Positions 1 through 64,000 are shown, numbered from the stretch's first letter. The stretch: DNA of 64,000 bases from Chlorobium sp. (GCA_005843825.1 SZXX01000043.1:62001-126000), one strand, 5' to 3'. Numbers and translations: made by a program. The notes: generated by a model from the sequence alone, not told the origin.

Positions 1-534
1 TGCTGCTTGTTGATCTTCTCGAGCGTCACCGATCATAAGACAATCCGTCGGCTCAAAGGCTGCAACATTCAGAAAATGATTGATGGCATCTTTCTTGTTA
101 ACAGGGGCACCAAATACGCCAACAAAACACGCTTTTAAATTCAGAACTGTCAAAATCTGATCAAGTTCCTGTTGGGGAGTAGCTGAAACCAGCACAAACA
201 CCTGTTGATGAATATTTCCTCGAATATACTCCTCCACTCCTGACACCCATGGGGAATTGATCACCTTATCGACAACCAACCGAGCAAACTGATCACAATA
301 CTGTTGAACCAGCAATGGGCTTGATACTTCCCCGGCCCATTGTAAATAAAGGGGCAGCTTTTCGAATCGGGAAAGTCCCCCTTGGCTTTCATGATGCTCT
401 CGAACCCGTTCAGCAAGCTCTACACCGAAATGCTCAAACAATGTAATATATGCCTGAGTCTTGACATCTACAGACTCCTTGATGACTCCGTCAAAATCCC
501 AGAAAATTACCGGGTACCTTTCAATTATTGACAT
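1..534 (-). CDS. HAD-superfamily phosphatase, partial (C-terminus off the left edge)
   Basis: The reading frame starts with ATG at 534 and stays open to the window edge, giving 178 codons. The N-terminus carries the HAD motif I in the form FWDFDGV, with both catalytic aspartates. Near the visible end, GDAREDQ matches the acidic motif that closes the HAD active site. The layout resembles phosphoglycolate-phosphatase-like (subclass I) enzymes. The gene begins three bases after the stop of the FkbM methyltransferase, so it is the next gene of the same transcript. It probably removes phosphate from a sugar phosphate made in the locus, but the substrate cannot be told. It is not an obvious GmhB (heptose bisphosphate phosphatase). 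Confidence 0.85.
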   Translation of the reverse strand, partial: MSIIERYPVIFWDFDGVIKESVDVKTQAYITLFEHFGVELAERVREHHESQGGLSRFEKLPLYLQWAGEVSSPLLVQQYCDQFARLVVDKVINSPWVSGVEEYIRGNIHQQVFVLVSATPQQELDQILTVLNLKACFVGVFGAPVNKKDAINHFLNVAAFEPTDCLMIGDAREDQQAA

Positions 535-537
535 TGT

Positions 538-1386
538 TCAATCAGGTCGATACCATATCTGGTTATAACTGTGTCCAAACCTCTCTGAACCTTCAAACAT
601 TTCAGCATGCCGTTTTTCTTTAAGCTCCATCCCGGAAGCCTTCAGATAATGAGCAACATCATCCGCCTGTTTGTTAAAGTCTTCATTAACCTCAACCAGC
701 ATTCCTTTGACCTTACTGAGAACGCCCATCCCCCCCTTGACTATCAAGTGCTCAATCCCATCCACATCCATTTTTATGTAGTCAGGTTGCGGAATAAGGA
801 GCCGGTGAATGGCATCTTCCATGGTAAGCCCGATTGTTCTGAATTCAAAAACCTTCTGCATAGGAAGACCATTATCGCCAAAAACCTCGCCAAAGGATGA
901 AAGCGCACCACCCCATTCAGTCGATGTCATATTAAGTGTACTCGTTTGCAAAAAATCACTTAACGGCAAAGGAACAACCGTTACGCTATCAACAAGGTGA
1001 TTGGCAAATATATTTCGAGCAAGAAGTTCAAGATTGAAAACCGAAGGTTCAAAAGCAAAAACCCTGCAATTTCTTGCTTTTGCAGCATAACAGCTATACA
1101 GTCCGATGTTTGCACCGATATCCCATAAAACAGAACCTTCAGGAATACGATCGATCCACTCTAAAGTTTCAGGTTCCTTGCTCGTAAATGTTTTTATCCT
1201 GAAGTCACATATTTGATTCGGTATGCCAAATTGTAATTTCAGATTGTGATAAGAGACCTCGGCCAATGTCTCCATCGAGGCATGAAGTATCTGACTCAGG
1301 AGATACTGTCCAATCCTGTTTCGGCTACACGTGTTAACCAGTAAACGAACTATAGTGTTTAATATTCGCTTAGCCTGCGCATTCAT
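538..1386 (-). CDS. FkbM-family SAM-dependent methyltransferase
   Basis: This 282-residue protein has a SAM-binding glycine motif DIGANIG at residues 89-95. The FkbM hallmark KMDVDGIEH lies near residues 205-213. Family members O-methylate sugars or polyketides, and in glycan loci they usually cap or decorate a sugar. The start overlaps the stop of the upstream epimerase gene as ATGA, which suggests translational coupling. The first 80 residues have no recognisable domain. The acceptor sugar is unknown. Confidence 0.87.
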   Translation of the reverse strand: MNAQAKRILNTIVRLLVNTCSRNRIGQYLLSQILHASMETLAEVSYHNLKLQFGIPNQICDFRIKTFTSKEPETLEWIDRIPEGSVLWDIGANIGLYSCYAAKARNCRVFAFEPSVFNLELLARNIFANHLVDSVTVVPLPLSDFLQTSTLNMTSTEWGGALSSFGEVFGDNGLPMQKVFEFRTIGLTMEDAIHRLLIPQPDYIKMDVDGIEHLIVKGGMGVLSKVKGMLVEVNEDFNKQADDVAHYLKASGMELKEKRHAEMFEGSERFGHSYNQIWYRPD

Positions 1387-2276
1387 TCAGCTCTTCCTTT
1401 CGAGGAATATTGTTCCTTCTGAATGATACCAATCAACTCCAGCAACCCCTGTCCTAAATCGACATGTAAAGGCGGAGTGTATTTTCTTCCTAAACGAGTT
1501 TGATAGGCATAGGGAGTACGAATGTAATGGCCTGCGTGTTCCGATTCAACAAAATCAACATCTTGGGAGAGTCCAAGTATTTCAGCAAGCATTTTCATTA
1601 AATCGATCACACGCATCGGATTCTGCCCTGTCAATACTACATGCTGATTTAGAAACTCATCTCCGAGAGCCGCCACACTTGCGCGGGCTGCATCTTCAAC
1701 ATGGATGTATTCACGCATAGCCTCCGGACTACCCTCATAGAGAACACGCCCGGTTTCAACTGCTTTATTAACAATGCGCCACAAACCATTATGATGGTCG
1801 GATCGCGGACCGTAGAGGGAGCCATAACGAAGCACGGTGAAGTCCAGCCCATAGCGATGCTGATACTCTTCAACAAACTGTTCCGCAGCATGCTTGCTGC
1901 ACCGGTAGAAACCCCCTTCTCGACTGTGCACATAAACCGTACTTGCATATACAAAGCGCTTCACACCATGCCGGCGGCAGGCCTCAAGCAGCATCGTATT
2001 GCCCAGCACATTTACCCTGACCGCTTCGATTGGCTTATCGACAGCCTCATCAAGATCCGCAATGGCGGCAAAGTTATACACAGCTTCGCAACCCTGAACA
2101 GCCCTGTCCAAAGCACGCTCATCAAGAATATCCGCAACGGTCATGGTCTGGTCTGATCTTTGCCAGGGAGAGGCTACCTGATCATAAATAACAACAACAT
2201 AACCAGCCTCGGAAAGTTGATCACAGACATGCGATCCAAGAAAACCCGAACCGCCAACTACACATACTTTTTTCAT
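1383..2276 (-). CDS. NAD(P)-dependent sugar epimerase/dehydratase (extended SDR)
   Basis: The Rossmann motif GGSGFLG is at the very N-terminus when the ATG at 2276 is used. An upstream in-frame ATG at 2333 would add 19 unrelated residues and overlap the preceding gene, so I prefer 2276; an ATG at 2282 is also possible. The catalytic Tyr-x3-Lys is present as YRCSK, preceded by the Ser/Thr motif in YASTVYVH. Such proteins epimerise, dehydrate or reduce nucleotide sugars. This gene follows the 2-hydroxyacid dehydrogenase without a gap and overlaps the FkbM gene. It is not a clear member of the 4,6-dehydratase branch. Confidence 0.85.
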   Translation of the reverse strand: MKKVCVVGGSGFLGSHVCDQLSEAGYVVVIYDQVASPWQRSDQTMTVADILDERALDRAVQGCEAVYNFAAIADLDEAVDKPIEAVRVNVLGNTMLLEACRRHGVKRFVYASTVYVHSREGGFYRCSKHAAEQFVEEYQHRYGLDFTVLRYGSLYGPRSDHHNGLWRIVNKAVETGRVLYEGSPEAMREYIHVEDAARASVAALGDEFLNQHVVLTGQNPMRVIDLMKMLAEILGLSQDVDFVESEHAGHYIRTPYAYQTRLGRKYTPPLHVDLGQGLLELIGIIQKEQYSSKGRAE

Positions 2277-2283
2277 ATCCATC

Positions 2284-3276
2284 TCATAGTCTTTGCCTTT
2301 GTACTTCATACTCTTCTGCGGGAACTTCTCCAATCAAAGCTTGTCCGGCAAGAAAACGCACTACCTCTTCAGTCGCTTCAATTTCCATTCTCGTCCGGCA
2401 ATCTATCGACATGGAGCCCATATGCGAGGTCAACAGACACGTATCAATCCCGGTCAGTTCACCACCGTATGGTTCATGCTCAAATACATCAATAGCCGCC
2501 CCTCCAAGATAACCTGATTTGAGCACCTCAGCCAGATCATGCTCATTGATAATTCCTCCCCGGGATGTATTGATGAGCAGTGCATCAGACTTCATTTGCA
2601 TCAACTGTTCTCTTCGGATCAGGTTTTTCGTATGAACGGTCATTGGAAGATGAAGTGTAATCACATCAGCCTCCCGATAAATCTCCTCCTTACCCACCCA
2701 CTCCAGCGTCAACTCATCGGACAAATGGTGATCCGGATGTATATCATTGACAAGGATTCGTGGGGAACCAAAATCAGAGAGGTGCCGCAACACTCGTCCT
2801 CCGATGCGACCGGCACCAATAATACCGATCGTAACTTCAGGAATTCGCCGCCCAAAGAAACGATGCCATTCCCCACGATGCATCTCTACATTGGCAAGAT
2901 GTACAGAGCGCAGCAGTGAAAGGATAAGCCCAATCGTCAGTTCTGCTACTGCAGGAGCGGGCGCATCCGGAGTATAACTCACCTTGATACCTCTCCGTTC
3001 TGCCGCAAGCAAATCAATGCTGTCAAGTCCGATACCGACACGTGATATCAGCTTCAGACGACTTGCCCGGTTCATAACCTTCTCGGTTATAAGTTCAGTG
3101 CCTGCAATAACGACATCAAAATCGGAAATCATCTCAGCCAATTCATCTTCCTTTAACTTGCGACATAACGGATTGATACAATACTCTATGCCAGCATCGT
3201 CAATAATCTCAAGCGGAAGACGATTCCTTTCAGCGAACGGAACGGTTGTAATAAGAACTTTAGATGCTTTTTTCAA
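2284..3276 (-). CDS. D-isomer-specific 2-hydroxyacid dehydrogenase
   Basis: This 330-residue protein belongs to the phosphoglycerate dehydrogenase-like family. The NAD motif GAGRIG is at residues 154-159. The catalytic triad is Arg239 (in NTSRGG), Glu268 (in FEHEP) and His285 (in SHMGS). It would interconvert a 2-keto acid and a D-2-hydroxy acid. In a glycan locus this could supply a lactyl- or glyceryl-type substituent or process a sugar acid. The start codon appears to be TTG at 3276, with no good Shine-Dalgarno. The preceding 98-bp gap is AT-rich and may hold a promoter, but I see no convincing -35/-10 pair. Confidence 0.88.
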   Translation of the reverse strand: MKKASKVLITTVPFAERNRLPLEIIDDAGIEYCINPLCRKLKEDELAEMISDFDVVIAGTELITEKVMNRASRLKLISRVGIGLDSIDLLAAERRGIKVSYTPDAPAPAVAELTIGLILSLLRSVHLANVEMHRGEWHRFFGRRIPEVTIGIIGAGRIGGRVLRHLSDFGSPRILVNDIHPDHHLSDELTLEWVGKEEIYREADVITLHLPMTVHTKNLIRREQLMQMKSDALLINTSRGGIINEHDLAEVLKSGYLGGAAIDVFEHEPYGGELTGIDTCLLTSHMGSMSIDCRTRMEIEATEEVVRFLAGQALIGEVPAEEYEVQRQRL

Positions 3277-3374
3277 TTGTATAGAATGACTTTATCTTGA
3301 AGATAAACACTATAATAAATAATCAATGATTAATTATTTCACAAAAGCTCACCAAACGTCAGAATAGTCTTACA

Positions 3375-4994
3375 TCAGCCATCATTTCTATTACCCCTAT
3401 AACGATTAAATTCAGCAACACACCCATACTTTAGTAACTCAAAACATTTAAGCGTAGAATATTTATTTTTCATATAATTCCCTATATTTCCTATACTCTG
3501 ATTCTTAACATCAATATCTATACGAAAAATAATCGATACGATATATATTATAAGATGTTGAGAAATAGGGATCTTTAACAGTAAATAAATCGCCAATACA
3601 ACTCCCCAGAGAAAAATAAATACATTGTACCATAATGCTGCGCGATTTGAATAATAAGCACTTTTACCAATAAGAAATCTCATCGCTTGTAAATAATATA
3701 AATTCAATTTTGTCATATTTACGAATGAAGATAAATCAGAAGCATCTTTATCTGACACTGCCATCATATAATCATCCTCATTATAAATATAACCCATTGC
3801 AATCGCATAATGATATATTGGCGTGCCCGGCAGAACCTGAAGCATATTGCATGAAATCGATTTTCGCCTACAAACTCTAACAAATTTTAAGTTTTGTAGT
3901 AACGAAGAGATAGACTCGCCTGGATAGCCTATAATCAATTGCGGAGGAGAGCCAAGGCCTAATTCTTTAGTCCATAATGCAGCATTTAAATTTTCCTGAA
4001 CAGTTATGCCCTTATTCATTTCATCAAGTACTACTTGATCGCCAGATTCGTATCCAAATACAACGGCAATACAACCTGCTCCCTTTAACGAATGAAGTAT
4101 CTCATAATCAACCATATCCACTCTTGCGCCACCTATATCAAAAACAATATTCAACAACTTAACTTTCTCTGCAAAATCCAATATCCAGTCCCGCTTACCA
4201 ATAAAAGACTCACTAGCCAACCTAAAATAATACACATTATAATAATCCCGTAAATGCATCATATAATCAACAACGTCATCAACGGAGAATGGAGAATATT
4301 TTGAATTTCTATGACAGAATGTACATTGTGCTTGACATCCTCGCTGAATTTGTATCGTAATCATTCGCTTACCGGCATAAGTATGCGCATCATAATCACT
4401 CAACTGAATACCATAATGATCAGGTATTTCAATTGGTGGTATATACCAATCCAAATCTATTCCGTCAAACTCCCTTGGCAATAAACTGAACCTATCTTTT
4501 AATGGCAAACGCTCAGAAGCACCTGTACAAATAATCCCCTTGCTTTCGTCACGATAAATAATGCCCGGAATATCTGACATGATTCCATCATGATCGAATA
4601 TACATTTAAGTACTTTAGGTAGACTTACCTCGGCTTCACCAACAAAAACAACATCAACCCCAATATTTAGCAATAGATCTGAAACGGAACACAAATTACC
4701 TCCCAAAAACATCAAAGCATTCGGCTGCTCCTTTTTAATCAACAAAGTCATTTCTTTTATGTATGAATATGCCGTTGCGGTAACAGCACTCCATCCAATC
4801 ACATTAGGCTGCAACTCACGCAACATGGCAAGAACCTCCTTTTGAGAATATCTTGCTTGATCAATATTGATAATTTCAACATCCCACTTAATATCCCTCA
4901 ACAATTTTGCTAAAATAAGTATACCTAAAGGGAAAAAAGTATCAGCCTTTTTTCTTAATGGTGGTAATAAGAAAACAAATTTATTTTTTGTCAT
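3375..4994 (-). CDS. B12-binding-type radical SAM protein with C-terminal membrane segments
   Basis: This 539-residue protein has an N-terminal cobalamin-binding-like Rossmann half (about 1-160, including an FLGGN loop near 96-100). A radical SAM domain follows, with the cluster motif Cys220-x3-Cys224-x2-Cys227. Residues 457-490 form a hydrophobic stretch long enough for one or two membrane passes, so the enzyme may sit at the inner membrane. Family members carry out C-methylation, ring formation or other radical chemistry, sometimes on lipids or glycans; the substrate here is unknown. The gene is AT-rich compared with its right-hand neighbours in the 10-19 kb stretch, which hints at separate acquisition. 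Confidence 0.85.
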   Translation of the reverse strand: MTKNKFVFLLPPLRKKADTFFPLGILILAKLLRDIKWDVEIINIDQARYSQKEVLAMLRELQPNVIGWSAVTATAYSYIKEMTLLIKKEQPNALMFLGGNLCSVSDLLLNIGVDVVFVGEAEVSLPKVLKCIFDHDGIMSDIPGIIYRDESKGIICTGASERLPLKDRFSLLPREFDGIDLDWYIPPIEIPDHYGIQLSDYDAHTYAGKRMITIQIQRGCQAQCTFCHRNSKYSPFSVDDVVDYMMHLRDYYNVYYFRLASESFIGKRDWILDFAEKVKLLNIVFDIGGARVDMVDYEILHSLKGAGCIAVVFGYESGDQVVLDEMNKGITVQENLNAALWTKELGLGSPPQLIIGYPGESISSLLQNLKFVRVCRRKSISCNMLQVLPGTPIYHYAIAMGYIYNEDDYMMAVSDKDASDLSSFVNMTKLNLYYLQAMRFLIGKSAYYSNRAALWYNVFIFLWGVVLAIYLLLKIPISQHLIIYIVSIIFRIDIDVKNQSIGNIGNYMKNKYSTLKCFELLKYGCVAEFNRYRGNRNDG

Positions 4995-5036
4995 TAGGGG
5001 CTTTTCTTTATGGGAAGTTAAAACTTAAACCGCTAT

Positions 5037-6803
5037 CTAAATATTGAGGCCAACTTTAATCTCACTAAACAGTTTTGCCATAACATCTAAGGGCTTTTCC
5101 GGAATATGAGCATAACGGCCACAAAATTCCTTTCTAACGGATTGAACTTCTTGACTCTCCCACCAACTTGAAACATCATTCCAAACTAGAGTCATCTGCT
5201 TGGCAGCACTTTCAGGAGTTTCATGGAGTATACCTACCGCTTTAAGTTTTTCAATGTATGGGAAAGCACTATCTCGCAACTCCCAATGTTTCAGGTTCCA
5301 AAAAATAAGAGTAGGAATGTTTTGGGACATAGACTCAAGATAGGTGGTGGCATTATAGGTACTAATGCATAGCCTAGACTTCATTATTAACGATGCCACA
5401 GACCTTCTCCCATCATCTAATTGTAACATAGGAAAGCGATCGCGCCATCTCCGTTTTAGACTCCAACCATAATCACTTGGATAAAGCCGCACAATTACCT
5501 GATCACGCAACATCTGAGGTAATGCTTCCACAAAGCGGTATTGGTATTCAAAATATTCTAGTAATTGCCCTGCAACAGGAACACTGTACATGCGATAACT
5601 AAAACGAGGTACGGAATTTTCAATAAGCAAAGCAAAACCTTGCTTATCCCAAACACCTCGAGTACCAAATCCTTTTAGATTACCGATAGGAGTAATCTTT
5701 TTTTGCCCTTTCGTTTCCCAGCCCCAACTCAAAAAATGGTCACAAATTGCAATTTGGTGATCCTCAGTAGAGTCCCACTTTCCAATCCCATAATGACCCC
5801 CATGCTGCCCAAGCACCAGTGGAGTACCTAATTCGACTTTTTCGGCAGCCCATACCTTGAAGGTATCATCCGAACTGAATGAATTGCTTGTAAATATTAC
5901 GTTTGGTCTTTTAGGCCAATGTAACTCTGATGTTAAGGTTAATACCTTTTGATAACCCTCAAGATAGACCAACGGTATATGCATTGGAATCAGAGAACGT
6001 ACAATTTCGAGAAAGTCATCAACATTTTCTGGTTTGATATTATTCCATTTCCGCATATTTGTATCAAGTTCAATTTTAGGAGTTGCAATTTTTTGCCAAA
6101 TCTTTGGTACCTGCCCAAGCTTAAATTGCAATAGCAAATCTTGTTTGATCTTTAAATACGAGGAAATAAAAACGCTCTCATCTTCCTTTACAAAATTGTT
6201 TAATGTATCACTGGTAAACCGAAGCAATGTGCGCTTGACTTTATTATTCAATCTTAAATTATCCTTATCGGGTTGAGGTACAACAGCATCAACATACTCT
6301 ATCGGTAAGCTTGTCAATGCCAATAACTGAGCATAGATCATCTCATTCCATACATCGCAAACATATAGTGATTCAAAATCATCAAAGTTATTTGGTACAA
6401 ACCGATAATCAGAACCAATAAGCACGCGAACCCCTACAATATTGTGATCATGTATTACCTGCCGTAACATAAACCATCGATCAAATAACATCTGAATAAA
6501 ATAGCTTAACCAAGGTCCGACAATGATGCGCCAATAACGAACTGAATGGTTGACATCATGCAAAGTATTTAAATTTTCAACTAACTCTACCAAGAGTTCT
6601 TCGTAAAGGCATTGAATATATTCATAGTCTTGGTGGAGTTTTTCACGATTATCCCAATGATATGGAGCAACCACTGCATCTCTTGCCTCCCAAACTGCCT
6701 TTCTGTCGTATAGTCGACACCATTCACCTAAAAATAGTACTGGAATATTTTCTTCGGGCCAGGTCTCTTCCAATGCAGTAGTTACAAGATAACGTTTTAC
6801 CAT
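5037..6803 (-). CDS. LIC12162-family putative surface-glycan transferase
   Basis: This 588-residue protein matches the TIGR04331/LIC12162 type. It opens with a VTTALEETWP-like start and has a characteristic GQHGGHYG loop in the middle. The C-terminal half resembles a GT-B nucleotide-binding fold, with an STYNATTYLE segment. The family is found in Leptospira and other O-antigen loci and is thought to transfer a sugar or related group; no reaction is established. The ATG at 6803 is supported by GGAGG five bases upstream. That ribosome-binding site lies just at the broken end of the neighbouring kdnB-like pseudogene. Confidence 0.85.
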   Translation of the reverse strand: MVKRYLVTTALEETWPEENIPVLFLGEWCRLYDRKAVWEARDAVVAPYHWDNREKLHQDYEYIQCLYEELLVELVENLNTLHDVNHSVRYWRIIVGPWLSYFIQMLFDRWFMLRQVIHDHNIVGVRVLIGSDYRFVPNNFDDFESLYVCDVWNEMIYAQLLALTSLPIEYVDAVVPQPDKDNLRLNNKVKRTLLRFTSDTLNNFVKEDESVFISSYLKIKQDLLLQFKLGQVPKIWQKIATPKIELDTNMRKWNNIKPENVDDFLEIVRSLIPMHIPLVYLEGYQKVLTLTSELHWPKRPNVIFTSNSFSSDDTFKVWAAEKVELGTPLVLGQHGGHYGIGKWDSTEDHQIAICDHFLSWGWETKGQKKITPIGNLKGFGTRGVWDKQGFALLIENSVPRFSYRMYSVPVAGQLLEYFEYQYRFVEALPQMLRDQVIVRLYPSDYGWSLKRRWRDRFPMLQLDDGRRSVASLIMKSRLCISTYNATTYLESMSQNIPTLIFWNLKHWELRDSAFPYIEKLKAVGILHETPESAAKQMTLVWNDVSSWWESQEVQSVRKEFCGRYAHIPEKPLDVMAKLFSEIKVGLNI

Positions 6804-6805
6804 GC

Positions 6806-7680
6806 TCTCCTCCCCCTATCCATAAATACATTCCGGCCATACATAGTAATACATTTGTCAACACCATGATGGTGCCCAAGCGCCTCACTTCGCCATGCTG
6901 AAAATGTGTGACAAACTCCGGCATAACAAGTTGCTTGAGCACCCCCCCCAAGGTATAAGGTCTTCATCAGTTTTGTGCGATTTTCATCGGACATCATATT
7001 TTCTTCTAAAAATACCTCACAGTAGAGCTGGATGGTCCGGGCTGAATGGGCAACTCCTATTGCACTACAATATTGACCATTAAGTGACTTCATACAGTGG
7101 ATATAAGCATACATTCTTGTATATAAATACTGACTTTTCGGTAATGTTAGAGTAAGATCTGGATAAAATTTATTTGATCAAAAACAGTAAAGTGTCTGTT
7201 CATTACGAGTTTCAAGCTACGGATGTATTGGCCATCAAGAATGTGAAAGTTTATTCAGAGATTGTACAATAATTAATCGGTAGAGCAACCTAAGAAATCA
7301 TGGGACCTTGACGAGATCCAATCCATAATATTCTTCAGTATTACCAGCGTTTGTCAGATGTTTTGATACGAACTTAACCACAATTTTCCTGATCGCTCCT
7401 CCTATGCCAGCTAAGAGCAAGGGAAAGTAGCAGCTTCAGCAACAATCTTATCACGCATGAAATTTATAAACGATGTTGTCTACTAATAAGTGGTAACGAA
7501 ATAAACGATCTGACCGTATGAGGAAATCATATCAAAGTCTTGCGTCTAAAACAAATTATTAATAAAACGTAAGGGTGCGATACCTTGAAAAATAGCTTAC
7601 AAATCCGGGATAGAAGTCTCAAAAAAAGAGCTACTTAGAGAAATTACAAACGTTGGGTACGCCTATTATTAAAAAGACAA
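6806..7680 (-). pseudogene. Decayed KdnB-like iron-containing alcohol dehydrogenase
   Basis: This stretch aligns along most of its length with the intact dehydrogenase gene at 18564-19676, but it is riddled with frameshifts and stops. The best-preserved part (about 6810-7114) reads IHCMKSLNG, NMMSDENRTKLM and GHHHGVDKCITM. The intact copy has IHCMESLNG, DMMSDENRAKLM and LHHGVANCITM at the same places. Nucleotide similarity continues through 7140-7500 (for example TTTGATCAAAAACAGTAAA and a CGCATGAAATTTATAAA match) and reaches roughly 7680. The last 60-70 codons of the gene are missing, and at the first metal ligand the Asp has become Tyr. It is a dead paralogue, either from a local duplication or from loss of an older copy. 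It explains the long gene-free interval. Confidence 0.85.
6809..6813 (-). promoter_or_regulatory. Shine-Dalgarno site of the LIC12162-family gene
   Basis: GGAGG on the minus strand sits five bases before the ATG at 6803, inside a purine run. It decides the start of the transferase gene. It also marks the edge of the decayed dehydrogenase copy upstream. Confidence 0.7.
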
Positions 7681-7730
7681 GACTACTCACAGGTTGCTTT
7701 AGCGATTAATGACCAAACTATAAAAGTTAA

Positions 7731-9209
7731 TCATATTAATTTTTCAAGCATTTTAATTCTTAATCTGTTATCTGTTTCAGCTTTTTTTATTAATGGCCAA
7801 TAACTTTTATCAAGCTTGATATATAATGAAAATGTATTGTATAAACCCATCAACTCCGGATCAGACAAATACGGATTTTTAATTATTGGAAGGGTCCCAT
7901 CACCCGTTATATCCTGATTCTCAGAAATAAGCTTTTCCTTTATACATAGTTCTCGTAATACCGTCCCTTCATAAGGCATAAATATTGAAAGCGAAACCGA
8001 TCCAACCTCACAGGATTTATTAAGCTCAATTGTTTCCATGATGTCGCTTCTCTTCTGAAAAGGAAGGCCGATAATATTGTATGACCGCGTATCAATACCT
8101 CCCTCTTTTACCATTAAAAATGACTGGATAATTTTCTGATTAGTCATATTTTTATCCAAGTACCTCGATCTATACTGCTCATTAGCACACTCAATCCCCA
8201 TATTTACGCAAACACATCCCATTCTTTTAAGTGCTGCAACTTTTCTGTGAGTTACACAATGAACAGTAGCATCACAAAAAAAAGGCAATTTAATTTCCCG
8301 TACATAAAGGCTTGATAATTCTTCAAGCACCTCTTCTCTTTGAGCTACAAATGTTCCATCTACAATATTAACAAACTCTATGCCGTAATGATCCTTATAA
8401 TACTTCAGCTCCTTAATAAATTTTTCAGGAGATTTATGCCTGTATCGTAGTTTATTCCCACTTTTACTGTATTGTTTTTTAATTATCTCATTCCCGCAAT
8501 AGGTGCAGCGATAAGGACATGTTCGAGAATACTCAGCAAGAGCCATCTTCAAAAGCCGACCTCTATACGGGCCATATATATGAAATAATTCAAAAGGGCT
8601 CCAGTCCGGCATCGGCATCGAGTCCATTGATTTCGGCGCCCTGACATTATTTAGTATAATTTGCCCGTTTTTTTTATATCCAATATTTTCAATATCATAA
8701 CCTTTTCCTCCTTTTAATAAATCATCGACTAAATCAACTATTGCATCTTCTCCTTCACCAACACAAATATAGTCCACACAATTATTACGTAATATTTTAT
8801 CAGGCTCTATATTTACATGTATTCCTCCAAATATTATCGGGATATTTGGATATTTCAATTTTATATGATTTGCAAGGGAAATGTTTTCATTTTTCGCCTG
8901 TGAAAAAACACTGAATGCAATTAAATCAGGCCGTTCTTTTTTAATGAATAAATCGAGATCATCTTTCATAGAGGATGTTTTAATTTTAACCCCTATAGAA
9001 GAATAGTCAATCATCTTGAAAATACCGGCTTCCTCCTTTTTCTTTTCTTCAAAAAGTCGCTCATGTTCTTCGTAAAACGACGTATCAAATACAACGACCT
9101 TGTATCCATTATTTTTAAGTGCACCTGATAGATATGAAATATTAAGCGGTATCCCTGTTCGCATTCTATCATTAAAGAAAACGAACATCACCTTGAAATC
9201 TTTAGGCAT
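7731..9209 (-). CDS. B12-binding-domain radical SAM protein
   Basis: This 492-residue protein has an N-terminal B12-binding-like domain (about 1-165, with FGGIHVNIEP near 127-136 and a CVGEGED loop near 149-155). A radical SAM domain follows, with Cys231-x3-Cys235-x2-Cys238. The two-domain architecture is that of class B radical SAM methylases and Mg-protoporphyrin cyclase-like enzymes. The gene stands alone between the kdnB pseudogene and another radical SAM gene. It is AT-rich and has no clear Shine-Dalgarno before the ATG at 9209. The substrate is unknown; a glycan or lipid precursor is the inference from context. Confidence 0.85.
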   Translation of the reverse strand: MPKDFKVMFVFFNDRMRTGIPLNISYLSGALKNNGYKVVVFDTSFYEEHERLFEEKKKEEAGIFKMIDYSSIGVKIKTSSMKDDLDLFIKKERPDLIAFSVFSQAKNENISLANHIKLKYPNIPIIFGGIHVNIEPDKILRNNCVDYICVGEGEDAIVDLVDDLLKGGKGYDIENIGYKKNGQIILNNVRAPKSMDSMPMPDWSPFELFHIYGPYRGRLLKMALAEYSRTCPYRCTYCGNEIIKKQYSKSGNKLRYRHKSPEKFIKELKYYKDHYGIEFVNIVDGTFVAQREEVLEELSSLYVREIKLPFFCDATVHCVTHRKVAALKRMGCVCVNMGIECANEQYRSRYLDKNMTNQKIIQSFLMVKEGGIDTRSYNIIGLPFQKRSDIMETIELNKSCEVGSVSLSIFMPYEGTVLRELCIKEKLISENQDITGDGTLPIIKNPYLSDPELMGLYNTFSLYIKLDKSYWPLIKKAETDNRLRIKMLEKLI

Positions 9210-9397
9210 CTATTTGGTTATATTGATTTAATTTAAACCACTCAATAAAATTATTACTTTCCGGCTTTCCGGGCTTTATTGACACGTTCCAACACTATTC
9301 CGAAGTGTTCGCAATATCCGCATTGTGCCAACAAGGTGATATCATTGTGGAAAAGCCTGTTCCTGGTGTTATCAACACAAGCTTCAGCGTTGCTTGC

Positions 9398-11464
9398 TCA
9401 AACCAGCACATGCGCTACCGAGCGGAAGAGCCTGTCATGAGAGGGTATCCGCTGCAAGATCTTGGTCAATCCCAGCAGATGCGTGCCGTAGCGCTGAAAT
9501 GCATCTCGCCGCTCAAGGAGCTGTTCATCGGTGAAATAAAAAGAGAACACCACTCCGTTAGCCCGATAAAAATCCCGCAGTCGTCCGGTACCCGCCAGGA
9601 TCCATGACAAAATATCGTAACGGAAACTCACCTCTGACAGCTCGGTGGTGATGTTGCTGTCAAATATGCCGGTCAGTTTGCATTGAAGGTAGCGACGTAT
9701 TTCTACAATTTCATCGACCGCCCGCTTCAGTTCATGGGCATCGGCAACGCTATCCCTTACTATATCCTCTGCAATCCTTGTTATATAGTCAAGCCACGAG
9801 ACGATATGATGACTCAATATCAGTGTCTTGTGCTTGTAAATAACATTGCCACCAATCTCGCCTCGAACCAGTTGCTCATAATTTTCTGGTCTGCCATAGA
9901 AGCATCGCAACTCCTCTTCTGAGTTGAAAAGCTCAGCTTTCGTATCAGCAATAAAGCCGTCAAAAACCAGGCGAATGTCTGGCGGGAAATCCTCGCGTCT
10001 CGACCAGACTGCTCTAAGCCATTTAATTGCAGAGATCCCATAGTCCTCAACGTAATCAAGAATCTCACGAAAAATATAATTGTTGAATGCGACCTCAGTC
10101 GCAAGCGCAAAACCACGGATATTCAGATAGTCTTCGAAAGTAATGCTATTATGACTGATAGCTACCTCTTCCACGTCAAAAATCCGCTCGCCTTCGTACT
10201 CGCCAAAATCGTAGGAAATCAGACGCCACTTGCTGACATACCCCCAACTTCTAAGGTATTCAGTCTCCTTGTAATCTGTGCCGTAAAGCAATTGGATCGT
10301 ATATGATGTCACCTTGGATGCTCCGGCCTCTATTAAAGCCTCGACACCACTCAGAAAGGTTTCATAAGTTTCGCCCGGCAGCGGCACAATCACCTCAGCA
10401 TGCCCGGTACGACCCTGCTGAGTAAGGGCTGCGTTAAGCTGCTTGTAGTGGTCAAGCTTGATGTTGTCGCGCTTGATGTTCTTAAGTACTACCGGGTCAA
10501 GGGATTGAACAGACATGAACACCAGAAGCGCCGAACCAAGAATCTCGGTCGCCTTGATGATCCGCTCGTGGTTGTTCTTCCCCGTTGTAGCGACAAGGCC
10601 CATGGGCCAACCATACTTGTCCTGCATATATTTGATCGTGCGGCAAATTTCAGCGTCGCGAGGGTACATACCGAAATTATTGTCAGCCAGGGTCAGATGC
10701 GACACTCCAACTGCAGAAACGCGGGGCGCAATATATTCAAGCTCAGCCTTTATGTACTCAAGTGAGAACATATTTATTTTGTTGAAATAGCGATCTCCCG
10801 CATTGCAAAAATTACATGTAAATGGACAACCTCGAGTGGTTTCCACCATGGGAGTCAACTTTCCATCAAAAAATTCATCAAGCAACCCAGTTACATAGGG
10901 AGATGGGATTTCGTCCAGTTCCTTAATTCGATCCGGCGGTGGTCCCGATACAAGAGAACCATCCTCTGGCGACAAGAATTGGCAGCCATCAATTGGAGCC
11001 TCTTTCATTCCAGAAAGATTGCGTAGAGCTAAATAACGTCTAAGAAACTGAAGAAAAGCTGCCTCACCCTCGTAATAGACATGAAAGTCTGTGTTCGGGT
11101 GAGCGCGAAGAAATTCAAGTTGCCCGGATTGACTGAAAGGATAATTGGTACCACCCTGGATGGTTACCACTGACGGACCAAGACGTTTAGCATATCCAAG
11201 CATCCATTCGGAAAGGTTACTGTTCCATACGTAATTGCTACATCCGAGAATATCCGGAACACGCTCCTTCAAAGCTGCTATCAGTTTTTCAGGGTACTTG
11301 AACAAACGTACAGAAATCGCATCCCCCAGATATTTATTCGCATACGCAGCTATCAAACCGATGTTCAGCGGAAAACTTTCGGTAGCTACAGTGACGCCCG
11401 TATGGGTCAAATCTGCAAGATATATCAGAACTTTTCGGCTTTCAGGAGCTGTTGTCTCTAACAT
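9398..11464 (-). CDS. Large B12-type radical SAM protein
   Basis: This 688-residue protein has an N-terminal B12-binding-like region (about 10-150, with a QGGTNYPF loop and a YYEGEAAF motif). The radical SAM core has Cys213-x3-Cys217-x2-Cys220. A long C-terminal helical region (about 440-688) is not assignable. The frame ends in TGA at 9398-9400, but the same frame continues for 47 further sense codons to a TAA at 9254-9256. That stretch includes a CGYC motif, so a longer ancestral C-terminus is possible. The neighbours are other radical SAM genes. The function is unknown beyond radical chemistry. Confidence 0.85.
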   Translation of the reverse strand: MLETTAPESRKVLIYLADLTHTGVTVATESFPLNIGLIAAYANKYLGDAISVRLFKYPEKLIAALKERVPDILGCSNYVWNSNLSEWMLGYAKRLGPSVVTIQGGTNYPFSQSGQLEFLRAHPNTDFHVYYEGEAAFLQFLRRYLALRNLSGMKEAPIDGCQFLSPEDGSLVSGPPPDRIKELDEIPSPYVTGLLDEFFDGKLTPMVETTRGCPFTCNFCNAGDRYFNKINMFSLEYIKAELEYIAPRVSAVGVSHLTLADNNFGMYPRDAEICRTIKYMQDKYGWPMGLVATTGKNNHERIIKATEILGSALLVFMSVQSLDPVVLKNIKRDNIKLDHYKQLNAALTQQGRTGHAEVIVPLPGETYETFLSGVEALIEAGASKVTSYTIQLLYGTDYKETEYLRSWGYVSKWRLISYDFGEYEGERIFDVEEVAISHNSITFEDYLNIRGFALATEVAFNNYIFREILDYVEDYGISAIKWLRAVWSRREDFPPDIRLVFDGFIADTKAELFNSEEELRCFYGRPENYEQLVRGEIGGNVIYKHKTLILSHHIVSWLDYITRIAEDIVRDSVADAHELKRAVDEIVEIRRYLQCKLTGIFDSNITTELSEVSFRYDILSWILAGTGRLRDFYRANGVVFSFYFTDEQLLERRDAFQRYGTHLLGLTKILQRIPSHDRLFRSVAHVLV

Positions 11465-11555
11465 TTTAGGCCTGATTTCAATGATTGTGCATAAAGAGCT
11501 TTACATGCACTGATAATGCCCAACACGGGCGGCAGGGAAGGTGTTTTTCCTGGCA

Positions 11556-12698
11556 TCATTTTCCCACCTGCTGAGCACGATTGACATAGTTTTCTATGGT
11601 AATTTTCCGTCCACCAACATAGGCAGTTTCATCCGGAACGGCTTTACGCGGGTAGTAGCAATTACGACAGACTTCAAGCTGCTTGAAACCATCAGGGTGA
11701 CTGTGCTGGTGCCTGACTTTATTCATCGCATCTCCATGCCATATTTCATGTATCGTTTGCTGATAGGCATCGCCTACCGGATGGCGCGCATCTTCGTCAT
11801 TACTGCACATCATCACCTTGCCGTCACTGCCAACAACCAAACGCTGGTAGAGTTGCGGACAGGCAAAATTCTCCTCATACACAATTTGTAAATCATTGTG
11901 TAAATAGTCAATGAGCGGATTGTAGGCAATCAAATCAGTATATGGTTCCAATGCCTCGAAGTATGCTGTAGGATTTTCTCGAATTGCAGGCCATATCCCT
12001 TGCACCTTGATAACCGGTTTCATAACCCCTATTTCGATTTTCAGTGCTTTTATCTCCTTTAACCGGCTCAGTGTCTCTTCCCATTTGAGGGGTTTGCGAA
12101 TACTGTTATAGGTTTCACCGATCCCGTCCACGGAGATGGTAATCCAGTCTATACCAGCCTCAACCGCTTTGCGAAGATAATCGCCTGTGAACTTCTTGCC
12201 ATGGGTGAGAGTTGAAACTTCCTTGATGCCGTTTTGTTTGGCATAGGCAACGGCCTCTATAAAATGCCTGTTCAAGGTTGCTTCGCCACGCAAACTCAGG
12301 CGAACAGCAAAAACCTTGCCTGCAATTTCATCGATAATTTTTTTGAACAGGTCGATCTCCATATACTTGCGATCGACTTTACTGAGAAATGCTTCAGTTG
12401 TGGTGTAGCACATAGGGCAGTTCAAATTGCATCTGGAAGAGAGTTCCAAATCAACCAGTAGCGGATAATCACGTATCTGGCGGGTTTTTGCTAAATCGAC
12501 CCATAATCGCCGATACTCTTCATACTCTTTTTCCCATCCTTGAGCAAGTTTTTCGCTGAAGGCACGAGTGCGGTCAGGTGTATCAAGATCGAAATGTCCC
12601 TTGTTGATTGGAATATATCGTTGTTCGTTTGAACCTTCCTCTGACAATACCTTCGTCATCATCGGAGATTCCCTGCTCTTGTTTGAAGAGTCATTCAT
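11556..12698 (-). CDS. Radical SAM/SPASM-domain protein
   Basis: This 380-residue protein has the cluster motif Cys90-x3-Cys94-x2-Cys97 (CNLNCPMCY). A C-terminal SPASM-like region has further cysteines (ACPQLYQ, MMCSNDE, CRNCYYP) that would bind an auxiliary Fe-S cluster. It lacks a B12 domain, unlike its two downstream neighbours. SPASM enzymes include peptide modifiers and sugar dehydrogenases or epimerases. In a glycan locus, oxidation or epimerisation of a sugar is plausible but unproven. The start at 12698 is preceded by GGGGA. Confidence 0.85.
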   Translation of the reverse strand: MNDSSNKSRESPMMTKVLSEEGSNEQRYIPINKGHFDLDTPDRTRAFSEKLAQGWEKEYEEYRRLWVDLAKTRQIRDYPLLVDLELSSRCNLNCPMCYTTTEAFLSKVDRKYMEIDLFKKIIDEIAGKVFAVRLSLRGEATLNRHFIEAVAYAKQNGIKEVSTLTHGKKFTGDYLRKAVEAGIDWITISVDGIGETYNSIRKPLKWEETLSRLKEIKALKIEIGVMKPVIKVQGIWPAIRENPTAYFEALEPYTDLIAYNPLIDYLHNDLQIVYEENFACPQLYQRLVVGSDGKVMMCSNDEDARHPVGDAYQQTIHEIWHGDAMNKVRHQHSHPDGFKQLEVCRNCYYPRKAVPDETAYVGGRKITIENYVNRAQQVGK

Positions 12699-12827
12699 AT
12701 CCCCAGAATAAATATTATATAACCGTTTAAAAACATACTGTAGTTTACATTACCATCCAATTCGTCATAAAACTCTCCATAACCTGTGACATGATCCGGA
12801 CAGCAATTACTCGATTCGTTATTCTTT

Positions 12828-13808
12828 TTATTCATGCTTGCAGATCTGGTAATAGGGTCGGAGATCTCCTCCAAAGCTCAATTTAAACCACCCGCGTTTA
12901 GGACTGTTGACCCCTTCAAGATCTATTACAGGAAGCCCCATGGCTGCAAGATGGAAAAAAGCATCCCACAAGACCGCGGTACCGGCAGGGGTATCGCGCA
13001 GTGCCGGGTCACTCGCCCCGAAAAGATAATAGGCCCGGAGCTGATCATAAGCATAAACAGCAATACTGCCTGCAACTCCTTCCGCTGTTTTCGAAACAAA
13101 CATTTTTGCTAAATCAGCCTGAAGCAGTCCTTCGACTAGCTGTGCCATTCGCTCCAGTTTTGCGTCCGAAGGCTCTTCTTTCTGCCGGGTCATGGTCTGG
13201 CGGTAAAAATCAATAAAGAGATCAACATTACGGAACTCCTCGGTTATGAGCCGGTCCCGCTTTGCATAGCGAATCTGCTGACGCCTTGACACCGAAGCCT
13301 CCCGATAGGCTTCAATATCCTCAAGCGAAAGTGCCGAAGCAAAATCAGCTATAGGCAGATAGGACGTATAGCGGGTGTTGACCTGGTAACGCCCGGTATC
13401 TTCACCATAACGATACCAGAGAAACGGCCGGATATCACTGACAGAAGGAGAGAGGGTAAACTCGATGTGTTCATAGTGTTCTGCCAGCTCTTCAGCAATG
13501 AACAGGGCGATTTCATGACGTTCCGAAAGCTGCTGCGCCCGGCTTTGACGATGAAGAGGCTTGCCGTAGCTAATGCCGCTGTAGATAATCAGGTCATCAA
13601 GCTGTGCCGATGAGCCGTCTTCGCTTTCGGAAAGGACCACAGCCGCACGCGGTTCATCGGCATTGAAACAGTAAAACAATCCGAGGCGCACACCGGCATT
13701 GCCAAGATATGATGACAACGAAAAAACGGTTGAATCAGGCGAAGAACGCATAAATTCATCCCATTGCAAATTGAGCGAGGCTCTTTCAAGTCGATAGCTT
13801 TTGGCCAT
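12828..13808 (-). CDS. FemAB/GNAT-type acyltransferase
   Basis: This 326-residue protein has the two-lobed FemAB/BioF2-like architecture. The C-terminal part holds a GNAT-like core, with AGSIAVYAYD and LRAYYLFGASDP near residues 236-263 and LEGVNSPKRGWFKLSFGG near the end. FemAB proteins pass an amino acid or acyl group to an amine. The gene follows the DUF4910, NeuB, SpsF and PseG-like genes in one run. It could therefore fill the N-acylation role that PseH plays in pseudaminic acid synthesis, using a different fold. The donor (acyl-CoA or aminoacyl-tRNA) cannot be read from sequence. Confidence 0.78.
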   Translation of the reverse strand: MAKSYRLERASLNLQWDEFMRSSPDSTVFSLSSYLGNAGVRLGLFYCFNADEPRAAVVLSESEDGSSAQLDDLIIYSGISYGKPLHRQSRAQQLSERHEIALFIAEELAEHYEHIEFTLSPSVSDIRPFLWYRYGEDTGRYQVNTRYTSYLPIADFASALSLEDIEAYREASVSRRQQIRYAKRDRLITEEFRNVDLFIDFYRQTMTRQKEEPSDAKLERMAQLVEGLLQADLAKMFVSKTAEGVAGSIAVYAYDQLRAYYLFGASDPALRDTPAGTAVLWDAFFHLAAMGLPVIDLEGVNSPKRGWFKLSFGGDLRPYYQICKHE

Positions 13809-13818
13809 TCAGGCTATG

Positions 13819-15117
13819 TCAAACAATTTCAAGTACTCCTTTAGAGACCAGTTTCCCAGTTACAGCAAGCAGTTCGCTGCTCAAAACATTGAGCCGGAAT
13901 GCTATAGAATCGATATCGAGTGATCCGTCACACAAAAAAAGCAGCCAGAGAATTATGTCAAGTTCTGAACGGCCATTCAGCCCGGGCTGTTGAGCCCCGC
14001 CGGTTTCGGGATAGAGCCCGTGACGAGAGAGCATCACTTCGCAGTGAGGCAGAGTGTTCCGGTAGAAGCGCAGAGCTTCCAGCTTCTCAATCAATCTGCT
14101 GTAGAGCCCAAGCGTTTCACTGATCTGCTGTCCGGTAACAAAGTCAAGGTTATCCAGCGAGGTGTGGTACTCTGGATATTCGTAGTATCGGTCCCGACAG
14201 ATGGTTGCAGCATTGATCCGGAACCCCTGCGAGGAGTACTGACGCTCATCGCTGCCGTGAATATCGAAGGGGTAGGTCAGGTACTCTTCGCCGGTTTCAT
14301 TCAAAACCTCTTCAATAAGCCGGTTGATAACTTGGCTCGCATCAAAGCTCCGCTTATAACCGAATTTTCCCGGTCCGCCAACGGTGGTAATAACCAGACC
14401 GGTATCAATCAGCTTCATGGCGGATTCATTCAGTGCACAGTAGGTAACTGCTCCGATGGTTTCCGGCACAAAAACAATTCGATAGGAGTAATATCGATCT
14501 TGCTTTGCCAACAGCTCGCGGGCAAGGAATGCCGTAAGCAAAACACCACTCAGACTATCGTTGGCCATTGAAGGATGGCAGATATAGCAGGAGATCAGGA
14601 TCTCCCGACTGGATTGCCCCTGAATCAGCAGTTCACCATACGTGAGTGAAACCGGCTCAAGCGAAGAGTCAATGACGACCTTGAAAGGCCCTTTCTGCTG
14701 CTCAAGTTCACGATATTGGGCAGCAGTAAGACAAAACCCCCAGTCCCGTTTGTAATAGCTGGTGCGATAGGGAATAGCATCCGGAATTTCGGGATGAAGA
14801 TGCAGTCGTGACTGTAGCTGGTTCCAGGTATATGTACCCTGCACCGGCTCGCTGTAGCTGACAAGATGGAGGTTGCTGGCCTTGAAATCCACAATACGAC
14901 GATTGTCCATTGTGGATATTGCGGCATCACGGATATTCCATTCATCAGGAACAACCCAGTCGTAAACCTTGGTGCCTGACGGAACTTCATGAACAGTCAA
15001 AGGGATAATCTCCTGCAAAATACGCAAGGTCTCCCTGTTTCCATTACCGGTGATACTGCGGCAAATCGGGAAAAGCCACCGCAGAAAGCCGTCAATTTCC
15101 TTCGCCAAATCAGGCAC
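13819..15117 (-). CDS. DUF4910/DUF2172 aminopeptidase-like protein
   Basis: This 432-residue protein resembles the zinc aminopeptidase-like (M28-related) family often found in polysaccharide clusters. Likely metal ligands appear in CHPSMANDSLSG, FVPETIGA and HGSDERQY, with a conserved YHTSLDN segment. A small C-terminal winged-helix-like part follows. The GTG at 15117 is the best start. It has GGAGG seven bases upstream and overlaps the NeuB stop by eight bases. An ATG at 15153 would overlap NeuB by 44 bases and add residues unlike the family. Whether it cleaves a peptide or deacylates a sugar amide is unknown. Confidence 0.8.
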   Translation of the reverse strand: MPDLAKEIDGFLRWLFPICRSITGNGNRETLRILQEIIPLTVHEVPSGTKVYDWVVPDEWNIRDAAISTMDNRRIVDFKASNLHLVSYSEPVQGTYTWNQLQSRLHLHPEIPDAIPYRTSYYKRDWGFCLTAAQYRELEQQKGPFKVVIDSSLEPVSLTYGELLIQGQSSREILISCYICHPSMANDSLSGVLLTAFLARELLAKQDRYYSYRIVFVPETIGAVTYCALNESAMKLIDTGLVITTVGGPGKFGYKRSFDASQVINRLIEEVLNETGEEYLTYPFDIHGSDERQYSSQGFRINAATICRDRYYEYPEYHTSLDNLDFVTGQQISETLGLYSRLIEKLEALRFYRNTLPHCEVMLSRHGLYPETGGAQQPGLNGRSELDIILWLLFLCDGSLDIDSIAFRLNVLSSELLAVTGKLVSKGVLEIV

Positions 15118-16180
15118 CGAACATCCTCCACTGCAATACCGTATCTTCGGCAATATCCTCTGCTGCCCTGCTGCCGATCAGATTATCAAAATCACGAGGA
15201 TCAATACCGCGTCCCGGACGTTTCCATGTTATATCTGCTGAGTCCACCAGTTTGCCTGCTGGAATAGCTCTTGCTGAAACGAGGCTCCGCCTCGCATTGG
15301 CCCGCGCCTGAGCTTCGCTCTCAAGCGGCTGCTTGACACGCTCTCCCAAAAGCTGATCAAGCACCTCCATGCGTTTACGAAAACACTTGATATCATCCTT
15401 GTCCATGGCGTGATAGTGATCGTTGCCGGGAAGCGACTTGTCAAACGTAAAGTGCTTTTCGAGAATTCGGGCACCGAGCAGGGCCGCAACTTCAAGTGTT
15501 TTCATCTCTCCGGGCAGGGTATGATCGGAATATCCTATCAACAGGTCAGGAAACTTGCGCGACAGTTCCGGAATCATGGCAAGGTTGGCGTTTGCATCCG
15601 CTGTCGGGTAGTTGAGAACGCAGTGGAGCAGCGCAAGCGGGTTTCCGTGTGCCTGAATCCATCCGGCTGACTGTTCGACCTCCCACATCCATGCTGCACC
15701 GGTTGAGAGAATAACAGGCTTTCCATAACTGCAAAGAATATCAATGAAGGGCTTGTTGTTCATGTCTGATGAGGAGATCTTATAAACATCCATCAGGTCA
15801 TTGAGAAACCTTGCGGACTCGACATCAAACGGTGTGCTGAGAAATTCAATGCCACAGTCCTGACAATACCGGGCAAGCACTTCATATTCCGATTTCCAGA
15901 ACCTGTCGTACTTTTTAAACAAACGGTATTGACTCTCTGTCGGCTCCTTGCTTAAATCCCAATAGGATGGAGAATCCGTTGAAGCAATGGTCTCCGCCTT
16001 GTAGCTCTGAAACTTGATAGCGTCAGCCCCTCCTTCAAGTGCCTCGTCAATCAGCCGTTTGGCAATATCCATATCTCCCTCATGATTGACCCCCGCTTCG
16101 GCAATCAGATACGGACGCCGATTCAATTGACAATCGGGCTTTCCGGAACAGTAATTTTCAATGAAATGACGAAGGCTCAT
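15110..16180 (-). CDS. neuB: NeuB-family nonulosonate (sialic/pseudaminic/legionaminic-type) synthase
   Basis: This 356-residue protein condenses phosphoenolpyruvate with an amino sugar to give a nine-carbon 2-keto acid. The TIM-barrel motifs are clear: IAEAGVNHEGD at the N-terminus, DAIKFQSYKAE, KISSSDMNNKPF and LEKHFTFDKSLPGNDH. The C-terminal 70 residues form the antifreeze-like SAF domain, including SLVSARAIPAG. Its start overlaps the SpsF-like gene (ATGA), and the DUF4910 gene overlaps its end. The neighbouring PseG-like hydrolase suggests a pseudaminic- or legionaminic-type substrate. The dehydratase and aminotransferase that normally come first are not adjacent. Confidence 0.9.
   Translation of the reverse strand: MSLRHFIENYCSGKPDCQLNRRPYLIAEAGVNHEGDMDIAKRLIDEALEGGADAIKFQSYKAETIASTDSPSYWDLSKEPTESQYRLFKKYDRFWKSEYEVLARYCQDCGIEFLSTPFDVESARFLNDLMDVYKISSSDMNNKPFIDILCSYGKPVILSTGAAWMWEVEQSAGWIQAHGNPLALLHCVLNYPTADANANLAMIPELSRKFPDLLIGYSDHTLPGEMKTLEVAALLGARILEKHFTFDKSLPGNDHYHAMDKDDIKCFRKRMEVLDQLLGERVKQPLESEAQARANARRSLVSARAIPAGKLVDSADITWKRPGRGIDPRDFDNLIGSRAAEDIAEDTVLQWRMFGA
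15125..15129 (-). promoter_or_regulatory. Shine-Dalgarno site that fixes the GTG start of the DUF4910 gene
   Basis: GGAGG on the minus strand lies seven bases before GTG at 15117. This spacing is optimal. It supports the shorter protein and translational coupling to NeuB. Confidence 0.75.
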
Positions 16181-16878
16181 GTGGTATGAGGTAAAGATTG
16201 CAGGACTGTTCTGACCACCTCGGATGCACTCATATCAGGATTGATATCCAGTTTGAGCAATGCAGTGTAATCATCAATGGTATCCAGATCAAGCTTCAGT
16301 TCCGGATGGGCAAGCGTAGTGTCAAGAGGATCACAGGTGCCGATACGAAACCGATCAGGATTTGCCCATACATAGTTAAATATATGTTCCCGTTGTGCGG
16401 CCAGTGTCACGTTTTCATTCAGCTTTTCCAACAACTCCATGGAGACTATCTCCGCACCAAGTCCATCAGGATAACTATTGCCGCGCGGAATGTGATTGTA
16501 TGCATAATCATAGCTTCCACTTGCGTAAAAGTCAACAAGACGGTCGATCTCCGAACCGCAGACAAGCGGATTATCGGCACAGATACGAATGACCGTTTCA
16601 GCACCTTCCGAACGGGCGGCTTCAGTCATACGAGCAAGAACATCTGTTTCGCTCCCTCTGAATACTCTGGCACCAATACGCAAAAGGTGATCATAAAGGC
16701 GCTGATCTGAAGAAGTGTCAGGAACGGCAACAACCACACCATTAATCTCATCAGCCATACAGACTCTCCGCCAAACCCACTCAACCACAGGGAGGCCACG
16801 AAGCGGAAGCATCATTTTATCGGGCAGTCGGGATGAACCCATGCGGGCTTGTATAAGAGCGATAACCGGTCTTTTCAT
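16177..16878 (-). CDS. SpsF-like cytidylyltransferase-family protein
   Basis: This 233-residue protein has the nucleotidyltransferase signature ALIQARMGSSRLPDKMM at the N-terminus and the metal-binding CADNPLV. This is typical of the SpsF/CMP-Kdo-synthetase-like family found beside NeuB genes. It probably activates a keto-sugar acid with CTP, although SpsF proteins are often annotated only as glycosyltransferase-like. It is coupled by ATGA overlaps to the NeuA~PseG fusion upstream and to NeuB downstream. Confidence 0.85.
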   Translation of the reverse strand: MKRPVIALIQARMGSSRLPDKMMLPLRGLPVVEWVWRRVCMADEINGVVVAVPDTSSDQRLYDHLLRIGARVFRGSETDVLARMTEAARSEGAETVIRICADNPLVCGSEIDRLVDFYASGSYDYAYNHIPRGNSYPDGLGAEIVSMELLEKLNENVTLAAQREHIFNYVWANPDRFRIGTCDPLDTTLAHPELKLDLDTIDDYTALLKLDINPDMSASEVVRTVLQSLPHTT

Positions 16879-18497
16879 GATACCCGGTGCAGCAGATTTT
16901 GTATTTGCCCGACCACTTTGTGCTTGTTCTGTAAAAAATCATGATGGTACATGTTGTTGAACAAGGTATGCCGAAAATCAACATCCTCAACAAGCCGCTT
17001 CAACGCAAGGAGAATTTGGCTGTCGTGTTCGGGCCTGTTTGCGATATCGATCGGCAAAAAGCCATTCTTTTCGCATGCAAACAGGTGCGTCCGTTCACGA
17101 TCATGATGAGAGAGCACCACGGCAGGAATGTTCATGTGAGCCAGCTCATAGACGGTACGCCCGTTGGAAGATATAGCCAGTTGAGCATTTTCCATGATTC
17201 GGGAGATAACGCCGGTAACATGCGTATAGGTCACCTCGGCATCAAGTCCGGCAATTAAACTCTGGAGTTCTTCCTTGTAGCTGTATCCATCACCCGAAAC
17301 AACATCAATGGCAATCCCCTGTTCTGCACAGTAAGGAGCAACAAGAGGGAGCACATTTCTTGTAAAATCACTTGGATCGGTGCCGCCAAATGTAATCAGC
17401 AGTCGATTCACTCGTTTTTGAAACGTATTAGGCAGTGCATCCTGAAATTCATCTCGCAGAAAAAACCAGCTGTGACCCCATAAAATTCTCTCTCCCGAAA
17501 GAAGAGGATCATCATAGAGATCATTAATGGTTAGATCGGCAACACGTGCGCCACTTCCGAGATCTTCAAGGTTGACAACAATAATTCCTGCATCTCGCAA
17601 TCGAAAAACATAGTCGGCATCTGTATTCAGCATATCGTTGACTACAATATCAGGCTGAAGATCGATAATTGCCTGCTCAATTGCTTCAGGTTTATATACA
17701 CCAAGCCAATAGTCATAACCTGCCAGCTTGGTTGTCGCAATAAAACTTTCTGTATCGCAAACGAAATACACTTCATGATCAGAAATCTCATGGGCGAGCG
17801 CCAGACAGCGTGAAATATGCCCCATTCCAACTGCAGAATGACCTATAACCCGAAAAACAATGCGCCGACGGTTAAGCAGTTTTTCGCATATCCACCAGTC
17901 ATGATAACTCCGGATTTCAATCGGCGCTTCATCCAGCTCGAATGCCAGTGGCCTGACTTTGCTTTCACTTTCAGTTTCCAAAATGCTACGACTTGTAATA
18001 GAGAAGCTCGAAGATTCAATGGTCAGCACCTCATCTCTTTTTTTTAACCTCTCTTTAAGAGACAATGGTAATTGTCGGTACGGGTTCGTATGGGAACAGA
18101 TAACAGGCAAAAGCAGTTTTGCTCCCGCATCACAGTAACGTTCGAATGCTGCACGGAGCGTCGCTGCACGCAACAGCGGTGCATACGGAGAGAGCAGCAT
18201 CAAATCGTGCCACAAAATGCTGCATGAATTGAGATAAGGCATAATTTCAAGGGCAGAAACCGTTTGAGCAAGCCAGCAGAGCTCTTTGTCAAAATATGAT
18301 ACGACACCCTGACGCATGCATATCAGATTGATTTCCTCCGAATCGGTCATCACCATTATCTGATTGTCAGGTACTATTGATTTTGCGAGGGTTATAGCTC
18401 TCTGGATCAGGGTAACTCCAGCAAGCTTCTTTACAAGATCATCCGGAAAGGCAACACTTTTCTTTGAAGCAGGAATAACAACAAGTAATCCATTCAT
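16875..18497 (-). CDS. Fusion of NeuA-like nucleotidyltransferase and PseG/SpsG-like nucleotide-sugar hydrolase
   Basis: This protein has 540 residues. Residues 1-205 resemble a CMP-sialic acid synthetase fold, but the usual N-terminal Ala-Arg-x-Gly-Ser-Lys signature is degraded to IPASKKSVAFPDD. Residues about 212-540 match the PseG/SpsG GT-B-like family, with GMGHISRC at 224-231 carrying the expected catalytic His227. NITFGG-like (LLITFGGTDPS) and ISSNGRTVYE segments follow. PseG removes UDP from the 2,4-diamino sugar just before NeuB acts. The nucleotidyltransferase half may be inactive or have altered specificity; the separate SpsF-like gene downstream could replace it. Confidence 0.83.
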   Translation of the reverse strand: MNGLLVVIPASKKSVAFPDDLVKKLAGVTLIQRAITLAKSIVPDNQIMVMTDSEEINLICMRQGVVSYFDKELCWLAQTVSALEIMPYLNSCSILWHDLMLLSPYAPLLRAATLRAAFERYCDAGAKLLLPVICSHTNPYRQLPLSLKERLKKRDEVLTIESSSFSITSRSILETESESKVRPLAFELDEAPIEIRSYHDWWICEKLLNRRRIVFRVIGHSAVGMGHISRCLALAHEISDHEVYFVCDTESFIATTKLAGYDYWLGVYKPEAIEQAIIDLQPDIVVNDMLNTDADYVFRLRDAGIIVVNLEDLGSGARVADLTINDLYDDPLLSGERILWGHSWFFLRDEFQDALPNTFQKRVNRLLITFGGTDPSDFTRNVLPLVAPYCAEQGIAIDVVSGDGYSYKEELQSLIAGLDAEVTYTHVTGVISRIMENAQLAISSNGRTVYELAHMNIPAVVLSHHDRERTHLFACEKNGFLPIDIANRPEHDSQILLALKRLVEDVDFRHTLFNNMYHHDFLQNKHKVVGQIQNLLHRVS

Positions 18498-18563
18498 TTA
18501 AAAAGAAATTTTACAGAGAATGAAGAGCCTGCATATAAGAACAAATCATCAAATCAATCCCGT

Positions 18564-19676
18564 TCACATGCGAAGAAAGAGTTCCCTGACCTTCCATCGT
18601 GTCAGAATATCTTTAAAATGCTCTCCAAGTGCGTTGGTAAGCGGTTTTTCATGAATAATCGTTGCTGCATAGAGGCGTTCGTATTGATCATCCGTCAAAT
18701 TCCGGCATACACCTTCAGGAATGCTCACACCCTGTCGTTCCGCCATCCGGTAAAACTCGCTGTAACCTTCAGGATAAAACTCTTCCATTGCCCGCATGGT
18801 AATACAGTTGGCAACGCCATGGTGAAGCCCAAGCACAACACTCAGTGCGGCTGAAAACGGGTGAAGAACTCCGACATAACTTGTCGCTATGGCACACCCG
18901 CCAAGGTAGGAGGCAACCATCAGTTTTGCACGATTCTCATCGGACATCATATCGTCCCCCAAAAAAACATCCCTGCAAAGTTGCATGGTCTGGGAGGAAT
19001 AGGCATCGCCTATGGCATTCCGATATGATCCGTTGAGTGACTCCATACAGTGAATGAATGCATCCATACCTGTAAAAAAATACTGATCGCGCGGAACAGT
19101 ACGGGTCAAATCCGGATCAAGGATGATCTGGTCAAAAACGGTAAAATCACTATTCATTCCGAGCTTCAATCCACTGGCGGTATTGGTCATCACGCATGTG
19201 CGTGTTGATTCAGCTCCGGTACCCGAGAGTGTAGGTACCGCCACCTTGAAAATTCCGGGAAGTCGAACGAGATCCCAGCCCTGGTAATCCTCGGCATCAC
19301 CTCCGTTTGAAAGCAGGTTTGATACCGCCTTTGCAACATCCATTGTAATCCCTCCTCCTATGCCAACAATAGCACAGGGCAGTTCAGCAGAATCTGCAAC
19401 AACCCTGTCCCGCATGAAATTCATAAAGGATGTGGTGGGCTCACCAGTGGTATCCACATAAATAATCTGATGGCCTGAGGTGACGGCATTGAAGCCTTCA
19501 GAAAGATTGTGGTTGCGGAAAAAATGATCGATAAAAAAAATAGCCGTTCGGGACGTATTGTGACAATGTCCGTCAAGAATAGCTGACAAATCGGCGATCG
19601 CTCCTGCGCCAAAAAGATAATGCACTACATTTCGAGCATTACGTATTCCTGTTGAAAGCGTTGGTAAAGTAGTCAT
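18564..19676 (-). CDS. kdnB: KdnB-like iron/zinc-containing alcohol dehydrogenase (Kdo 8-oxidase type)
   Basis: This 370-residue protein is a group III metal-dependent alcohol dehydrogenase. It has the NAD-binding GIGGGITMDVAKA (105-117), TLSGTGAE (149-156) and likely metal ligands Asp205, His209, His272 and His286. Overall wording (VGIGGG, YQGWDL, GMNSDFTVFDQII) closely resembles KdnB of Shewanella. KdnB oxidises C8 of Kdo before KdnA transaminates it to 8-amino-Kdo. No KdnA-like aminotransferase is adjacent; the only DegT aminotransferase of the window is 20 kb away. The substrate could therefore be Kdo or a related keto acid. A broken copy lies at 6806-7680. Confidence 0.8.
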   Translation of the reverse strand: MTTLPTLSTGIRNARNVVHYLFGAGAIADLSAILDGHCHNTSRTAIFFIDHFFRNHNLSEGFNAVTSGHQIIYVDTTGEPTTSFMNFMRDRVVADSAELPCAIVGIGGGITMDVAKAVSNLLSNGGDAEDYQGWDLVRLPGIFKVAVPTLSGTGAESTRTCVMTNTASGLKLGMNSDFTVFDQIILDPDLTRTVPRDQYFFTGMDAFIHCMESLNGSYRNAIGDAYSSQTMQLCRDVFLGDDMMSDENRAKLMVASYLGGCAIATSYVGVLHPFSAALSVVLGLHHGVANCITMRAMEEFYPEGYSEFYRMAERQGVSIPEGVCRNLTDDQYERLYAATIIHEKPLTNALGEHFKDILTRWKVRELFLRM

Positions 19677-19720
19677 ATCATACTGATAAAAAAGTCGTTA
19701 CTCTGTTGTGATAGTTATTT

Positions 19721-20923
19721 TCAGGCGACATCGGTACCTAATAACTGCTCAAGTAATGCAACAAATTTTCCATTACCAGGCTCAAAGGCCATTAAGTCAG
19801 TTGCATAGAGTTTGCGAGTGGACTCCCATTCGTCATTACTCGCCATATTAAGGAAGCCTAAAATCCGTTTAAATTCTTTTTCATCAGCAATATTAGTCCA
19901 AAAAGGGCCCGTATCAGGAAATTCTATAGGCCAGCCAAACTTAAATGCATCGACATTTATAATTGCTCCACGGCAAGAAAAGAATGCTGTTTTTTTCCCT
20001 CTCGCTAAAGCTTCAAAACCAACCGTTGATTCAATAACAACGACCATTTCAGCCGAATCAAGTAGCTTATACGTACTAAATGTATCGGATAAGGGACTAA
20101 AAGTCCACTGCGCAGAGGTTATCCATTTTGCAAAAAAAGCACTTTCAAGACCTTCTTTATCTGAAGTTCTGCCACAAATCCGAAGAACTTTATTATTTTC
20201 TGAACACCACGTGTTCAGAAAACTCACTACTTGAGCATCAACACCATGAAATGTTGACCAATAAATTGGTTTACCATCCGCATCAATGCACATAGGGTTA
20301 TTATTTACAGGCTCCTTATCATACTGTGAAATAAATAATATTCCGGGCTCATCGTCAGCATCAAGAAGGGTAATATGATTATTTTTAATTGAGCCTGTTA
20401 CCATGACCTGACCTGATATGAATTTTTTGTAATAACTTCCAATCGCATTATTTAAAACAAACATATAGTCGACATAATAATTATTTGACTTATAAATAAT
20501 AGAAAAATTATCCATTATTTTTCCCCGGCATCCATTTTGCACAAAAATCGTTTTAACAATTGGAAACCGTTTTGAAATGCTATAAAAGGCAATATCATTA
20601 TCAATAATTGTTAGAACAATTTTTGGGTTTACTGCTTGAATAAAACAATCAGTATACGCCTCAATCAATTTACCTTTCCAAAAACTGGGTTTAAAAATTG
20701 TCCGCAAAACCAATGGAACGATTATAAATTCAACCCCCATAGAAATACACTCATAACTATAAAGAAATATATATGGCAGAAGAACTTCTAAGCTTGCTAT
20801 ATCATAAACGACTATATCACTTTTATTTGGTAATCGCCATCGCTTTGGAGGTATAATAAAAAAATTATAACCGACTTTCAATCCAGACCAAAGTCTATAA
20901 ACTAATGCTTTTAGCCAATTCAT
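19721..20923 (-). CDS. Putative surface-carbohydrate transferase (TIGR04396/LA_1612-like)
   Basis: This 400-residue protein lacks a common glycosyltransferase motif. Its C-terminal half has the pattern DTFSTYKLLDSAEMVVVIES followed by GFEALARGKKTAFFS. That pattern is typical of the surface-carbohydrate biosynthesis family described from Leptospira O-antigen loci and recalls GT-B or CDP-glycerol transferase folds. The N-terminal half has hydrophobic patches near residues 60-75 that may associate with the membrane. The gene is AT-rich compared with the module beside it. The precise reaction is unknown. Confidence 0.68.
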   Translation of the reverse strand: MNWLKALVYRLWSGLKVGYNFFIIPPKRWRLPNKSDIVVYDIASLEVLLPYIFLYSYECISMGVEFIIVPLVLRTIFKPSFWKGKLIEAYTDCFIQAVNPKIVLTIIDNDIAFYSISKRFPIVKTIFVQNGCRGKIMDNFSIIYKSNNYYVDYMFVLNNAIGSYYKKFISGQVMVTGSIKNNHITLLDADDEPGILFISQYDKEPVNNNPMCIDADGKPIYWSTFHGVDAQVVSFLNTWCSENNKVLRICGRTSDKEGLESAFFAKWITSAQWTFSPLSDTFSTYKLLDSAEMVVVIESTVGFEALARGKKTAFFSCRGAIINVDAFKFGWPIEFPDTGPFWTNIADEKEFKRILGFLNMASNDEWESTRKLYATDLMAFEPGNGKFVALLEQLLGTDVA

Positions 20924-21117
20924 ATCAACAATAAGATCCTAAAATATTTTTTTTATATAAGACCATTTTGCATATTTTTAATCTAAACTTAACCATATAG
21001 CGGACCCTATAATCATTCGAAATAGATCTGGACAATATATTAAAGATTACACAGCAGGAATACGGTTTTTAAAAAAACACATTGTTATGTATATATTTTT
21101 ACGATCCTTTTGTCAAC
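20924..21117. other. AT-rich intergenic gap
   Basis: These 194 bases between the polymerase stop and the next start hold no open frame of note. No clear hairpin terminator is visible. The composition is strongly AT-rich and could include a promoter for the downstream gene, but no specific site can be supported. Confidence 0.4.
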
Positions 21118-22179
21118 TCATTTAATTAATAGATTTTGATACGGCAACCACTTGCTTGAAAATTGCCCAAAATTAAGCCATACAAAAAGTGCTGCGCTAT
21201 AGAGAAAAAGAATACTCAGAATGAAAAGTGTCCGAGGGTATGTGCCTTTAATAAAAAGAGGTGTTCTGGACCAAATAACGAGTTGCATGGGAATAAAAAA
21301 GAGCGCTAATCTGTCCACGACTGTTGAAAAGACAAAAGCAAGCGGCAACATAACAAGACTGGCAAGACTAAAAATCAGCCACAATCTGGTATCTCTATAC
21401 CGCTCAGACCAAAGCTTTCTGAAATAGATAAAAACCAACGATGAAGCGACATTCATTGAAACCCTGATCACAGCGCCCGACGACTCCATACCATGGGTAT
21501 CTTCAACATAATTATAGATTAAAAATGCAATATGTTCGGCAAGTAACGCGGCAAAAGCAAGCGCAAAAAAGAGCGTAAACAGAGCGAAGTTCTTCACATT
21601 ACTCAACGAATTAGCATAGAGAAATCCGAAAGGGAGCATGAATAACGCTGTTTTGTGGAAAAGCGTACCAAGAATCACCATTACATAAAACTTGGCTTGC
21701 TTGCCGTTCATGAGATCAATCAGCCCCCACATGATCAACCCGATAGCGGCGGCCTGACGAGTGTAACCTGTTGCAACAACAATGACCAAATAAGGGATTG
21801 ATACTACCAGTGCAAGCCATGGCAGAGGCGTATTTTTGCACACCCGAAGCAGTCCTACAACGAATATGACGGCACATATGAGGTTTGTGGCATAAATCCC
21901 ATTGAGATAGTTCAACGAAAACCAATGAATGACCCCAAACCCAAAATCCTGGTTAACCATATGCATATTTATTGCATCTGCAAAGGTAGCTCCCTGCAAT
22001 CCGGCGTAATTCTCGATGTAGTTGCTCCAATCTCCCCCAACCTCATGGCGCAGGCCAATGATGACGACCAGTATCGCTCCATATAAAAACCACTGGAGAT
22101 TTGGAAGTGCCCCTTTTGCTTTCCAAGGGCTTAGCCCAGCAATCATAGGAACGAGAAACATAAGCCAATATGTTGTCAT
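21118..22179 (-). CDS. EpsG-family polysaccharide polymerase (Wzy-like membrane protein)
   Basis: This 353-residue, very hydrophobic protein has about ten predicted membrane segments. It includes the EpsG-family signature GLRHEVGGDWSNYIENY near residues 42-58, placed after the first helices. EpsG proteins polymerise repeat units in the inner membrane in Wzy-dependent pathways. The start overlaps the end of the asparagine synthase gene (ATGA). It is the only polymerase candidate in the window, so it probably builds the main chain. Confidence 0.85.
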   Translation of the reverse strand: MTTYWLMFLVPMIAGLSPWKAKGALPNLQWFLYGAILVVIIGLRHEVGGDWSNYIENYAGLQGATFADAINMHMVNQDFGFGVIHWFSLNYLNGIYATNLICAVIFVVGLLRVCKNTPLPWLALVVSIPYLVIVVATGYTRQAAAIGLIMWGLIDLMNGKQAKFYVMVILGTLFHKTALFMLPFGFLYANSLSNVKNFALFTLFFALAFAALLAEHIAFLIYNYVEDTHGMESSGAVIRVSMNVASSLVFIYFRKLWSERYRDTRLWLIFSLASLVMLPLAFVFSTVVDRLALFFIPMQLVIWSRTPLFIKGTYPRTLFILSILFLYSAALFVWLNFGQFSSKWLPYQNLLIK

Positions 22180-24128
22180 CGGTTCTCCTCCAGCCAGGCC
22201 TGAAACATTAAAACAGTCCAGAGACGCACTGTCCAGTCATAGCGACCGCTCAAATGCTGCTGCCAGATTTCACGAATAGGGGCAGGCTTCAGGTATCCCT
22301 CCTGCTCCAGTCGCTTTTCATCCAGCAATGCCTCTGCCCAGTCACGCAATGGGCCACGCAGCCACTGCCCAACGGGTATTCCGAAACCTGCCTTAGGGCG
22401 GTCAATCAATTCTCGAGGCACATACTTGTAAAGAACCTGGCGCAACGCCCACTTTCCCTCTTTCCCTCTGATCTTCATATGTAACGGCAGCCGCCAGGCC
22501 AGTTCTGCAACCCGGTGGTCAAGAAAAGGGACTCGTGTTTCCAAACTTACACCCATAGCCGCTCGGTCGACTTTGGTTAAAATATCGTCCGGCAAATAGG
22601 TGAGACTATCCCATAGCATCATACGATGTTCACTATCAGTAATTCCAATAACAATACTTTTATCGTCCAAAGAGGTTTGTAATCGCTTAGCACCTTTAAC
22701 CAGATCCATCTCCTCAGGCCATTCGGTTACAAGGCTTCGATAGAGGTCGTCCAAGCTCTTTACAGTTTTCATCCGGTGTGCCAATTTATGCGACTTAGCA
22801 CCCAATCGTGCAATACCTTGCCCCCCCGGCAGCATCCGACCCAGCTTGTCCCATGCCTCTGAGGGGACTTTTTGGATACCGGTTCCAATAACTTCACGAA
22901 CGCCGGAGGGCAACCATGCTATGCGGTTCCAGATACTTTCAGCCCAGAAGTAGCGGTTATAGCCTCCAAAGAGTTCATCGCCCGCGTCACCGGAGAGTGC
23001 AACCGTAACATGCTGGCGAGCTGCCTTGCAAACAAGATAGGTTGGAATCTGGGAACTGTCAGCAAAAGGTTCATCATAGAGTTGGGGCAGCAGCGGAATT
23101 ACCGATTGAGCATCAGCCGACGAGACCCGAAGCTCATGATGCTCTGTGCCGAGATGTTTTGCTACTGCCAAAGCGTGAGGGGATTCATCAAATCCTGCTT
23201 CATCAAAGCCAACCGTAAAGGTCTGCACCGGACGTTCGGACTGTGTCTGCATCAGCGCTACAACGGTCGAAGAGTCCACACCGCCTGACAAGAATGCACC
23301 AAGGGGTACATCGGCCACCGCCTGCAATGCTATTGCCTCACGAAGTGCACCATCCAGTAATGAAACCGCTTCGGTTTCATTCTCTACAGGATTTGCCATC
23401 CCTTCACGAACGGCATCAGTCAACCGCCAGTAAGGCTCTATCGACAACGCCTCAGCCTTAAGATCGCTTAAGCGCAAGGTGAGCAGACAACCTGGCTCCA
23501 GCTTAAAAATATCCTCATAAATCGAATGCGGTGCAGGAACGGTGCAATGTTGCAAATAAAGAGCGAGTGCACCTCGACTGATTGGATTATCAAAACCGGG
23601 ATAGGCTCGCAATGCCTTCAACTCTGACCCAAAAAGAAAAGCATTAGCCCCCCACCCATAATAGAGCGGCTTTTCACCAAACCGGTCACGCCCTAATAAA
23701 AGACAATGTTCAACCCTATCCCAGAGTGCAAAGGCAAACATGCCGACAGTACGCTTAAGCGTATCAACCACCCCCCATGCGGCAAAACCGGCGAGCAGAG
23801 TCTCCGTGTCTGAGTGACCTCCCCACACTGGAGCACTCCCCATATTCTGCAACTCAGTGCGCAATGCTTTATGATTGTATATCTCGCCATTTAAAACCAG
23901 TACATATCGCCCGCAATGAGAGTGCATTGGCTGATGGCCTGCCGCCGAAAGATCGATAATCGAAAGCCTGCGATGCCCTAAAGCTATGCCGGCTTCTTCG
24001 TCAGCCCAAGCTCCAGCATCGTCCGGGCCTCGATGCTTAATTGCAAGAGCCATCTCTGACACCACATCCTTAAAATTGCCAAATGAACCATTTACATCAG
24101 TCGTCAAAAATCCAGCAAATCCGCACAT
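22176..24128 (-). CDS. asnB: Asparagine synthase-type glutamine-hydrolysing amidotransferase
   Basis: This 650-residue, full-length protein starts MCGFAGF, so Cys2 is the glutaminase nucleophile after Met removal. The N-terminal Ntn domain contains HRRLSIIDLS and NGEIYNH. The synthase domain has the ATP pyrophosphatase loop SGGVDSS and the GDAGDELFGGYNRY segment. Classic members make asparagine. Many located in glycan clusters instead amidate a carboxyl group of a uronic acid or similar sugar. Its place between a glycosyltransferase and the polymerase favours that role, but sequence alone does not settle it. Confidence 0.9.
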   Translation of the reverse strand: MCGFAGFLTTDVNGSFGNFKDVVSEMALAIKHRGPDDAGAWADEEAGIALGHRRLSIIDLSAAGHQPMHSHCGRYVLVLNGEIYNHKALRTELQNMGSAPVWGGHSDTETLLAGFAAWGVVDTLKRTVGMFAFALWDRVEHCLLLGRDRFGEKPLYYGWGANAFLFGSELKALRAYPGFDNPISRGALALYLQHCTVPAPHSIYEDIFKLEPGCLLTLRLSDLKAEALSIEPYWRLTDAVREGMANPVENETEAVSLLDGALREAIALQAVADVPLGAFLSGGVDSSTVVALMQTQSERPVQTFTVGFDEAGFDESPHALAVAKHLGTEHHELRVSSADAQSVIPLLPQLYDEPFADSSQIPTYLVCKAARQHVTVALSGDAGDELFGGYNRYFWAESIWNRIAWLPSGVREVIGTGIQKVPSEAWDKLGRMLPGGQGIARLGAKSHKLAHRMKTVKSLDDLYRSLVTEWPEEMDLVKGAKRLQTSLDDKSIVIGITDSEHRMMLWDSLTYLPDDILTKVDRAAMGVSLETRVPFLDHRVAELAWRLPLHMKIRGKEGKWALRQVLYKYVPRELIDRPKAGFGIPVGQWLRGPLRDWAEALLDEKRLEQEGYLKPAPIREIWQQHLSGRYDWTVRLWTVLMFQAWLEENR

Positions 24129-24131
24129 AGA

Positions 24132-25193
24132 CTATTTTTCATCAACCACATTACGAATTAATCGAGCAAGCACTGGCAGATTAGTATCCAGCGAATAGTG
24201 AGCCTCAACGCGCAGCCGACCGGCCTTACCCATCTCAGCACGCTTCTTCGGATCATCACGCATTATCCTCAATCTATTTACCCACTCCTCAGGTGTTGAA
24301 GCCATTAAACCGCAATCATCCGTAATAACATCACTATTCGCCCCAACTGGAGAGGCGATGACTGGCACACCGCATGCCATATATTGAATGAGCTTGAATG
24401 CACATTTTCCCCGAGCCCAATCGTCAACTGGCAAAGGCATCACACCCACGTCAAAAGAATTAATCAGATCTATCTCGGTATGCTCATTCCACTCCATTTC
24501 AACAACAGTAACATTAGGCACAACTGGAGCTTTACCTCCAATAACAATGAACCGTATCGGACTCTCTTTTCCAATAACTGAAAGTGGCCCGACAAGTTCC
24601 ATCAGAAAAGGAGCAGTCGAAGGAGAACCAATCCACCCCACGGTAAATACCTTGCCATGATGACCAGCTGGCCGAGAAAGATATCGCCCCGTATCAACAA
24701 CCGATGGAAAGAGATGAGTCTTCGTGTTGAACTGCAAGGCATAGTTGGCGAGCACACGATTACCAGCCGTCACCGCCGCTGCACCTGCAATCACCCTCTC
24801 AAACTTACGTCCAAGCAGAGGACGTGCCACGCCCATCAGACCGCTATGATACTTGAGATAAAAGGCATCATCAAAGTCGTATATGTAAGGTCTGCGAATG
24901 AGCGAACACTCTATCCAGGCTGGCAGTAAAGGAAACAATTCACAATGCACCATTGCAATATCGTACTCTTGCTTACGGAGCAGCTTAGTAAGACGATCAA
25001 TCCCAGCAGAAAATATGGCATCAACCGGAATTGACCCATTACCAAAACGGTAACGCAGATAGTCGTCACCCAGAAGATGCGAAATCTGTAAATCAATACC
25101 ATAAGCAGCAAGACCCGTCACATACTGACTAAGTCGATACCGGTTACTGGCTGCCAATGGGCCGTAGAGAGCCAATCCAAGCACAGTAATCAT
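24132..25193 (-). CDS. Glycosyltransferase, GT-B fold (family 4 type)
   Basis: This 353-residue protein (starting at the ATG at 25193, which overlaps the methyltransferase stop as ATGA) has a GT-B layout. An N-terminal acceptor domain ends with a DDAFYLKYH region. The C-terminal donor domain has FTVGWIGSPSTAPF and FKLIQYMACGVPVIASPVGAN, the latter carrying the phosphate-contacting loop. An upstream in-frame ATG at 25214 is less likely because it would overlap the previous gene by 25 bases. The linkage and donor are unknown. Confidence 0.85.
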   Translation of the reverse strand: MITVLGLALYGPLAASNRYRLSQYVTGLAAYGIDLQISHLLGDDYLRYRFGNGSIPVDAIFSAGIDRLTKLLRKQEYDIAMVHCELFPLLPAWIECSLIRRPYIYDFDDAFYLKYHSGLMGVARPLLGRKFERVIAGAAAVTAGNRVLANYALQFNTKTHLFPSVVDTGRYLSRPAGHHGKVFTVGWIGSPSTAPFLMELVGPLSVIGKESPIRFIVIGGKAPVVPNVTVVEMEWNEHTEIDLINSFDVGVMPLPVDDWARGKCAFKLIQYMACGVPVIASPVGANSDVITDDCGLMASTPEEWVNRLRIMRDDPKKRAEMGKAGRLRVEAHYSLDTNLPVLARLIRNVVDEK

Positions 25194-26014
25194 CGCTTGA
25201 TGCCCACGGCACACCAGTATGGTGCCCTATCGGAAAACGTAACTTCACCCAACCCTGCCGAATCCATCATTCCAGCAATTTCAGACCTTGTAAACCGCTG
25301 CTCCAAAGGAGTTCCAAAGCGGTCACGTGAGTCTGTACGCATGGTGTAAAAACTATGGTTTCGGTAGTATGAGAGGGGAATTGAGGAAACAGGTAAACCC
25401 AGACGCTCTGTAAGCAATGAAAAACGTGCCATAGGGTAATAAACAACAACAGCAAGAGTGTCAGTCAGCAAATGTTTTAGCGCAGAAGGAAGCCTGCAAA
25501 TAGCACGCCTCAGCAGGTCAGAGCCTCGCCATACCAGCTTGAACGCTAAAGAACGATTATCGAACGCATAATAGATATAGACAAGAAAAGGCGCCCCAGG
25601 CTTAAGCATCTCAACGCATGTTTGAATCGCACCGGCAGTATCCGGAACATGATGCAACACACCAAGCGAATAACCAAAATCCTGACTGTTTGCCGGAAGA
25701 GGACGTTCATCAAGAGATGCCCTGTAAAACGAGACGTTGGCCAGCTTTGTTAGAGCCTTCTTTGCAACATTCAACGCCGAAGAAGGGTCAATGCAGTGAA
25801 GATGCCCCACACGCGGAGCCATCAACCTGGCCCAACGTCCTGAGCCACATCCCATATCAAAGCCAATAGCATTAGCAGGTAATCTATTCCACGGAAACAC
25901 GGAAAAATATTCCTCAAATATTCTGGTCGTCTCAGCCTCTGAAAGTTCCGACTGATCAAACCGAGACCATTCATCACCAAAACTTTTTATAGTAGCAACA
26001 TCTACATTCTTCAT
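25190..26014 (-). CDS. Class I SAM-dependent methyltransferase
   Basis: This 274-residue protein has a Rossmann SAM motif FDMGCGSGRWARLM, then an acidic residue in HCIDPSSA and LGVLHHVPD. This is the type 11 methyltransferase pattern. The C-terminal half has a possible amphipathic or hydrophobic stretch near residues 160-190. It sits between two glycosyltransferase genes and probably O-methylates a sugar of the growing unit. Confidence 0.85.
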   Translation of the reverse strand: MKNVDVATIKSFGDEWSRFDQSELSEAETTRIFEEYFSVFPWNRLPANAIGFDMGCGSGRWARLMAPRVGHLHCIDPSSALNVAKKALTKLANVSFYRASLDERPLPANSQDFGYSLGVLHHVPDTAGAIQTCVEMLKPGAPFLVYIYYAFDNRSLAFKLVWRGSDLLRRAICRLPSALKHLLTDTLAVVVYYPMARFSLLTERLGLPVSSIPLSYYRNHSFYTMRTDSRDRFGTPLEQRFTRSEIAGMMDSAGLGEVTFSDRAPYWCAVGIKR

Positions 26015-26036
26015 AATTTTTATACTCTATCCCTTT

Positions 26037-27269
26037 TCATAATGAGTCAAAGCCAACAGCACCTTGACGGGGAACATCCAATCTATCATACACCGAAGCA
26101 TAACGCCGAACGCCTTCATCAAGAGAAAAGTACCTCACAGCAGTTGCCCTGCATCGTTCCTGTATTCCTGCACTCTGTGTCAATTGCAAAAGCTGATCAA
26201 TTGCATCGCGCAAGGCATCGTCATCAAACCGGGTTAAAGCCACACCAACCTTCTCATTTTCAAGAATACCAGCCATATCACCAACGCCAATGTTACCCAA
26301 ACACGGAATACCACATCCAAGAAACTCACCCAACTTAGTCGGAGCCGATGCCATCTTAGAATAAAGCGGCTTTATAATAAAAATACCGGCATTCATCTGC
26401 TGCATTGCACGGATAACACCGTGGTGATCTGCCTCCTCAATATGCACAGCATCAGAATCAATATGAAAAGCCATCAGACGTTCACGAATAAAATCGTGAC
26501 TTCCACGATTGAGAATATGCATTCTGGCATCCGGTAAGCGTTTACGCAAAAACTGAAAACAGCGCAATGATTCATCAAAAAGATACCAGACCCCTACAGA
26601 ACCAACATAACCCAAAGTGAAAGGTCTATCAAAAGAGTGAGGCAATAACTCGGCCGAATCTGTTCGAAACAAATCAAGATCAGCGCAAGTCGTGATAACC
26701 TCAAATGGAGGTGTATGATCTTGCAGATAGGAAAAGCTACGCATCTCATCGACAGCTGCCTGAGTCAGCGAAACTACAACATCAGCACTAAGGAGAAATT
26801 GCCGTTCAAACCATTTAGCAGTATGATATATGCGCCCTTCTTTGGGCCATAATCCACCATCAACACGCTCATCTGCCCAGAAACCACGCATATCAAAAAT
26901 ATATTTCACACCGGTCAGGCGCTTAAGCACAAGTGACACGACAGAGGAGACATAGCTCCGAGCATGCACAATAATCAACCGGTAACGCAAAACAAGCCAT
27001 AAACCAACAGCAATGCCACAAGTAATATCGAACAACGTAGCTAAAGAAGAAGGACTCTTATGATAACGCAACGGATGCCATATAATGCCTGAAGCCTCTA
27101 TCACATTGTCAAGGGAATTGCGCGCAGCCACGTTAGCCCAGTCCTCAGACTTCTCAAAACTGATAAGGTGAATGCTTCGCCCTACCGCCAAGCGCTTGAG
27201 ATAACTCAAAACCTGAGATTGCCCTAAGGGCTCAAGCATACCATCGTAAGAGATATATAAAACACCCAT
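26037..27269 (-). CDS. Glycosyltransferase family 4
   Basis: This protein of about 410 residues has a GT-B fold. The N-terminus reads MGVLYISYDGMLEPLGQSQV, a pattern common in GT4 enzymes of glycan loci. The donor domain has FTLGYVGSVGVWYLFD and KLGEFLGCGIPCLGN. I take the ATG at 27269; a TTG at 27281 would add four residues. The gene follows the next glycosyltransferase gene after a 15-base gap. It is a cytoplasmic enzyme acting on a lipid-linked precursor by inference. Confidence 0.85.
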   Translation of the reverse strand: MGVLYISYDGMLEPLGQSQVLSYLKRLAVGRSIHLISFEKSEDWANVAARNSLDNVIEASGIIWHPLRYHKSPSSLATLFDITCGIAVGLWLVLRYRLIIVHARSYVSSVVSLVLKRLTGVKYIFDMRGFWADERVDGGLWPKEGRIYHTAKWFERQFLLSADVVVSLTQAAVDEMRSFSYLQDHTPPFEVITTCADLDLFRTDSAELLPHSFDRPFTLGYVGSVGVWYLFDESLRCFQFLRKRLPDARMHILNRGSHDFIRERLMAFHIDSDAVHIEEADHHGVIRAMQQMNAGIFIIKPLYSKMASAPTKLGEFLGCGIPCLGNIGVGDMAGILENEKVGVALTRFDDDALRDAIDQLLQLTQSAGIQERCRATAVRYFSLDEGVRRYASVYDRLDVPRQGAVGFDSL

Positions 27270-27284
27270 TAATCTTTTCAAGAT

Positions 27285-28385
27285 TTATGCAAATTCAGGA
27301 AACATATTAGCAAGATACTGATCTGAAATTTGTTTTACTGAAAAATCCTGAGCCCGCTGCATTAAAGCCTCTCGATCATGCGTTTGGGTTAAGCTTTCAA
27401 TCATGGCAGAAGCAAGAGCAATAGAATCTCCAACAGGTACTAGTTTTCCATATCGACCGTTCTCAAGAATCTCAGCAGGACCACTTAGACAGTTAGTGCT
27501 AACAACGGGAAGACCGCACTCTAGAGCTTCAACGATAACATTACCAAAACCTTCCCACAACGAAGAGAGAACAAATAAATCTGCACTTCGAAACCAGCTA
27601 TATGTATCCTGGATAAAACCTTTCAAAATAACACTATCGTGAAGATTATATTTTAGAATTAATTCTAATATTTCATTTTTTGAAGGACCATCTCCTAGAA
27701 TAACTAATTTAGCTTTAAAATGGCTAGGTAATAATAGAAATGCCTTTATCAAAGTTTTATAATCTTTTTGGATCGTTAACCTACCAACAGCAAGAATACG
27801 ATGTTTACAATCAGCACCCCATAAATAATCTGAAGATTGTGAATAAATAGATTGGGGCACATCTGATATTACGACAGGATTATAAATGACATTCACCTTG
27901 CTACGAGAAAGTTTGCCAATATTACACAAATCATCTTTAACGCCTTGTGATACAGCAAATACCCGATTTGCGAAAGGATACAAAAATCTTATAGAAGATT
28001 TAAGCTTGAAAGAAGAGACTCGATTTTGTTTAAGGTATGAGGAAGTTAAATGCTCATGGTCACTAAGGAATATTCTGGCGTTTCTTCCTGAAAGCAGCCA
28101 AGAAATAACTGCAACAGAAGTAAGAGGCCACATAGCAACAAGAATAACATTAGGAGATGATTTACGTAAATATGTAGCAAGAGGGAGAATAACATGCCGA
28201 ATATTATTAACACCTAAATCAATAACAGATATTTCGGGTGAAAGTAAAGAAAGCAATTCACCTGTTTTTTTCATCAAAATAAAATCAACTGTTAAACCAC
28301 GAGATATCCAATCATGAGCAAGATTAATATGTATACGTTCTGCACCTCCACCCGCAAGATTTGGAAGAACAATTGATATTTTCAT
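27285..28385 (-). CDS. Glycosyltransferase family 4
   Basis: This 366-residue protein has a GT-B fold. It has an N-terminal GGGAERIHINLA loop. The donor domain contains ILAVGRLTIQKDYKTLI and SLWEGFGNVIVEALECGLPVVS, the E-x7-E motif of retaining GT4 enzymes. The match is close to typical GT4 N-acetylhexosaminyl- or galactosyltransferases, but the donor is unknown. Its base composition is more AT-rich than its left-hand neighbours. It marks the start of the AT-rich block that extends to about 35 kb. Confidence 0.9.
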   Translation of the reverse strand: MKISIVLPNLAGGGAERIHINLAHDWISRGLTVDFILMKKTGELLSLLSPEISVIDLGVNNIRHVILPLATYLRKSSPNVILVAMWPLTSVAVISWLLSGRNARIFLSDHEHLTSSYLKQNRVSSFKLKSSIRFLYPFANRVFAVSQGVKDDLCNIGKLSRSKVNVIYNPVVISDVPQSIYSQSSDYLWGADCKHRILAVGRLTIQKDYKTLIKAFLLLPSHFKAKLVILGDGPSKNEILELILKYNLHDSVILKGFIQDTYSWFRSADLFVLSSLWEGFGNVIVEALECGLPVVSTNCLSGPAEILENGRYGKLVPVGDSIALASAMIESLTQTHDREALMQRAQDFSVKQISDQYLANMFPEFA

Positions 28386-28429
28386 AGTATTAATAGAAAA
28401 AGTAAATAATAAAATTATAGATAATAGAT

Positions 28430-29395
28430 TTACTTTCTAACAATATCTTTTAATGCACTTTTCCAGCCAGAAAAGAATGAATATCCACCATTAAAATACA
28501 ACAAGAAAATAAAATATATTTTTTTATAACCTTTAAATGAAAATATCTCTATTCGATCTTTTATTGCTTCAATATTCTTATTTAGGTCATTAATAACAGC
28601 AGGTATGTCCAAAGAGGGGGATATTGTAGAAATTATATCATTCCTTTTAGTCAACAATTCGATTAGTTTTGATTTAAGTAAAACGTCATTTAACCAACCT
28701 TTACGAACATCTTTCAATCCATAGGAAAAAAAGTTAGTAAATCGGTCTGGAGGATTTAGTTGACTTGCAATAGAATTAGAAGTATTGTCAGAATGTCTTC
28801 TGTAAAACTGTAAAACATTATTATTAACGTAACGAACTTTTAAAAGCAAAGCTAATGTATGAATCCATCCGTCAAAAGGTATTAAATCATTTGGAAAAGG
28901 AAATAACAGTTCAACAAATGAAGACCGCACTGCTGTACAACATCCGGCACTTAACCAAAATGGGCCAAATCCAGCAGCATAAGTATTAGAATAATTTGTG
29001 AATTGTGTAGGGACCAGATTAATATCACAAATTTGTTGATCATTAATAATAACTAATGCATTCTTATGAGAAGAAAGAATATCAATTGTATCTTTAATCT
29101 TATTGGGAAACCATACATCATCCTGGTCACTTATAAATAAAATATCACCAGTACAACGGGCAATTGCTTGCTCAAAGTTTTTTGAATATCCAACCCTATT
29201 GTCGTTGGAATATATAATGACATCAAATGGTGCGCTACTTTGATATTCATGTAAAAGAAACATGGTTTTATCGGTAGAAGCATCATCAAATATAACTAAT
29301 TCATCAGGCAAATGAGTTTGATTTGTAAAACTATTTAATTGTTCAGTCAAATACTTAGAGCCATTATAAGCAGCTAATGCAATAGATATTTTCAT
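28430..29395 (-). CDS. Glycosyltransferase family 2
   Basis: This 321-residue protein has a GT-A fold. It opens KISIALAAYNGSKYLTEQL, has FDDASTDKT, and carries the metal-binding FISDQDDVWFP (DxD-type) motif. I choose the ATG at 29395; a more upstream in-frame ATG at 29416 would overlap the methyltransferase end. Similar proteins are rhamnosyl-type transferases. The C-terminal 60 residues are basic and hydrophobic and may bind the membrane. Confidence 0.88.
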   Translation of the reverse strand: MKISIALAAYNGSKYLTEQLNSFTNQTHLPDELVIFDDASTDKTMFLLHEYQSSAPFDVIIYSNDNRVGYSKNFEQAIARCTGDILFISDQDDVWFPNKIKDTIDILSSHKNALVIINDQQICDINLVPTQFTNYSNTYAAGFGPFWLSAGCCTAVRSSFVELLFPFPNDLIPFDGWIHTLALLLKVRYVNNNVLQFYRRHSDNTSNSIASQLNPPDRFTNFFSYGLKDVRKGWLNDVLLKSKLIELLTKRNDIISTISPSLDIPAVINDLNKNIEAIKDRIEIFSFKGYKKIYFIFLLYFNGGYSFFSGWKSALKDIVRK

Positions 29396-29402
29396 ATGTG
29401 GC

Positions 29403-30368
29403 CTACAAGATCTCAATTAAAAAGCAAGCTTGATCACCATCAAAAGCTAAGTTTAATTCTTGAGATTTCTTTTTGTAAAAGTCAATTTCCTTTTCTGTAA
29501 ATATAGAAGTTTTTTTATTAACTACCCATGATCTATTATCGTTTAAAGGTATATTTTTTTGATTTTGAATACTTCCCCAAAATTGAAACACATCGGAATC
29601 GTAGTAGACACCAGTAACGACTAAATTATATAAATTACAAATATATCTCATAGATTGCTCTGAGTATATATAAAAATGTCTAGGCGCATCAATTTGCACC
29701 CAGTTTTCTGCATATTCTCTCCAAGCCCATTTATCCATAACAGGTGTTCTTATGATTATTTTACCATTATCATTTAATAGTTTTTTAAGACTTATTATTT
29801 CAGTATGGGGGTTTTCAAAGTGTTCGAAAACATGATTTAATATAATTATATCATATTTTCCTGATATATCAGAAAGATATTTTTTATAGATGGAGACACC
29901 ATTTTTATAATAAATATCTTTATCAATATAAGGATCTATGCCAACCAATTTTTCAAAACCTTCATTTGCAAGCCAACATAACAAAGAACCATTGCCGCAT
30001 CCTATTTCTAATATGGAAGAGGACTTGGATACATTAGATAAACTTAAATAGTTATATAAAGGTATTTTCCTCTTTATTATTTTTGAAATAAAAGATTCTT
30101 TCCACTCTAAAACAAGTTTATATCTAATCAATTTAGCTTGCTTAATTAAAAAAGCATTTTGATCGACTATATTATTACTATATGAATAATAATCTTTTGG
30201 ATAATATTTTTGGATATCTTTATCATTATTTTTAAGCTGTAAAGTATTACAATTACTGCACAATAGATACTCATATTTTTTACGAGAACCATACATCATT
30301 TCTCTTACATAATATCTAACATTATTTAACTCATTTTGGCATATATTGCATTTATAAATATTATTCAT
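29403..30368 (-). CDS. SAM-dependent methyltransferase with N-terminal zinc-ribbon-like motif
   Basis: This 321-residue protein begins with Cys7-x2-Cys10 and a second CSNC pair near residues 37-40, as in sugar C- or O-methyltransferases that carry a small zinc site. The SAM domain has ILEIGCGNGSLL and an LNHVFEHFENP segment. It is very AT-rich. It is preceded and followed by glycan-assembly genes and probably modifies a nucleotide sugar or a chain-terminal sugar. Confidence 0.82.
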   Translation of the reverse strand: MNNIYKCNICQNELNNVRYYVREMMYGSRKKYEYLLCSNCNTLQLKNNDKDIQKYYPKDYYSYSNNIVDQNAFLIKQAKLIRYKLVLEWKESFISKIIKRKIPLYNYLSLSNVSKSSSILEIGCGNGSLLCWLANEGFEKLVGIDPYIDKDIYYKNGVSIYKKYLSDISGKYDIIILNHVFEHFENPHTEIISLKKLLNDNGKIIIRTPVMDKWAWREYAENWVQIDAPRHFYIYSEQSMRYICNLYNLVVTGVYYDSDVFQFWGSIQNQKNIPLNDNRSWVVNKKTSIFTEKEIDFYKKKSQELNLAFDGDQACFLIEIL

Positions 30369-30429
30369 TTAATTAAGAAGTTTAATCAGATCCCGGAAAT
30401 TATATAAAAATAATTAAAACGTATCATAC

Positions 30430-31830
30430 TTATAATTGCGACTTTAACTTTTTAATTAATCTAGCATAATAGAATGGATACAAATAACTACCCCCATAAG
30501 CTGCTTTATACTTTTTATTATTTACTTCAACATAACAACCATTAATACATTCTTTTTTGGTTGAAGACTTTTTATTATTCCATAAAAACCGCTCATATCC
30601 TTGATTAAGAAGCAACTCAGGACCTAAATAAACATATTGTCGTATGTTTGTACCAGACAATTCTATTAGCGCAGTGGCCCAAGTGTCCAAATGAATTACT
30701 GCATCATAGTGATGCGAGGCCTCCTGAACTGAAATATTCTTTATAAAGGCACAATCTGGATAAAGCGACTTTAAATATGAAAGTTTAACATCAAAATCAT
30801 GTTGATATGGGTGAGCCATAAAATCAAAAGCTGCATCAAAATGATTATTAAGATCTTTTAATCGTTTGTGATAAAACTCCTCGGAGGTAATATTATTTGA
30901 ATACCAAATCTTATGCTCACTCCGTGATTCGATTAAAAAGAATGTAGTTATTACGAGTATCTTTTGTTTTTTTTTGTAAGTAAAATATTTTTTATTTAGA
31001 AATAAATTTCTTGATGCACGCCAATTTGGATATGCTTTATAAATATTCCCCCACATTCCAGAATGATGTATATCAGACAACAGTCTCTCAGAAATATCAG
31101 TAGCAAAGATATATTCTACTTGTGAAATTGCCCCTCCGTGAGTTTGAGCGATCACCTTTACACCCTTGTCTTTCATATATGCTAAGTAGAATAAATAACT
31201 TTCATTATGAATTTGACCTAGCCATAAAACTTTTGCACTGGGATAGTTAACAATATTTGTATTAGTTAATAACCCTTCAAACAAAGAACATGGAAGATAA
31301 TCGACAATAAGTTCAGCTGAAAATATATCATTAACATTTGCTAAATACTTTAATAATATTGATCTAAGTTTAAAGTCTTCTCGGACTATTTCTTTTTCCG
31401 TTATTGCATTTTGAAGTTCACAATATGATATTCCAAATAATTTAAATACATATTTTTCATATATATTTAATCTATTGTCAAATATAATATCATAATTTCC
31501 TTCAGGCCACTTTCTATTATTTTCAAATATTGAACTGTGCCAGTCTGGCCACAAATATAAAAGAAGTTGTGAAATATTTTGAAATGTAGGGCTTTGTAAG
31601 CGATTTAAGGGCCTTATTTGATCTGCTTGAATTAACTGCGCCAAAAAGGGTATATAAATTGTCTGAAGATATTTATCTGAATATCTATCGCCTAAAACTT
31701 TTTTAGCAGCGGCACCTAATATTTCAGCTATTTTCTGGACTGTGCTTATTTTATAAATTAGCTTCATATACCTATCTTTACCATAGGTATCGATAAGTTT
31801 TTCTTTCTCTATATTTAACTCCTTTTGCAT
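30430..31830 (-). CDS. Putative transferase distantly related to the LIC12162 family
   Basis: This 466-residue, AT-rich protein's central part (AKVLWLGQIHNESY, then GVKVIAQTHGG) matches the corresponding IFTSN...QHGGHYG region of the LIC12162-type protein at 5037-6803. The C-terminal DAVIHLDTWATALIELSGT segment also fits that GT-B-like pattern. It is shorter at the N-terminus than the other copy. It probably transfers a sugar or related group in surface-glycan assembly, but no function is established. Family membership is based on my reading of a few conserved stretches. Confidence 0.6.
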   Translation of the reverse strand: MQKELNIEKEKLIDTYGKDRYMKLIYKISTVQKIAEILGAAAKKVLGDRYSDKYLQTIYIPFLAQLIQADQIRPLNRLQSPTFQNISQLLLYLWPDWHSSIFENNRKWPEGNYDIIFDNRLNIYEKYVFKLFGISYCELQNAITEKEIVREDFKLRSILLKYLANVNDIFSAELIVDYLPCSLFEGLLTNTNIVNYPSAKVLWLGQIHNESYLFYLAYMKDKGVKVIAQTHGGAISQVEYIFATDISERLLSDIHHSGMWGNIYKAYPNWRASRNLFLNKKYFTYKKKQKILVITTFFLIESRSEHKIWYSNNITSEEFYHKRLKDLNNHFDAAFDFMAHPYQHDFDVKLSYLKSLYPDCAFIKNISVQEASHHYDAVIHLDTWATALIELSGTNIRQYVYLGPELLLNQGYERFLWNNKKSSTKKECINGCYVEVNNKKYKAAYGGSYLYPFYYARLIKKLKSQL

Positions 31831-32229
31831 ATATATACTACTATTTCCGATAATATTTCTTTAAAGTAAATACTGCCAACATATTCCTTTTGCTATTTGC
31901 AACATTTATTGAGATTAATTTATTAATACTATTGATAGTTGTATTTGAATCGAATGCCTAATCACGAAAATATTACCTACCATTATCAACAAATCTTAGA
32001 GAATTGCCACCGAATAGAATAAAATGATACTGAGAGTCAAACGGCGCAGGGAAATAGTTGCTGATACTCAGACTGACACAGTAAGAATTTCTTGTTAAGC
32101 AACCGGGTTTTTGCTATGAAGAGGTAGTCTTATAAAAAAGGGGGCAAGACCGTGGCAAGCTGTAAATGCAAATACATCAGGTAAAGTAAAATGAAATTTG
32201 GTTTCCAATAACTTCTATGAAATGGCGCT
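31831..32229. other. 399-bp intergenic region without a recognised gene
   Basis: No open frame with plausible coding character is present on either strand. The middle part (about 32020-32180) has a higher GC content than its surroundings. It holds two similar 15-mers, both beginning TGATACT, about 30 bases apart. It could be a remnant of an inserted element, but nothing identifiable remains. A promoter for the gene starting at 31830 could lie here; none is evident. Confidence 0.4.
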
Positions 32230-34203
32230 TTATTTAATCATTTTCTTAAACAGGTCATCGAATGAAGTTGAAATATATTTAGAGCCTATACTTGTTAAAT
32301 GCCCGCAATTATCTATATACAGCATTTTGTTCATTATCATTACAATAGCTCTTCCTTTTTTATCAAATAATTTAGATTCAGGATGAATAATAGTTACATT
32401 TGAATTCGCACTTATCTTGTCAAAGATAAGCTGTATATCTTTGTTTTTTATATTATATTCTTCTATAGTTGGTGATATTTTTTCAAAGTTTGGTGCTTTA
32501 TTAAGCATATTTGCAATAAAAAGAATACTATTTGGCTTTGCTTTTAGTGTCGGAACATCGCTAACAAGTATAACCTTCTTACCCATTTTTAATAATGCGT
32601 TAACTGATCTCCTTAACCCTGCTTCCAATAAGACGTGTTGTGGCTGATTTCCGCTATATTCGCTATTAACATCTACCATTTTGGTTTCTGCGCTCCAAAA
32701 TCCTGCGATTATTATTGTCTCTATTTCTGGGTGAATTTTTATAAATTCAATAACACTTTTATTATAATCCGCTTCATTGAATACGTAGTCTCTATCTACA
32801 ACATTAATACCCAATAATGGTAGAACCGCATGTCCATGCGCTATATTGAAACCAGATATATTATATTTTGTTGCTAAATCTGATATACAATCGACTAAAT
32901 TTCCTGCATGTGAGTCCCCCCATAGTGCAAACTTTAGTTTACCACTAGTTGGACCTATTAAATCAGGGCCATTACCTTTAGGTAATTCGTCTAAATTTTT
33001 TTCATTTTTTTCAAAATTCTTCCATAATGGGTCTGTTGCTGCATTTGTGATAATTCCATTCCAAGAAGGCGAACGATCTGGGAACCCCTTTTTGGTATGA
33101 ATCGTTACACCAATAGTTACTAATATTAACGTTATAATTCCTGAAAGCACAAAGAGTTTTTTTCTTTCAGGAATAACTGGATGCTTTTTTCGGAATGGAT
33201 ACTCTATATATTTCAAAGAAATTGCTGAGATAATAAATGTAACTGCAATAATTAAGATAATTTCAATACCTGTTAACTCTCTTAATATTAGATACTTAGC
33301 AATCACAATGAGCGGCCAGTGCCAAAGATATAGCGAATATGATATAAGGCCGATATAAACAATAGGTTTAAGACTTAAAAACTTATTTACTATAACTTCT
33401 TTGCCCCCTCCACCGCTGTATATAATCAAACAAGCCCCAAGTACAGGCAATAATGCATTAGGACCCGGGAATAGAGTTAAAGGACTATATCTTATTATAC
33501 TATATACTATTAAGCTTATGCCTATTATTGAGCCGATATTTCGGTTGGTGTTTGATTTAAGTTGAGGCGTTTCATCAAGGGCTAAAACAGAACCAAAAAG
33601 CAACTCCCATGCCCGTGTTGGCATAAGATAAAAAGTTGCCACCGGATAATTATAAACACCATAGATACTTGCAAGGAAACTAACTATACATATACCAAAC
33701 AAGAAGGAAAGATATTTTTTATTTAAAAATCGACTTATTGCAACAAGTAGTAAAGGGAATATTATATAAAACTGCTCTTCGACTGCGAGTGACCAAGTAT
33801 GAAGCAAAGGCCGCTCCATCAGCCCTAAGTCAAAGTATCCTGCTCTACGCCAAAATAATATATTCGATACAAAAAGGGATGTTGCTGTTAAAGTATTTCC
33901 TAAATCTTTAAACGATAATGGGTCTAAAATGATAGTACCAATTATAAGTACAAATATTATAACCGAGAAAAGTGGCGGAAAGATTCTTCTAATCCTACGT
34001 TCATAAAACCGTGCGACAGAGAAGTGTCCGTTTTTTATTTCCGTTAAGATAATTGATGTTATCAGAAAACCGGAAATAACAAAAAAGATATCAACACCTA
34101 CAAAACCCCCAGAAAATCCTTTAACATCGGCATGAAAAAATATAACGGCTAAAACAGCAACTGCTCTCAAGCCATCAACATCTGCTCTATATTTTAATTG
34201 CAT
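32230..34203 (-). CDS. OafA-like acyltransferase 3 with C-terminal SGNH domain
   Basis: This 657-residue protein has an N-terminal acyltransferase-3 membrane domain of about ten helices. It starts YRADVDGLRAVAVL and includes an HTWSLAVEEQFY segment near 135-146. A C-terminal periplasmic SGNH-hydrolase domain follows from about residue 420, with GDSHAGN near 429-435. Such two-part enzymes move an acetyl group across the membrane and O-acetylate surface polysaccharide. The gene is AT-rich and flanked by gaps on both sides, so it may be a separately acquired decoration gene. Confidence 0.92.
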   Translation of the reverse strand: MQLKYRADVDGLRAVAVLAVIFFHADVKGFSGGFVGVDIFFVISGFLITSIILTEIKNGHFSVARFYERRIRRIFPPLFSVIIFVLIIGTIILDPLSFKDLGNTLTATSLFVSNILFWRRAGYFDLGLMERPLLHTWSLAVEEQFYIIFPLLLVAISRFLNKKYLSFLFGICIVSFLASIYGVYNYPVATFYLMPTRAWELLFGSVLALDETPQLKSNTNRNIGSIIGISLIVYSIIRYSPLTLFPGPNALLPVLGACLIIYSGGGGKEVIVNKFLSLKPIVYIGLISYSLYLWHWPLIVIAKYLILRELTGIEIILIIAVTFIISAISLKYIEYPFRKKHPVIPERKKLFVLSGIITLILVTIGVTIHTKKGFPDRSPSWNGIITNAATDPLWKNFEKNEKNLDELPKGNGPDLIGPTSGKLKFALWGDSHAGNLVDCISDLATKYNISGFNIAHGHAVLPLLGINVVDRDYVFNEADYNKSVIEFIKIHPEIETIIIAGFWSAETKMVDVNSEYSGNQPQHVLLEAGLRRSVNALLKMGKKVILVSDVPTLKAKPNSILFIANMLNKAPNFEKISPTIEEYNIKNKDIQLIFDKISANSNVTIIHPESKLFDKKGRAIVMIMNKMLYIDNCGHLTSIGSKYISTSFDDLFKKMIK

Positions 34204-34443
34204 AAATTTGTTTTTTCTCCAAGAACTATTAGTTTAACATCTTTTTCAATGATGTAATTACGGATTATCATCTATAAAAATCGAATTTAATACACAACTA
34301 AGAATACTCTATCAATTAGTAATATTATTATATTTATTTTATCCTTATTTGCAGAATAATTAACGAAGGGTTGCGATTTTATATTTTACATAATCAACGC
34401 GCTTATAAGAATCAGATTTATTTCTCAATAAATATTTCTTTGT
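34204..34443. other. AT-rich intergenic gap
   Basis: These 240 bases separate the adenylating ligase gene from the O-acyltransferase gene. There is no gene, no clear terminator hairpin and no recognisable repeat. It may contain a promoter for the acyltransferase gene. Confidence 0.4.
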
Positions 34444-36027
34444 TTAATCGGTATTGATAAGTTTATTTGCAACTGATTCTAATTTTTTACGGTCAACTTT
34501 TCCGCTTGCAGTTAATGGGAGGTCACTGATATATATCAAGCGTTTAGGGAAAAAGATTCGATCAAGGTATTTAACGCTATCTGTTCTTATGTGTACTTCT
34601 TCCTCCTTACTTAACATTGAGGTGATGAATGCGACACACCCGGTTACAACGTCATTGGCATCTCGTAACGCAACTACTACGGCATTTGATGTTAGAGGAT
34701 ATCGATGGAGAACAGCTTCAATCTCACCAATCTCAATTCGACGGCCAGCTAGTTTAATTTGGCTGTCTTTACGACCTATGCATTCAAGATTACCGTCTTC
34801 GTTGTAAAACCCAAGATCACCAGACCGATACCACTTGCCGCCTGTCTTATCCCAATCGAACGAGACAAATGTGTTTGCTGTTTTTTCTGGATCGTTTAAA
34901 TAACCAATGGTTATTTGTGGCCCTTTATATACGATCTCGCCTGTCCCACCCGGAGCGACTTTTTGGCCATTTTCATCTATTAATGCAATTTGATGATTAA
35001 TAAATGGGCGACCAATGGGTATTATTGAGTTTCTAAAATTTCGGTTTTCTTCGGTTAAATCATATTTATGACGGCAAATGTAGATAGTTGCTTCTGTCGG
35101 GCCATATAAATTTTCGATTGTACTATTTGGCGCTGCTTTTCTCCATATATCGGCTAGATATTTAGGGAATTGCTCTCCACAAAACATGCTATGAGTTAAT
35201 TCTGGAAAAGCACCGGGTGAAAGATGACCCATTTTATACAAAAAGCTTGCTATTGACGGTACTGAATTCCAAAATGTGATTTTCTCCCTGACAAGATATT
35301 CGGAAGGCAACATCAGCTCATCTTCAAGTAATACACATAAGGTTCCTCCGTTAGCCCAAGTATAAAACATATCAGATACTGATGGGTCGAAGCTAAAGTC
35401 AAATGTCTGCGAGGCTCTAAAACCTGGATCCAAGTCATAAATATGCTCCATGCTCTGAAGGAACGCTAAAAGATTTGCATTTGTTACCTGCACACCCTTT
35501 GGCACTCCCGTAGAGCCCGAAGTAAACAATATGTATGCTAAACCTTCCAGTTCTGAAGGAACAGGATGCCCCAATGGTGGTGTGGACTGCAACACGCATT
35601 CATCAATCCATCTTTTGCCTACAGAAGAAGCGCCTTCAGGAAGAATGACTGCTTGCATGGACGGTATACCAGAACTGGAGATAACCGGTTCCAGCAGCTC
35701 TAGACTCTTTTTATCGCCAACTAAATATCTGACGTTGGCAGCTCGAAGCATTGCTACCAGCTTCTGGTGATTATATTTTGGATTTATGGGCACATAATTG
35801 CATCCGGCAAAAAGAATGCCGAGTATACCAAAGTATGAAGAAGGGGTTCGTTGCCCTACAATGCCTATTGTTTCGCGTTCGGCTCCACATTCGTTCAAGG
35901 CTCCAGCAATTGAGAGGGCTTTTGCGGATAACTCTGCATAGGTAATTAACCTGCCGTTATAGCTAATAGCAGCAAGATGACCATAAGCGATCATTCTTTG
36001 AAATAATAGTTTGGCGACTGATGACAT
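34444..36027 (-). CDS. Adenylate-forming acyl/aminoacyl ligase (DltA/NRPS A-domain-like)
   Basis: This 527-residue protein belongs to the ANL superfamily. The ATP loop TSGSTGVPKG is at residues 169-178, and NLYGPTEATIY, YRSGDLGFY and GRKDSQIKLAGRRIE follow in the expected order. The C-terminal catalytic Lys510 is in ASGKVDRKK. The length and motifs are closer to DltA and amino-acid-activating domains than to acyl-CoA synthetases. Its start overlaps the stop of the GNAT~ACP gene (TAATG). It is therefore very likely to activate an acid and load it onto that carrier domain. The acid is not predictable by eye. Confidence 0.9.
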   Translation of the reverse strand: MSSVAKLLFQRMIAYGHLAAISYNGRLITYAELSAKALSIAGALNECGAERETIGIVGQRTPSSYFGILGILFAGCNYVPINPKYNHQKLVAMLRAANVRYLVGDKKSLELLEPVISSSGIPSMQAVILPEGASSVGKRWIDECVLQSTPPLGHPVPSELEGLAYILFTSGSTGVPKGVQVTNANLLAFLQSMEHIYDLDPGFRASQTFDFSFDPSVSDMFYTWANGGTLCVLLEDELMLPSEYLVREKITFWNSVPSIASFLYKMGHLSPGAFPELTHSMFCGEQFPKYLADIWRKAAPNSTIENLYGPTEATIYICRHKYDLTEENRNFRNSIIPIGRPFINHQIALIDENGQKVAPGGTGEIVYKGPQITIGYLNDPEKTANTFVSFDWDKTGGKWYRSGDLGFYNEDGNLECIGRKDSQIKLAGRRIEIGEIEAVLHRYPLTSNAVVVALRDANDVVTGCVAFITSMLSKEEEVHIRTDSVKYLDRIFFPKRLIYISDLPLTASGKVDRKKLESVANKLINTD

Positions 36028-36905
36028 TACTTTGAAACTGCCCGTTCTTCCAGAATACCAAAAAGTGCCTTGACTGAATTTGCACGCATCATTTCTGATG
36101 GAGATAGAGATATTCCCGTCTTCTGTGAAACAGCAACCATTATTGACATATGATTCAACGAATCCCAGCTGAAAGCATTACACATATTCGTCTCATCGCT
36201 TATATCCTCTTCGGTCAAGATAGAGCTAACAATGTCGATTACGTCATTAATCGCATAATGTCTTTGTGTTGATTTGCCACATTCTTTACTCTCATAATAC
36301 TCATAACGAAGCATTGAATATTGCCAAGCATCAATAAAGGTGCCCTGTTTGCAATAAAACTGCCTCAGAATTCCTTCTTGTTTCATTCCTGAAGCAAGTA
36401 ACGATGCAATAGTTCGCTGGTTGGTAACCATAGTCATACCATAGAGCCTATTTAAATCTAAAACTTCAAAGACAAAATGCTTTAGTAACTCTTCTATTTG
36501 CAATATATACCCTAATCCCCATAACTCAGGATCGACACCATAGCCCCATTCAACGGATTGCCGGTCATAATTTAGGGACGTCAGTGCGGCAGTACCAATA
36601 AGATATCCATCTGTTTTTCTTCTTACAAACCAGTACTTGGCAGTTGTATATAATGGCCTACCAGCCATCCGTTGCTCTAATTTTTCTATGTATGATTTTG
36701 TTTTTTCAATGGTATTAAATGGATCAAACTCCAAGAACTCATAGAATCTAACGTCTTTTGAATAACGATGCATTTCTTCAAGACCAACCATAGAAAGTGG
36801 CTCAAAATATATATTTGAATGAATTTCTAAAGTATCATTGCTTGATCTAACACTTCCTGGGCATACGCCAGTAAACTTGGTAAAAAACTCTTCTTTATTC
36901 AACAT
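36027..36905 (-). CDS. Fusion of GNAT N-acyltransferase and acyl carrier protein
   Basis: This protein has 292 residues. Residues about 30-205 are a RimJ/RimL-like GNAT domain, with YWFVRRKTDGYLIGTAAL, VEWGYGVDPELWGLGY and LNRLYGMTMVTNQRTIASLL. Residues about 215-292 form a four-helix acyl-carrier domain with the phosphopantetheine site DSL; the serine is Ser249. Carrier and acyltransferase in one chain imply that the acyl group, loaded by the ligase encoded next, is handed directly to an amine. A likely acceptor is an amino sugar made by the aminotransferase of this module. A phosphopantetheinyl transferase encoded elsewhere would be needed. Confidence 0.85.
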   Translation of the reverse strand: MLNKEEFFTKFTGVCPGSVRSSNDTLEIHSNIYFEPLSMVGLEEMHRYSKDVRFYEFLEFDPFNTIEKTKSYIEKLEQRMAGRPLYTTAKYWFVRRKTDGYLIGTAALTSLNYDRQSVEWGYGVDPELWGLGYILQIEELLKHFVFEVLDLNRLYGMTMVTNQRTIASLLASGMKQEGILRQFYCKQGTFIDAWQYSMLRYEYYESKECGKSTQRHYAINDVIDIVSSILTEEDISDETNMCNAFSWDSLNHMSIMVAVSQKTGISLSPSEMMRANSVKALFGILEERAVSK

Positions 36906-36985
36906 TATATTTTATACGGTATACTATTTCACTAAAATATATTCCTCGGCCGGTATACTTATTGACTTAGCGACCATCGTAAACA

Positions 36986-37825
36986 CTACCATACGCAGCG
37001 ACCACCATCCATAACGATATTTTGGCCATTCATGTAAGTTGATGCATCTGAACAAAGAAAATGAATGGCTGAACGATATTCATCATGATTAGCCATCCGC
37101 CCCGTAGGAATAAGAGAAGTTAGGCGCTGGACAAACTCTTCTGATTGGCCAGTATAGACACCACCTGGCGAAAGTGCGTTACAACGAACCCCTTTATCTG
37201 CCCAGTATGTTGCCAGATAGCGTGTTAAACCTATCAAGCCTGCTTTTATTACAGAGTAGGTTACTGGCTTTACTGGTTGCTGGTCATCTGAAAGGCCGTC
37301 TTTGCGGTAGAGCCGTTGGTCAGGTGAAAAAACTGAGAGATCTGATGCAATGTTTAAAATAACGCCGCCTTTACCATCATGAGCCATCGCTGTGCCAAAC
37401 TCTTTGCTACAAAGGAAAGCCCCGGTCAGTCCGACTGCGATTTGTAAATCCCATTGCTCAAGCGGGAAGTTTTCGAGGCGTGAGGTTTCGAGAATGCCCT
37501 GATCACCATTTACTTTCGGGTCAATTGCAGCATTGTTAACAAGAATATCAACACGTAACCCTTTTTCAGCAAGACTTTCAGCAACAACTCTTATTGACTC
37601 AGGCTTAGTGACATCCATCACCAGCGTTTGGATACGAGCAGAATCGGCTGTTTTTGATAAAGTTTCACGCGCGATACCGAGAGTTACCTCGCTTATATCA
37701 GTCAAAACAACAGTTGCACCACTTTCAAGCAGAGCTGCTGCGTGCTCCACACCAAGCAGGCCTGCTGCCCCGGTTATTAGCGCTATTTTTCCGGTTAAAT
37801 CAAATTTTTGGAATGCTTTACCCAA
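36986..37825 (-). CDS. Short-chain dehydrogenase/reductase
   Basis: This 279-residue protein is a classical SDR. It has ITGAAGLLGVEHA at the N-terminus, DILVNNAAIDP, and the catalytic Tyr-x3-Lys in TYSVIKAGL. The start seems to be TTG at 37825, with a short AGG six bases upstream and no better ATG. It follows the Gfo/Idh gene by seven bases. It probably oxidises or reduces a hydroxyl of a sugar or of the acid that becomes the acyl group. Confidence 0.87.
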   Translation of the reverse strand: MGKAFQKFDLTGKIALITGAAGLLGVEHAAALLESGATVVLTDISEVTLGIARETLSKTADSARIQTLVMDVTKPESIRVVAESLAEKGLRVDILVNNAAIDPKVNGDQGILETSRLENFPLEQWDLQIAVGLTGAFLCSKEFGTAMAHDGKGGVILNIASDLSVFSPDQRLYRKDGLSDDQQPVKPVTYSVIKAGLIGLTRYLATYWADKGVRCNALSPGGVYTGQSEEFVQRLTSLIPTGRMANHDEYRSAIHFLCSDASTYMNGQNIVMDGGRCVW

Positions 37826-37831
37826 TTGTAC

Positions 37832-38890
37832 CTATGCCTTTTTATCTTTGTTTACATATTCAAGAACGACTGCCTCTGCCTGTTTGCTAAGCATTGAGCG
37901 CCGAGCTGCATCAACAATCACCAATGAAACCTCTGCTGCTCTAAGAGATTCATTTGTATCGGACTCCTTCCATGATTTTAGGAAATAGTTCGCCTGCGCC
38001 ATAAACATGGAATCATTTGAATAACCAGGTTCGACAAAGATTTCTGGCGTATTACCAAAAGGAGTTACCGTTAGTTGATTGCCTTCTTCATTCCAAACTA
38101 TATTACCCTCTGACCCTGCAATATGAAAACTTCGTGATGTTTTTTTGTGCATAAAGCATAAGGTAATATGAACTGAAAAGTTTTGGTAAAGCAGTGTCAT
38201 CTGCACTGTATCTTCGACTCCAAGTTTTTCCTTTCCACGATTCCCCCCTACACAAAAGACCGCATCAGGCACTCCAAAAAACCAGTATGCAAGATCAAGT
38301 TCGTGAATTTCTGTCAGAAGTACTCCGCCGCCAAAATCCTGGCGAACAGCGTAAAGGTTTCGCCAATCCTCATATTGATGCCAAGATGGAACATTCGAAT
38401 ACACTGTAAATGAAGCAGCTATGGGGCAACCAATCACGCCGGATTTTACCATTTGACAAGCACGAGCTATCAGAGGGTGAAAACGGCGCTGAAATGAAAT
38501 TAGAAACGGTAACTTTTTAATCCTCATCCCGTGTGCAAACTCTGCAAAACCATCAAGATTTTCTGCCCAAGGCTTTTCCACCAACACGCCACTTCCGGCT
38601 TCCATTGCCATAAACATTGGTTGCCTATGAAAAGCTGTAGGGGTTGATATCACCGTCAAATCCGGGGATGATTCAAATGCTGACTTTAAACTTTCGAAAG
38701 TTTTTAGCCCATAAGCACTCTCAACAGTATTGTGTTCATCTACGGAAAAATCTGGGCGAAGCAAAGGAGTCGCACTACTACTACGGTAAGCAGAAAAGAG
38801 TGCACTCTCAGGAAGTAGTTGACGAAATATACGAAGATGACGTTGCCCAGCACCCCCCAATCCAATAAACAAAACGTTAGAAAAGCTCAC
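37832..38890 (-). CDS. Gfo/Idh/MocA-family sugar oxidoreductase
   Basis: This 352-residue protein (from GTG 38890) has the NAD-binding start VLFIGLGGAGQRHLRIF, then ISTPTAFH and the catalytic-loop EKPWAEN. The C-terminal half is the typical beta-sheet domain. The GTG overlaps the stop of the preceding isomerase gene as GTGA. An ATG at 38902 is an alternative, but the only GAGG sits one base before it. Family members oxidise a ring hydroxyl of a nucleotide sugar, which would prepare a keto group for the nearby DegT aminotransferase. Confidence 0.86.
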   Translation of the reverse strand: MSFSNVLFIGLGGAGQRHLRIFRQLLPESALFSAYRSSSATPLLRPDFSVDEHNTVESAYGLKTFESLKSAFESSPDLTVISTPTAFHRQPMFMAMEAGSGVLVEKPWAENLDGFAEFAHGMRIKKLPFLISFQRRFHPLIARACQMVKSGVIGCPIAASFTVYSNVPSWHQYEDWRNLYAVRQDFGGGVLLTEIHELDLAYWFFGVPDAVFCVGGNRGKEKLGVEDTVQMTLLYQNFSVHITLCFMHKKTSRSFHIAGSEGNIVWNEEGNQLTVTPFGNTPEIFVEPGYSNDSMFMAQANYFLKSWKESDTNESLRAAEVSLVIVDAARRSMLSKQAEAVVLEYVNKDKKA

Positions 38891-39714
38891 TTGGCAAAAC
38901 ATTCCTCATAGAAAAATTTCACAAGCTCAAGATTATAAGCCGCAGTTCGCAATGGATTACTGCCTCTTTGAGTTTCAAAAGTATATGGACCTTGATATTT
39001 AATTTCTGCAAGAGCTTCAAAAACCTTAAGAAAATTCACGAGTCCTGTTCCAATAATGACATTTTCATTAAATGTGTTCTTGTCCTTAATGTGAACATGA
39101 CTGATTCTGCTGCCAAGCATGCATATATCGCCAGGTAAATCGTGACCAAAAGCTACTCTGTTACCTGTATCGTAGACAACGCTTACCGCAGGATGGTTAA
39201 TCCTTTCTAAAACAGTAATCAGTTCGGCTCCATTCAAAACAGTCTCCAGGCAAACAGTAATACCTGATTGTTCAGCTTTATCTGCAATTATGCGTAATGG
39301 ATCAACATACTCCTCAACATTCTTTAGAGTAAGCTCGGATTGTTCAAAGAGAGGCAAAATATATTTTTGGCATCCAAGAAGTGCGCCTCGCTCAATCAGT
39401 TTCAAGTTCTGAGATAATACATCATCACTCTTCGGTAAAGCATGATCGACAATATAATCGTTGCAAAAAGCATGCAAAGAGAGTCCGTTACGCTTGACCA
39501 AAGACTTTATGCTATTAACTCCAGCATCACTCCATAGAGGATTTGCCGGATTGTGGTTTCGCTCAGCGATTAACTCTATGTAGTCAATACCAAGTGCTGA
39601 AGCAATAAAGAATTCTGATTCCCAGTAGTCTTGAGGAAACCATTGTAATTGACCAGGTGGTGACTGAATGAGCCGCCCCTGAACAATACCGAAACGAAGA
39701 GGATGTATTGCCAT
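38887..39714 (-). CDS. Sugar phosphate isomerase/epimerase-like TIM-barrel protein
   Basis: This 275-residue protein belongs to the AP-endonuclease-2/xylose-isomerase-like family. It begins with FGIVQGRLIQSP and has metal-ligand regions in YIELIAERN, CLETVLNG, YDTGN and HVHIKDK. It probably isomerises or epimerises a sugar intermediate of the module. It sits between the aminotransferase and the oxidoreductase. The C-terminal half of the NeuB fusion at 42317-44209 belongs to the same superfamily. Confidence 0.83.
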   Translation of the reverse strand: MAIHPLRFGIVQGRLIQSPPGQLQWFPQDYWESEFFIASALGIDYIELIAERNHNPANPLWSDAGVNSIKSLVKRNGLSLHAFCNDYIVDHALPKSDDVLSQNLKLIERGALLGCQKYILPLFEQSELTLKNVEEYVDPLRIIADKAEQSGITVCLETVLNGAELITVLERINHPAVSVVYDTGNRVAFGHDLPGDICMLGSRISHVHIKDKNTFNENVIIGTGLVNFLKVFEALAEIKYQGPYTFETQRGSNPLRTAAYNLELVKFFYEECFAK

Positions 39715-39723
39715 GTGTTTTTT

Positions 39724-40926
39724 TCAACGACCGATTTCATCAATTAACCTGGATAATAACTCAGCCTTTATTTTTGCCATACCCAGATCTCGATAGTTTG
39801 TCTTAAACTGCATGAGCCGCAGTTGTAATGCCTCTGCTACAGGACAGAGGCCCGCCTCCATCTTAAGCGAACCAAACATCTTGTTGCGTAGAGAGATTTC
39901 CAGATAAGGGGTAACAACACAACCATAAAAACCATCCCCTCCCATTGCCATGTATCGATTATAAAATTCCTTCCATTTCACTCCACGCTCAGACTCACCA
40001 CGATAATCGACTGCGAAAGTATAATAACTATGCTCAACACCCTCCATAACTGTTTGCGGTATCATCCAACGACAGCCCTCAGTTGCTTCAAGAAACATCC
40101 TCGCACATGCTTGACGGCGGGCAACAATATGGTCAACACGTTCAAGTTGGGCCAGCCCAACGGCAGCGGAGATAGCATTCATACGGTAATTTAAGCCGAT
40201 AGTATCAAAACGTTCATACCCGGGATCTTGAACTGTTGATAATGCCAAGTGGGTGCGGCCAGCAGTTGCCGTCATGTGCTTGTATCCGATACCCGCAAAC
40301 TTACGGGCTCGAGTTGCTAATTCAGGATCCGATGTCACAATCATTCCACCCTCTGAACCTGTGGTCAAATGCTTTTTATTTTCAAAGCTATAAACCCCAA
40401 TATGCGTATTGGTCCCTGATATTAAACCTTTATATCTGCCCATCATGGTCTGCGCAGAATCGTCTATAACTACAAGATTATGCTTTTGAGCAAGTTCCAT
40501 TATTGGGTCCATATCAACTGGTAGTCCCTGCCATGAAACCGTAATGATTGCTTTTGTCTGAGGAGTAATCTTGCGGGCTATGTCTACTGGGTCAATATGT
40601 TGAGTCTCGGCTACTATATCAGCAAAAACCGGAATTCCGCCCAAGTGAATAGTGGCATAAGCATCCATTACAACAGTCATTGCAGGCTGAATAACCTCAT
40701 CTCCTGAGCCTACCCCAGCGGCATATAGCGCAGCATGCAAACCTGACGTACCAGAGTTCACCGCTATAGCGTACTTTGACCCTATTTTCGCCGCAAACGC
40801 CTCTTCAAATCGCTGAACCCATTGAAATGCCTTATTTTCGAGATTTTCTGTATCTAATGCCCGTAAAACATATTCTGCTTCATTACCATTGTACTTTCCG
40901 AACGGGTGTTTAACATTTTCAGTCAT
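39724..40926 (-). CDS. DegT/DnrJ/EryC1-type PLP-dependent sugar aminotransferase
   Basis: This 400-residue protein has AVNSGTSGLHAAL for substrate and PLP binding, VIDDSAQT with the PLP-contacting Asp, and the Schiff-base lysine Lys185 in SFENKKHLTTG. Enzymes of this family convert a keto sugar to an amino sugar. It is the only sugar aminotransferase seen in the window. It probably supplies the amine that the GNAT~ACP protein acylates. It is the nearest equivalent to SpsC in the spore-coat sps operon, given the SpsF- and NeuB-like neighbours. Confidence 0.9.
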   Translation of the reverse strand: MTENVKHPFGKYNGNEAEYVLRALDTENLENKAFQWVQRFEEAFAAKIGSKYAIAVNSGTSGLHAALYAAGVGSGDEVIQPAMTVVMDAYATIHLGGIPVFADIVAETQHIDPVDIARKITPQTKAIITVSWQGLPVDMDPIMELAQKHNLVVIDDSAQTMMGRYKGLISGTNTHIGVYSFENKKHLTTGSEGGMIVTSDPELATRARKFAGIGYKHMTATAGRTHLALSTVQDPGYERFDTIGLNYRMNAISAAVGLAQLERVDHIVARRQACARMFLEATEGCRWMIPQTVMEGVEHSYYTFAVDYRGESERGVKWKEFYNRYMAMGGDGFYGCVVTPYLEISLRNKMFGSLKMEAGLCPVAEALQLRLMQFKTNYRDLGMAKIKAELLSRLIDEIGR

Positions 40927-40942
40927 AAGGGCTGTTTTATTG

Positions 40943-41686
40943 TTAACAATTTTTAGCTAATTGAGCTTTCTTCCACTCCTGATTTCTGAACCAATTAATT
41001 TTGAAAAGATCAGGGTTACTCAAGAACAACCGATTGACTTCTGCTCTTGATGCCTGCCCCCCAATAATTCTTAACACAGATACTAAAAGCCAATAATCCT
41101 CCTCATAATCAAGCGTAAGCCTCGCCATAGGTGGCAAAGTAGCTTCTTCGGGTAAAACTACCTTTTTAAGATTTGTAATTTTTTCCAGGTAATACCACAT
41201 CATTTCAGTATCTGATTCAAGAGGTAGTGAGGAGGAGACACGCCTAACAATTTCAGCAGTCAAAGAGTAACCAACACTCGCGCCGCCTGCTGATGAAGAT
41301 TCAGTCGGGCAAACCATATCATAATTTCCATCCTTCAGGAGTTGCATGCTCCGGGTTATCTCTTCCCCATCAAAAAAAGGATCATCTGCGTCAACAGTAT
41401 GAAAATGCTCGATATCAAAAAAATTAGCACAATCCGACCAACGCTTTAACTTATTGACTAAAGAACCCCGAAAACATTTTACATCCTCATTGGAAGCAAT
41501 CTGTTCAAGGATATCATCAGATTTATCGATACTTGTGCATAATATTGGCTCTATGCCTAATGACTGTGCTCTTCGAATAATGTGTTCTATTACATTTCCC
41601 TCACCAAATGGAAGCAAGCATTTCGCAGGTAAACGAGATGAAGAAGTTCTAACGGTTACAAAGCCAACTATACTATTTTTTCCCAT
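40943..41686 (-). CDS. SpsF-like cytidylyltransferase-family protein, second copy
   Basis: This 247-residue protein has the N-terminal signature FVTVRTSSSRLPAKCLL and an acidic metal site in VDADDPFFDG. Both are variants of the SpsF/CMP-Kdo-synthetase pattern. It is divergent from the copy at 16177-16878, which reads ALIQARMGSSRLPDK. It lies 61 bases after GmhA and near the NeuB fusion, so it may activate the keto acid that the fusion makes. The nucleotide is not certain. Confidence 0.8.
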   Translation of the reverse strand: MGKNSIVGFVTVRTSSSRLPAKCLLPFGEGNVIEHIIRRAQSLGIEPILCTSIDKSDDILEQIASNEDVKCFRGSLVNKLKRWSDCANFFDIEHFHTVDADDPFFDGEEITRSMQLLKDGNYDMVCPTESSSAGGASVGYSLTAEIVRRVSSSLPLESDTEMMWYYLEKITNLKKVVLPEEATLPPMARLTLDYEEDYWLLVSVLRIIGGQASRAEVNRLFLSNPDLFKINWFRNQEWKKAQLAKNC

Positions 41687-41747
41687 ATTTTAAAACGAGC
41701 GATTTAATGACAAAAAAATAGGTGCATCTTAATAGTTGCGTATACAC

Positions 41748-42320
41748 TTAACCATGAAATTTAGCTTCAACTAACTCACACAAGATGTGGCCAAGTAAAA
41801 TATGACACTCCTGAATCCGAGGAGTATCGCTTGACGGCACATGAAGACACTCGCAAAAAGCTGCAATCACTCCCCCTCTTTGCCCGGTCAATACAACAGT
41901 ACGAATACCTGATTCAACTGCTGCTTCGACTGCCCTGACAATATTCAGACTGTTTCCACTGGTAGAAATCCCTATAAAAACATCGTGTGGTTGAGCAATA
42001 CCGCGCAACTCACGACTAAACACTTGATCATAGCCATAGTCATTACCAATGGCACTGATAGCTGAGCTGTTGGTACCCAATGCCAGTGACGGCAAAGGAG
42101 CGCGGTCAAACAAGAATCGGGAGGTGAATTCTGCTGAAAGGTGTTGAGCATCGGCAAAACTCCCGCCATTACCGGCAAAAATGATCTTGCCACCTGAAAG
42201 TAATGCCGTCAAGCAATCAGTAGCCAACATTTCAAGCTGAATAAGCAGAGCCTCATCGGCGAGCATTAGCTCTTTGACCTTGATTGACTCGCTAATTCTT
42301 GCTTTAATCAAAGCATTCAC
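41748..42320 (-). CDS. gmhA: SIS-domain phosphoheptose isomerase
   Basis: This 190-residue protein, starting at GTG 42320, has FAGNGGSFADAQHLSAEFTSRF with the metal-binding His and Glu of GmhA. A C-terminal HILLGHILCELVE helix completes the family pattern. The reaction is sedoheptulose 7-phosphate to D-glycero-D-manno-heptose 7-phosphate. GGAGGG lies six bases upstream of the GTG, and the start overlaps the NeuB fusion stop as GTGA. A longer form from ATG 42353 would overlap by 37 bases and is unlikely. With HddA- and HddC-like neighbours it suggests GDP-heptose synthesis. Confidence 0.9.
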   Translation of the reverse strand: MNALIKARISESIKVKELMLADEALLIQLEMLATDCLTALLSGGKIIFAGNGGSFADAQHLSAEFTSRFLFDRAPLPSLALGTNSSAISAIGNDYGYDQVFSRELRGIAQPHDVFIGISTSGNSLNIVRAVEAAVESGIRTVVLTGQRGGVIAAFCECLHVPSSDTPRIQECHILLGHILCELVEAKFHG

Positions 42321-44209
42321 AGCATACCCTCCAGCTTTTCGAGCGCTGCCCAAAAGCCTTCCCCTCCGTTTTTATGCCCTTGCCAGATTTCAGGAATGAA
42401 GGTTGCTTGCGGGCATCCTGTATCAAGAATTTTGCCTAACCGTTCAAAATCAAGCTCCCCTTCACCTATCTGCAAACCTTCACCATTAACTCCCCGAGCG
42501 TCTCCTAAATGAAGATGCGCTGTAAAGGGCGCTATGCGTGTTGAAACATCATAAAAGTCAAGGCCCAAGTGATTGCACGCCAAACAACTGTGAGAGATGT
42601 CAAAACACATACGCAAATTGAGCTTCAAACACCACTCAATAATCTCTTCAGGTTTGACAAAAAGGTTCTGGTAGCGCTGACCACCAAAATGCCAGGGGAA
42701 CGGAGCCATAGTCTGAGGAATAAGTTCAACCCCTTCAAGATCAAGCTCGCTTAGACTTTGAGCAAATCGATGGTAATAGGGTATAATCTGTTCAGAGGGA
42801 AGGAGCGCATCCATGGTAAAGCCGCCAATATTTGCCACTATCTGCGGTTTGGTCGTCGCTGGGAAATATGATTTAAGTGAGCGAGTGATATCAATGACGC
42901 GTTGAGTTTGCTCTAATGAGTACTTGCGATACTCCTCGTCCGGTGTGGCCAAATCCATCAGACGACTGCCTGCAAAGAGTTCTGGAGCATGCACTACAAA
43001 TCCGCAGGGATATGGTCCGGTTAAAAAATCTGCAAGGTTGAGATCCATATCCGAGTAGGAGAGATGGAACTCGAAGAAATCGGGAGTGACACGCGAATGG
43101 TACTCCTTGAAGTCATGGAAACGCACCGGGATCCCCCAAGGACGGCGAAACTGGTAAGGACGGGGGGTTACCTGCTTGTCGAGCAAATCAGAGGGGAAAA
43201 AGAAATCTTCCATTGCAAGATTACGCTGTAAGGTACGGCCGACCAGCTCTTCATAGCGCTGGGGAGAGAGCCCTTGACCTGGGCTGCGCACGATGATATG
43301 CTCTGACTGGATTACTGTGCCTATCGTTAAAGGCTTTGCAGCAACCAGACTTTTACCGAGATTTTCACGGTTGATCATCTCCCCCTGGCTCAGTTTGCGC
43401 ACTTCTCCTTCGCCAAGGGCCTGCTCGATTTCGCGAATACCTTCAATCAATCGTTTGAATTCAGCATATTCTAAACTCGCTGCATGGTCGGGCCCTTCCA
43501 TGTTGCGGTCCAAGGTAAAATGCCGTTCGATAACGCAGGCGCCAAGTGCCACAGCGGCTAGTGAAACGGCAATTCCTCGTTCGTGACCAGAGTACCCTAC
43601 CAAGGAATGCAGTTTACGTAATTGTGCCATCCATTTGAGTTCAATGTCTTGTAACGGGGCAGGATAGGTGCTGTTGCTGTGGAGCAAGACAAAAGATACC
43701 TTACGCTGATTAAGAAAATCTACCGTGATCTTAACTTCATCAGGGTAACTCATACCTGTCGAAAGAATCTGGGGTTTACCTGTACTCGCCAACACCTGTA
43801 AAAGGGGCAGATTGGTAAGGTCAGCAGATGCAACTTTGTAAGCGGGAACACCTATATTTTCAAGCACTTTGACACTTTCGCGATCCCATGGAGTACACAA
43901 ATAGAGAATACCCTTCTTTTTGCAGTAATCGGCAAGCCTGCGATGATCTTCAACTGAGAGTTCAAATCGACGCAGAAGGTCCAGAATGTATTCTGTGCCA
44001 AGATCGTCTCCGTCGTTGCGAAGGGTACGCTCACGGTATACCTCTTTAAGATGGCGCATCTGGAATTTGACGCAATCGACACCTATTTGAATGGATTGAT
44101 CAATAAGTTTTATTGCGCTATCAAAACTGCCATTATGATTATTGCCTATCTCAGCTATGACAAATGTTCGCTGTATACCGATATCGTAATTTCCAATCTT
44201 AAAACTCAT
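42317..44209 (-). CDS. Fusion of NeuB-family synthase and sugar isomerase-like TIM barrel
   Basis: This protein has 630 residues. Residues 1-345 are a complete NeuB-type synthase, with VIAEIGNNHNGS, DCVKFQMRHLKE, YKVASADLTNLP, IERHFTLDRNMEGPDHAAS and a C-terminal SAF domain with SLVAAKPLTIG. Residues about 350-630 are an AP-endonuclease-2-type barrel, with FDISHSCLACNHL and HLHLGDARG. It would make a keto-deoxy sugar acid and isomerise or epimerise the same or a linked substrate. It overlaps the CBS~kinase gene and GmhA. It is much longer than the free-standing synthase at 15110-16180. Confidence 0.88.
   Translation of the reverse strand: MSFKIGNYDIGIQRTFVIAEIGNNHNGSFDSAIKLIDQSIQIGVDCVKFQMRHLKEVYRERTLRNDGDDLGTEYILDLLRRFELSVEDHRRLADYCKKKGILYLCTPWDRESVKVLENIGVPAYKVASADLTNLPLLQVLASTGKPQILSTGMSYPDEVKITVDFLNQRKVSFVLLHSNSTYPAPLQDIELKWMAQLRKLHSLVGYSGHERGIAVSLAAVALGACVIERHFTLDRNMEGPDHAASLEYAEFKRLIEGIREIEQALGEGEVRKLSQGEMINRENLGKSLVAAKPLTIGTVIQSEHIIVRSPGQGLSPQRYEELVGRTLQRNLAMEDFFFPSDLLDKQVTPRPYQFRRPWGIPVRFHDFKEYHSRVTPDFFEFHLSYSDMDLNLADFLTGPYPCGFVVHAPELFAGSRLMDLATPDEEYRKYSLEQTQRVIDITRSLKSYFPATTKPQIVANIGGFTMDALLPSEQIIPYYHRFAQSLSELDLEGVELIPQTMAPFPWHFGGQRYQNLFVKPEEIIEWCLKLNLRMCFDISHSCLACNHLGLDFYDVSTRIAPFTAHLHLGDARGVNGEGLQIGEGELDFERLGKILDTGCPQATFIPEIWQGHKNGGEGFWAALEKLEGML
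42327..42332 (-). promoter_or_regulatory. Shine-Dalgarno site that fixes the GTG start of gmhA
   Basis: GGAGGG on the minus strand sits six bases before GTG 42320, within the last codons of the NeuB fusion gene. This is an optimal arrangement and supports the 190-residue GmhA. Confidence 0.75.
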
Positions 44210-45594
44210 ACACTCTCTATTTCTATATGATTATTGCACTCTCTGACCGTCCATGACTGCAAACCTTCTTGCTCAAAACGAAAAGGGCTGATCTTAAGCC
44301 CTGCATCTTCAAGATGAGCCATGACATTGTGTTTACGAAAAGATGGCACATAAAAAAGGAAAAAGCCTCCCCCCCCTGCACCTAAAAGCTTCCCACCCAA
44401 CGCTCCACATTTGCGTGCGTTATCGTAAATTTGATCGAGGTTAATAGTCGATATCATGCTACTAAACCGGCGTTTCAACTCCCATGATTCATGGAGGGAT
44501 TGGCCAAATTGAAGCAACTTGCCTCTGAGCAATTGGTTACGCATACGATACGAGAGCTCGACATTTGACTGAACATGCTGACGAACATTTAAGTGCTTCA
44601 TCTGCTCGCGTTGATCCTGGTGTATATCACCTGATTCGTGACTAATTCCTGTATCGCAAAGAATCAGACTCTCTTCGAGTTCAAGAAGAGTTTCCGGATG
44701 AATACGCAAGGGATGAACAATATTTTGATCCATCCGGAACTCCATGAAATTAAAGCCGCCAAACACTGTGGCATACTGATCCTGCCATCCGCCTGAAACG
44801 CCAAGATAGAGGCGCTCGGCCTGAAACGCCAACTCCGCCAGTTCGTGCAGATCCCATTTATCATGACGAAATTGGTTGAAACAACCAAGCATAGCAGCAG
44901 ATACAACTGCTGAACCGCCAAGTCCTGAATTCATTGGATAATCGGAATGGAGAAAGAGCTCAAAACCAAATTCCGGATCCACCAACTTGAGTATGGCTTG
45001 AATAAGCCCAAACGCGCCTTTCTGCGATAAAGCGTTTTGAAGATTTTCAGCATGGAGTGATGCACCTAAATCGCGAGAGTGTATAATAACCTTCTCATCA
45101 TCACGAATCCGCAATATGGCATGGCTATAAAGCGAGATTGTTGTATTAATGACCGCACCATTTTCACCGTTGAAATAATGCGTAAGGTCCGAACCACCAC
45201 CGCCAAAACTTATACGGACAGGGGAACGAGAACGAGAGTAAGTCTTTGCTTCGACTTGTAGGGGAAGATTATCTCGACTAACAATGCCTGTTAATTGCTG
45301 TGCAGCATTTAACAATGGAATTACCCGGATACTATGATCCAGTTTTTTGAGCAACGTTTCTCGCGAAGTGTTTTGGTTTGCCCATACAAAATTTGGATTT
45401 GCCAATTGCCCTATACAATCATCGAGTGAAGCCCCTGCAAGCAAACCACCTCTAATATCTCCATCAGTTGCAAGACCAACCACTGCACCAGTGGGACTGG
45501 TTGTCAAGATAAGACCGTGTTGATTGGCATCAATCTTTTCAAGTGCAGACCTTAATGAGGCCTTTTCGTCAATAATAAATAACTCTTTGTTCAC
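44206..45594 (-). CDS. hddA: Fusion of CBS-domain pair and GHMP kinase (HddA-like heptose kinase)
   Basis: This protein has 462 residues. Residues 1-115 contain two CBS motifs (VGLATDGDIRGGL and LTGIVSRDNLP). The remainder is a GHMP kinase with SPVRISFGGGGSD, the ATP loop GLGGSAVVSAA, and a C-terminal LLGAGGGGFFLF. The kinase part is closest to D-glycero-alpha-D-manno-heptose-7-phosphate kinase. CBS pairs sense adenine nucleotides, so the kinase may be allosterically controlled. The GTG start at 45594 overlaps the nucleotidyltransferase stop (GTGA). Confidence 0.85.
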   Translation of the reverse strand: MNKELFIIDEKASLRSALEKIDANQHGLILTTSPTGAVVGLATDGDIRGGLLAGASLDDCIGQLANPNFVWANQNTSRETLLKKLDHSIRVIPLLNAAQQLTGIVSRDNLPLQVEAKTYSRSRSPVRISFGGGGSDLTHYFNGENGAVINTTISLYSHAILRIRDDEKVIIHSRDLGASLHAENLQNALSQKGAFGLIQAILKLVDPEFGFELFLHSDYPMNSGLGGSAVVSAAMLGCFNQFRHDKWDLHELAELAFQAERLYLGVSGGWQDQYATVFGGFNFMEFRMDQNIVHPLRIHPETLLELEESLILCDTGISHESGDIHQDQREQMKHLNVRQHVQSNVELSYRMRNQLLRGKLLQFGQSLHESWELKRRFSSMISTINLDQIYDNARKCGALGGKLLGAGGGGFFLFYVPSFRKHNVMAHLEDAGLKISPFRFEQEGLQSWTVRECNNHIEIESV

Positions 45595-46298
45595 AGTTTA
45601 ACTTTTTTGCCTGACTCAATCCAGCGACAAAACCTGAAATAATCATCAGGAATACCTATATCAATAAAGTCTGTATTTATGGGCACAGCTGTTAAGATTC
45701 CATTATTAGCCAAAAATGGAAATAATATTTGTTCTAAAGAAAATGGTTTATTATTCAAGTCCTTAAATAATCCGGGATGCAGCAGGCACAGCCCTGCATT
45801 AATATAACCAGAAGCATTATAGCTCCTTTTTTCATGGAATACTTTCACTGTATTTTGGTCGTCTAGTTCTACACAACCATATCTACTGGCATTATCTACT
45901 TTTACTATCACCATTGCTGGTGAGGGCGCATCTAATAGTTGTTTGATTCCATTACCGAGCCACGTGTCTGCGTTTGTTAGTAAAAAATCACCAGAAAAAT
46001 GTAATTGCTTGATTGCATAAGCTACCGCACCTCCAGTCCCCATCGGCTCTGGCTCAACCAACCAGGCTATCTGACAATCTTTGAGAGTATCGTTTTGTTG
46101 ATTTTTCAGAAAATCAATGATTAAGTCAGACTGGTGATGCAATAAAAAAACAAAAGAATATATTCCTTGGCTTTTCCAATGTTCTATTTGCAGTTGAAGA
46201 AAAGGAATATTAGCGATGGGAGCGAGGGCTTTGGGTATATCCGCTACTACGGACTGAAGGCGAGTACCAAAACCTCCAGCTAAGACGACTAATTTCAT
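45591..46298 (-). CDS. hddC: Sugar-1-phosphate nucleotidyltransferase (HddC-like)
   Basis: This 235-residue protein has the signature LAGGFGTRLQSVVADIPKAL. The metal-site Asp is in LLTNADTWLGNG. The size and position next to the heptose kinase fit HddC, which makes GDP-heptose from heptose 1-phosphate, although the nucleotide cannot be told by eye. A GmhB-type phosphatase would still be required between HddA and HddC; none is obvious in the window apart from the HAD proteins at the left edge and in the fusion at 56545. Confidence 0.85.
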   Translation of the reverse strand: MKLVVLAGGFGTRLQSVVADIPKALAPIANIPFLQLQIEHWKSQGIYSFVFLLHHQSDLIIDFLKNQQNDTLKDCQIAWLVEPEPMGTGGAVAYAIKQLHFSGDFLLTNADTWLGNGIKQLLDAPSPAMVIVKVDNASRYGCVELDDQNTVKVFHEKRSYNASGYINAGLCLLHPGLFKDLNNKPFSLEQILFPFLANNGILTAVPINTDFIDIGIPDDYFRFCRWIESGKKVKL

Positions 46299-46322
46299 TT
46301 CTAAATGAAGGGTGTACTAATA

Positions 46323-47180
46323 TTAATCAGGTATTTCTAAATAAGCAATTAGAGAATCACACTTACCTATAGCAGCTAACGCATTAGAGTATGCTCGTGT
46401 AAGTTCCGGAGTGTCAAGAAATGCCCAACTCGAGTGCCCTCCTGACCTACCTTTACTAAGCCAATGCAAATGGTTGGATAAAGGGTAGCGCTGGAATTGC
46501 TGTATTGTAACTATTCGAAGACCGGCCTGCTCACAAAGTCGCCGTAGCGAATCTGGATTAAAAAGGAATAAATGCTGACTCCAATAAGTAAAACGTTGAA
46601 ATGGTTCTGAATCATAGAGTGTCAGAAGTATGTCTTCAGAACTTGGTACCTCAACCACTATTCGACCTCCCTCTACGAGCAGGGATGCCAGATTCTTGAG
46701 CATTGCCCTGGGATCATGCAGGTGCTCTAAAACATGGAAAGCTGTTATAATATCGAATCTTGTCTTGTCTTGTCTTAAGGAGACGAAATCAGGATATATA
46801 TTTATAACGTTAGACCAATATTCTCTTGTTTTGTTCTCAGATTCAATACCAAAAACGTCTTCCGCTACATGTCGAGCTTTGTTTAGAAACCCTCCGGCAC
46901 CACAACCGAAGTCCATAAGAGTCTTGTTTTTTAACATTGGTTTGAGCATTTCAAACCTCTGCTGATCATCTGTGTCAGCTAACTTGAGCCAATACTCAAC
47001 AGAAGGAAGCTCCTTGCCGACTATAGGAGATTCTTGATAGAACTCTGATGTTATGTGTTCAAAAGAATCAAGAAAGACAAGGCCACAATTTATACACTCA
47101 AGAATTTTTAACGTTGGTGCATCGCGAACTTGCCCTTTACGAATATTAAATGATTTATTTTGACAAAGATAACAGCGCAT
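46323..47180 (-). CDS. SAM-dependent methyltransferase with N-terminal zinc motif
   Basis: This 285-residue protein begins MRCYLCQNK and has CINCGLVF near residue 30, which form a four-cysteine zinc site. The SAM domain has MDFGCGAGGFLNKA and AFHVLEHLHDP. The pattern is close to the methyltransferase at 29403-30368 and to the longer one at 53439-54632. It probably methylates a nucleotide sugar. It is separated by 211 bases from the upstream glycosyltransferase gene. Confidence 0.84.
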   Translation of the reverse strand: MRCYLCQNKSFNIRKGQVRDAPTLKILECINCGLVFLDSFEHITSEFYQESPIVGKELPSVEYWLKLADTDDQQRFEMLKPMLKNKTLMDFGCGAGGFLNKARHVAEDVFGIESENKTREYWSNVINIYPDFVSLRQDKTRFDIITAFHVLEHLHDPRAMLKNLASLLVEGGRIVVEVPSSEDILLTLYDSEPFQRFTYWSQHLFLFNPDSLRRLCEQAGLRIVTIQQFQRYPLSNHLHWLSKGRSGGHSSWAFLDTPELTRAYSNALAAIGKCDSLIAYLEIPD

Positions 47181-47391
47181 ATATGATATATATTTTTACT
47201 TTAACACCTTACTTATCAATTGATATACCACTCACATGCATAAAATTCCAGCACTTATCTGCAGCACAATTTAGATGTATAAATATTTATTAACCTTCAA
47301 CTCCACAACCTTAACTCTATTGCGCCAAAACGTCTGTAGCTATAACACGTTATAAAACTTGAAAGTGTCAAAGCATTGATTGATTTGTATC
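47181..47391. other. Intergenic gap with a short inverted repeat
   Basis: These 211 bases include TATAACACGTTATA at 47341-47354, a small dyad of two 6-base arms. No T-run follows it in the minus-strand direction, so it is not a typical terminator. The gap separates the right-hand operon from the heptose module and may contain the promoter for the latter. Confidence 0.4.
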
Positions 47392-48672
47392 TCATTGAAG
47401 CCAATCTCGATTATTACGAAGGAAAGATGCGCCAAATCGAGCACGAATCTCACCATGAAGTGGCTTTCCTTTGTAGTCAACTGCCTCGGATGGAAACATT
47501 TCCCAAAAAGCCAGTTGGAGAGCTTCATCATCTTTCTGAGGACTCCAAGAACCATTAATACGCTCACACATTTCAATAGCTACATCACAAATTTCTTGAG
47601 AGGTATTGTCGATTAATTTCACTTTGTTAGATTCATACAAGGAAGTCCACAAGTAAAGCCCCACACCATCACTGAAGATTTCCGAAAGAGTCATTTTTTT
47701 ATTTTTGGCTATCGAAAAAGGGTATTTACTGATAGTTAGAAAACAATCTCTATAAGTTACCATATACCCAATTGGACTGAAATTAACAAAACAAATTGGC
47801 TTCCGAAAAACATACGGCACAGTATCCCATCCCGTACCTGTTGAAATAGCAAAAAGGCACTTCGAACCTAAATAAATATCCATAAAGTCACTCCTCATGC
47901 CATTAGAGGCATAATCGATGACCCTTGAGTGATTACTCTTCATCGCCTCGTGAACTTTGGCACCCATTCGTATAACATAATAACCGCGATCGGCAAGTTC
48001 TTCTGCAGCCAAGACATATGTTTGAATATCACTATCACGATAGTCGTTAAAACTCCAATCAGCTCCTTCAATCTTAGATAAATATGAACTATCGCGAACA
48101 TTTAAACAAACAAAAGACTCGCCATCTGGAACACCTAAATCTCGCAAAATTTTTTCGCCCTTAGCATCTTCTTCAGTTGTAAATCTCAAATGTGATGGGA
48201 ATCTATCAAAAAGATTATTTATATCCCTATCTTCGTTAGTGTTATTTCCAATTTCATGTGCTTGACAATTTGGAATTAGACGATTAACCCTAACAATCGG
48301 AGCCAAAATCCACTCAGGCCAAACGCGTAAAATTCGCTTCCACATCAAAGCTAATTGTTCATTACATACTGAATCAAATGGATAATTAGAACCAAAATAA
48401 AATATATCAACATGACGTTGCAAAGGAACATTAATTCCTGCCTCACGTTCACATAAGTAAACTTCAGTATTAGCCACAAAATGACCTATACGCGAACTCA
48501 TCAATGACCCAAAACGAATTAACAACCAAGGCTTTATCAACCTAATAATAATCACGATGGGAGTAGCTATAACTAATATTATTAATCCCTTATTCATCTT
48601 TCTCAACAGCATAATTATGCCATCACTCCGTATTTGGATAAACTGCCGCTCAATAAATTCCTTTAATATCAT
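47392..48672 (-). CDS. TIGR04372-type putative glycosyltransferase
   Basis: This 426-residue protein has an N-terminal hydrophobic segment (about 28-45) that may anchor it to the membrane. The C-terminal half reads YLGSKCLFAISTGTGWDTVPY followed by KPICFVNFSPIGYM, the hallmark of the TIGR04372 family. A VCLNVRDSSYLSK stretch near the middle is also typical. The family is known only from glycan loci, and its reaction is unproven. The start is coupled to the nucleotidyltransferase gene by an ATGA overlap. Confidence 0.82.
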   Translation of the reverse strand: MILKEFIERQFIQIRSDGIIMLLRKMNKGLIILVIATPIVIIIRLIKPWLLIRFGSLMSSRIGHFVANTEVYLCEREAGINVPLQRHVDIFYFGSNYPFDSVCNEQLALMWKRILRVWPEWILAPIVRVNRLIPNCQAHEIGNNTNEDRDINNLFDRFPSHLRFTTEEDAKGEKILRDLGVPDGESFVCLNVRDSSYLSKIEGADWSFNDYRDSDIQTYVLAAEELADRGYYVIRMGAKVHEAMKSNHSRVIDYASNGMRSDFMDIYLGSKCLFAISTGTGWDTVPYVFRKPICFVNFSPIGYMVTYRDCFLTISKYPFSIAKNKKMTLSEIFSDGVGLYLWTSLYESNKVKLIDNTSQEICDVAIEMCERINGSWSPQKDDEALQLAFWEMFPSEAVDYKGKPLHGEIRARFGASFLRNNRDWLQ

Positions 48673-49367
48673 ACGGCTTTAAAATTGTTTGCTTGTTCAT
48701 AACTCTCCGGTGTTCCAATATCAAGGAAAACCTCTTTTGTTTCATAGGTATAAATACGGCTAATAAAACGATTCAGAACTTCAGTGCTAAAATCTTTCAC
48801 GCTCTGCAAATCAGCTTCTAATCGCTCAAGAAGTTCAGAAGAGAGGATATAAATCGCACCGTTAGCCCGATTCCCCGGAGGTTTCGCAACTTTTTCGTGA
48901 AATCCGATAACTACACCACGTTCATCCAATTCTACAATTCCACAAGTGGATGGAGTATCAGTCCGAAAGGTCATCATAGTCATAACACATTCGGCTGGCC
49001 GCTCCTCATGCGCCCGAGCAAAGGCTGAAAAATCAGCGAGGCAGTAGTTATCAGCATGAATAAGCATTCCATCCTGCCCTTTAAAGAAATCCAGATTCGC
49101 AATTAATGTCCCAGCGGTTCCGTGCAACTCAGGCTCATACACCAGAGTGACCTGATCTTTATACAGACTGCTCCCAATATAAGCATTAACCTGATCAGCG
49201 AGATAATGGGTGTTTACCAGAAACGGACCAATACCTGCATGAGTCAATCTTTCCAGCCATATTTCCAATAACGGCTTGCCCTTTATCGGAACAAGGCATT
49301 TTGGAATTGTATTGGTTATTGGGCGCAGCCGGGTACCACAGCCTGCCGCCAGAAGAATTGCGCGCAT
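48669..49367 (-). CDS. Sugar-1-phosphate nucleotidyltransferase
   Basis: This 232-residue protein has LLAAGCGTRLRPITNTIPKCLV at the N-terminus and LIHADNYCLADF with the metal-site Asp. It joins a sugar 1-phosphate to a nucleotide. It lies directly after the HldE-like gene (TGATG overlap). It may provide an alternative or partner activity to the cytidylyltransferase-like domain of that protein. It is a different gene from the HddC-like one at 45591, so at least two activated sugars are likely. Confidence 0.86.
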   Translation of the reverse strand: MRAILLAAGCGTRLRPITNTIPKCLVPIKGKPLLEIWLERLTHAGIGPFLVNTHYLADQVNAYIGSSLYKDQVTLVYEPELHGTAGTLIANLDFFKGQDGMLIHADNYCLADFSAFARAHEERPAECVMTMMTFRTDTPSTCGIVELDERGVVIGFHEKVAKPPGNRANGAIYILSSELLERLEADLQSVKDFSTEVLNRFISRIYTYETKEVFLDIGTPESYEQANNFKAV

Positions 49368-50794
49368 CAGCCTAACTCCTGTATCAATTCTTTAACGAGA
49401 AGCGGGGTATTTCCCACACGCCCGACCTGCACCGCTGCTGCCAGCGATCCCAGGCAGGCGGCCTCCCAGATACAGCCGCCACTGGCCAGCGTCATTGCAC
49501 TTGTAATCAACAGAGAATCCCCTGCTCCCGCAACATCCTTGGGCACAGAATTCAGCGCATCGACTCTGTCTGTCAACCAGTCATCAGCTTTACCATTGCC
49601 AGCATGGATCAGCAGCCCTTCTTCACCCAGTTTAAGCAGAATATTGTGAGCTGAGGCTTGCTGCCGGAGTTGCTCCGCCAATATGACCAACCCGTCCTCA
49701 CGATTACGAGTGCTGATGCGTGCCTCTCGCTCGGTCGGGGTAATTAGATTCATGCCCTTAAAACGACTGATATCGCCAACCTGCGATGAGGACTGGCTAT
49801 CTGCTGCAAGCATGACACCATTGCTTTGAGCCATAGAGATAATTTGCGCTACAAGTGGCTGAGGCAGGCATCCATAATTAAAATCAGAAAAAACAAGCAG
49901 ATTAGCGCCATCCATTGCCTGCTCTATCTCAACGAGCATCTGTTTTTGTAATGCCAACGAGATTGCCCCCTGATGAAGATGACTGACACGTAACATACTC
50001 TTACCGTTACAACGATAACGCTGTTTCAACGTAGTTGGGCGGCTATCATCAATCAGTAATCGGGCATTGACTCCCATCAACGTAAGCTCTGCAAGTGCAA
50101 AATCACGGACTGAATCTTTCCCCGTCACTGATACGTACTCTATATTAGCTCCCAAACCTGCTGCATGAGCTGCGACTATCCCTGCTCCGCCGATAAAGCG
50201 AACAACATCAACAGGAGTGACAACAATAGTCGGATCTTCCTGAGACATTCCTAATGGCTGGCAAGTTATATACTCATCAATAATAAGGTCGCCAACCACA
50301 CACACCTTTAATTGTGAAAACTTGAGCAGAACATCTACCAATCTTGAAGACTCAATGTTATGGCGTATAAGATATTCGCTTGGAAGGCTTATTGACCGGA
50401 CATCTAGTTCTTTAAACTCTTTACGAATAAGGTCAAGTGAGGAAAACACTGCTTCACCAGAGCTAAACAAAAGCTGACCACCATACTCTTCAAGAACAGC
50501 CAACTCCGGATTAAACCGCAGTTCATGCTCTTTCCCTTTTACGACGATATCAGGGCGAAGACGTGCAATAGTCTCAATAATGGGTTCATCAACAAGGAAT
50601 GCATCATCAACCCAACTGATACTTTGCACTCCTTCCAAACGCAAATGTTCATGCACATGCGCAGCGTTTGCTGCAATGCGATCAGAATAAACAGCGACGA
50701 TCAAGCGACTGCCACACTCTTTAGCAAAACGTAACAAACGAAGATGCCCAGGGTGCAGGACATTAAAAGAACCGGAAACCAAAACAGTCTTCAA
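49367..50794 (-). CDS. hldE: HldE-like bifunctional protein with reversed domain order
   Basis: This protein has 475 residues. Residues 1-130 form a nucleotidyltransferase of the RfaE2/TagD type, with SGSFNVLHPGHLRLL (HPGH at 14-17) and VVKGKEHE. Residues about 165-475 form a PfkB/ribokinase domain of the RfaE1 type, with VVGDLIIDEYI, the substrate-binding FIGGAGIVAAH and the catalytic base Asp426 in GAGDS. In Escherichia coli HldE the kinase comes first; here the order is swapped. The pair would phosphorylate a heptose 7-phosphate (or another sugar phosphate) at C1 and then activate it. Confidence 0.87.
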   Translation of the reverse strand: MKTVLVSGSFNVLHPGHLRLLRFAKECGSRLIVAVYSDRIAANAAHVHEHLRLEGVQSISWVDDAFLVDEPIIETIARLRPDIVVKGKEHELRFNPELAVLEEYGGQLLFSSGEAVFSSLDLIRKEFKELDVRSISLPSEYLIRHNIESSRLVDVLLKFSQLKVCVVGDLIIDEYITCQPLGMSQEDPTIVVTPVDVVRFIGGAGIVAAHAAGLGANIEYVSVTGKDSVRDFALAELTLMGVNARLLIDDSRPTTLKQRYRCNGKSMLRVSHLHQGAISLALQKQMLVEIEQAMDGANLLVFSDFNYGCLPQPLVAQIISMAQSNGVMLAADSQSSSQVGDISRFKGMNLITPTEREARISTRNREDGLVILAEQLRQQASAHNILLKLGEEGLLIHAGNGKADDWLTDRVDALNSVPKDVAGAGDSLLITSAMTLASGGCIWEAACLGSLAAAVQVGRVGNTPLLVKELIQELG

Positions 50795-50848
50795 GTAAAT
50801 ATTCCTAAATCGGTTATTGGATTAACAACGTCTGATTATTGGACAAAT

Positions 50849-51973
50849 TTAATTGTCTTTTCGAATCAAACTCAAATACTGCTGACCACGACCCCACCAT
50901 TGAGGAAAATGGTTTAACTCCATATCCGGATGACCTGACTGCAACAACGTCATAGCTTCGCGAATGGCCTCCGAGGTTTCTGGTGCGGATTTCTCTACAT
51001 GGGCACACAGTTCTTGCAGCAGTAAAAACAACTCCTGCCAAACTGATTCCTCACCCTTTTCAATTCTGCACATCATATCCCAAGACTGAGAACCAAGCTC
51101 TTCAAGCTTTTTACCAAACTCTTGAGAATGTGGTGAAAACTCAAACCGATAATCCAACAAATTCAGATTAGAGGTATAGTAACTCTCCAATGCCCTATTG
51201 TTAAATCCTCGGTTTTCGCCAACAATGTCCTTATACCAACGCCAATCTGTTAAAAAACAGGGAGAAGAACCATAAACATCGAACCGCTTGTCCAGAGATG
51301 CAATAACATCTGGAATACTGAGTAATTTCCGATACTGGAGAGGTTGGACTATGTTATCCAAAATCCAATCCTCAACAGGCCTGCTCATGCCACGCAAATA
51401 TTGCAAGTGTAATTTCATATAAGGCGTCACTTGTAACGCTTGCTCGTGAACATCTCCAGAGGCAGTGAAAAAACGATCACGGAACAGACGACGTAAAATT
51501 TCAGAGAGATAGGAAATTCCATTGGCTGTGGAGAGCACATATCCCCCCCCCTTTGCGACGAAGAGAGAGATGTAATCCAGTAGCGAAAGTGGCTCACTAT
51601 TATGTGGAAGACAGCCCTCGGCCCATACAAGATGAAATCGGGTATCTGTCTGGAACTCTTCAAAGAGTGACAGATGAACCTCAACTTTAGTATCGGAATA
51701 AATAGCTAATCGCTCACGTGTTTCCTGCACTCCCTTTAGATTACCATCAACCAACTCATACCGCTCCGGCTTGAGGCTTGCCATATAGAGTGTATTGTGG
51801 CCTGATCCAGGCCCAAACTCCAAGACTGACTTCCCTGATATAAATGCTGGTAAAAGCCCGAGTGATCGAAACAATGATTCGCGACGCTGAAAGTGCTTGT
51901 TTAAATCTACAATATCCTGCGAAACAGGAGAGATATCGTTTTTGGAATAGAATTCTACAAATGATTTGCTCAT
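50849..51973 (-). CDS. SAM-dependent methyltransferase
   Basis: This 374-residue protein has a SAM motif VLEFGPGSGHNTLYMA near residue 50 and an acidic YELVDGN strand. The C-terminal 200 residues are mainly helical and not assignable. It follows the RmlD-like gene by four bases and is one of four methyltransferase genes in a 4.4 kb run. The substrate is unknown; a sugar of the glycan is expected from context. Confidence 0.8.
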   Translation of the reverse strand: MSKSFVEFYSKNDISPVSQDIVDLNKHFQRRESLFRSLGLLPAFISGKSVLEFGPGSGHNTLYMASLKPERYELVDGNLKGVQETRERLAIYSDTKVEVHLSLFEEFQTDTRFHLVWAEGCLPHNSEPLSLLDYISLFVAKGGGYVLSTANGISYLSEILRRLFRDRFFTASGDVHEQALQVTPYMKLHLQYLRGMSRPVEDWILDNIVQPLQYRKLLSIPDVIASLDKRFDVYGSSPCFLTDWRWYKDIVGENRGFNNRALESYYTSNLNLLDYRFEFSPHSQEFGKKLEELGSQSWDMMCRIEKGEESVWQELFLLLQELCAHVEKSAPETSEAIREAMTLLQSGHPDMELNHFPQWWGRGQQYLSLIRKDN

Positions 51974-51977
51974 TGCG

Positions 51978-52754
51978 CTATTGAAGTGATGTGTATCGAG
52001 GAGATTGCAAGCCTAAAAAGTTAGCCTCAGAAACTCTTGATTTCCCTATCAGCTTGTCTGCATTTGGAATGTTACTAAAATTTGATTTTGCAAAACTGTA
52101 ATAGGAAACATCCTTTTCACCGGAGAGATGAAAAATCCCTGTTTCTTTATTTTGCACCAAATGGTCAATACGCTTCACTACTTTTTCTAAAGAAATGGGG
52201 GCAAGATACATATCGGTAAATGCTTCAATTGATTGCCCAGCTTGCAAATGTGATTCCCACTGACGTAAGAGAGGAAGATCAGGATATATCACCTTACTCA
52301 AGCGCAACACAGCAGAGCGAGGCTCTTGCCTGATAAGTTGCTCTGCATCGACCTTCTGTCGACCATACTCATTAATTGGGCAAACATGATCAGAGACTTT
52401 GCGATGTGGTTTGGTGCCATCAAATACCTGATTAGTGGAGAGAAAGAGGAGATAACAACCACGAAGCGCCATTAATTTTGCAAGAGCGACTGTAGCATCA
52501 ACGTTTATGACTCTGGTCGTTTCAGGGTGTTCCTCGCATTCTGCCAATTTGGTGAATGCTGCACAGAACACAACGGCATCATATTGACCTATTTCCAACT
52601 CAGGCCAACTTAATGTAGCAAGATCTATATAGGGTCGCGTTTCGTCGACTTGTTCCCTACGACGAGTGCTGGCACAGTATGGAATATTTTTCTCTTTCCA
52701 AAAAGCAGAAAGTGCTCTACCAATAATGCTGTCTCCACCAATAATGAGATACAT
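51978..52754 (-). CDS. RmlD-like sugar-nucleotide reductase/epimerase
   Basis: This 258-residue protein has an N-terminal Rossmann motif in LIIGGDSIIGRALSAF, then FCAAFTKLAECEEHP and a Tyr-x3-Lys in NEYGRQK. It belongs to the RmlD (dTDP-4-dehydrorhamnose reductase) superfamily but lacks some family residues, so a different substrate is likely. The gene is coupled by a TAATG overlap to the methyltransferase upstream. Confidence 0.82.
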   Translation of the reverse strand: MYLIIGGDSIIGRALSAFWKEKNIPYCASTRRREQVDETRPYIDLATLSWPELEIGQYDAVVFCAAFTKLAECEEHPETTRVINVDATVALAKLMALRGCYLLFLSTNQVFDGTKPHRKVSDHVCPINEYGRQKVDAEQLIRQEPRSAVLRLSKVIYPDLPLLRQWESHLQAGQSIEAFTDMYLAPISLEKVVKRIDHLVQNKETGIFHLSGEKDVSYYSFAKSNFSNIPNADKLIGKSRVSEANFLGLQSPRYTSLQ

Positions 52755-53437
52755 TACTTGTTGCGCTTTGGATCAACGCATAAAGCCAATAAATAATGAG
52801 CCATTTTAGAAAACCCAGTATGCACAACCTCATCGTTCATTGAAAACAAAAAGACATGTTCAAAATACAACCGCAGTAATTCTTGTAAATCCTTCCCACT
52901 CTTACAATTTACATGCCCTTCACGACTTGCAGGAGATGCATAAGACTGTGACTCTAAACTGGGCATGCCAATGATGGCACAACCGTTATCTTTTAGAGAA
53001 AGGCAGATGTTCTTGAGAAAATAAGATTCTGACACTTGATGTATATGTTCCATTACATCAAGTGAATAAATTGCATCTACTTTTTTCTGCAATGGCCCTA
53101 CAAGAATATCTTGCGTTTTAGCTTCAATGGGCCACTGTTCAGATGCTTGTTGTTTAAATTGTTCAATAAAATATGGATCGTAATCCGTAATAAGCAAGTT
53201 GTCGACCTCCTGGCGAACAATGCGAGCACCAAAGCCATCTCCACACCCAATTTCTGCTACTTCGGATTTACCTGAAAACATCTTAGCCACAAATTTGTAC
53301 CTAGCAAGAGTAAAAACCAAACGCTTTGGATCTTCATGCCAAACTGCATTATTCATCACGCCAAACTGTTGGAGTCCAATACGCTCCTCAAGATCAATTA
53401 ATGACTGATTGACGGGATCTTTGGTATGTTGATTCAT
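52754..53437 (-). CDS. SAM-dependent methyltransferase
   Basis: This 227-residue protein is taken from the ATG at 53437, directly after the stop of the C-methyltransferase-like gene. A longer frame from 53503 would overlap that gene by 65 bases. It has VAEIGCGDGFGARIV and LDVMEHIHQV typical of class I methyltransferases, with a GMPSLESQSYASPAS segment common in sugar-related members. There is no good Shine-Dalgarno, so translation may be coupled. Confidence 0.83.
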   Translation of the reverse strand: MNQHTKDPVNQSLIDLEERIGLQQFGVMNNAVWHEDPKRLVFTLARYKFVAKMFSGKSEVAEIGCGDGFGARIVRQEVDNLLITDYDPYFIEQFKQQASEQWPIEAKTQDILVGPLQKKVDAIYSLDVMEHIHQVSESYFLKNICLSLKDNGCAIIGMPSLESQSYASPASREGHVNCKSGKDLQELLRLYFEHVFLFSMNDEVVHTGFSKMAHYLLALCVDPKRNK

Positions 53438-53438
53438 G

Positions 53439-54632
53439 CTATAGTGGTGGAATAATACATTGAAGGTTAAAATGTGCAAGCCGTTGTGAAACAGCAGTAG
53501 CAATGTCGGTGCGTAATGGAATCAGTAAAGCTAAATCCTTTGGCGCATCTTTCGGCGCATAGATTGGACAACCCAAATAACCACGGCCAATTCTATTGCT
53601 ATCTTCATCCACGAAAAAGCTCACTTTATTACCAAGTGCCGCTGCCAGCCATGTCGCCGAAATGCTTGTACCAAAAATCCCTAGTGGAGAGGAAGTTGTT
53701 TTGCCTTGTTGAACTATTTTTTGAAGCCAAGCGATATGGGCTATTACTGAGTGCTGAGTGCTGAGTGCTGAGTGCTGGAAAGAATGATCGGTCGATGCAC
53801 ATTCGTCTGGTAAAATTGAGCGTTTTGCTAAAAGGGTTAACTCTTTGGGCACACACACTGCTTCAAATCGAAAGCAATCGAAGTCAGATTTATCGACAAC
53901 GCTTAACAGAGTTTCACTACTAAAATGTGTACAGTGATCAGCGATAAGAATATCAAACGGAGATGCTTCCAAATCTGGAACTTGAATCAAAATCAAACCA
54001 TTTGGATTGAGTATACTGGAGAGTGACTTAAGGTAATCAATAGGACTTGGAATATGTTCAAGGGCATGAATCAACACGATAAGATCAAAACGTGTTTTAA
54101 GACTTTCTATCGAGCCAACATGCAATTTTGTAACACCGGGAATTGATTCAATAAGCACTTTGTTTCTCGTATCCAGTTCTGAAGCCGTCATTTGCCAAGA
54201 AGGATATTTAGCGCCAAAAGCCCGCAAAAAAACACCATTCCCGCAACCAATATCCAGAAGTGATCCTGTATTGGGGAGTACCCCCTGCCGTAGCAACCAA
54301 TCAACAATTTTCTCTGATCGCGCCAAACTTGCTCCAGTGTTCTGATCAAAACTGACTTGTTCAACGCCACCGCCTTGTTCATACACCGCATAACCTGAGT
54401 ATATTTCTTCAACCTCTTGAAGCCACTCTTCTGTAACCGGCTTTTGTACCATTCCACAATCCTTGCAAACAGCCAAGCGTCCAATACGAAACCAAGGCCG
54501 ACAATCAGAAGTAACTTGATTGAGAACAGAAAAGCTACTCAGTTCATTAAGTTGACCTTTGCAAATATGACAGGCTGCTGGCAGTTGAGGCTGTTTCAAT
54601 ACTTCGCTTTCACTTAAAATAGATAAACTCAT
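53439..54632 (-). CDS. Sugar C-methyltransferase-like protein containing a heptanucleotide repeat
   Basis: This protein of about 397 residues has the layout of sugar C-methyltransferases. An N-terminal zinc-binding part (CHICKGQ, CKDCGMV) is followed by a SAM domain with LLDIGCGNGVFLRAF and a C-terminal Rossmann-like part with IFGTSISATWLAAAL. The ATG at 54632 is preferred because an upstream ATG at 54698 would add residues inside the preceding gene. A run of four 7-base repeats (53747-53777) codes QHSALSTQHS in the loop between the SAM and C-terminal parts. A gain or loss of one repeat would shift the frame and truncate the protein. Confidence 0.83.
   Translation of the reverse strand: MSLSILSESEVLKQPQLPAACHICKGQLNELSSFSVLNQVTSDCRPWFRIGRLAVCKDCGMVQKPVTEEWLQEVEEIYSGYAVYEQGGGVEQVSFDQNTGASLARSEKIVDWLLRQGVLPNTGSLLDIGCGNGVFLRAFGAKYPSWQMTASELDTRNKVLIESIPGVTKLHVGSIESLKTRFDLIVLIHALEHIPSPIDYLKSLSSILNPNGLILIQVPDLEASPFDILIADHCTHFSSETLLSVVDKSDFDCFRFEAVCVPKELTLLAKRSILPDECASTDHSFQHSALSTQHSVIAHIAWLQKIVQQGKTTSSPLGIFGTSISATWLAAALGNKVSFFVDEDSNRIGRGYLGCPIYAPKDAPKDLALLIPLRTDIATAVSQRLAHFNLQCIIPPL
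53747..53777. repeat. Heptanucleotide tandem repeat (4.4 copies of CTGAGTG)
   Basis: Four perfect copies of CTGAGTG plus CTG lie inside the C-methyltransferase-like gene. The minus strand reads CACTCAG repeated. Because 7 is not a multiple of 3, slippage by one unit changes the frame. The same repeat family recurs at 62004-62020 and 63862-63894. Confidence 0.95.
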
Positions 54633-55275
54633 AATCGCCACAATAGCCAAAATGCTTGTATAACCAAACCCACTCATCTTCATCAAAAAACGACTCACAG
54701 GTGAGTGCCCAGCATTGTAAATTGAATAACTCCTGTTCGTTACGATAGCTTTCGAGCATTACGTAACCCTGCTTGCCAACCCGCTCTATTTCCTTTAGTG
54801 CAGATTCGAGTTCAAAGAACCGAAGGTTATGCAAGCAACCCAATGAGATAACAAGATCAAATTCCTGATCACTATATGGGTACTTATCCTGTGCATTGTG
54901 AATGATAAGAGCATCTTTTATTGCCTCTTTGGAATTGTCTATGCCATACCTCGATATATCAAATCCAGCAATTCTTAAGCCAGGAAGCAATAATTTCATT
55001 TCATAGAGAAGAAAGGCCTTTCCGCAACCTACATCAAGTACACTTGACGTATCTGTCAACCGGTATTGCTTAATCAGGGCATCTGCAACCGGTTTCCAGC
55101 GACCGGGCATATAGCTATAGCCACCGTACCCATACCTGCGATCTCCATCCCAATAATCCGAACCATACTCTTTAGCAACTTTCATGCAATGCACTTTATC
55201 GTCAACCATGCGAGCAAGGTAATCCCTCTTTGTTGCCTGATGAAGAGGGGTTACGAAATTTCGAAGTTGCCCCAT
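54610..55275 (-). CDS. SAM-dependent methyltransferase
   Basis: This 221-residue protein has VLDVGCGKAFLLYEM and ISLGCLHNLRFFE, typical of class I methyltransferases. A conserved YGYGGYSYMPGRW segment precedes the SAM site and may contact the substrate. The start overlaps the stop of the short transketolase subunit (TAATG), so the two are co-expressed. It could methylate the product of the transketolase step. Confidence 0.83.
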   Translation of the reverse strand: MGQLRNFVTPLHQATKRDYLARMVDDKVHCMKVAKEYGSDYWDGDRRYGYGGYSYMPGRWKPVADALIKQYRLTDTSSVLDVGCGKAFLLYEMKLLLPGLRIAGFDISRYGIDNSKEAIKDALIIHNAQDKYPYSDQEFDLVISLGCLHNLRFFELESALKEIERVGKQGYVMLESYRNEQELFNLQCWALTCESFFDEDEWVWLYKHFGYCGDYEFIYFK

Positions 55276-55778
55276 TACTTTACTCCTGTAATAGAGCGAC
55301 TTAACACTGGATCGCTTTTAAGACTGATAAAGGCAGGCCCTTCAGATACGTATGCTTCGATGAGCATTGCCTCGGTTTCATCACCATCAACGGGAAAATA
55401 AGCCGTGATGTTGTGGAATAAACGCATAAGTTCCTTGCCGTTCAATTCCGTATGAGTAGGGCCAAGATGTGGGTAGTCTGCAAAGCCAACCAGCTTTACG
55501 TTGACGTTCTGATGGTCAATATCAAGCTTCACCTGTTCAAAAGGGCGCTCAATCAGGAACGGAGTAATGGTGTAGACCCATGGCTTCAAGCCCTCAAGCG
55601 CCATGCCTGCGGCCACACCAATCATGCTCTGTTCACAGATGCCCATATTGATAAAACGATCCGGGAACATTTCACGAAATTCGTCAAAGACCCGATACCC
55701 AATGTCACCTGCTATCACATAGATTTTTTCATCCCGGGCAGCAAGCTCCGCAATAATTGTTCCAAAGCGTCTTCTCAT
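55275..55778 (-). CDS. Transketolase pyrimidine-binding subunit, lacking the C-terminal domain
   Basis: This 167-residue protein matches only the middle (PYR) domain of transketolase. It contains MGICEQSMIGVAAGMAL with the catalytic glutamate that activates thiamine diphosphate. Normal second subunits of split transketolases have about 300 residues, including a C-terminal Rossmann-like domain. Here the frame ends and the next gene begins at once. With the partner encoded just upstream it should still form the cofactor site, which spans both chains. Confidence 0.87.
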   Translation of the reverse strand: MRRRFGTIIAELAARDEKIYVIAGDIGYRVFDEFREMFPDRFINMGICEQSMIGVAAGMALEGLKPWVYTITPFLIERPFEQVKLDIDHQNVNVKLVGFADYPHLGPTHTELNGKELMRLFHNITAYFPVDGDETEAMLIEAYVSEGPAFISLKSDPVLSRSITGVK

Positions 55779-56548
55779 ATCATCCCCAGCTCTTTTTTTC
55801 CTGTTTCCATCTCTTCACCTTTGATTTTTCGCGCGTGCCAAGCAGGATCGTTCTCAAACGATTTGATTCCTTTGCCTTTAACCGTATGAACTATAATTGC
55901 GAAAGGTTTACCGCCCTGAGGTTTATGGCTGAGAGCAGGAATCAGTTTTTCATAGGAATGGCCATCATCCACTTCAACGCACTCCCAATTGAATGCCCTG
56001 AATTTTGCCGCCAAGTCATCAAGTGGAAGCACTTCACTGATGGGGGCCAAGGCCTGGATTTTGTTGTAGTCGATGATCACCCGAAGGTTGTCGAGCTTGT
56101 GGGCGGCACCGATAAGCAGTGATTCCCAGGTTGTCCCTTCTTGACACTCTCCGTCACTCATCAACACTACAATATTTCCTGGTTGTTGCTGGAGCTTTCT
56201 GGCAAGAGCCATTCCTGTGGCCATTGGAAGACCGTGGCCGAGGCTGCCGGTGGTACAGTGAATACCGTTCTCTGGATTACGTTCAAGATGTGTGGTAAGC
56301 GCAGGATTGAAGCCTCTCTCTCTGAGCAGAAGGCAAAAAGGAAATGATGCGTGGGCCTTGCTCAGAATAAATTTATCATCCTCATGCAGCACCTCCTCAT
56401 ACAGGGCAAGAAGAATCTCGATAATGGAGAAACTACCTCCAAGATGTGCTTCGCCATGCTCAATAAATGCTGTGAAGGTATCTTGGCGAAGTTTCTTTGC
56501 TTTTTCAACAAGATCGGAATATGAGGACTGCTTGTAAGGAGATGTCAT
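55775..56548 (-). CDS. Transketolase thiamine-diphosphate-binding subunit
   Basis: This 257-residue protein matches the N-terminal (PP) domain of transketolase. It has SKAHASFPFCLLL, GSLGHGLPMATGMAL, and the cofactor motif SDGECQEGTTWES ending in DYNK. Together with the small subunit overlapping its end (ATGA), it should transfer a two-carbon ketol group. In this locus the acceptor is probably a sugar or nucleotide-sugar aldehyde, giving a longer or branched sugar; that is inference. Confidence 0.88.
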   Translation of the reverse strand: MTSPYKQSSYSDLVEKAKKLRQDTFTAFIEHGEAHLGGSFSIIEILLALYEEVLHEDDKFILSKAHASFPFCLLLRERGFNPALTTHLERNPENGIHCTTGSLGHGLPMATGMALARKLQQQPGNIVVLMSDGECQEGTTWESLLIGAAHKLDNLRVIIDYNKIQALAPISEVLPLDDLAAKFRAFNWECVEVDDGHSYEKLIPALSHKPQGGKPFAIIVHTVKGKGIKSFENDPAWHARKIKGEEMETGKKELGMI

Positions 56549-58203
56549 GTAGGTATGTTTTTATCAGCGAAAAGAAATGCATTCGCATACATTGTTGCAA
56601 CCCGATCCCTGTAAAGCATAGCTTTCTGTAATTGAATACGTTGCGCGTCCGCTTCATTGTTGCACTCACCCCCGCCAGCCAGACGACGTCGCTCTGCGAT
56701 ACCAGGAAGAAATTCGTTCAACAGTATCATAATCCAACGCATACCATAGAGAGGCATTGCAACATTCAGGCGATGAGCAAAATCAGGATCATCTGCAAAA
56801 AGCTTTAGCATTGCGTTCTGCCATCCGGACGCAATTTCGGGCGACAGTTGCATTGCAGGGTGCCAAAGAAAATCGGCAGTAAGTTTTACTGGGTCATCCC
56901 AGCCGAAATATTCGAAATCGATGAATGACAACCGACCATCCACACTGATTGCATTATGAAAGCCGAAATCCGATGGGCTAAGAATACGATAGCATTCCGG
57001 AAGATCGGCTGTTTTTGAAGATTCCGGCCACGCCTCTCGTGCAGACAGCGTTAGATCCTGCCAGAGAGGAAGGAACTCTCTTGTGAAGAACTCCTGAAGT
57101 GCAGAATATTGAGATGAAACAACTTGAAGCCGCTGCAATCGTGCGTCAACCTGCCTCACCAGCTCAGTTAAAGAGAGACATGCCTCAGAGGCCAATGAAA
57201 TCTGACAGGTTACCTCCTGTCTTGATATTTCATGAAGCCTAAAGATAAAATCAACCGCCTGATGCAGAGCCGAACGGTCAACTCCATCGACGGAAGAACC
57301 ATCAATCCAGGAATAGAGTCCGAAATTAGAATTTTCATCCATTGAGAACACCTCCGGGAGAGCATCAACCCCGTGGCCTCGTAAAAAAACGATAGCGTTA
57401 TACTCGGTAGTGAGGCGAGATCGACCGGCGGCATCGGCTCCGGGGTAGATCTTTAAGGCATAGGAAGAGCCCTCATTTGATCTCACTTTATATATCCGGC
57501 TGTTTCCTCTCCCACTTACTTTTTCGAGTGCCTCAATCGGCATATCCGTCATGAGTTCCATCAAGGATTTCTCTTCTTCACCAGTAGAAATGCCCAAGAG
57601 ATGGCGGGAGATCTCCTCCCAACTGCTCAAAGGAATAACAGATTTCATCGTCTCATCCGGCCTGTACTTGCCATAGAGCACTTTTTCGACGCTCTCTGGA
57701 AATGTCTTTTCAGCAAAAACTTCCGGCAAATCATCAATAAAACAGTCACACTCCAATTCTGCTATTCTGGCAACTTTTTCTTCGCGGGTATCAGCAAAAA
57801 AAACATCCTCTCTTTCCATACCGAAAAAATCGGGATCAAAGAAACGCTTCGACTCCATCCACTTCAGGGCCTCCTCGCGCAGGGAGGTTTGCTCAACATC
57901 AAAGTGACCAAACTCAGTTTTGTGACTTACGATTAATATCTTATGCCCCCGCAACCTGCATTTGAGCATAAATTCTACAAACCCAGGCATAATCTCTGCC
58001 TGATGCATGAACTTTCCGTAGACCTGACCTTGAAGTCTCATCCATAACAACTCTCCTTCAGGAAGGGTGCGCAGATAGTCGCGCAAATCGGTTTTACTTT
58101 TCCCTTTCCACTCTTGAGAGATCAACTGGTTTGCAAGAGCCGTTCGACGAAAAGAGCTGTCATAGCGGGCAATCGTGTTATCAAAATCAATGCCTATCTT
58201 CAT
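56545..58203 (-). CDS. Fusion of HAD-like phosphatase and aminoglycoside-phosphotransferase-type kinase
   Basis: This protein has 552 residues. Residues 1-205 are HAD-like, with the nucleophile motif GIDFDNTIAR (Asp6, Asp8), ILIVSHKT, and an acidic CFIDDLPEVF motif. Residues about 215-540 resemble the APH/choline kinase fold, with a phosphate-binding GNSRIYKV loop, YALKIYP (ATP-site lysine), a catalytic-loop SPSDFGFHN, and the metal-site IDFEYFGWDD. A phosphatase and a kinase in one chain suggest moving a phosphate between positions of a sugar. It is coupled to the transketolase gene by an ATGA overlap. Confidence 0.82.
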   Translation of the reverse strand: MKIGIDFDNTIARYDSSFRRTALANQLISQEWKGKSKTDLRDYLRTLPEGELLWMRLQGQVYGKFMHQAEIMPGFVEFMLKCRLRGHKILIVSHKTEFGHFDVEQTSLREEALKWMESKRFFDPDFFGMEREDVFFADTREEKVARIAELECDCFIDDLPEVFAEKTFPESVEKVLYGKYRPDETMKSVIPLSSWEEISRHLLGISTGEEEKSLMELMTDMPIEALEKVSGRGNSRIYKVRSNEGSSYALKIYPGADAAGRSRLTTEYNAIVFLRGHGVDALPEVFSMDENSNFGLYSWIDGSSVDGVDRSALHQAVDFIFRLHEISRQEVTCQISLASEACLSLTELVRQVDARLQRLQVVSSQYSALQEFFTREFLPLWQDLTLSAREAWPESSKTADLPECYRILSPSDFGFHNAISVDGRLSFIDFEYFGWDDPVKLTADFLWHPAMQLSPEIASGWQNAMLKLFADDPDFAHRLNVAMPLYGMRWIMILLNEFLPGIAERRRLAGGGECNNEADAQRIQLQKAMLYRDRVATMYANAFLFADKNIPT

Positions 58204-58218
58204 AGCAAATGGCAGCGT

Positions 58219-59283
58219 CTAAACAAAATAGGAGTGCTCACTATCAAGACTCAGATATTCATGAATCGCAAGATTTTTTGCATGGCTGACACAGTGATGG
58301 CCACACTCACGTGAAGGGTCAAACGACTTCAGAAAATGTTGATTTTCATCCGAAAACCAGTAATCACTGAAGGATCTTTCTGCAATGGAACCCATCCTGC
58401 CTGACTCCGTGTATGCCTTATCCTGACAGGTATAGACTTTTTGATCTGCTCCAATCACCGTAAGAAACTGAAGAAATGGGCAGGTGTGGTAGCTTTTCGC
58501 AAAAAGTTCTCCAAGTTCATGGTAATGGTTGAGGATGGTAAACGACTCATCTACCAAACCCTGCGCCAGGGAAATTTGCCGGGCAACCTCATCTTTTATT
58601 GAGGCATGATAGGAGTTATTGCCTGCCGCATCATTGCTGACAACTGCCCCTGATATTTTGACATGGTTCACCCTGCACGCTTTGAGCAGAGTACAGAGTT
58701 CAGCAATATGCTGATGGTTGTCGTGTCCGACAATAAAGCTTACCCCAAGAACACATTTTGTGTCACGAGCCGTAAACGCACGGATATTTGCTATTAAATT
58801 GGTAAAGTCGTGAGGCTTTGCCCCTCGGCTTTTGACGTAGCTTGCATCATCCCAGGCATCCATTGAAACCCGCACCCAGGTGCCGTGCTGGGCAAAAACA
58901 TCAGCAACACGCCCTTTCAGGTTGGAGCCGTTAGTCAATGCGGCAATCCGAATTTCGCCTTTTGCAAGAATATCAATAACCTCAGGGAGTGGTTTATAAA
59001 GGAGTGGCTCACCCCCTCCGCTGAAAGTGACTGCTTTGACTCCCATCTCAACAAATTCGTGGGCAAGCTCCATCATCTTTTCAGCCGGAATGCTGTCCTG
59101 CTCTTGCATCTGTTCGCCCAATGAGAGGTCATTGCTACGGTAGCAACAGTACCAGCAGTGGTGATTGCAATGGTTAGTGGGCTTGACCCGTATGTGGACA
59201 GGTGCAACGACCCGACCTTCTCGAATGGCTTGAAGATGATCGGTGAAGCGAAGAAACTTGAGGACGCTGTAGTATGTTGACAT
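58219..59283 (-). CDS. Radical SAM/SPASM-type protein
   Basis: This 354-residue protein starts at the ATG at 59283; longer frames would run back into the epimerase gene. The cluster motif is Cys39-x3-Cys43-x2-Cys46, followed by FSGGGEPLLYKP for SAM binding. The C-terminal part has extra cysteines (HTCPFLQF, VYTCQDKA, CGHHCVSH) that fit an auxiliary cluster. It resembles the other radical SAM protein at 60296-61399. A redox or epimerising step on a sugar is plausible, and the reaction is unknown. Confidence 0.86.
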   Translation of the reverse strand: MSTYYSVLKFLRFTDHLQAIREGRVVAPVHIRVKPTNHCNHHCWYCCYRSNDLSLGEQMQEQDSIPAEKMMELAHEFVEMGVKAVTFSGGGEPLLYKPLPEVIDILAKGEIRIAALTNGSNLKGRVADVFAQHGTWVRVSMDAWDDASYVKSRGAKPHDFTNLIANIRAFTARDTKCVLGVSFIVGHDNHQHIAELCTLLKACRVNHVKISGAVVSNDAAGNNSYHASIKDEVARQISLAQGLVDESFTILNHYHELGELFAKSYHTCPFLQFLTVIGADQKVYTCQDKAYTESGRMGSIAERSFSDYWFSDENQHFLKSFDPSRECGHHCVSHAKNLAIHEYLSLDSEHSYFV

Positions 59284-59290
59284 GGTTGTG

Positions 59291-60280
59291 TTAAGACTTG
59301 CCGAGGTAGGTGAACCACTCCTTTGTGGCATCCGAAATGGTGTCAACAGTCCATACAGGAGCATCACGCCAGTAGTCAATCTGTTCAAGCATCTTTGCCA
59401 CTCCATCTTCAAAGCTAATACCCGCTTTCCAACCGAGCAATTGCTGAATACGGGTAACATCGGCAAAGGTGCAATCGGGTTCACCGGGACGCTTTGGTAT
59501 GTAGGTCACTTCGCCGCCAAGCAGTTCAACCAGCCGGTTGACGCTGTAGGTGTTGCCAGAACCAATATTCATACACACACCGCTATGCTCAGACTGCGCA
59601 GCACAGATATAGGCATCCACAACATCAGTAACATAAGTAAAATCACGGGTCTGGGTGCCGTCACCAACCACCGTAAAGGGGTGCCCTGCCAATTTTTGGG
59701 CAAGAAAAACACCGAACACTGCGCCATAAGTGCCGGATGTGCGCGAACGAGGCCCATAAACGTTGAACATGCGCAACGATACCGCAGGCAATCCGTACAC
59801 TTGGTTCCAATGCATGACGCACTCTTCACCAAGCCTCTTGGTTAACGCATAAGGGTATTGTGGCCGCATCTCCGCAGTTTCCGCTGTCGGACATTGATCA
59901 GGAATTCCGTAGCAGGAGGAGGAGGCTGCATAGATAAAACGCTTCACCCCAGCGGCACGAGCAGCTTCGAGGACAGAAACCGTGCCATCAACATTTGCGC
60001 GGTGATAGGGAAATGGCTGCTGGATAGAGGGTACGATATCAGCCAGTGCCGCTATATGAAAGACCCACTCAACACCCTCGAAAAGTGGCCTTATTGTTGC
60101 ATGATCATTAATGTCAATTTCGTGAACGGTGAGCTTAGGATTTACTGCCAAGTGGACAAGATTTGCGAAACGCCCTGTAGAGTAATTATCAAGAACCACA
60201 ACATCGTGGCCGTCGTTGAGCAATCGTTCGACAAGGTGACTGCCAATAAAACCGGCGCCACCAGTTACAAGTGTCTTCAT
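59291..60280 (-). CDS. NAD-dependent sugar epimerase (GalE-like extended SDR)
   Basis: This 329-residue protein has TGGAGFIGSHLVERLL at the N-terminus, a DNYSTGRF loop, AASSSCYG and the catalytic Tyr-x3-Lys in YPYALTKRLGE. The pattern is that of UDP-hexose or UDP-N-acetylhexosamine 4-epimerases. It lies between two radical SAM genes, 15 bases after the first and 7 bases before the second, so all three probably act on one pathway. Confidence 0.9.
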   Translation of the reverse strand: MKTLVTGGAGFIGSHLVERLLNDGHDVVVLDNYSTGRFANLVHLAVNPKLTVHEIDINDHATIRPLFEGVEWVFHIAALADIVPSIQQPFPYHRANVDGTVSVLEAARAAGVKRFIYAASSSCYGIPDQCPTAETAEMRPQYPYALTKRLGEECVMHWNQVYGLPAVSLRMFNVYGPRSRTSGTYGAVFGVFLAQKLAGHPFTVVGDGTQTRDFTYVTDVVDAYICAAQSEHSGVCMNIGSGNTYSVNRLVELLGGEVTYIPKRPGEPDCTFADVTRIQQLLGWKAGISFEDGVAKMLEQIDYWRDAPVWTVDTISDATKEWFTYLGKS

Positions 60281-60295
60281 GTGTTGTACAGGTGA

Positions 60296-61399
60296 TTAGA
60301 TGAAATTGACATGCGGGACTCTGTTCTCCTTCAATTCAGAGAGATAGACATTGATCTGATCCATGTGGCAGTTGTGCCTGCACTCGGAAATATCAAGTTT
60401 ATGCCTTACATACTCAATATTTGCCTTCCGCTTTTCGCTCTGCAAAACCTTTTGAAAGCTGCTCTCAAAGACATTACCCAAAGAGAAGCGCTCATCTTTC
60501 AGATAAGAAGGACAAGAATACAACTCTCCGGAAGTCATGATATGTGCCTGAAAAAAAGGAGTCGAATAGCAGGTACGATAACGTTCTGTTATGGGTTGCG
60601 CATACTTCACCATCGTCTTTGAACGAAAGATGAGCTGAAAATCAGCAGTTGAACAGGCTGAAAGCAGATCATCCAGGTAGAGATAGTCGTTGTAATCAAT
60701 AGTGTCGTAGAGTCTTGTGTTACTTGAGAAGTGCTGCGAGTATGGCTTGATAACAAGATAGTCGAGACCAATGTCGTCACGGCAGATCTTTGCCAGTATC
60801 TCCATCTCTTTTGCATTTTCAGGCAGAAGTATTGCCTGTGCGCCAATTGTGGTTGCAAGCCCATGTTGGCGTTTAAACTCGACCGCTCGTTTCAGATTCG
60901 AAACTACTTTATCAAAATCACCTGGCTTGCAGCGATGTACCTGCGCATAAGTCTCTGCGGTACCCGCATTCATAGATATCTTCATCCATGTCACCTGGCT
61001 CAGCGCCCCCTGAATGAAGTGATCATTAATCACTGTTCCATTCGTGGTAATGCCAAAATCAAGTCCGGCTTCATGGCCAGCGTTAATAGCCTCAACAATC
61101 TGTTTGTGCAGCAACGGCTCACCTTCACCCGCAAGATGAACACTCTTGACTCCGAGGGCACCCATCTCACGCAGCAAATTCACCATCGCATCTCCATCCA
61201 TCGCACTCGGTTCGTAACCGATATAATCGTAGGCACAAAAGACACAGCGATGATTGCAGGTGCCCATCGGTGAGAGTTCGACATAGATCGGGTAGATATT
61301 CTTGGCCCTCTCCCAATCATCAGAGCCATCCAAAAACTCGGCAACACGTTTTGGGTGGTATATCAATTTATGACTATCAATCCGGAATTTATCGCCCAT
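60296..61399 (-). CDS. Radical SAM/SPASM-type protein
   Basis: This 367-residue protein has Cys48-x3-Cys52-x2-Cys55 (CNHRCVFC), then LAGEGEPLLHK as the SAM-binding motif. A C-terminal SPASM-like set of cysteines follows in YRTCYSTPF, LYSCPSY and ISECRHNCHMD. It overlaps the end of the SIS isomerase gene by 11 bases. It is related to the radical SAM gene two places downstream and may act in sequence with it on the same substrate. Confidence 0.87.
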   Translation of the reverse strand: MGDKFRIDSHKLIYHPKRVAEFLDGSDDWERAKNIYPIYVELSPMGTCNHRCVFCAYDYIGYEPSAMDGDAMVNLLREMGALGVKSVHLAGEGEPLLHKQIVEAINAGHEAGLDFGITTNGTVINDHFIQGALSQVTWMKISMNAGTAETYAQVHRCKPGDFDKVVSNLKRAVEFKRQHGLATTIGAQAILLPENAKEMEILAKICRDDIGLDYLVIKPYSQHFSSNTRLYDTIDYNDYLYLDDLLSACSTADFQLIFRSKTMVKYAQPITERYRTCYSTPFFQAHIMTSGELYSCPSYLKDERFSLGNVFESSFQKVLQSEKRKANIEYVRHKLDISECRHNCHMDQINVYLSELKENRVPHVNFI

Positions 61400-61994
61400 T
61401 ATCTATCCCGTTCTTAATGTTGTTTTTATGAGCAGCAATATCCTGTTCACAGAGCCACTGCATACAAATATGGCCCACAATAAGCTGCAAGTCTTCGGCA
61501 ATCTGCATATCATCAATTTCAAAGTGAATCGGGCATTGAGCCAGTTCTTTACAGCGCCCTCCTGAAAATCCAAGAATGGCAAAGGTTTTCATTCCTATGG
61601 CGTTGCCTGTTTCGAGCGCTTTAACAACGTTAGGAGAGTTGCCACTGCCTGATAACACAATAAGCACGTCACCTTGGCGGGCTTTGACCCTGAGTTGCTC
61701 TGCATAAATATTTTCGTAGCCGATATCGTTGGCGAGACAGGTGATAACTGCAGGATTTGCATTTAAAGCTTCGACACGCATTCCTCCCCCGTTTTTAACT
61801 CCAACACCGTAAAGAAAGTCGTTTGCAAGATGGATAGCATTACCGGCGCTCCCACCGTTACCGCAGAGGTAGGTGCTGTGGCCTTTCATCCACGCATGAC
61901 GCAAGGCTTCGCCGAGCTCTTGTACCTGAGACATAGCGTCATGGGTTAGGGCTTGAGAGAGCTGGGTGGTGTATTGGATTATGTGTTGGTGCAT
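61389..61994 (-). CDS. gmhA: SIS-domain phosphoheptose isomerase-like protein
   Basis: This 201-residue protein has LCGNGGSAGNAIHLANDFLYG and VLSGSGNSPNVVKALE, the sugar-isomerase motifs. Compared with the GmhA at 41748-42320 the metal-site Glu is replaced by Asp (HLAND), so a related but different keto-sugar phosphate may be its substrate. It heads the right-hand operon. A heptamer repeat lies just upstream of its start. Confidence 0.85.
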   Translation of the reverse strand: MHQHIIQYTTQLSQALTHDAMSQVQELGEALRHAWMKGHSTYLCGNGGSAGNAIHLANDFLYGVGVKNGGGMRVEALNANPAVITCLANDIGYENIYAEQLRVKARQGDVLIVLSGSGNSPNVVKALETGNAIGMKTFAILGFSGGRCKELAQCPIHFEIDDMQIAEDLQLIVGHICMQWLCEQDIAAHKNNIKNGIDNGR

Positions 61995-62003
61995 GGCTTC
62001 TTT

Positions 62004-62020
62004 AAGTGCTGAGTGCCGAG
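62004..62020. repeat. Degenerate TGAGTGC heptamer repeat
   Basis: AGTGCTGAGTGCCGAG is a short imperfect array of the same heptamer found at 53747-53777. It lies in the gap between the ABC transporter stop and the SIS gene start. Confidence 0.75.
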
Positions 62021-62050
62021 CAAAAGCGAAGATGAAGCACTTGGCAATAT

Positions 62051-63853
62051 TTAGTTGACACTCTGCTGATTGCTGAGAGGATATGCTCGTCCGTTTTTAG
62101 TTTCCTTTGAGACGATTTCGTTGTAGGTACCGATTCGTTTTATGCCTCCGTCTCCTAGCTCGACAATCTGATCGCAGTTTTTCAGGGTGGTTAATCTATG
62201 GGCTATAATTAGGATTGTCAGATCTTTGCCGAGATCCTCGATTGATTGCATTACTGTTTGTTCGGTTTCATTGTCGAGGGCGCTGGTGGCTTCGTCAAAG
62301 ATTATGACGTCGGCTTGTTTGTAGAGGGCCCGGGCTATGCCGATTCGTTGACGTTGGCCTCCAGAGAGGCGGATGCCACGTTCGCCGACGAAGGTCTGGT
62401 ATTTTTTTGGCCAAGTTTCGATGATATCAGCTATTTGCGCCTTTTTGGCGGCTTGCTGGACTCTCTTGTGGTCTATTTTTGTTGTGTGGACTCCAAAGGC
62501 GATGTTTTCTTCGATGGTGCTGTCTGCGAGAAAAATGGCTTGAGGGACATGGGCGATATGGGCTTGCCATGCTCCGTTATTACTCGTTATGATTGGCTCG
62601 CCATCGATGTTGAGCGTGCCATCGGTAGGCTGGAGAAGACCCATAACGATATCAAGCAGGGTGCTTTTGCCGCTACCAGTAAGACCCATAAAACCAATAC
62701 TGCCCCCTTTCGGGATGGAGAGGTTGAGCTTATTCAGCACATAAGGAGTTTCGGGAGAGTAGCGAAATGAGAGATTTTTAAGATCGATTTGTCTGCTAAA
62801 CGCTATCGGGTCAGGGACTGGCTGACCGGCATCATCAGGCAGTGGCTGATCGAGCAGGGCGAGTGTATCCTGCAATGAGACTTGATTTCCCTGAATAGAT
62901 GACCATGCACCATAAGCTTGCTGCAAAATGGGTAGTAGACGCTGTGCACCGAGCGCCAAAGCTCCAAGTACTGGAATTGCCTTGGCGATACCATCCGGCT
63001 GCCGGGCGAGAACATAGGCCAAAAGAGCTATGAGCATCATCCCTAAAGCTTCAATACCGTACCTGGGAGCTGCACTAATAAAACTACTATTTCCTTGGGC
63101 ACGGCGTAAAGGTAAATCTGCATTTCGATAAATCTGGCAATACACACTTTGACTTTTATCAATCAGCACATCGCGTATTCCGCCTAATCCTTCCTGGAGA
63201 GATTTAATAACCTGTGTTGATTCGCGCGCGATACACTTACCGTTATTATACTGCCTTTTACGGGTAAACAATATGATAACGGCATAGATCAAACCGAAGC
63301 CACCAAAGGCTGAAAGTGCAATTACAGTATCAAGGGTAAGGAGGGCTATCAATATTGATATCAGCATTATAGTTGCGCTGATAAGTATCATAACTTGTTG
63401 GATTATATTAATGACGTTACCGGTTTTGCTGGATATGCCATTGATTACTTCGCTGCTGTTGCGGGCGGCATGCACTGCGTAGGGTTGGTAGAGCGTGCGA
63501 CGGTAGATGCTGATACTGAGATCCGCACCTGCTGCAAAGGAGAGGCGATTATTGGCCCACATAAGGAGGAGGCGCATGGAGCCGGAGATGAGGGCTGCCA
63601 GACCGAAGGTTATGGCCAGGGGCTTCAGGAGCTGGTCGGGGGCGGTAATGCCCAGTATTTTGATGAATGGCTGGGTTGCCGGGAGCTGGAATATCCGGTT
63701 TGGGTCGGTCAGGACTGCGAGGAATGGGAGGACGGCTCCTAAACTGAGGATTTCAGCGAATGAGGCGGCGATCATTAAGATTAGAAGCAGTGCGAATTGG
63801 AATCGGCGACGGCTTGCTATATGAGACCAGAGGCGGGTTAAGAGAGTGAACAT
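62051..63853 (-). CDS. PglK/MsbA-like ABC transporter (membrane and ATPase in one chain)
   Basis: This 600-residue protein is a full half-transporter. It has about six membrane segments in residues 15-300, including SFAEILSLGAVLPFLAVL, an arrangement typical of PglK-type glycolipid flippases. An ATPase domain follows with Walker A GLTGSGKST at 390-398, signature LSGGQRQRIGIARAL and Walker B VIIFDEATSALD. It probably works as a homodimer that flips a lipid-linked oligosaccharide across the inner membrane. No Wzx-type flippase is seen in the window. The end of the coding sequence is rich in repeat-like GCTGA elements. Confidence 0.88.
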   Translation of the reverse strand: MFTLLTRLWSHIASRRRFQFALLLILMIAASFAEILSLGAVLPFLAVLTDPNRIFQLPATQPFIKILGITAPDQLLKPLAITFGLAALISGSMRLLLMWANNRLSFAAGADLSISIYRRTLYQPYAVHAARNSSEVINGISSKTGNVINIIQQVMILISATIMLISILIALLTLDTVIALSAFGGFGLIYAVIILFTRKRQYNNGKCIARESTQVIKSLQEGLGGIRDVLIDKSQSVYCQIYRNADLPLRRAQGNSSFISAAPRYGIEALGMMLIALLAYVLARQPDGIAKAIPVLGALALGAQRLLPILQQAYGAWSSIQGNQVSLQDTLALLDQPLPDDAGQPVPDPIAFSRQIDLKNLSFRYSPETPYVLNKLNLSIPKGGSIGFMGLTGSGKSTLLDIVMGLLQPTDGTLNIDGEPIITSNNGAWQAHIAHVPQAIFLADSTIEENIAFGVHTTKIDHKRVQQAAKKAQIADIIETWPKKYQTFVGERGIRLSGGQRQRIGIARALYKQADVIIFDEATSALDNETEQTVMQSIEDLGKDLTILIIAHRLTTLKNCDQIVELGDGGIKRIGTYNEIVSKETKNGRAYPLSNQQSVN

Positions 63854-63861
63854 TGAAAGAA

Positions 63862-63894
63862 AGTGCTGAGTTATGAGTGCTGAGGGCCGAGTGA
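63862..63894. repeat. Degenerate TGAGTGC heptamer array
   Basis: Imperfect units related to TGAGTGC follow each other here (AGTGCTGAGTTATGAGTGC and TGAGGGCCGAGTG). Another degenerate stretch is at 63961-63978. They lie upstream of the ABC transporter gene, whose start is at 63853. Confidence 0.75.
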
Positions 63895-63901
63895 AGATAG
63901 T

Positions 63902-63929
63902 TGGCAGTTAGCAGTCGGCAATCGGCGCT
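63902..63929. repeat. Second heptamer-type repeat (AGTCGGC-like)
   Basis: GGCAGTTAGCAGTCGGCAAT and the bases after it break into related 7-mers (GGCAGTT, AGCAGTC, GGCAATC, GGCGCTC). This is a second family of short degenerate repeats in the same intergenic region. Confidence 0.6.
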
Positions 63930-64000
63930 CAAGATTTTGTCAGTAGGCAGCGATGAAAGATAGTGCTTAGTACTGAGAAAGAAAAAGGAGTGGGGTTATT

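Follow-up and report, generated by a model that had tools for sequence, protein, structure and literature searches.

Two adjoining genes of a surface-sugar gene cluster in the analysed DNA, a stretch of 64,000 nucleotides from Chlorobium sp. (the window; GCA_005843825.1 SZXX01000043.1:62001-126000), encode a stand-alone adenylating ligase and a GNAT domain that is fused to its own carrier domain (Table 1). With slightly better than even confidence, we interpret them as a two-gene module for carrier-linked N-aminoacylation within a sugar-acid pathway. More tentatively, and as a possibility that we would not yet favour, the fusion may stand for an undescribed class of sugar N-acyltransferase: a GNAT which works without free acyl-CoA and uses only its own tethered aminoacyl arm, placing an amino acid onto the amine of a new CMP-activated 3-deoxyulosonic acid, and which is encoded in a block of eight genes moving between phyla.

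Table 1. Genes of the ligase-fusion pair and of the run upstream of it, in window coordinates.
Feature	Coordinates	Strand	Evidence and remarks
Stand-alone ANL adenylating ligase, NRPS A-domain type	34444..36027	-	527 aa; Pfam, TIGR01733; presumed loader of the fused carrier
GNAT-carrier fusion	36027..36905	-	292 aa; Pfam, alignment of four orthologues, AlphaFold helices in the carrier part
SDR oxidoreductase, conserved in block	36986..37825	-	86% identical to the L024 and 72% to the L025 orthologue
Gfo/Idh/MocA oxidoreductase, conserved in block	37832..38902	-	Orthologues 83, 67 and 59% identical
Xylose-isomerase-like TIM barrel (epimerase/isomerase/dehydratase), conserved in block	38887..39714	-	Orthologues 87 and 63% identical
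DegT-family PLP aminotransferase, presumed source of the acceptor amine	39724..40926	-	PF01041, E 3e-75; orthologues 92, 83 and 64% identical
CMP-transferase (cytidylyltransferase, SpsF/NeuA type)	40943..41686	-	PF02348; 64% identical to L025, 63% to L026
SIS-domain isomerase, GmhA-like	41748..42353	-	PF13580; GmhA model 171 bits, below the 209-bit cut-off
NeuB-type PEP-condensing synthase with SAF, fused to a C-terminal TIM barrel	42317..44209	-	PF03102
CBS and GHMP (heptose-type) kinase	44206..45594	-	Probable precursor supply; in the window's run, outside the block shown as conserved
Nucleotidyltransferase	45591..46298	-	Probable precursor supply; in the window's run, outside the block shown as conserved

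The ligase and the fusion protein

The ligase matches AMP-binding (PF00501, E 1e-64) and AMP-binding_C, and its 344 bits against the NRPS adenylation-domain model TIGR01733 exceed the cut-off of 317.4, which places it among the ANL adenylating enzymes. All motifs of this family were located in the ORF: FTSGSTGVPKG (168-178), YGPTE (308-312), YRSGDLG (400-406), GRRIEIGEIE (428-437) and SGK with Lys510. The first-pass annotation had claimed this complete set, an overlap of the two genes, and a neighbour composed of a GNAT domain followed by a carrier domain with Ser249 in DSL. All of this was borne out; the overlap comprises a single base (TAATG).

The fusion protein starts with an N-terminal extension (residues 1-31), followed by the GNAT part (about 32-205), a short and variable linker (206-218) and the PP-binding carrier part (219-292). 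Acetyltransf_3 (PF13302) matches residues 42-175 with 47.4 bits against a cut-off of 25.4 (E 4e-12), and the GNAT models above their curated Pfam cut-offs together cover residues 42-192 approximately. The carrier part is recognised by PP-binding (PF00550) at residues 222-281 with 26.3 bits against a cut-off of 20.8 (E 9e-6). Ser249 lies within S-W-D-S-L, is invariant in all four orthologues (51-80% identity) and is the presumed site of pantetheinylation. An AlphaFold model based on the four-row alignment shows helices for the carrier part, mostly with pLDDT values of 70-80, and is poor for the GNAT part (mean pLDDT 47).

The host is presumably a green sulfur bacterium or a near relative of one, as its genome encodes chlorosome envelope proteins of family PF02043, which are absent from all 14 control genomes. 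Two phosphopantetheinyl transferases, one of AcpS size and one of Sfp size, are encoded in the host genome, together with exactly three PF00550 carriers, namely AcpP, a 74-aa carrier and the fused domain. The contexts of the other two carriers are of fab type and situated on other contigs, the AcpP gene being located among fabD, fabG and fabF, so that no carrier besides the fused domain is recognisable on the ligase's contig (PF00550, E <= 0.001). Two KASIII-like genes flank that of the 74-aa carrier (L051, contig C25), and hexapeptide-repeat and SDR genes adjoin them. This neighbourhood may represent a further small acyl pathway, which perhaps serves surface sugars.

Substrate of the ligase

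LgrA, IdnL7, VinM, AlmE and DltA are the closest solved relatives of the ligase. Over the A4-A5 pocket the best solved match is IdnL7 (6AKD), the second is 8K4R, which we take to be VinM, and the third is AlmE (4OXI), with DltA also among the best. The pocket was read column by column from alignments, using our own mapping of the GrsA positions, and consists of D214, P215, S218, N254, M281, C283, L307, I/V315, Y316 and K510. The first nine positions are D, L, H, L, F, C, L, I, A in AlmE, D, L, M, T, L, C, T, V, A in DltA and D, C, F, F, L, A, L, I, T in IdnL7. No match to the resulting code, D-P-S-N-M-C-L-I/V-Y-K, was obtained among the characterised enzymes compared, and Pro215, Ser218 and Asn254 are unusual.

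D214, the equivalent of the alpha-amine-binding D235 of GrsA, and C283, a cysteine of the AlmE/DltA type, are invariant in all four ligases, and the A10 lysine (Lys510) is present in each of the three complete sequences. In AlmE and DltA the alpha-amine is bound by D247 and D197, respectively, and the cysteine near the alpha carbon or methyl group is C316 in AlmE and C268/269 in DltA (PMC11253843). The substrates of these enzymes are glycine, L-alanine and L-serine for IdnL7, L-alanine, L-serine and glycine for VinM, glycine for AlmE and D-alanine for DltA (PMC11253843, PMC11284099). Since D214 and C283 are kept and the pocket resembles those of AlmE, DltA and IdnL7, a small alpha-amino acid appears to be the likeliest substrate, with glycine, alanine and serine as candidates, which narrows an earlier list of amino acid, hydroxy acid or short acyl group. 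The unusual residues P215, S218 and N254 keep us from naming the amino acid; given these residues, the substrate may also be polar or something other than an alpha-amino acid.

Donor site of the GNAT part

The pyrophosphate loop of the four fused proteins was compared with that of 20 RimJ/PseH-like relatives of the CoA type, a small sample drawn from the genome searches. The relatives carry WG(K/R)G..(T/S)EA, with Lys/Arg131 in 16, Thr/Ser135 in 14, Glu136 in 17 and Ala137 in 16 of them. In all four fused proteins the loop reads WG(L/Q/N)GYI(L/M)QI, with Leu/Gln/Asn, Leu/Met, Gln and Ile at positions 131, 135, 136 and 137, and the structural residues E119, G132, R153, N162, G173 and E177 are kept. 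Such changes in the CoA-phosphate loop are expected, without being proof, if binding of the ADP half of CoA has been lost and the donor is carrier-bound. Trp129 of the same loop might have indicated that CoA binding is lost, but this was rejected, as tryptophan is also found in 15 of the 20 ordinary relatives.

Recurrence and spread of the pair

A scan of 84,980 species genomes revealed three full-length homologues of the fusion with 51-80% identity, a count that is a lower bound because the short peptide patterns used detect close relatives only. They stem from metagenome-assembled genomes (MAGs) labelled Bacteroidetes (L024, 80% identical over the alignment) and Cyanobacteria UBA8530 (L026, 57%) and from a Bdellovibrionales MAG (L025, 51%). 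Whether the ligase is always adjacent in other genomes had been raised as a check on its dedication to the fusion. Its orthologue is the next gene downstream at all four loci, including the window, which supports this dedication; the ligases of L024, L026 and L025 are 88, 63 and 55% identical to that of the window, and the overlaps with the fusion gene amount to 1, 29 and 8 bases, respectively.

Upstream of the fusion, orthologues of the SDR, Gfo/Idh, TIM-barrel and DegT genes follow in the same order at all four loci, and NeuB-type and CMP-transferase genes are found further upstream in both relatives whose loci are long enough to show them (L025 and L026). Methyltransferase genes are placed differently: one is inserted between the SDR and fusion genes in L024, a similar one follows the ligase gene in L025, and another lies between the CMP-transferase and DegT genes in L026. 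In comparison with L024, the fusion and ligase genes show dN/dS ratios of 0.18 and 0.16, indicating purifying selection. As the pair recurs at four of four loci and is under purifying selection, chance is excluded as the origin of the two-domain ORF and its ligase neighbour.

Searches with the fusion or the four-row profile in samples of 394 genomes of the host phylum and of 291, 386 and 394 genomes of the phyla of L025, L026 and L024 (the two sets of 394 may overlap) gave no second example of the fusion beyond the genomes already known. A profile of the Gfo/Idh protein yielded one distant match (E 4e-43) in the 394 genomes of the host phylum, in a genome of another family. Because the block is rare within each phylum, yet 50-90% identical between loci of different phyla, its distribution would be most readily accounted for if the block had been transferred horizontally as a whole. 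Its presence in three further bacteria, most of them unrelated, suggests that the pathway is genuine, that it moves between genomes and that it serves an unusual surface sugar. The window and L024 should not be treated as fully independent loci, judging from 86% DNA identity over the block, and the L024 MAG may come from a related lineage. Their divergence is uneven: synonymous distance is 0.19 in the carrier segment (window 36027-36250) and about 1.0 in the GNAT segment. The gene is thus probably a mosaic that arose by recombination within the fusion gene, between related blocks.

In a search of plasmids and phages, and likewise in a scan of viral contigs, only matches to the GNAT part and no fusion were obtained. 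Free-standing relatives of the ligase on plasmids of Pseudochrobactrum and Solidesulfovibrio were rejected as the unfused ancestor, as they adjoin separate carriers and have no recognisable GNAT beside them. An unfused orthologue that would reveal the order of events was not found in the genome searches. As a separate observation, plasmids of Leisingera (L046, 7899-10754) and Phaeobacter (L047, 7932-10667) carry NRPS-like genes for about 900-950 aa within surface-polysaccharide clusters. In the L046 protein, an adenylation and a carrier domain precede a stretch of about 360 aa that has no Pfam match, which may represent a further fused design for acyl transfer.

Neighbouring genes and the acceptor

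The amine had been ascribed to a DegT aminotransferase encoded 3 kb upstream in the same run. The distance is 2.8 kb, and the presence of the gene at all four loci supports this link. The DegT protein is nearest to the PseC and LegC models, below their cut-offs. A Gfo/Idh oxidoreductase followed by a DegT aminotransferase converts a ring hydroxyl into an amine in WbpB/WbpE of Pseudomonas and in NtdC/NtdA of Bacillus.

A NeuB-type synthase and a CMP-transferase in one run, here conserved in L025 and L026, are a feature of nonulosonic-acid pathways. Against the NnaB and PseI equivalogs the synthase reaches 343 and 235 bits, below the respective cut-offs of 399.65 and 340, and is assigned to neither product. 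Its fusion to a xylose-isomerase-like TIM barrel is also encoded in L025 (2-1882, 67% identical), and L026 has a short NeuB protein without the barrel. In L026 the SIS gene is situated close upstream of NeuB, and the order SIS, HAD phosphatase (KdsC-like), NeuB and CMP-transferase would mirror the Kdo logic of KdsD, KdsC, KdsA and KdsB. On account of this Kdo-like order and of the DegT gene beside NeuB-type, CMP-transferase and SIS genes, the acceptor is likely an aminated 3-deoxyulosonic acid. The first-pass annotation had proposed a glycan sugar; the NeuB and CMP-transferase genes in the block refine it to a probable CMP-activated ulosonic acid of the NeuB type.

Proposed mechanism and alternative readings

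From these findings we infer the following course. One of the host phosphopantetheinyl transferases would convert the fused carrier to its holo form at Ser249. The ligase would adenylate a small alpha-amino acid (glycine or alanine most likely, serine possibly) and load it as a thioester on the fused carrier, its presumed partner in view of their invariable adjacency and of no other carrier nearby. The arm would then carry the aminoacyl group to a GNAT site, either in cis within one chain or on a partner chain, where it would be passed to the amine of the sugar. Judging from family chemistry and from WbpB/WbpE and NtdC/NtdA, this amine would be put on by the DegT enzyme at a ketone produced by the Gfo/Idh oxidoreductase, the SDR oxidoreductase or both. 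The sugar itself would probably be a 3-deoxyulosonic acid formed by the NeuB-type synthase and activated by the CMP-transferase, and the product an N-aminoacylated acidic sugar for a surface glycan.

Glycerate and hydroxybutyrate are known N-acyl groups of bacterial sugars, and the same carrier-linked mechanism could serve such a hydroxy acid or another small carboxylic acid. The breadth of the ligase family and the unusual polar residues Ser218 and Asn254 agree with this, as do N-hydroxybutyryl groups on Qui4N, Fuc3N and bacillosamine in surface polysaccharides (PMC3210612) and the Aeromonas pseudaminic-acid islands with an ACP, a 3-oxoacyl-ACP reductase and an AMP-dependent synthetase (PMC7874193). 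However, the amine-binding Asp214 is kept in all four ligases and the nearest pocket relatives all activate small amino acids, which makes a non-amino-acid substrate unlikely. It is improbable that the chemistry takes place on the tethered group, either by VinM-like amide formation through the ligase or by acylation of the bound amino acid by the GNAT (e.g. N-acetylation from acetyl-CoA), with transfer by another enzyme and N-acetylalanyl-type groups as the result. VinM, the second-best pocket match, does form amides on a carrier-bound beta-amino acid (PMC11284099), N-(N-acetylalanyl) sugars occur in marine bacterial polysaccharides (PMC3210612), and acetylation of amines is the classical GNAT activity; against this, the CoA loop of the GNAT is altered and the conserved block has no separate transferase that could move a finished acyl group to the sugar.

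Two further readings concern the partners of the pair. The DegT, TIM-barrel, Gfo/Idh and SDR enzymes might supply the fusion with an amine that has nothing to do with the NeuB product, such as an amino-cyclitol, for acylation. Among the best NCBIfam matches of the Gfo/Idh and TIM-barrel proteins are indeed IolG inositol dehydrogenase (69 bits) and IolE inosose dehydratase (38 bits), both far below their cut-offs, but NeuB and CMP-transferase genes precede the block at all three loci that reach that far, window included, and we regard this reading as quite improbable. The GNAT might also be an ordinary acetyl-CoA enzyme whose carrier serves another acyltransferase, for instance the OafA-type AT3-SGNH protein encoded at 32230-34203, the next gene downstream in the window. 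This gene is about 240 bp away from the pair, however, and is not beside it in L025 or L026, and the fusion itself and the changes in the GNAT loop suggest that the carrier serves the GNAT; we consider a foreign acyltransferase very improbable. The preferred reading is N-aminoacylation of the sugar amine by the fusion.

Comparison with known systems

From its sequence, the pair is predicted to work like AlmE-AlmF-AlmG and DltA-DltC-DltB, with a ligase, a carrier and a transferase, yet it belongs to neither. To our knowledge, AlmG is not a GNAT. In the lipid A glycylation of Vibrio cholerae, a carrier receives a small amino acid from an ANL ligase that shares this pocket class, and an acyltransferase passes the amino acid on to a surface glycolipid (PMC12930378, PMC11253843). 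There, however, carrier and transferase are separate proteins, the acceptor is an acyl chain of lipid A and the bond is an ester, whereas an amide is predicted for the window. Membership in AlmEFG was rejected, as the carrier is fused to the GNAT and the block is without a lipid-A acyltransferase gene. The resemblance to the DltA/DltC logic noted earlier holds for ligase and carrier: the D-alanylation of teichoic acids by DltA-DltC-DltB-DltD also shares the amine-binding Asp and the pocket Cys, but differs from the carrier fused to a GNAT and the predicted amide on a sugar amine. The ligase is not DltA itself (272 bits, cut-off 559.85), and no MBOAT or DltD-like gene was found among the neighbouring ORFs tested with Pfam.

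PseH/RimJ-type N-acetyltransferases belong to the same GNAT domain family and have the same role next to a DegT aminotransferase, but the fused carrier, the altered CoA loop and the dedicated ligase set the window's protein apart, and with 30.7 bits it stays below the PseH cut-off of TIGR03585 (93.1). IdnL7 and VinM, ligases for macrolactam starter units, are the closest solved stand-alone ligases over the A4-A5 pocket and use small L-amino acids. Unlike the ligase described here, they belong to polyketide pathways, VinM acts on a carrier-bound beta-amino acid, and Cys, Phe and Phe take the places of P215, S218 and N254.

For the tetronate of V. cholerae O1 perosamine, ACP and ligase genes have been proposed. 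Ligase and carrier genes in a sugar-acid cluster are likewise known from the group II pseudaminic-acid islands of Aeromonas (PMC7874193). In both cases the carrier is free-standing and the transferase has not been identified as a GNAT-carrier fusion. N-aminoacyl groups such as N-acetylalanyl occur on bacterial surface sugars, so N-alanyl-type products are known as well (PMC3210612). The novelty lies in the joining of carrier and GNAT in one protein, in the predicted bond, an amide and not an ester, and in the block that contains the pair. A limited open-access literature yielded no description of carrier-linked or GNAT-carrier systems in polysaccharide pathways, which is weak evidence of absence. 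The self-contained pair should be easy to express and test, and would help to find other aminoacyl-sugar pathways in genomes. If the GNAT truly depends on its tethered arm, it would show how a CoA enzyme is converted into a thiotemplate enzyme through fusion.

Other observations in the window

A second ulosonic-acid set is located at 15110-16878 on the minus strand, with NeuB and SAF (15110-16180) followed by a CMP-transferase (16177-16878). It adjoins genes for a DUF4910/DUF2172 protein (13819-15153), an Acetyltransf_6 GNAT (12828-13808) and an iron-containing alcohol dehydrogenase (18564-19676). In a polysaccharide region at 55275-56548 (minus strand), a transketolase is encoded by two adjacent genes for the N-terminal and pyrimidine domains, with several methyltransferase genes beside them.
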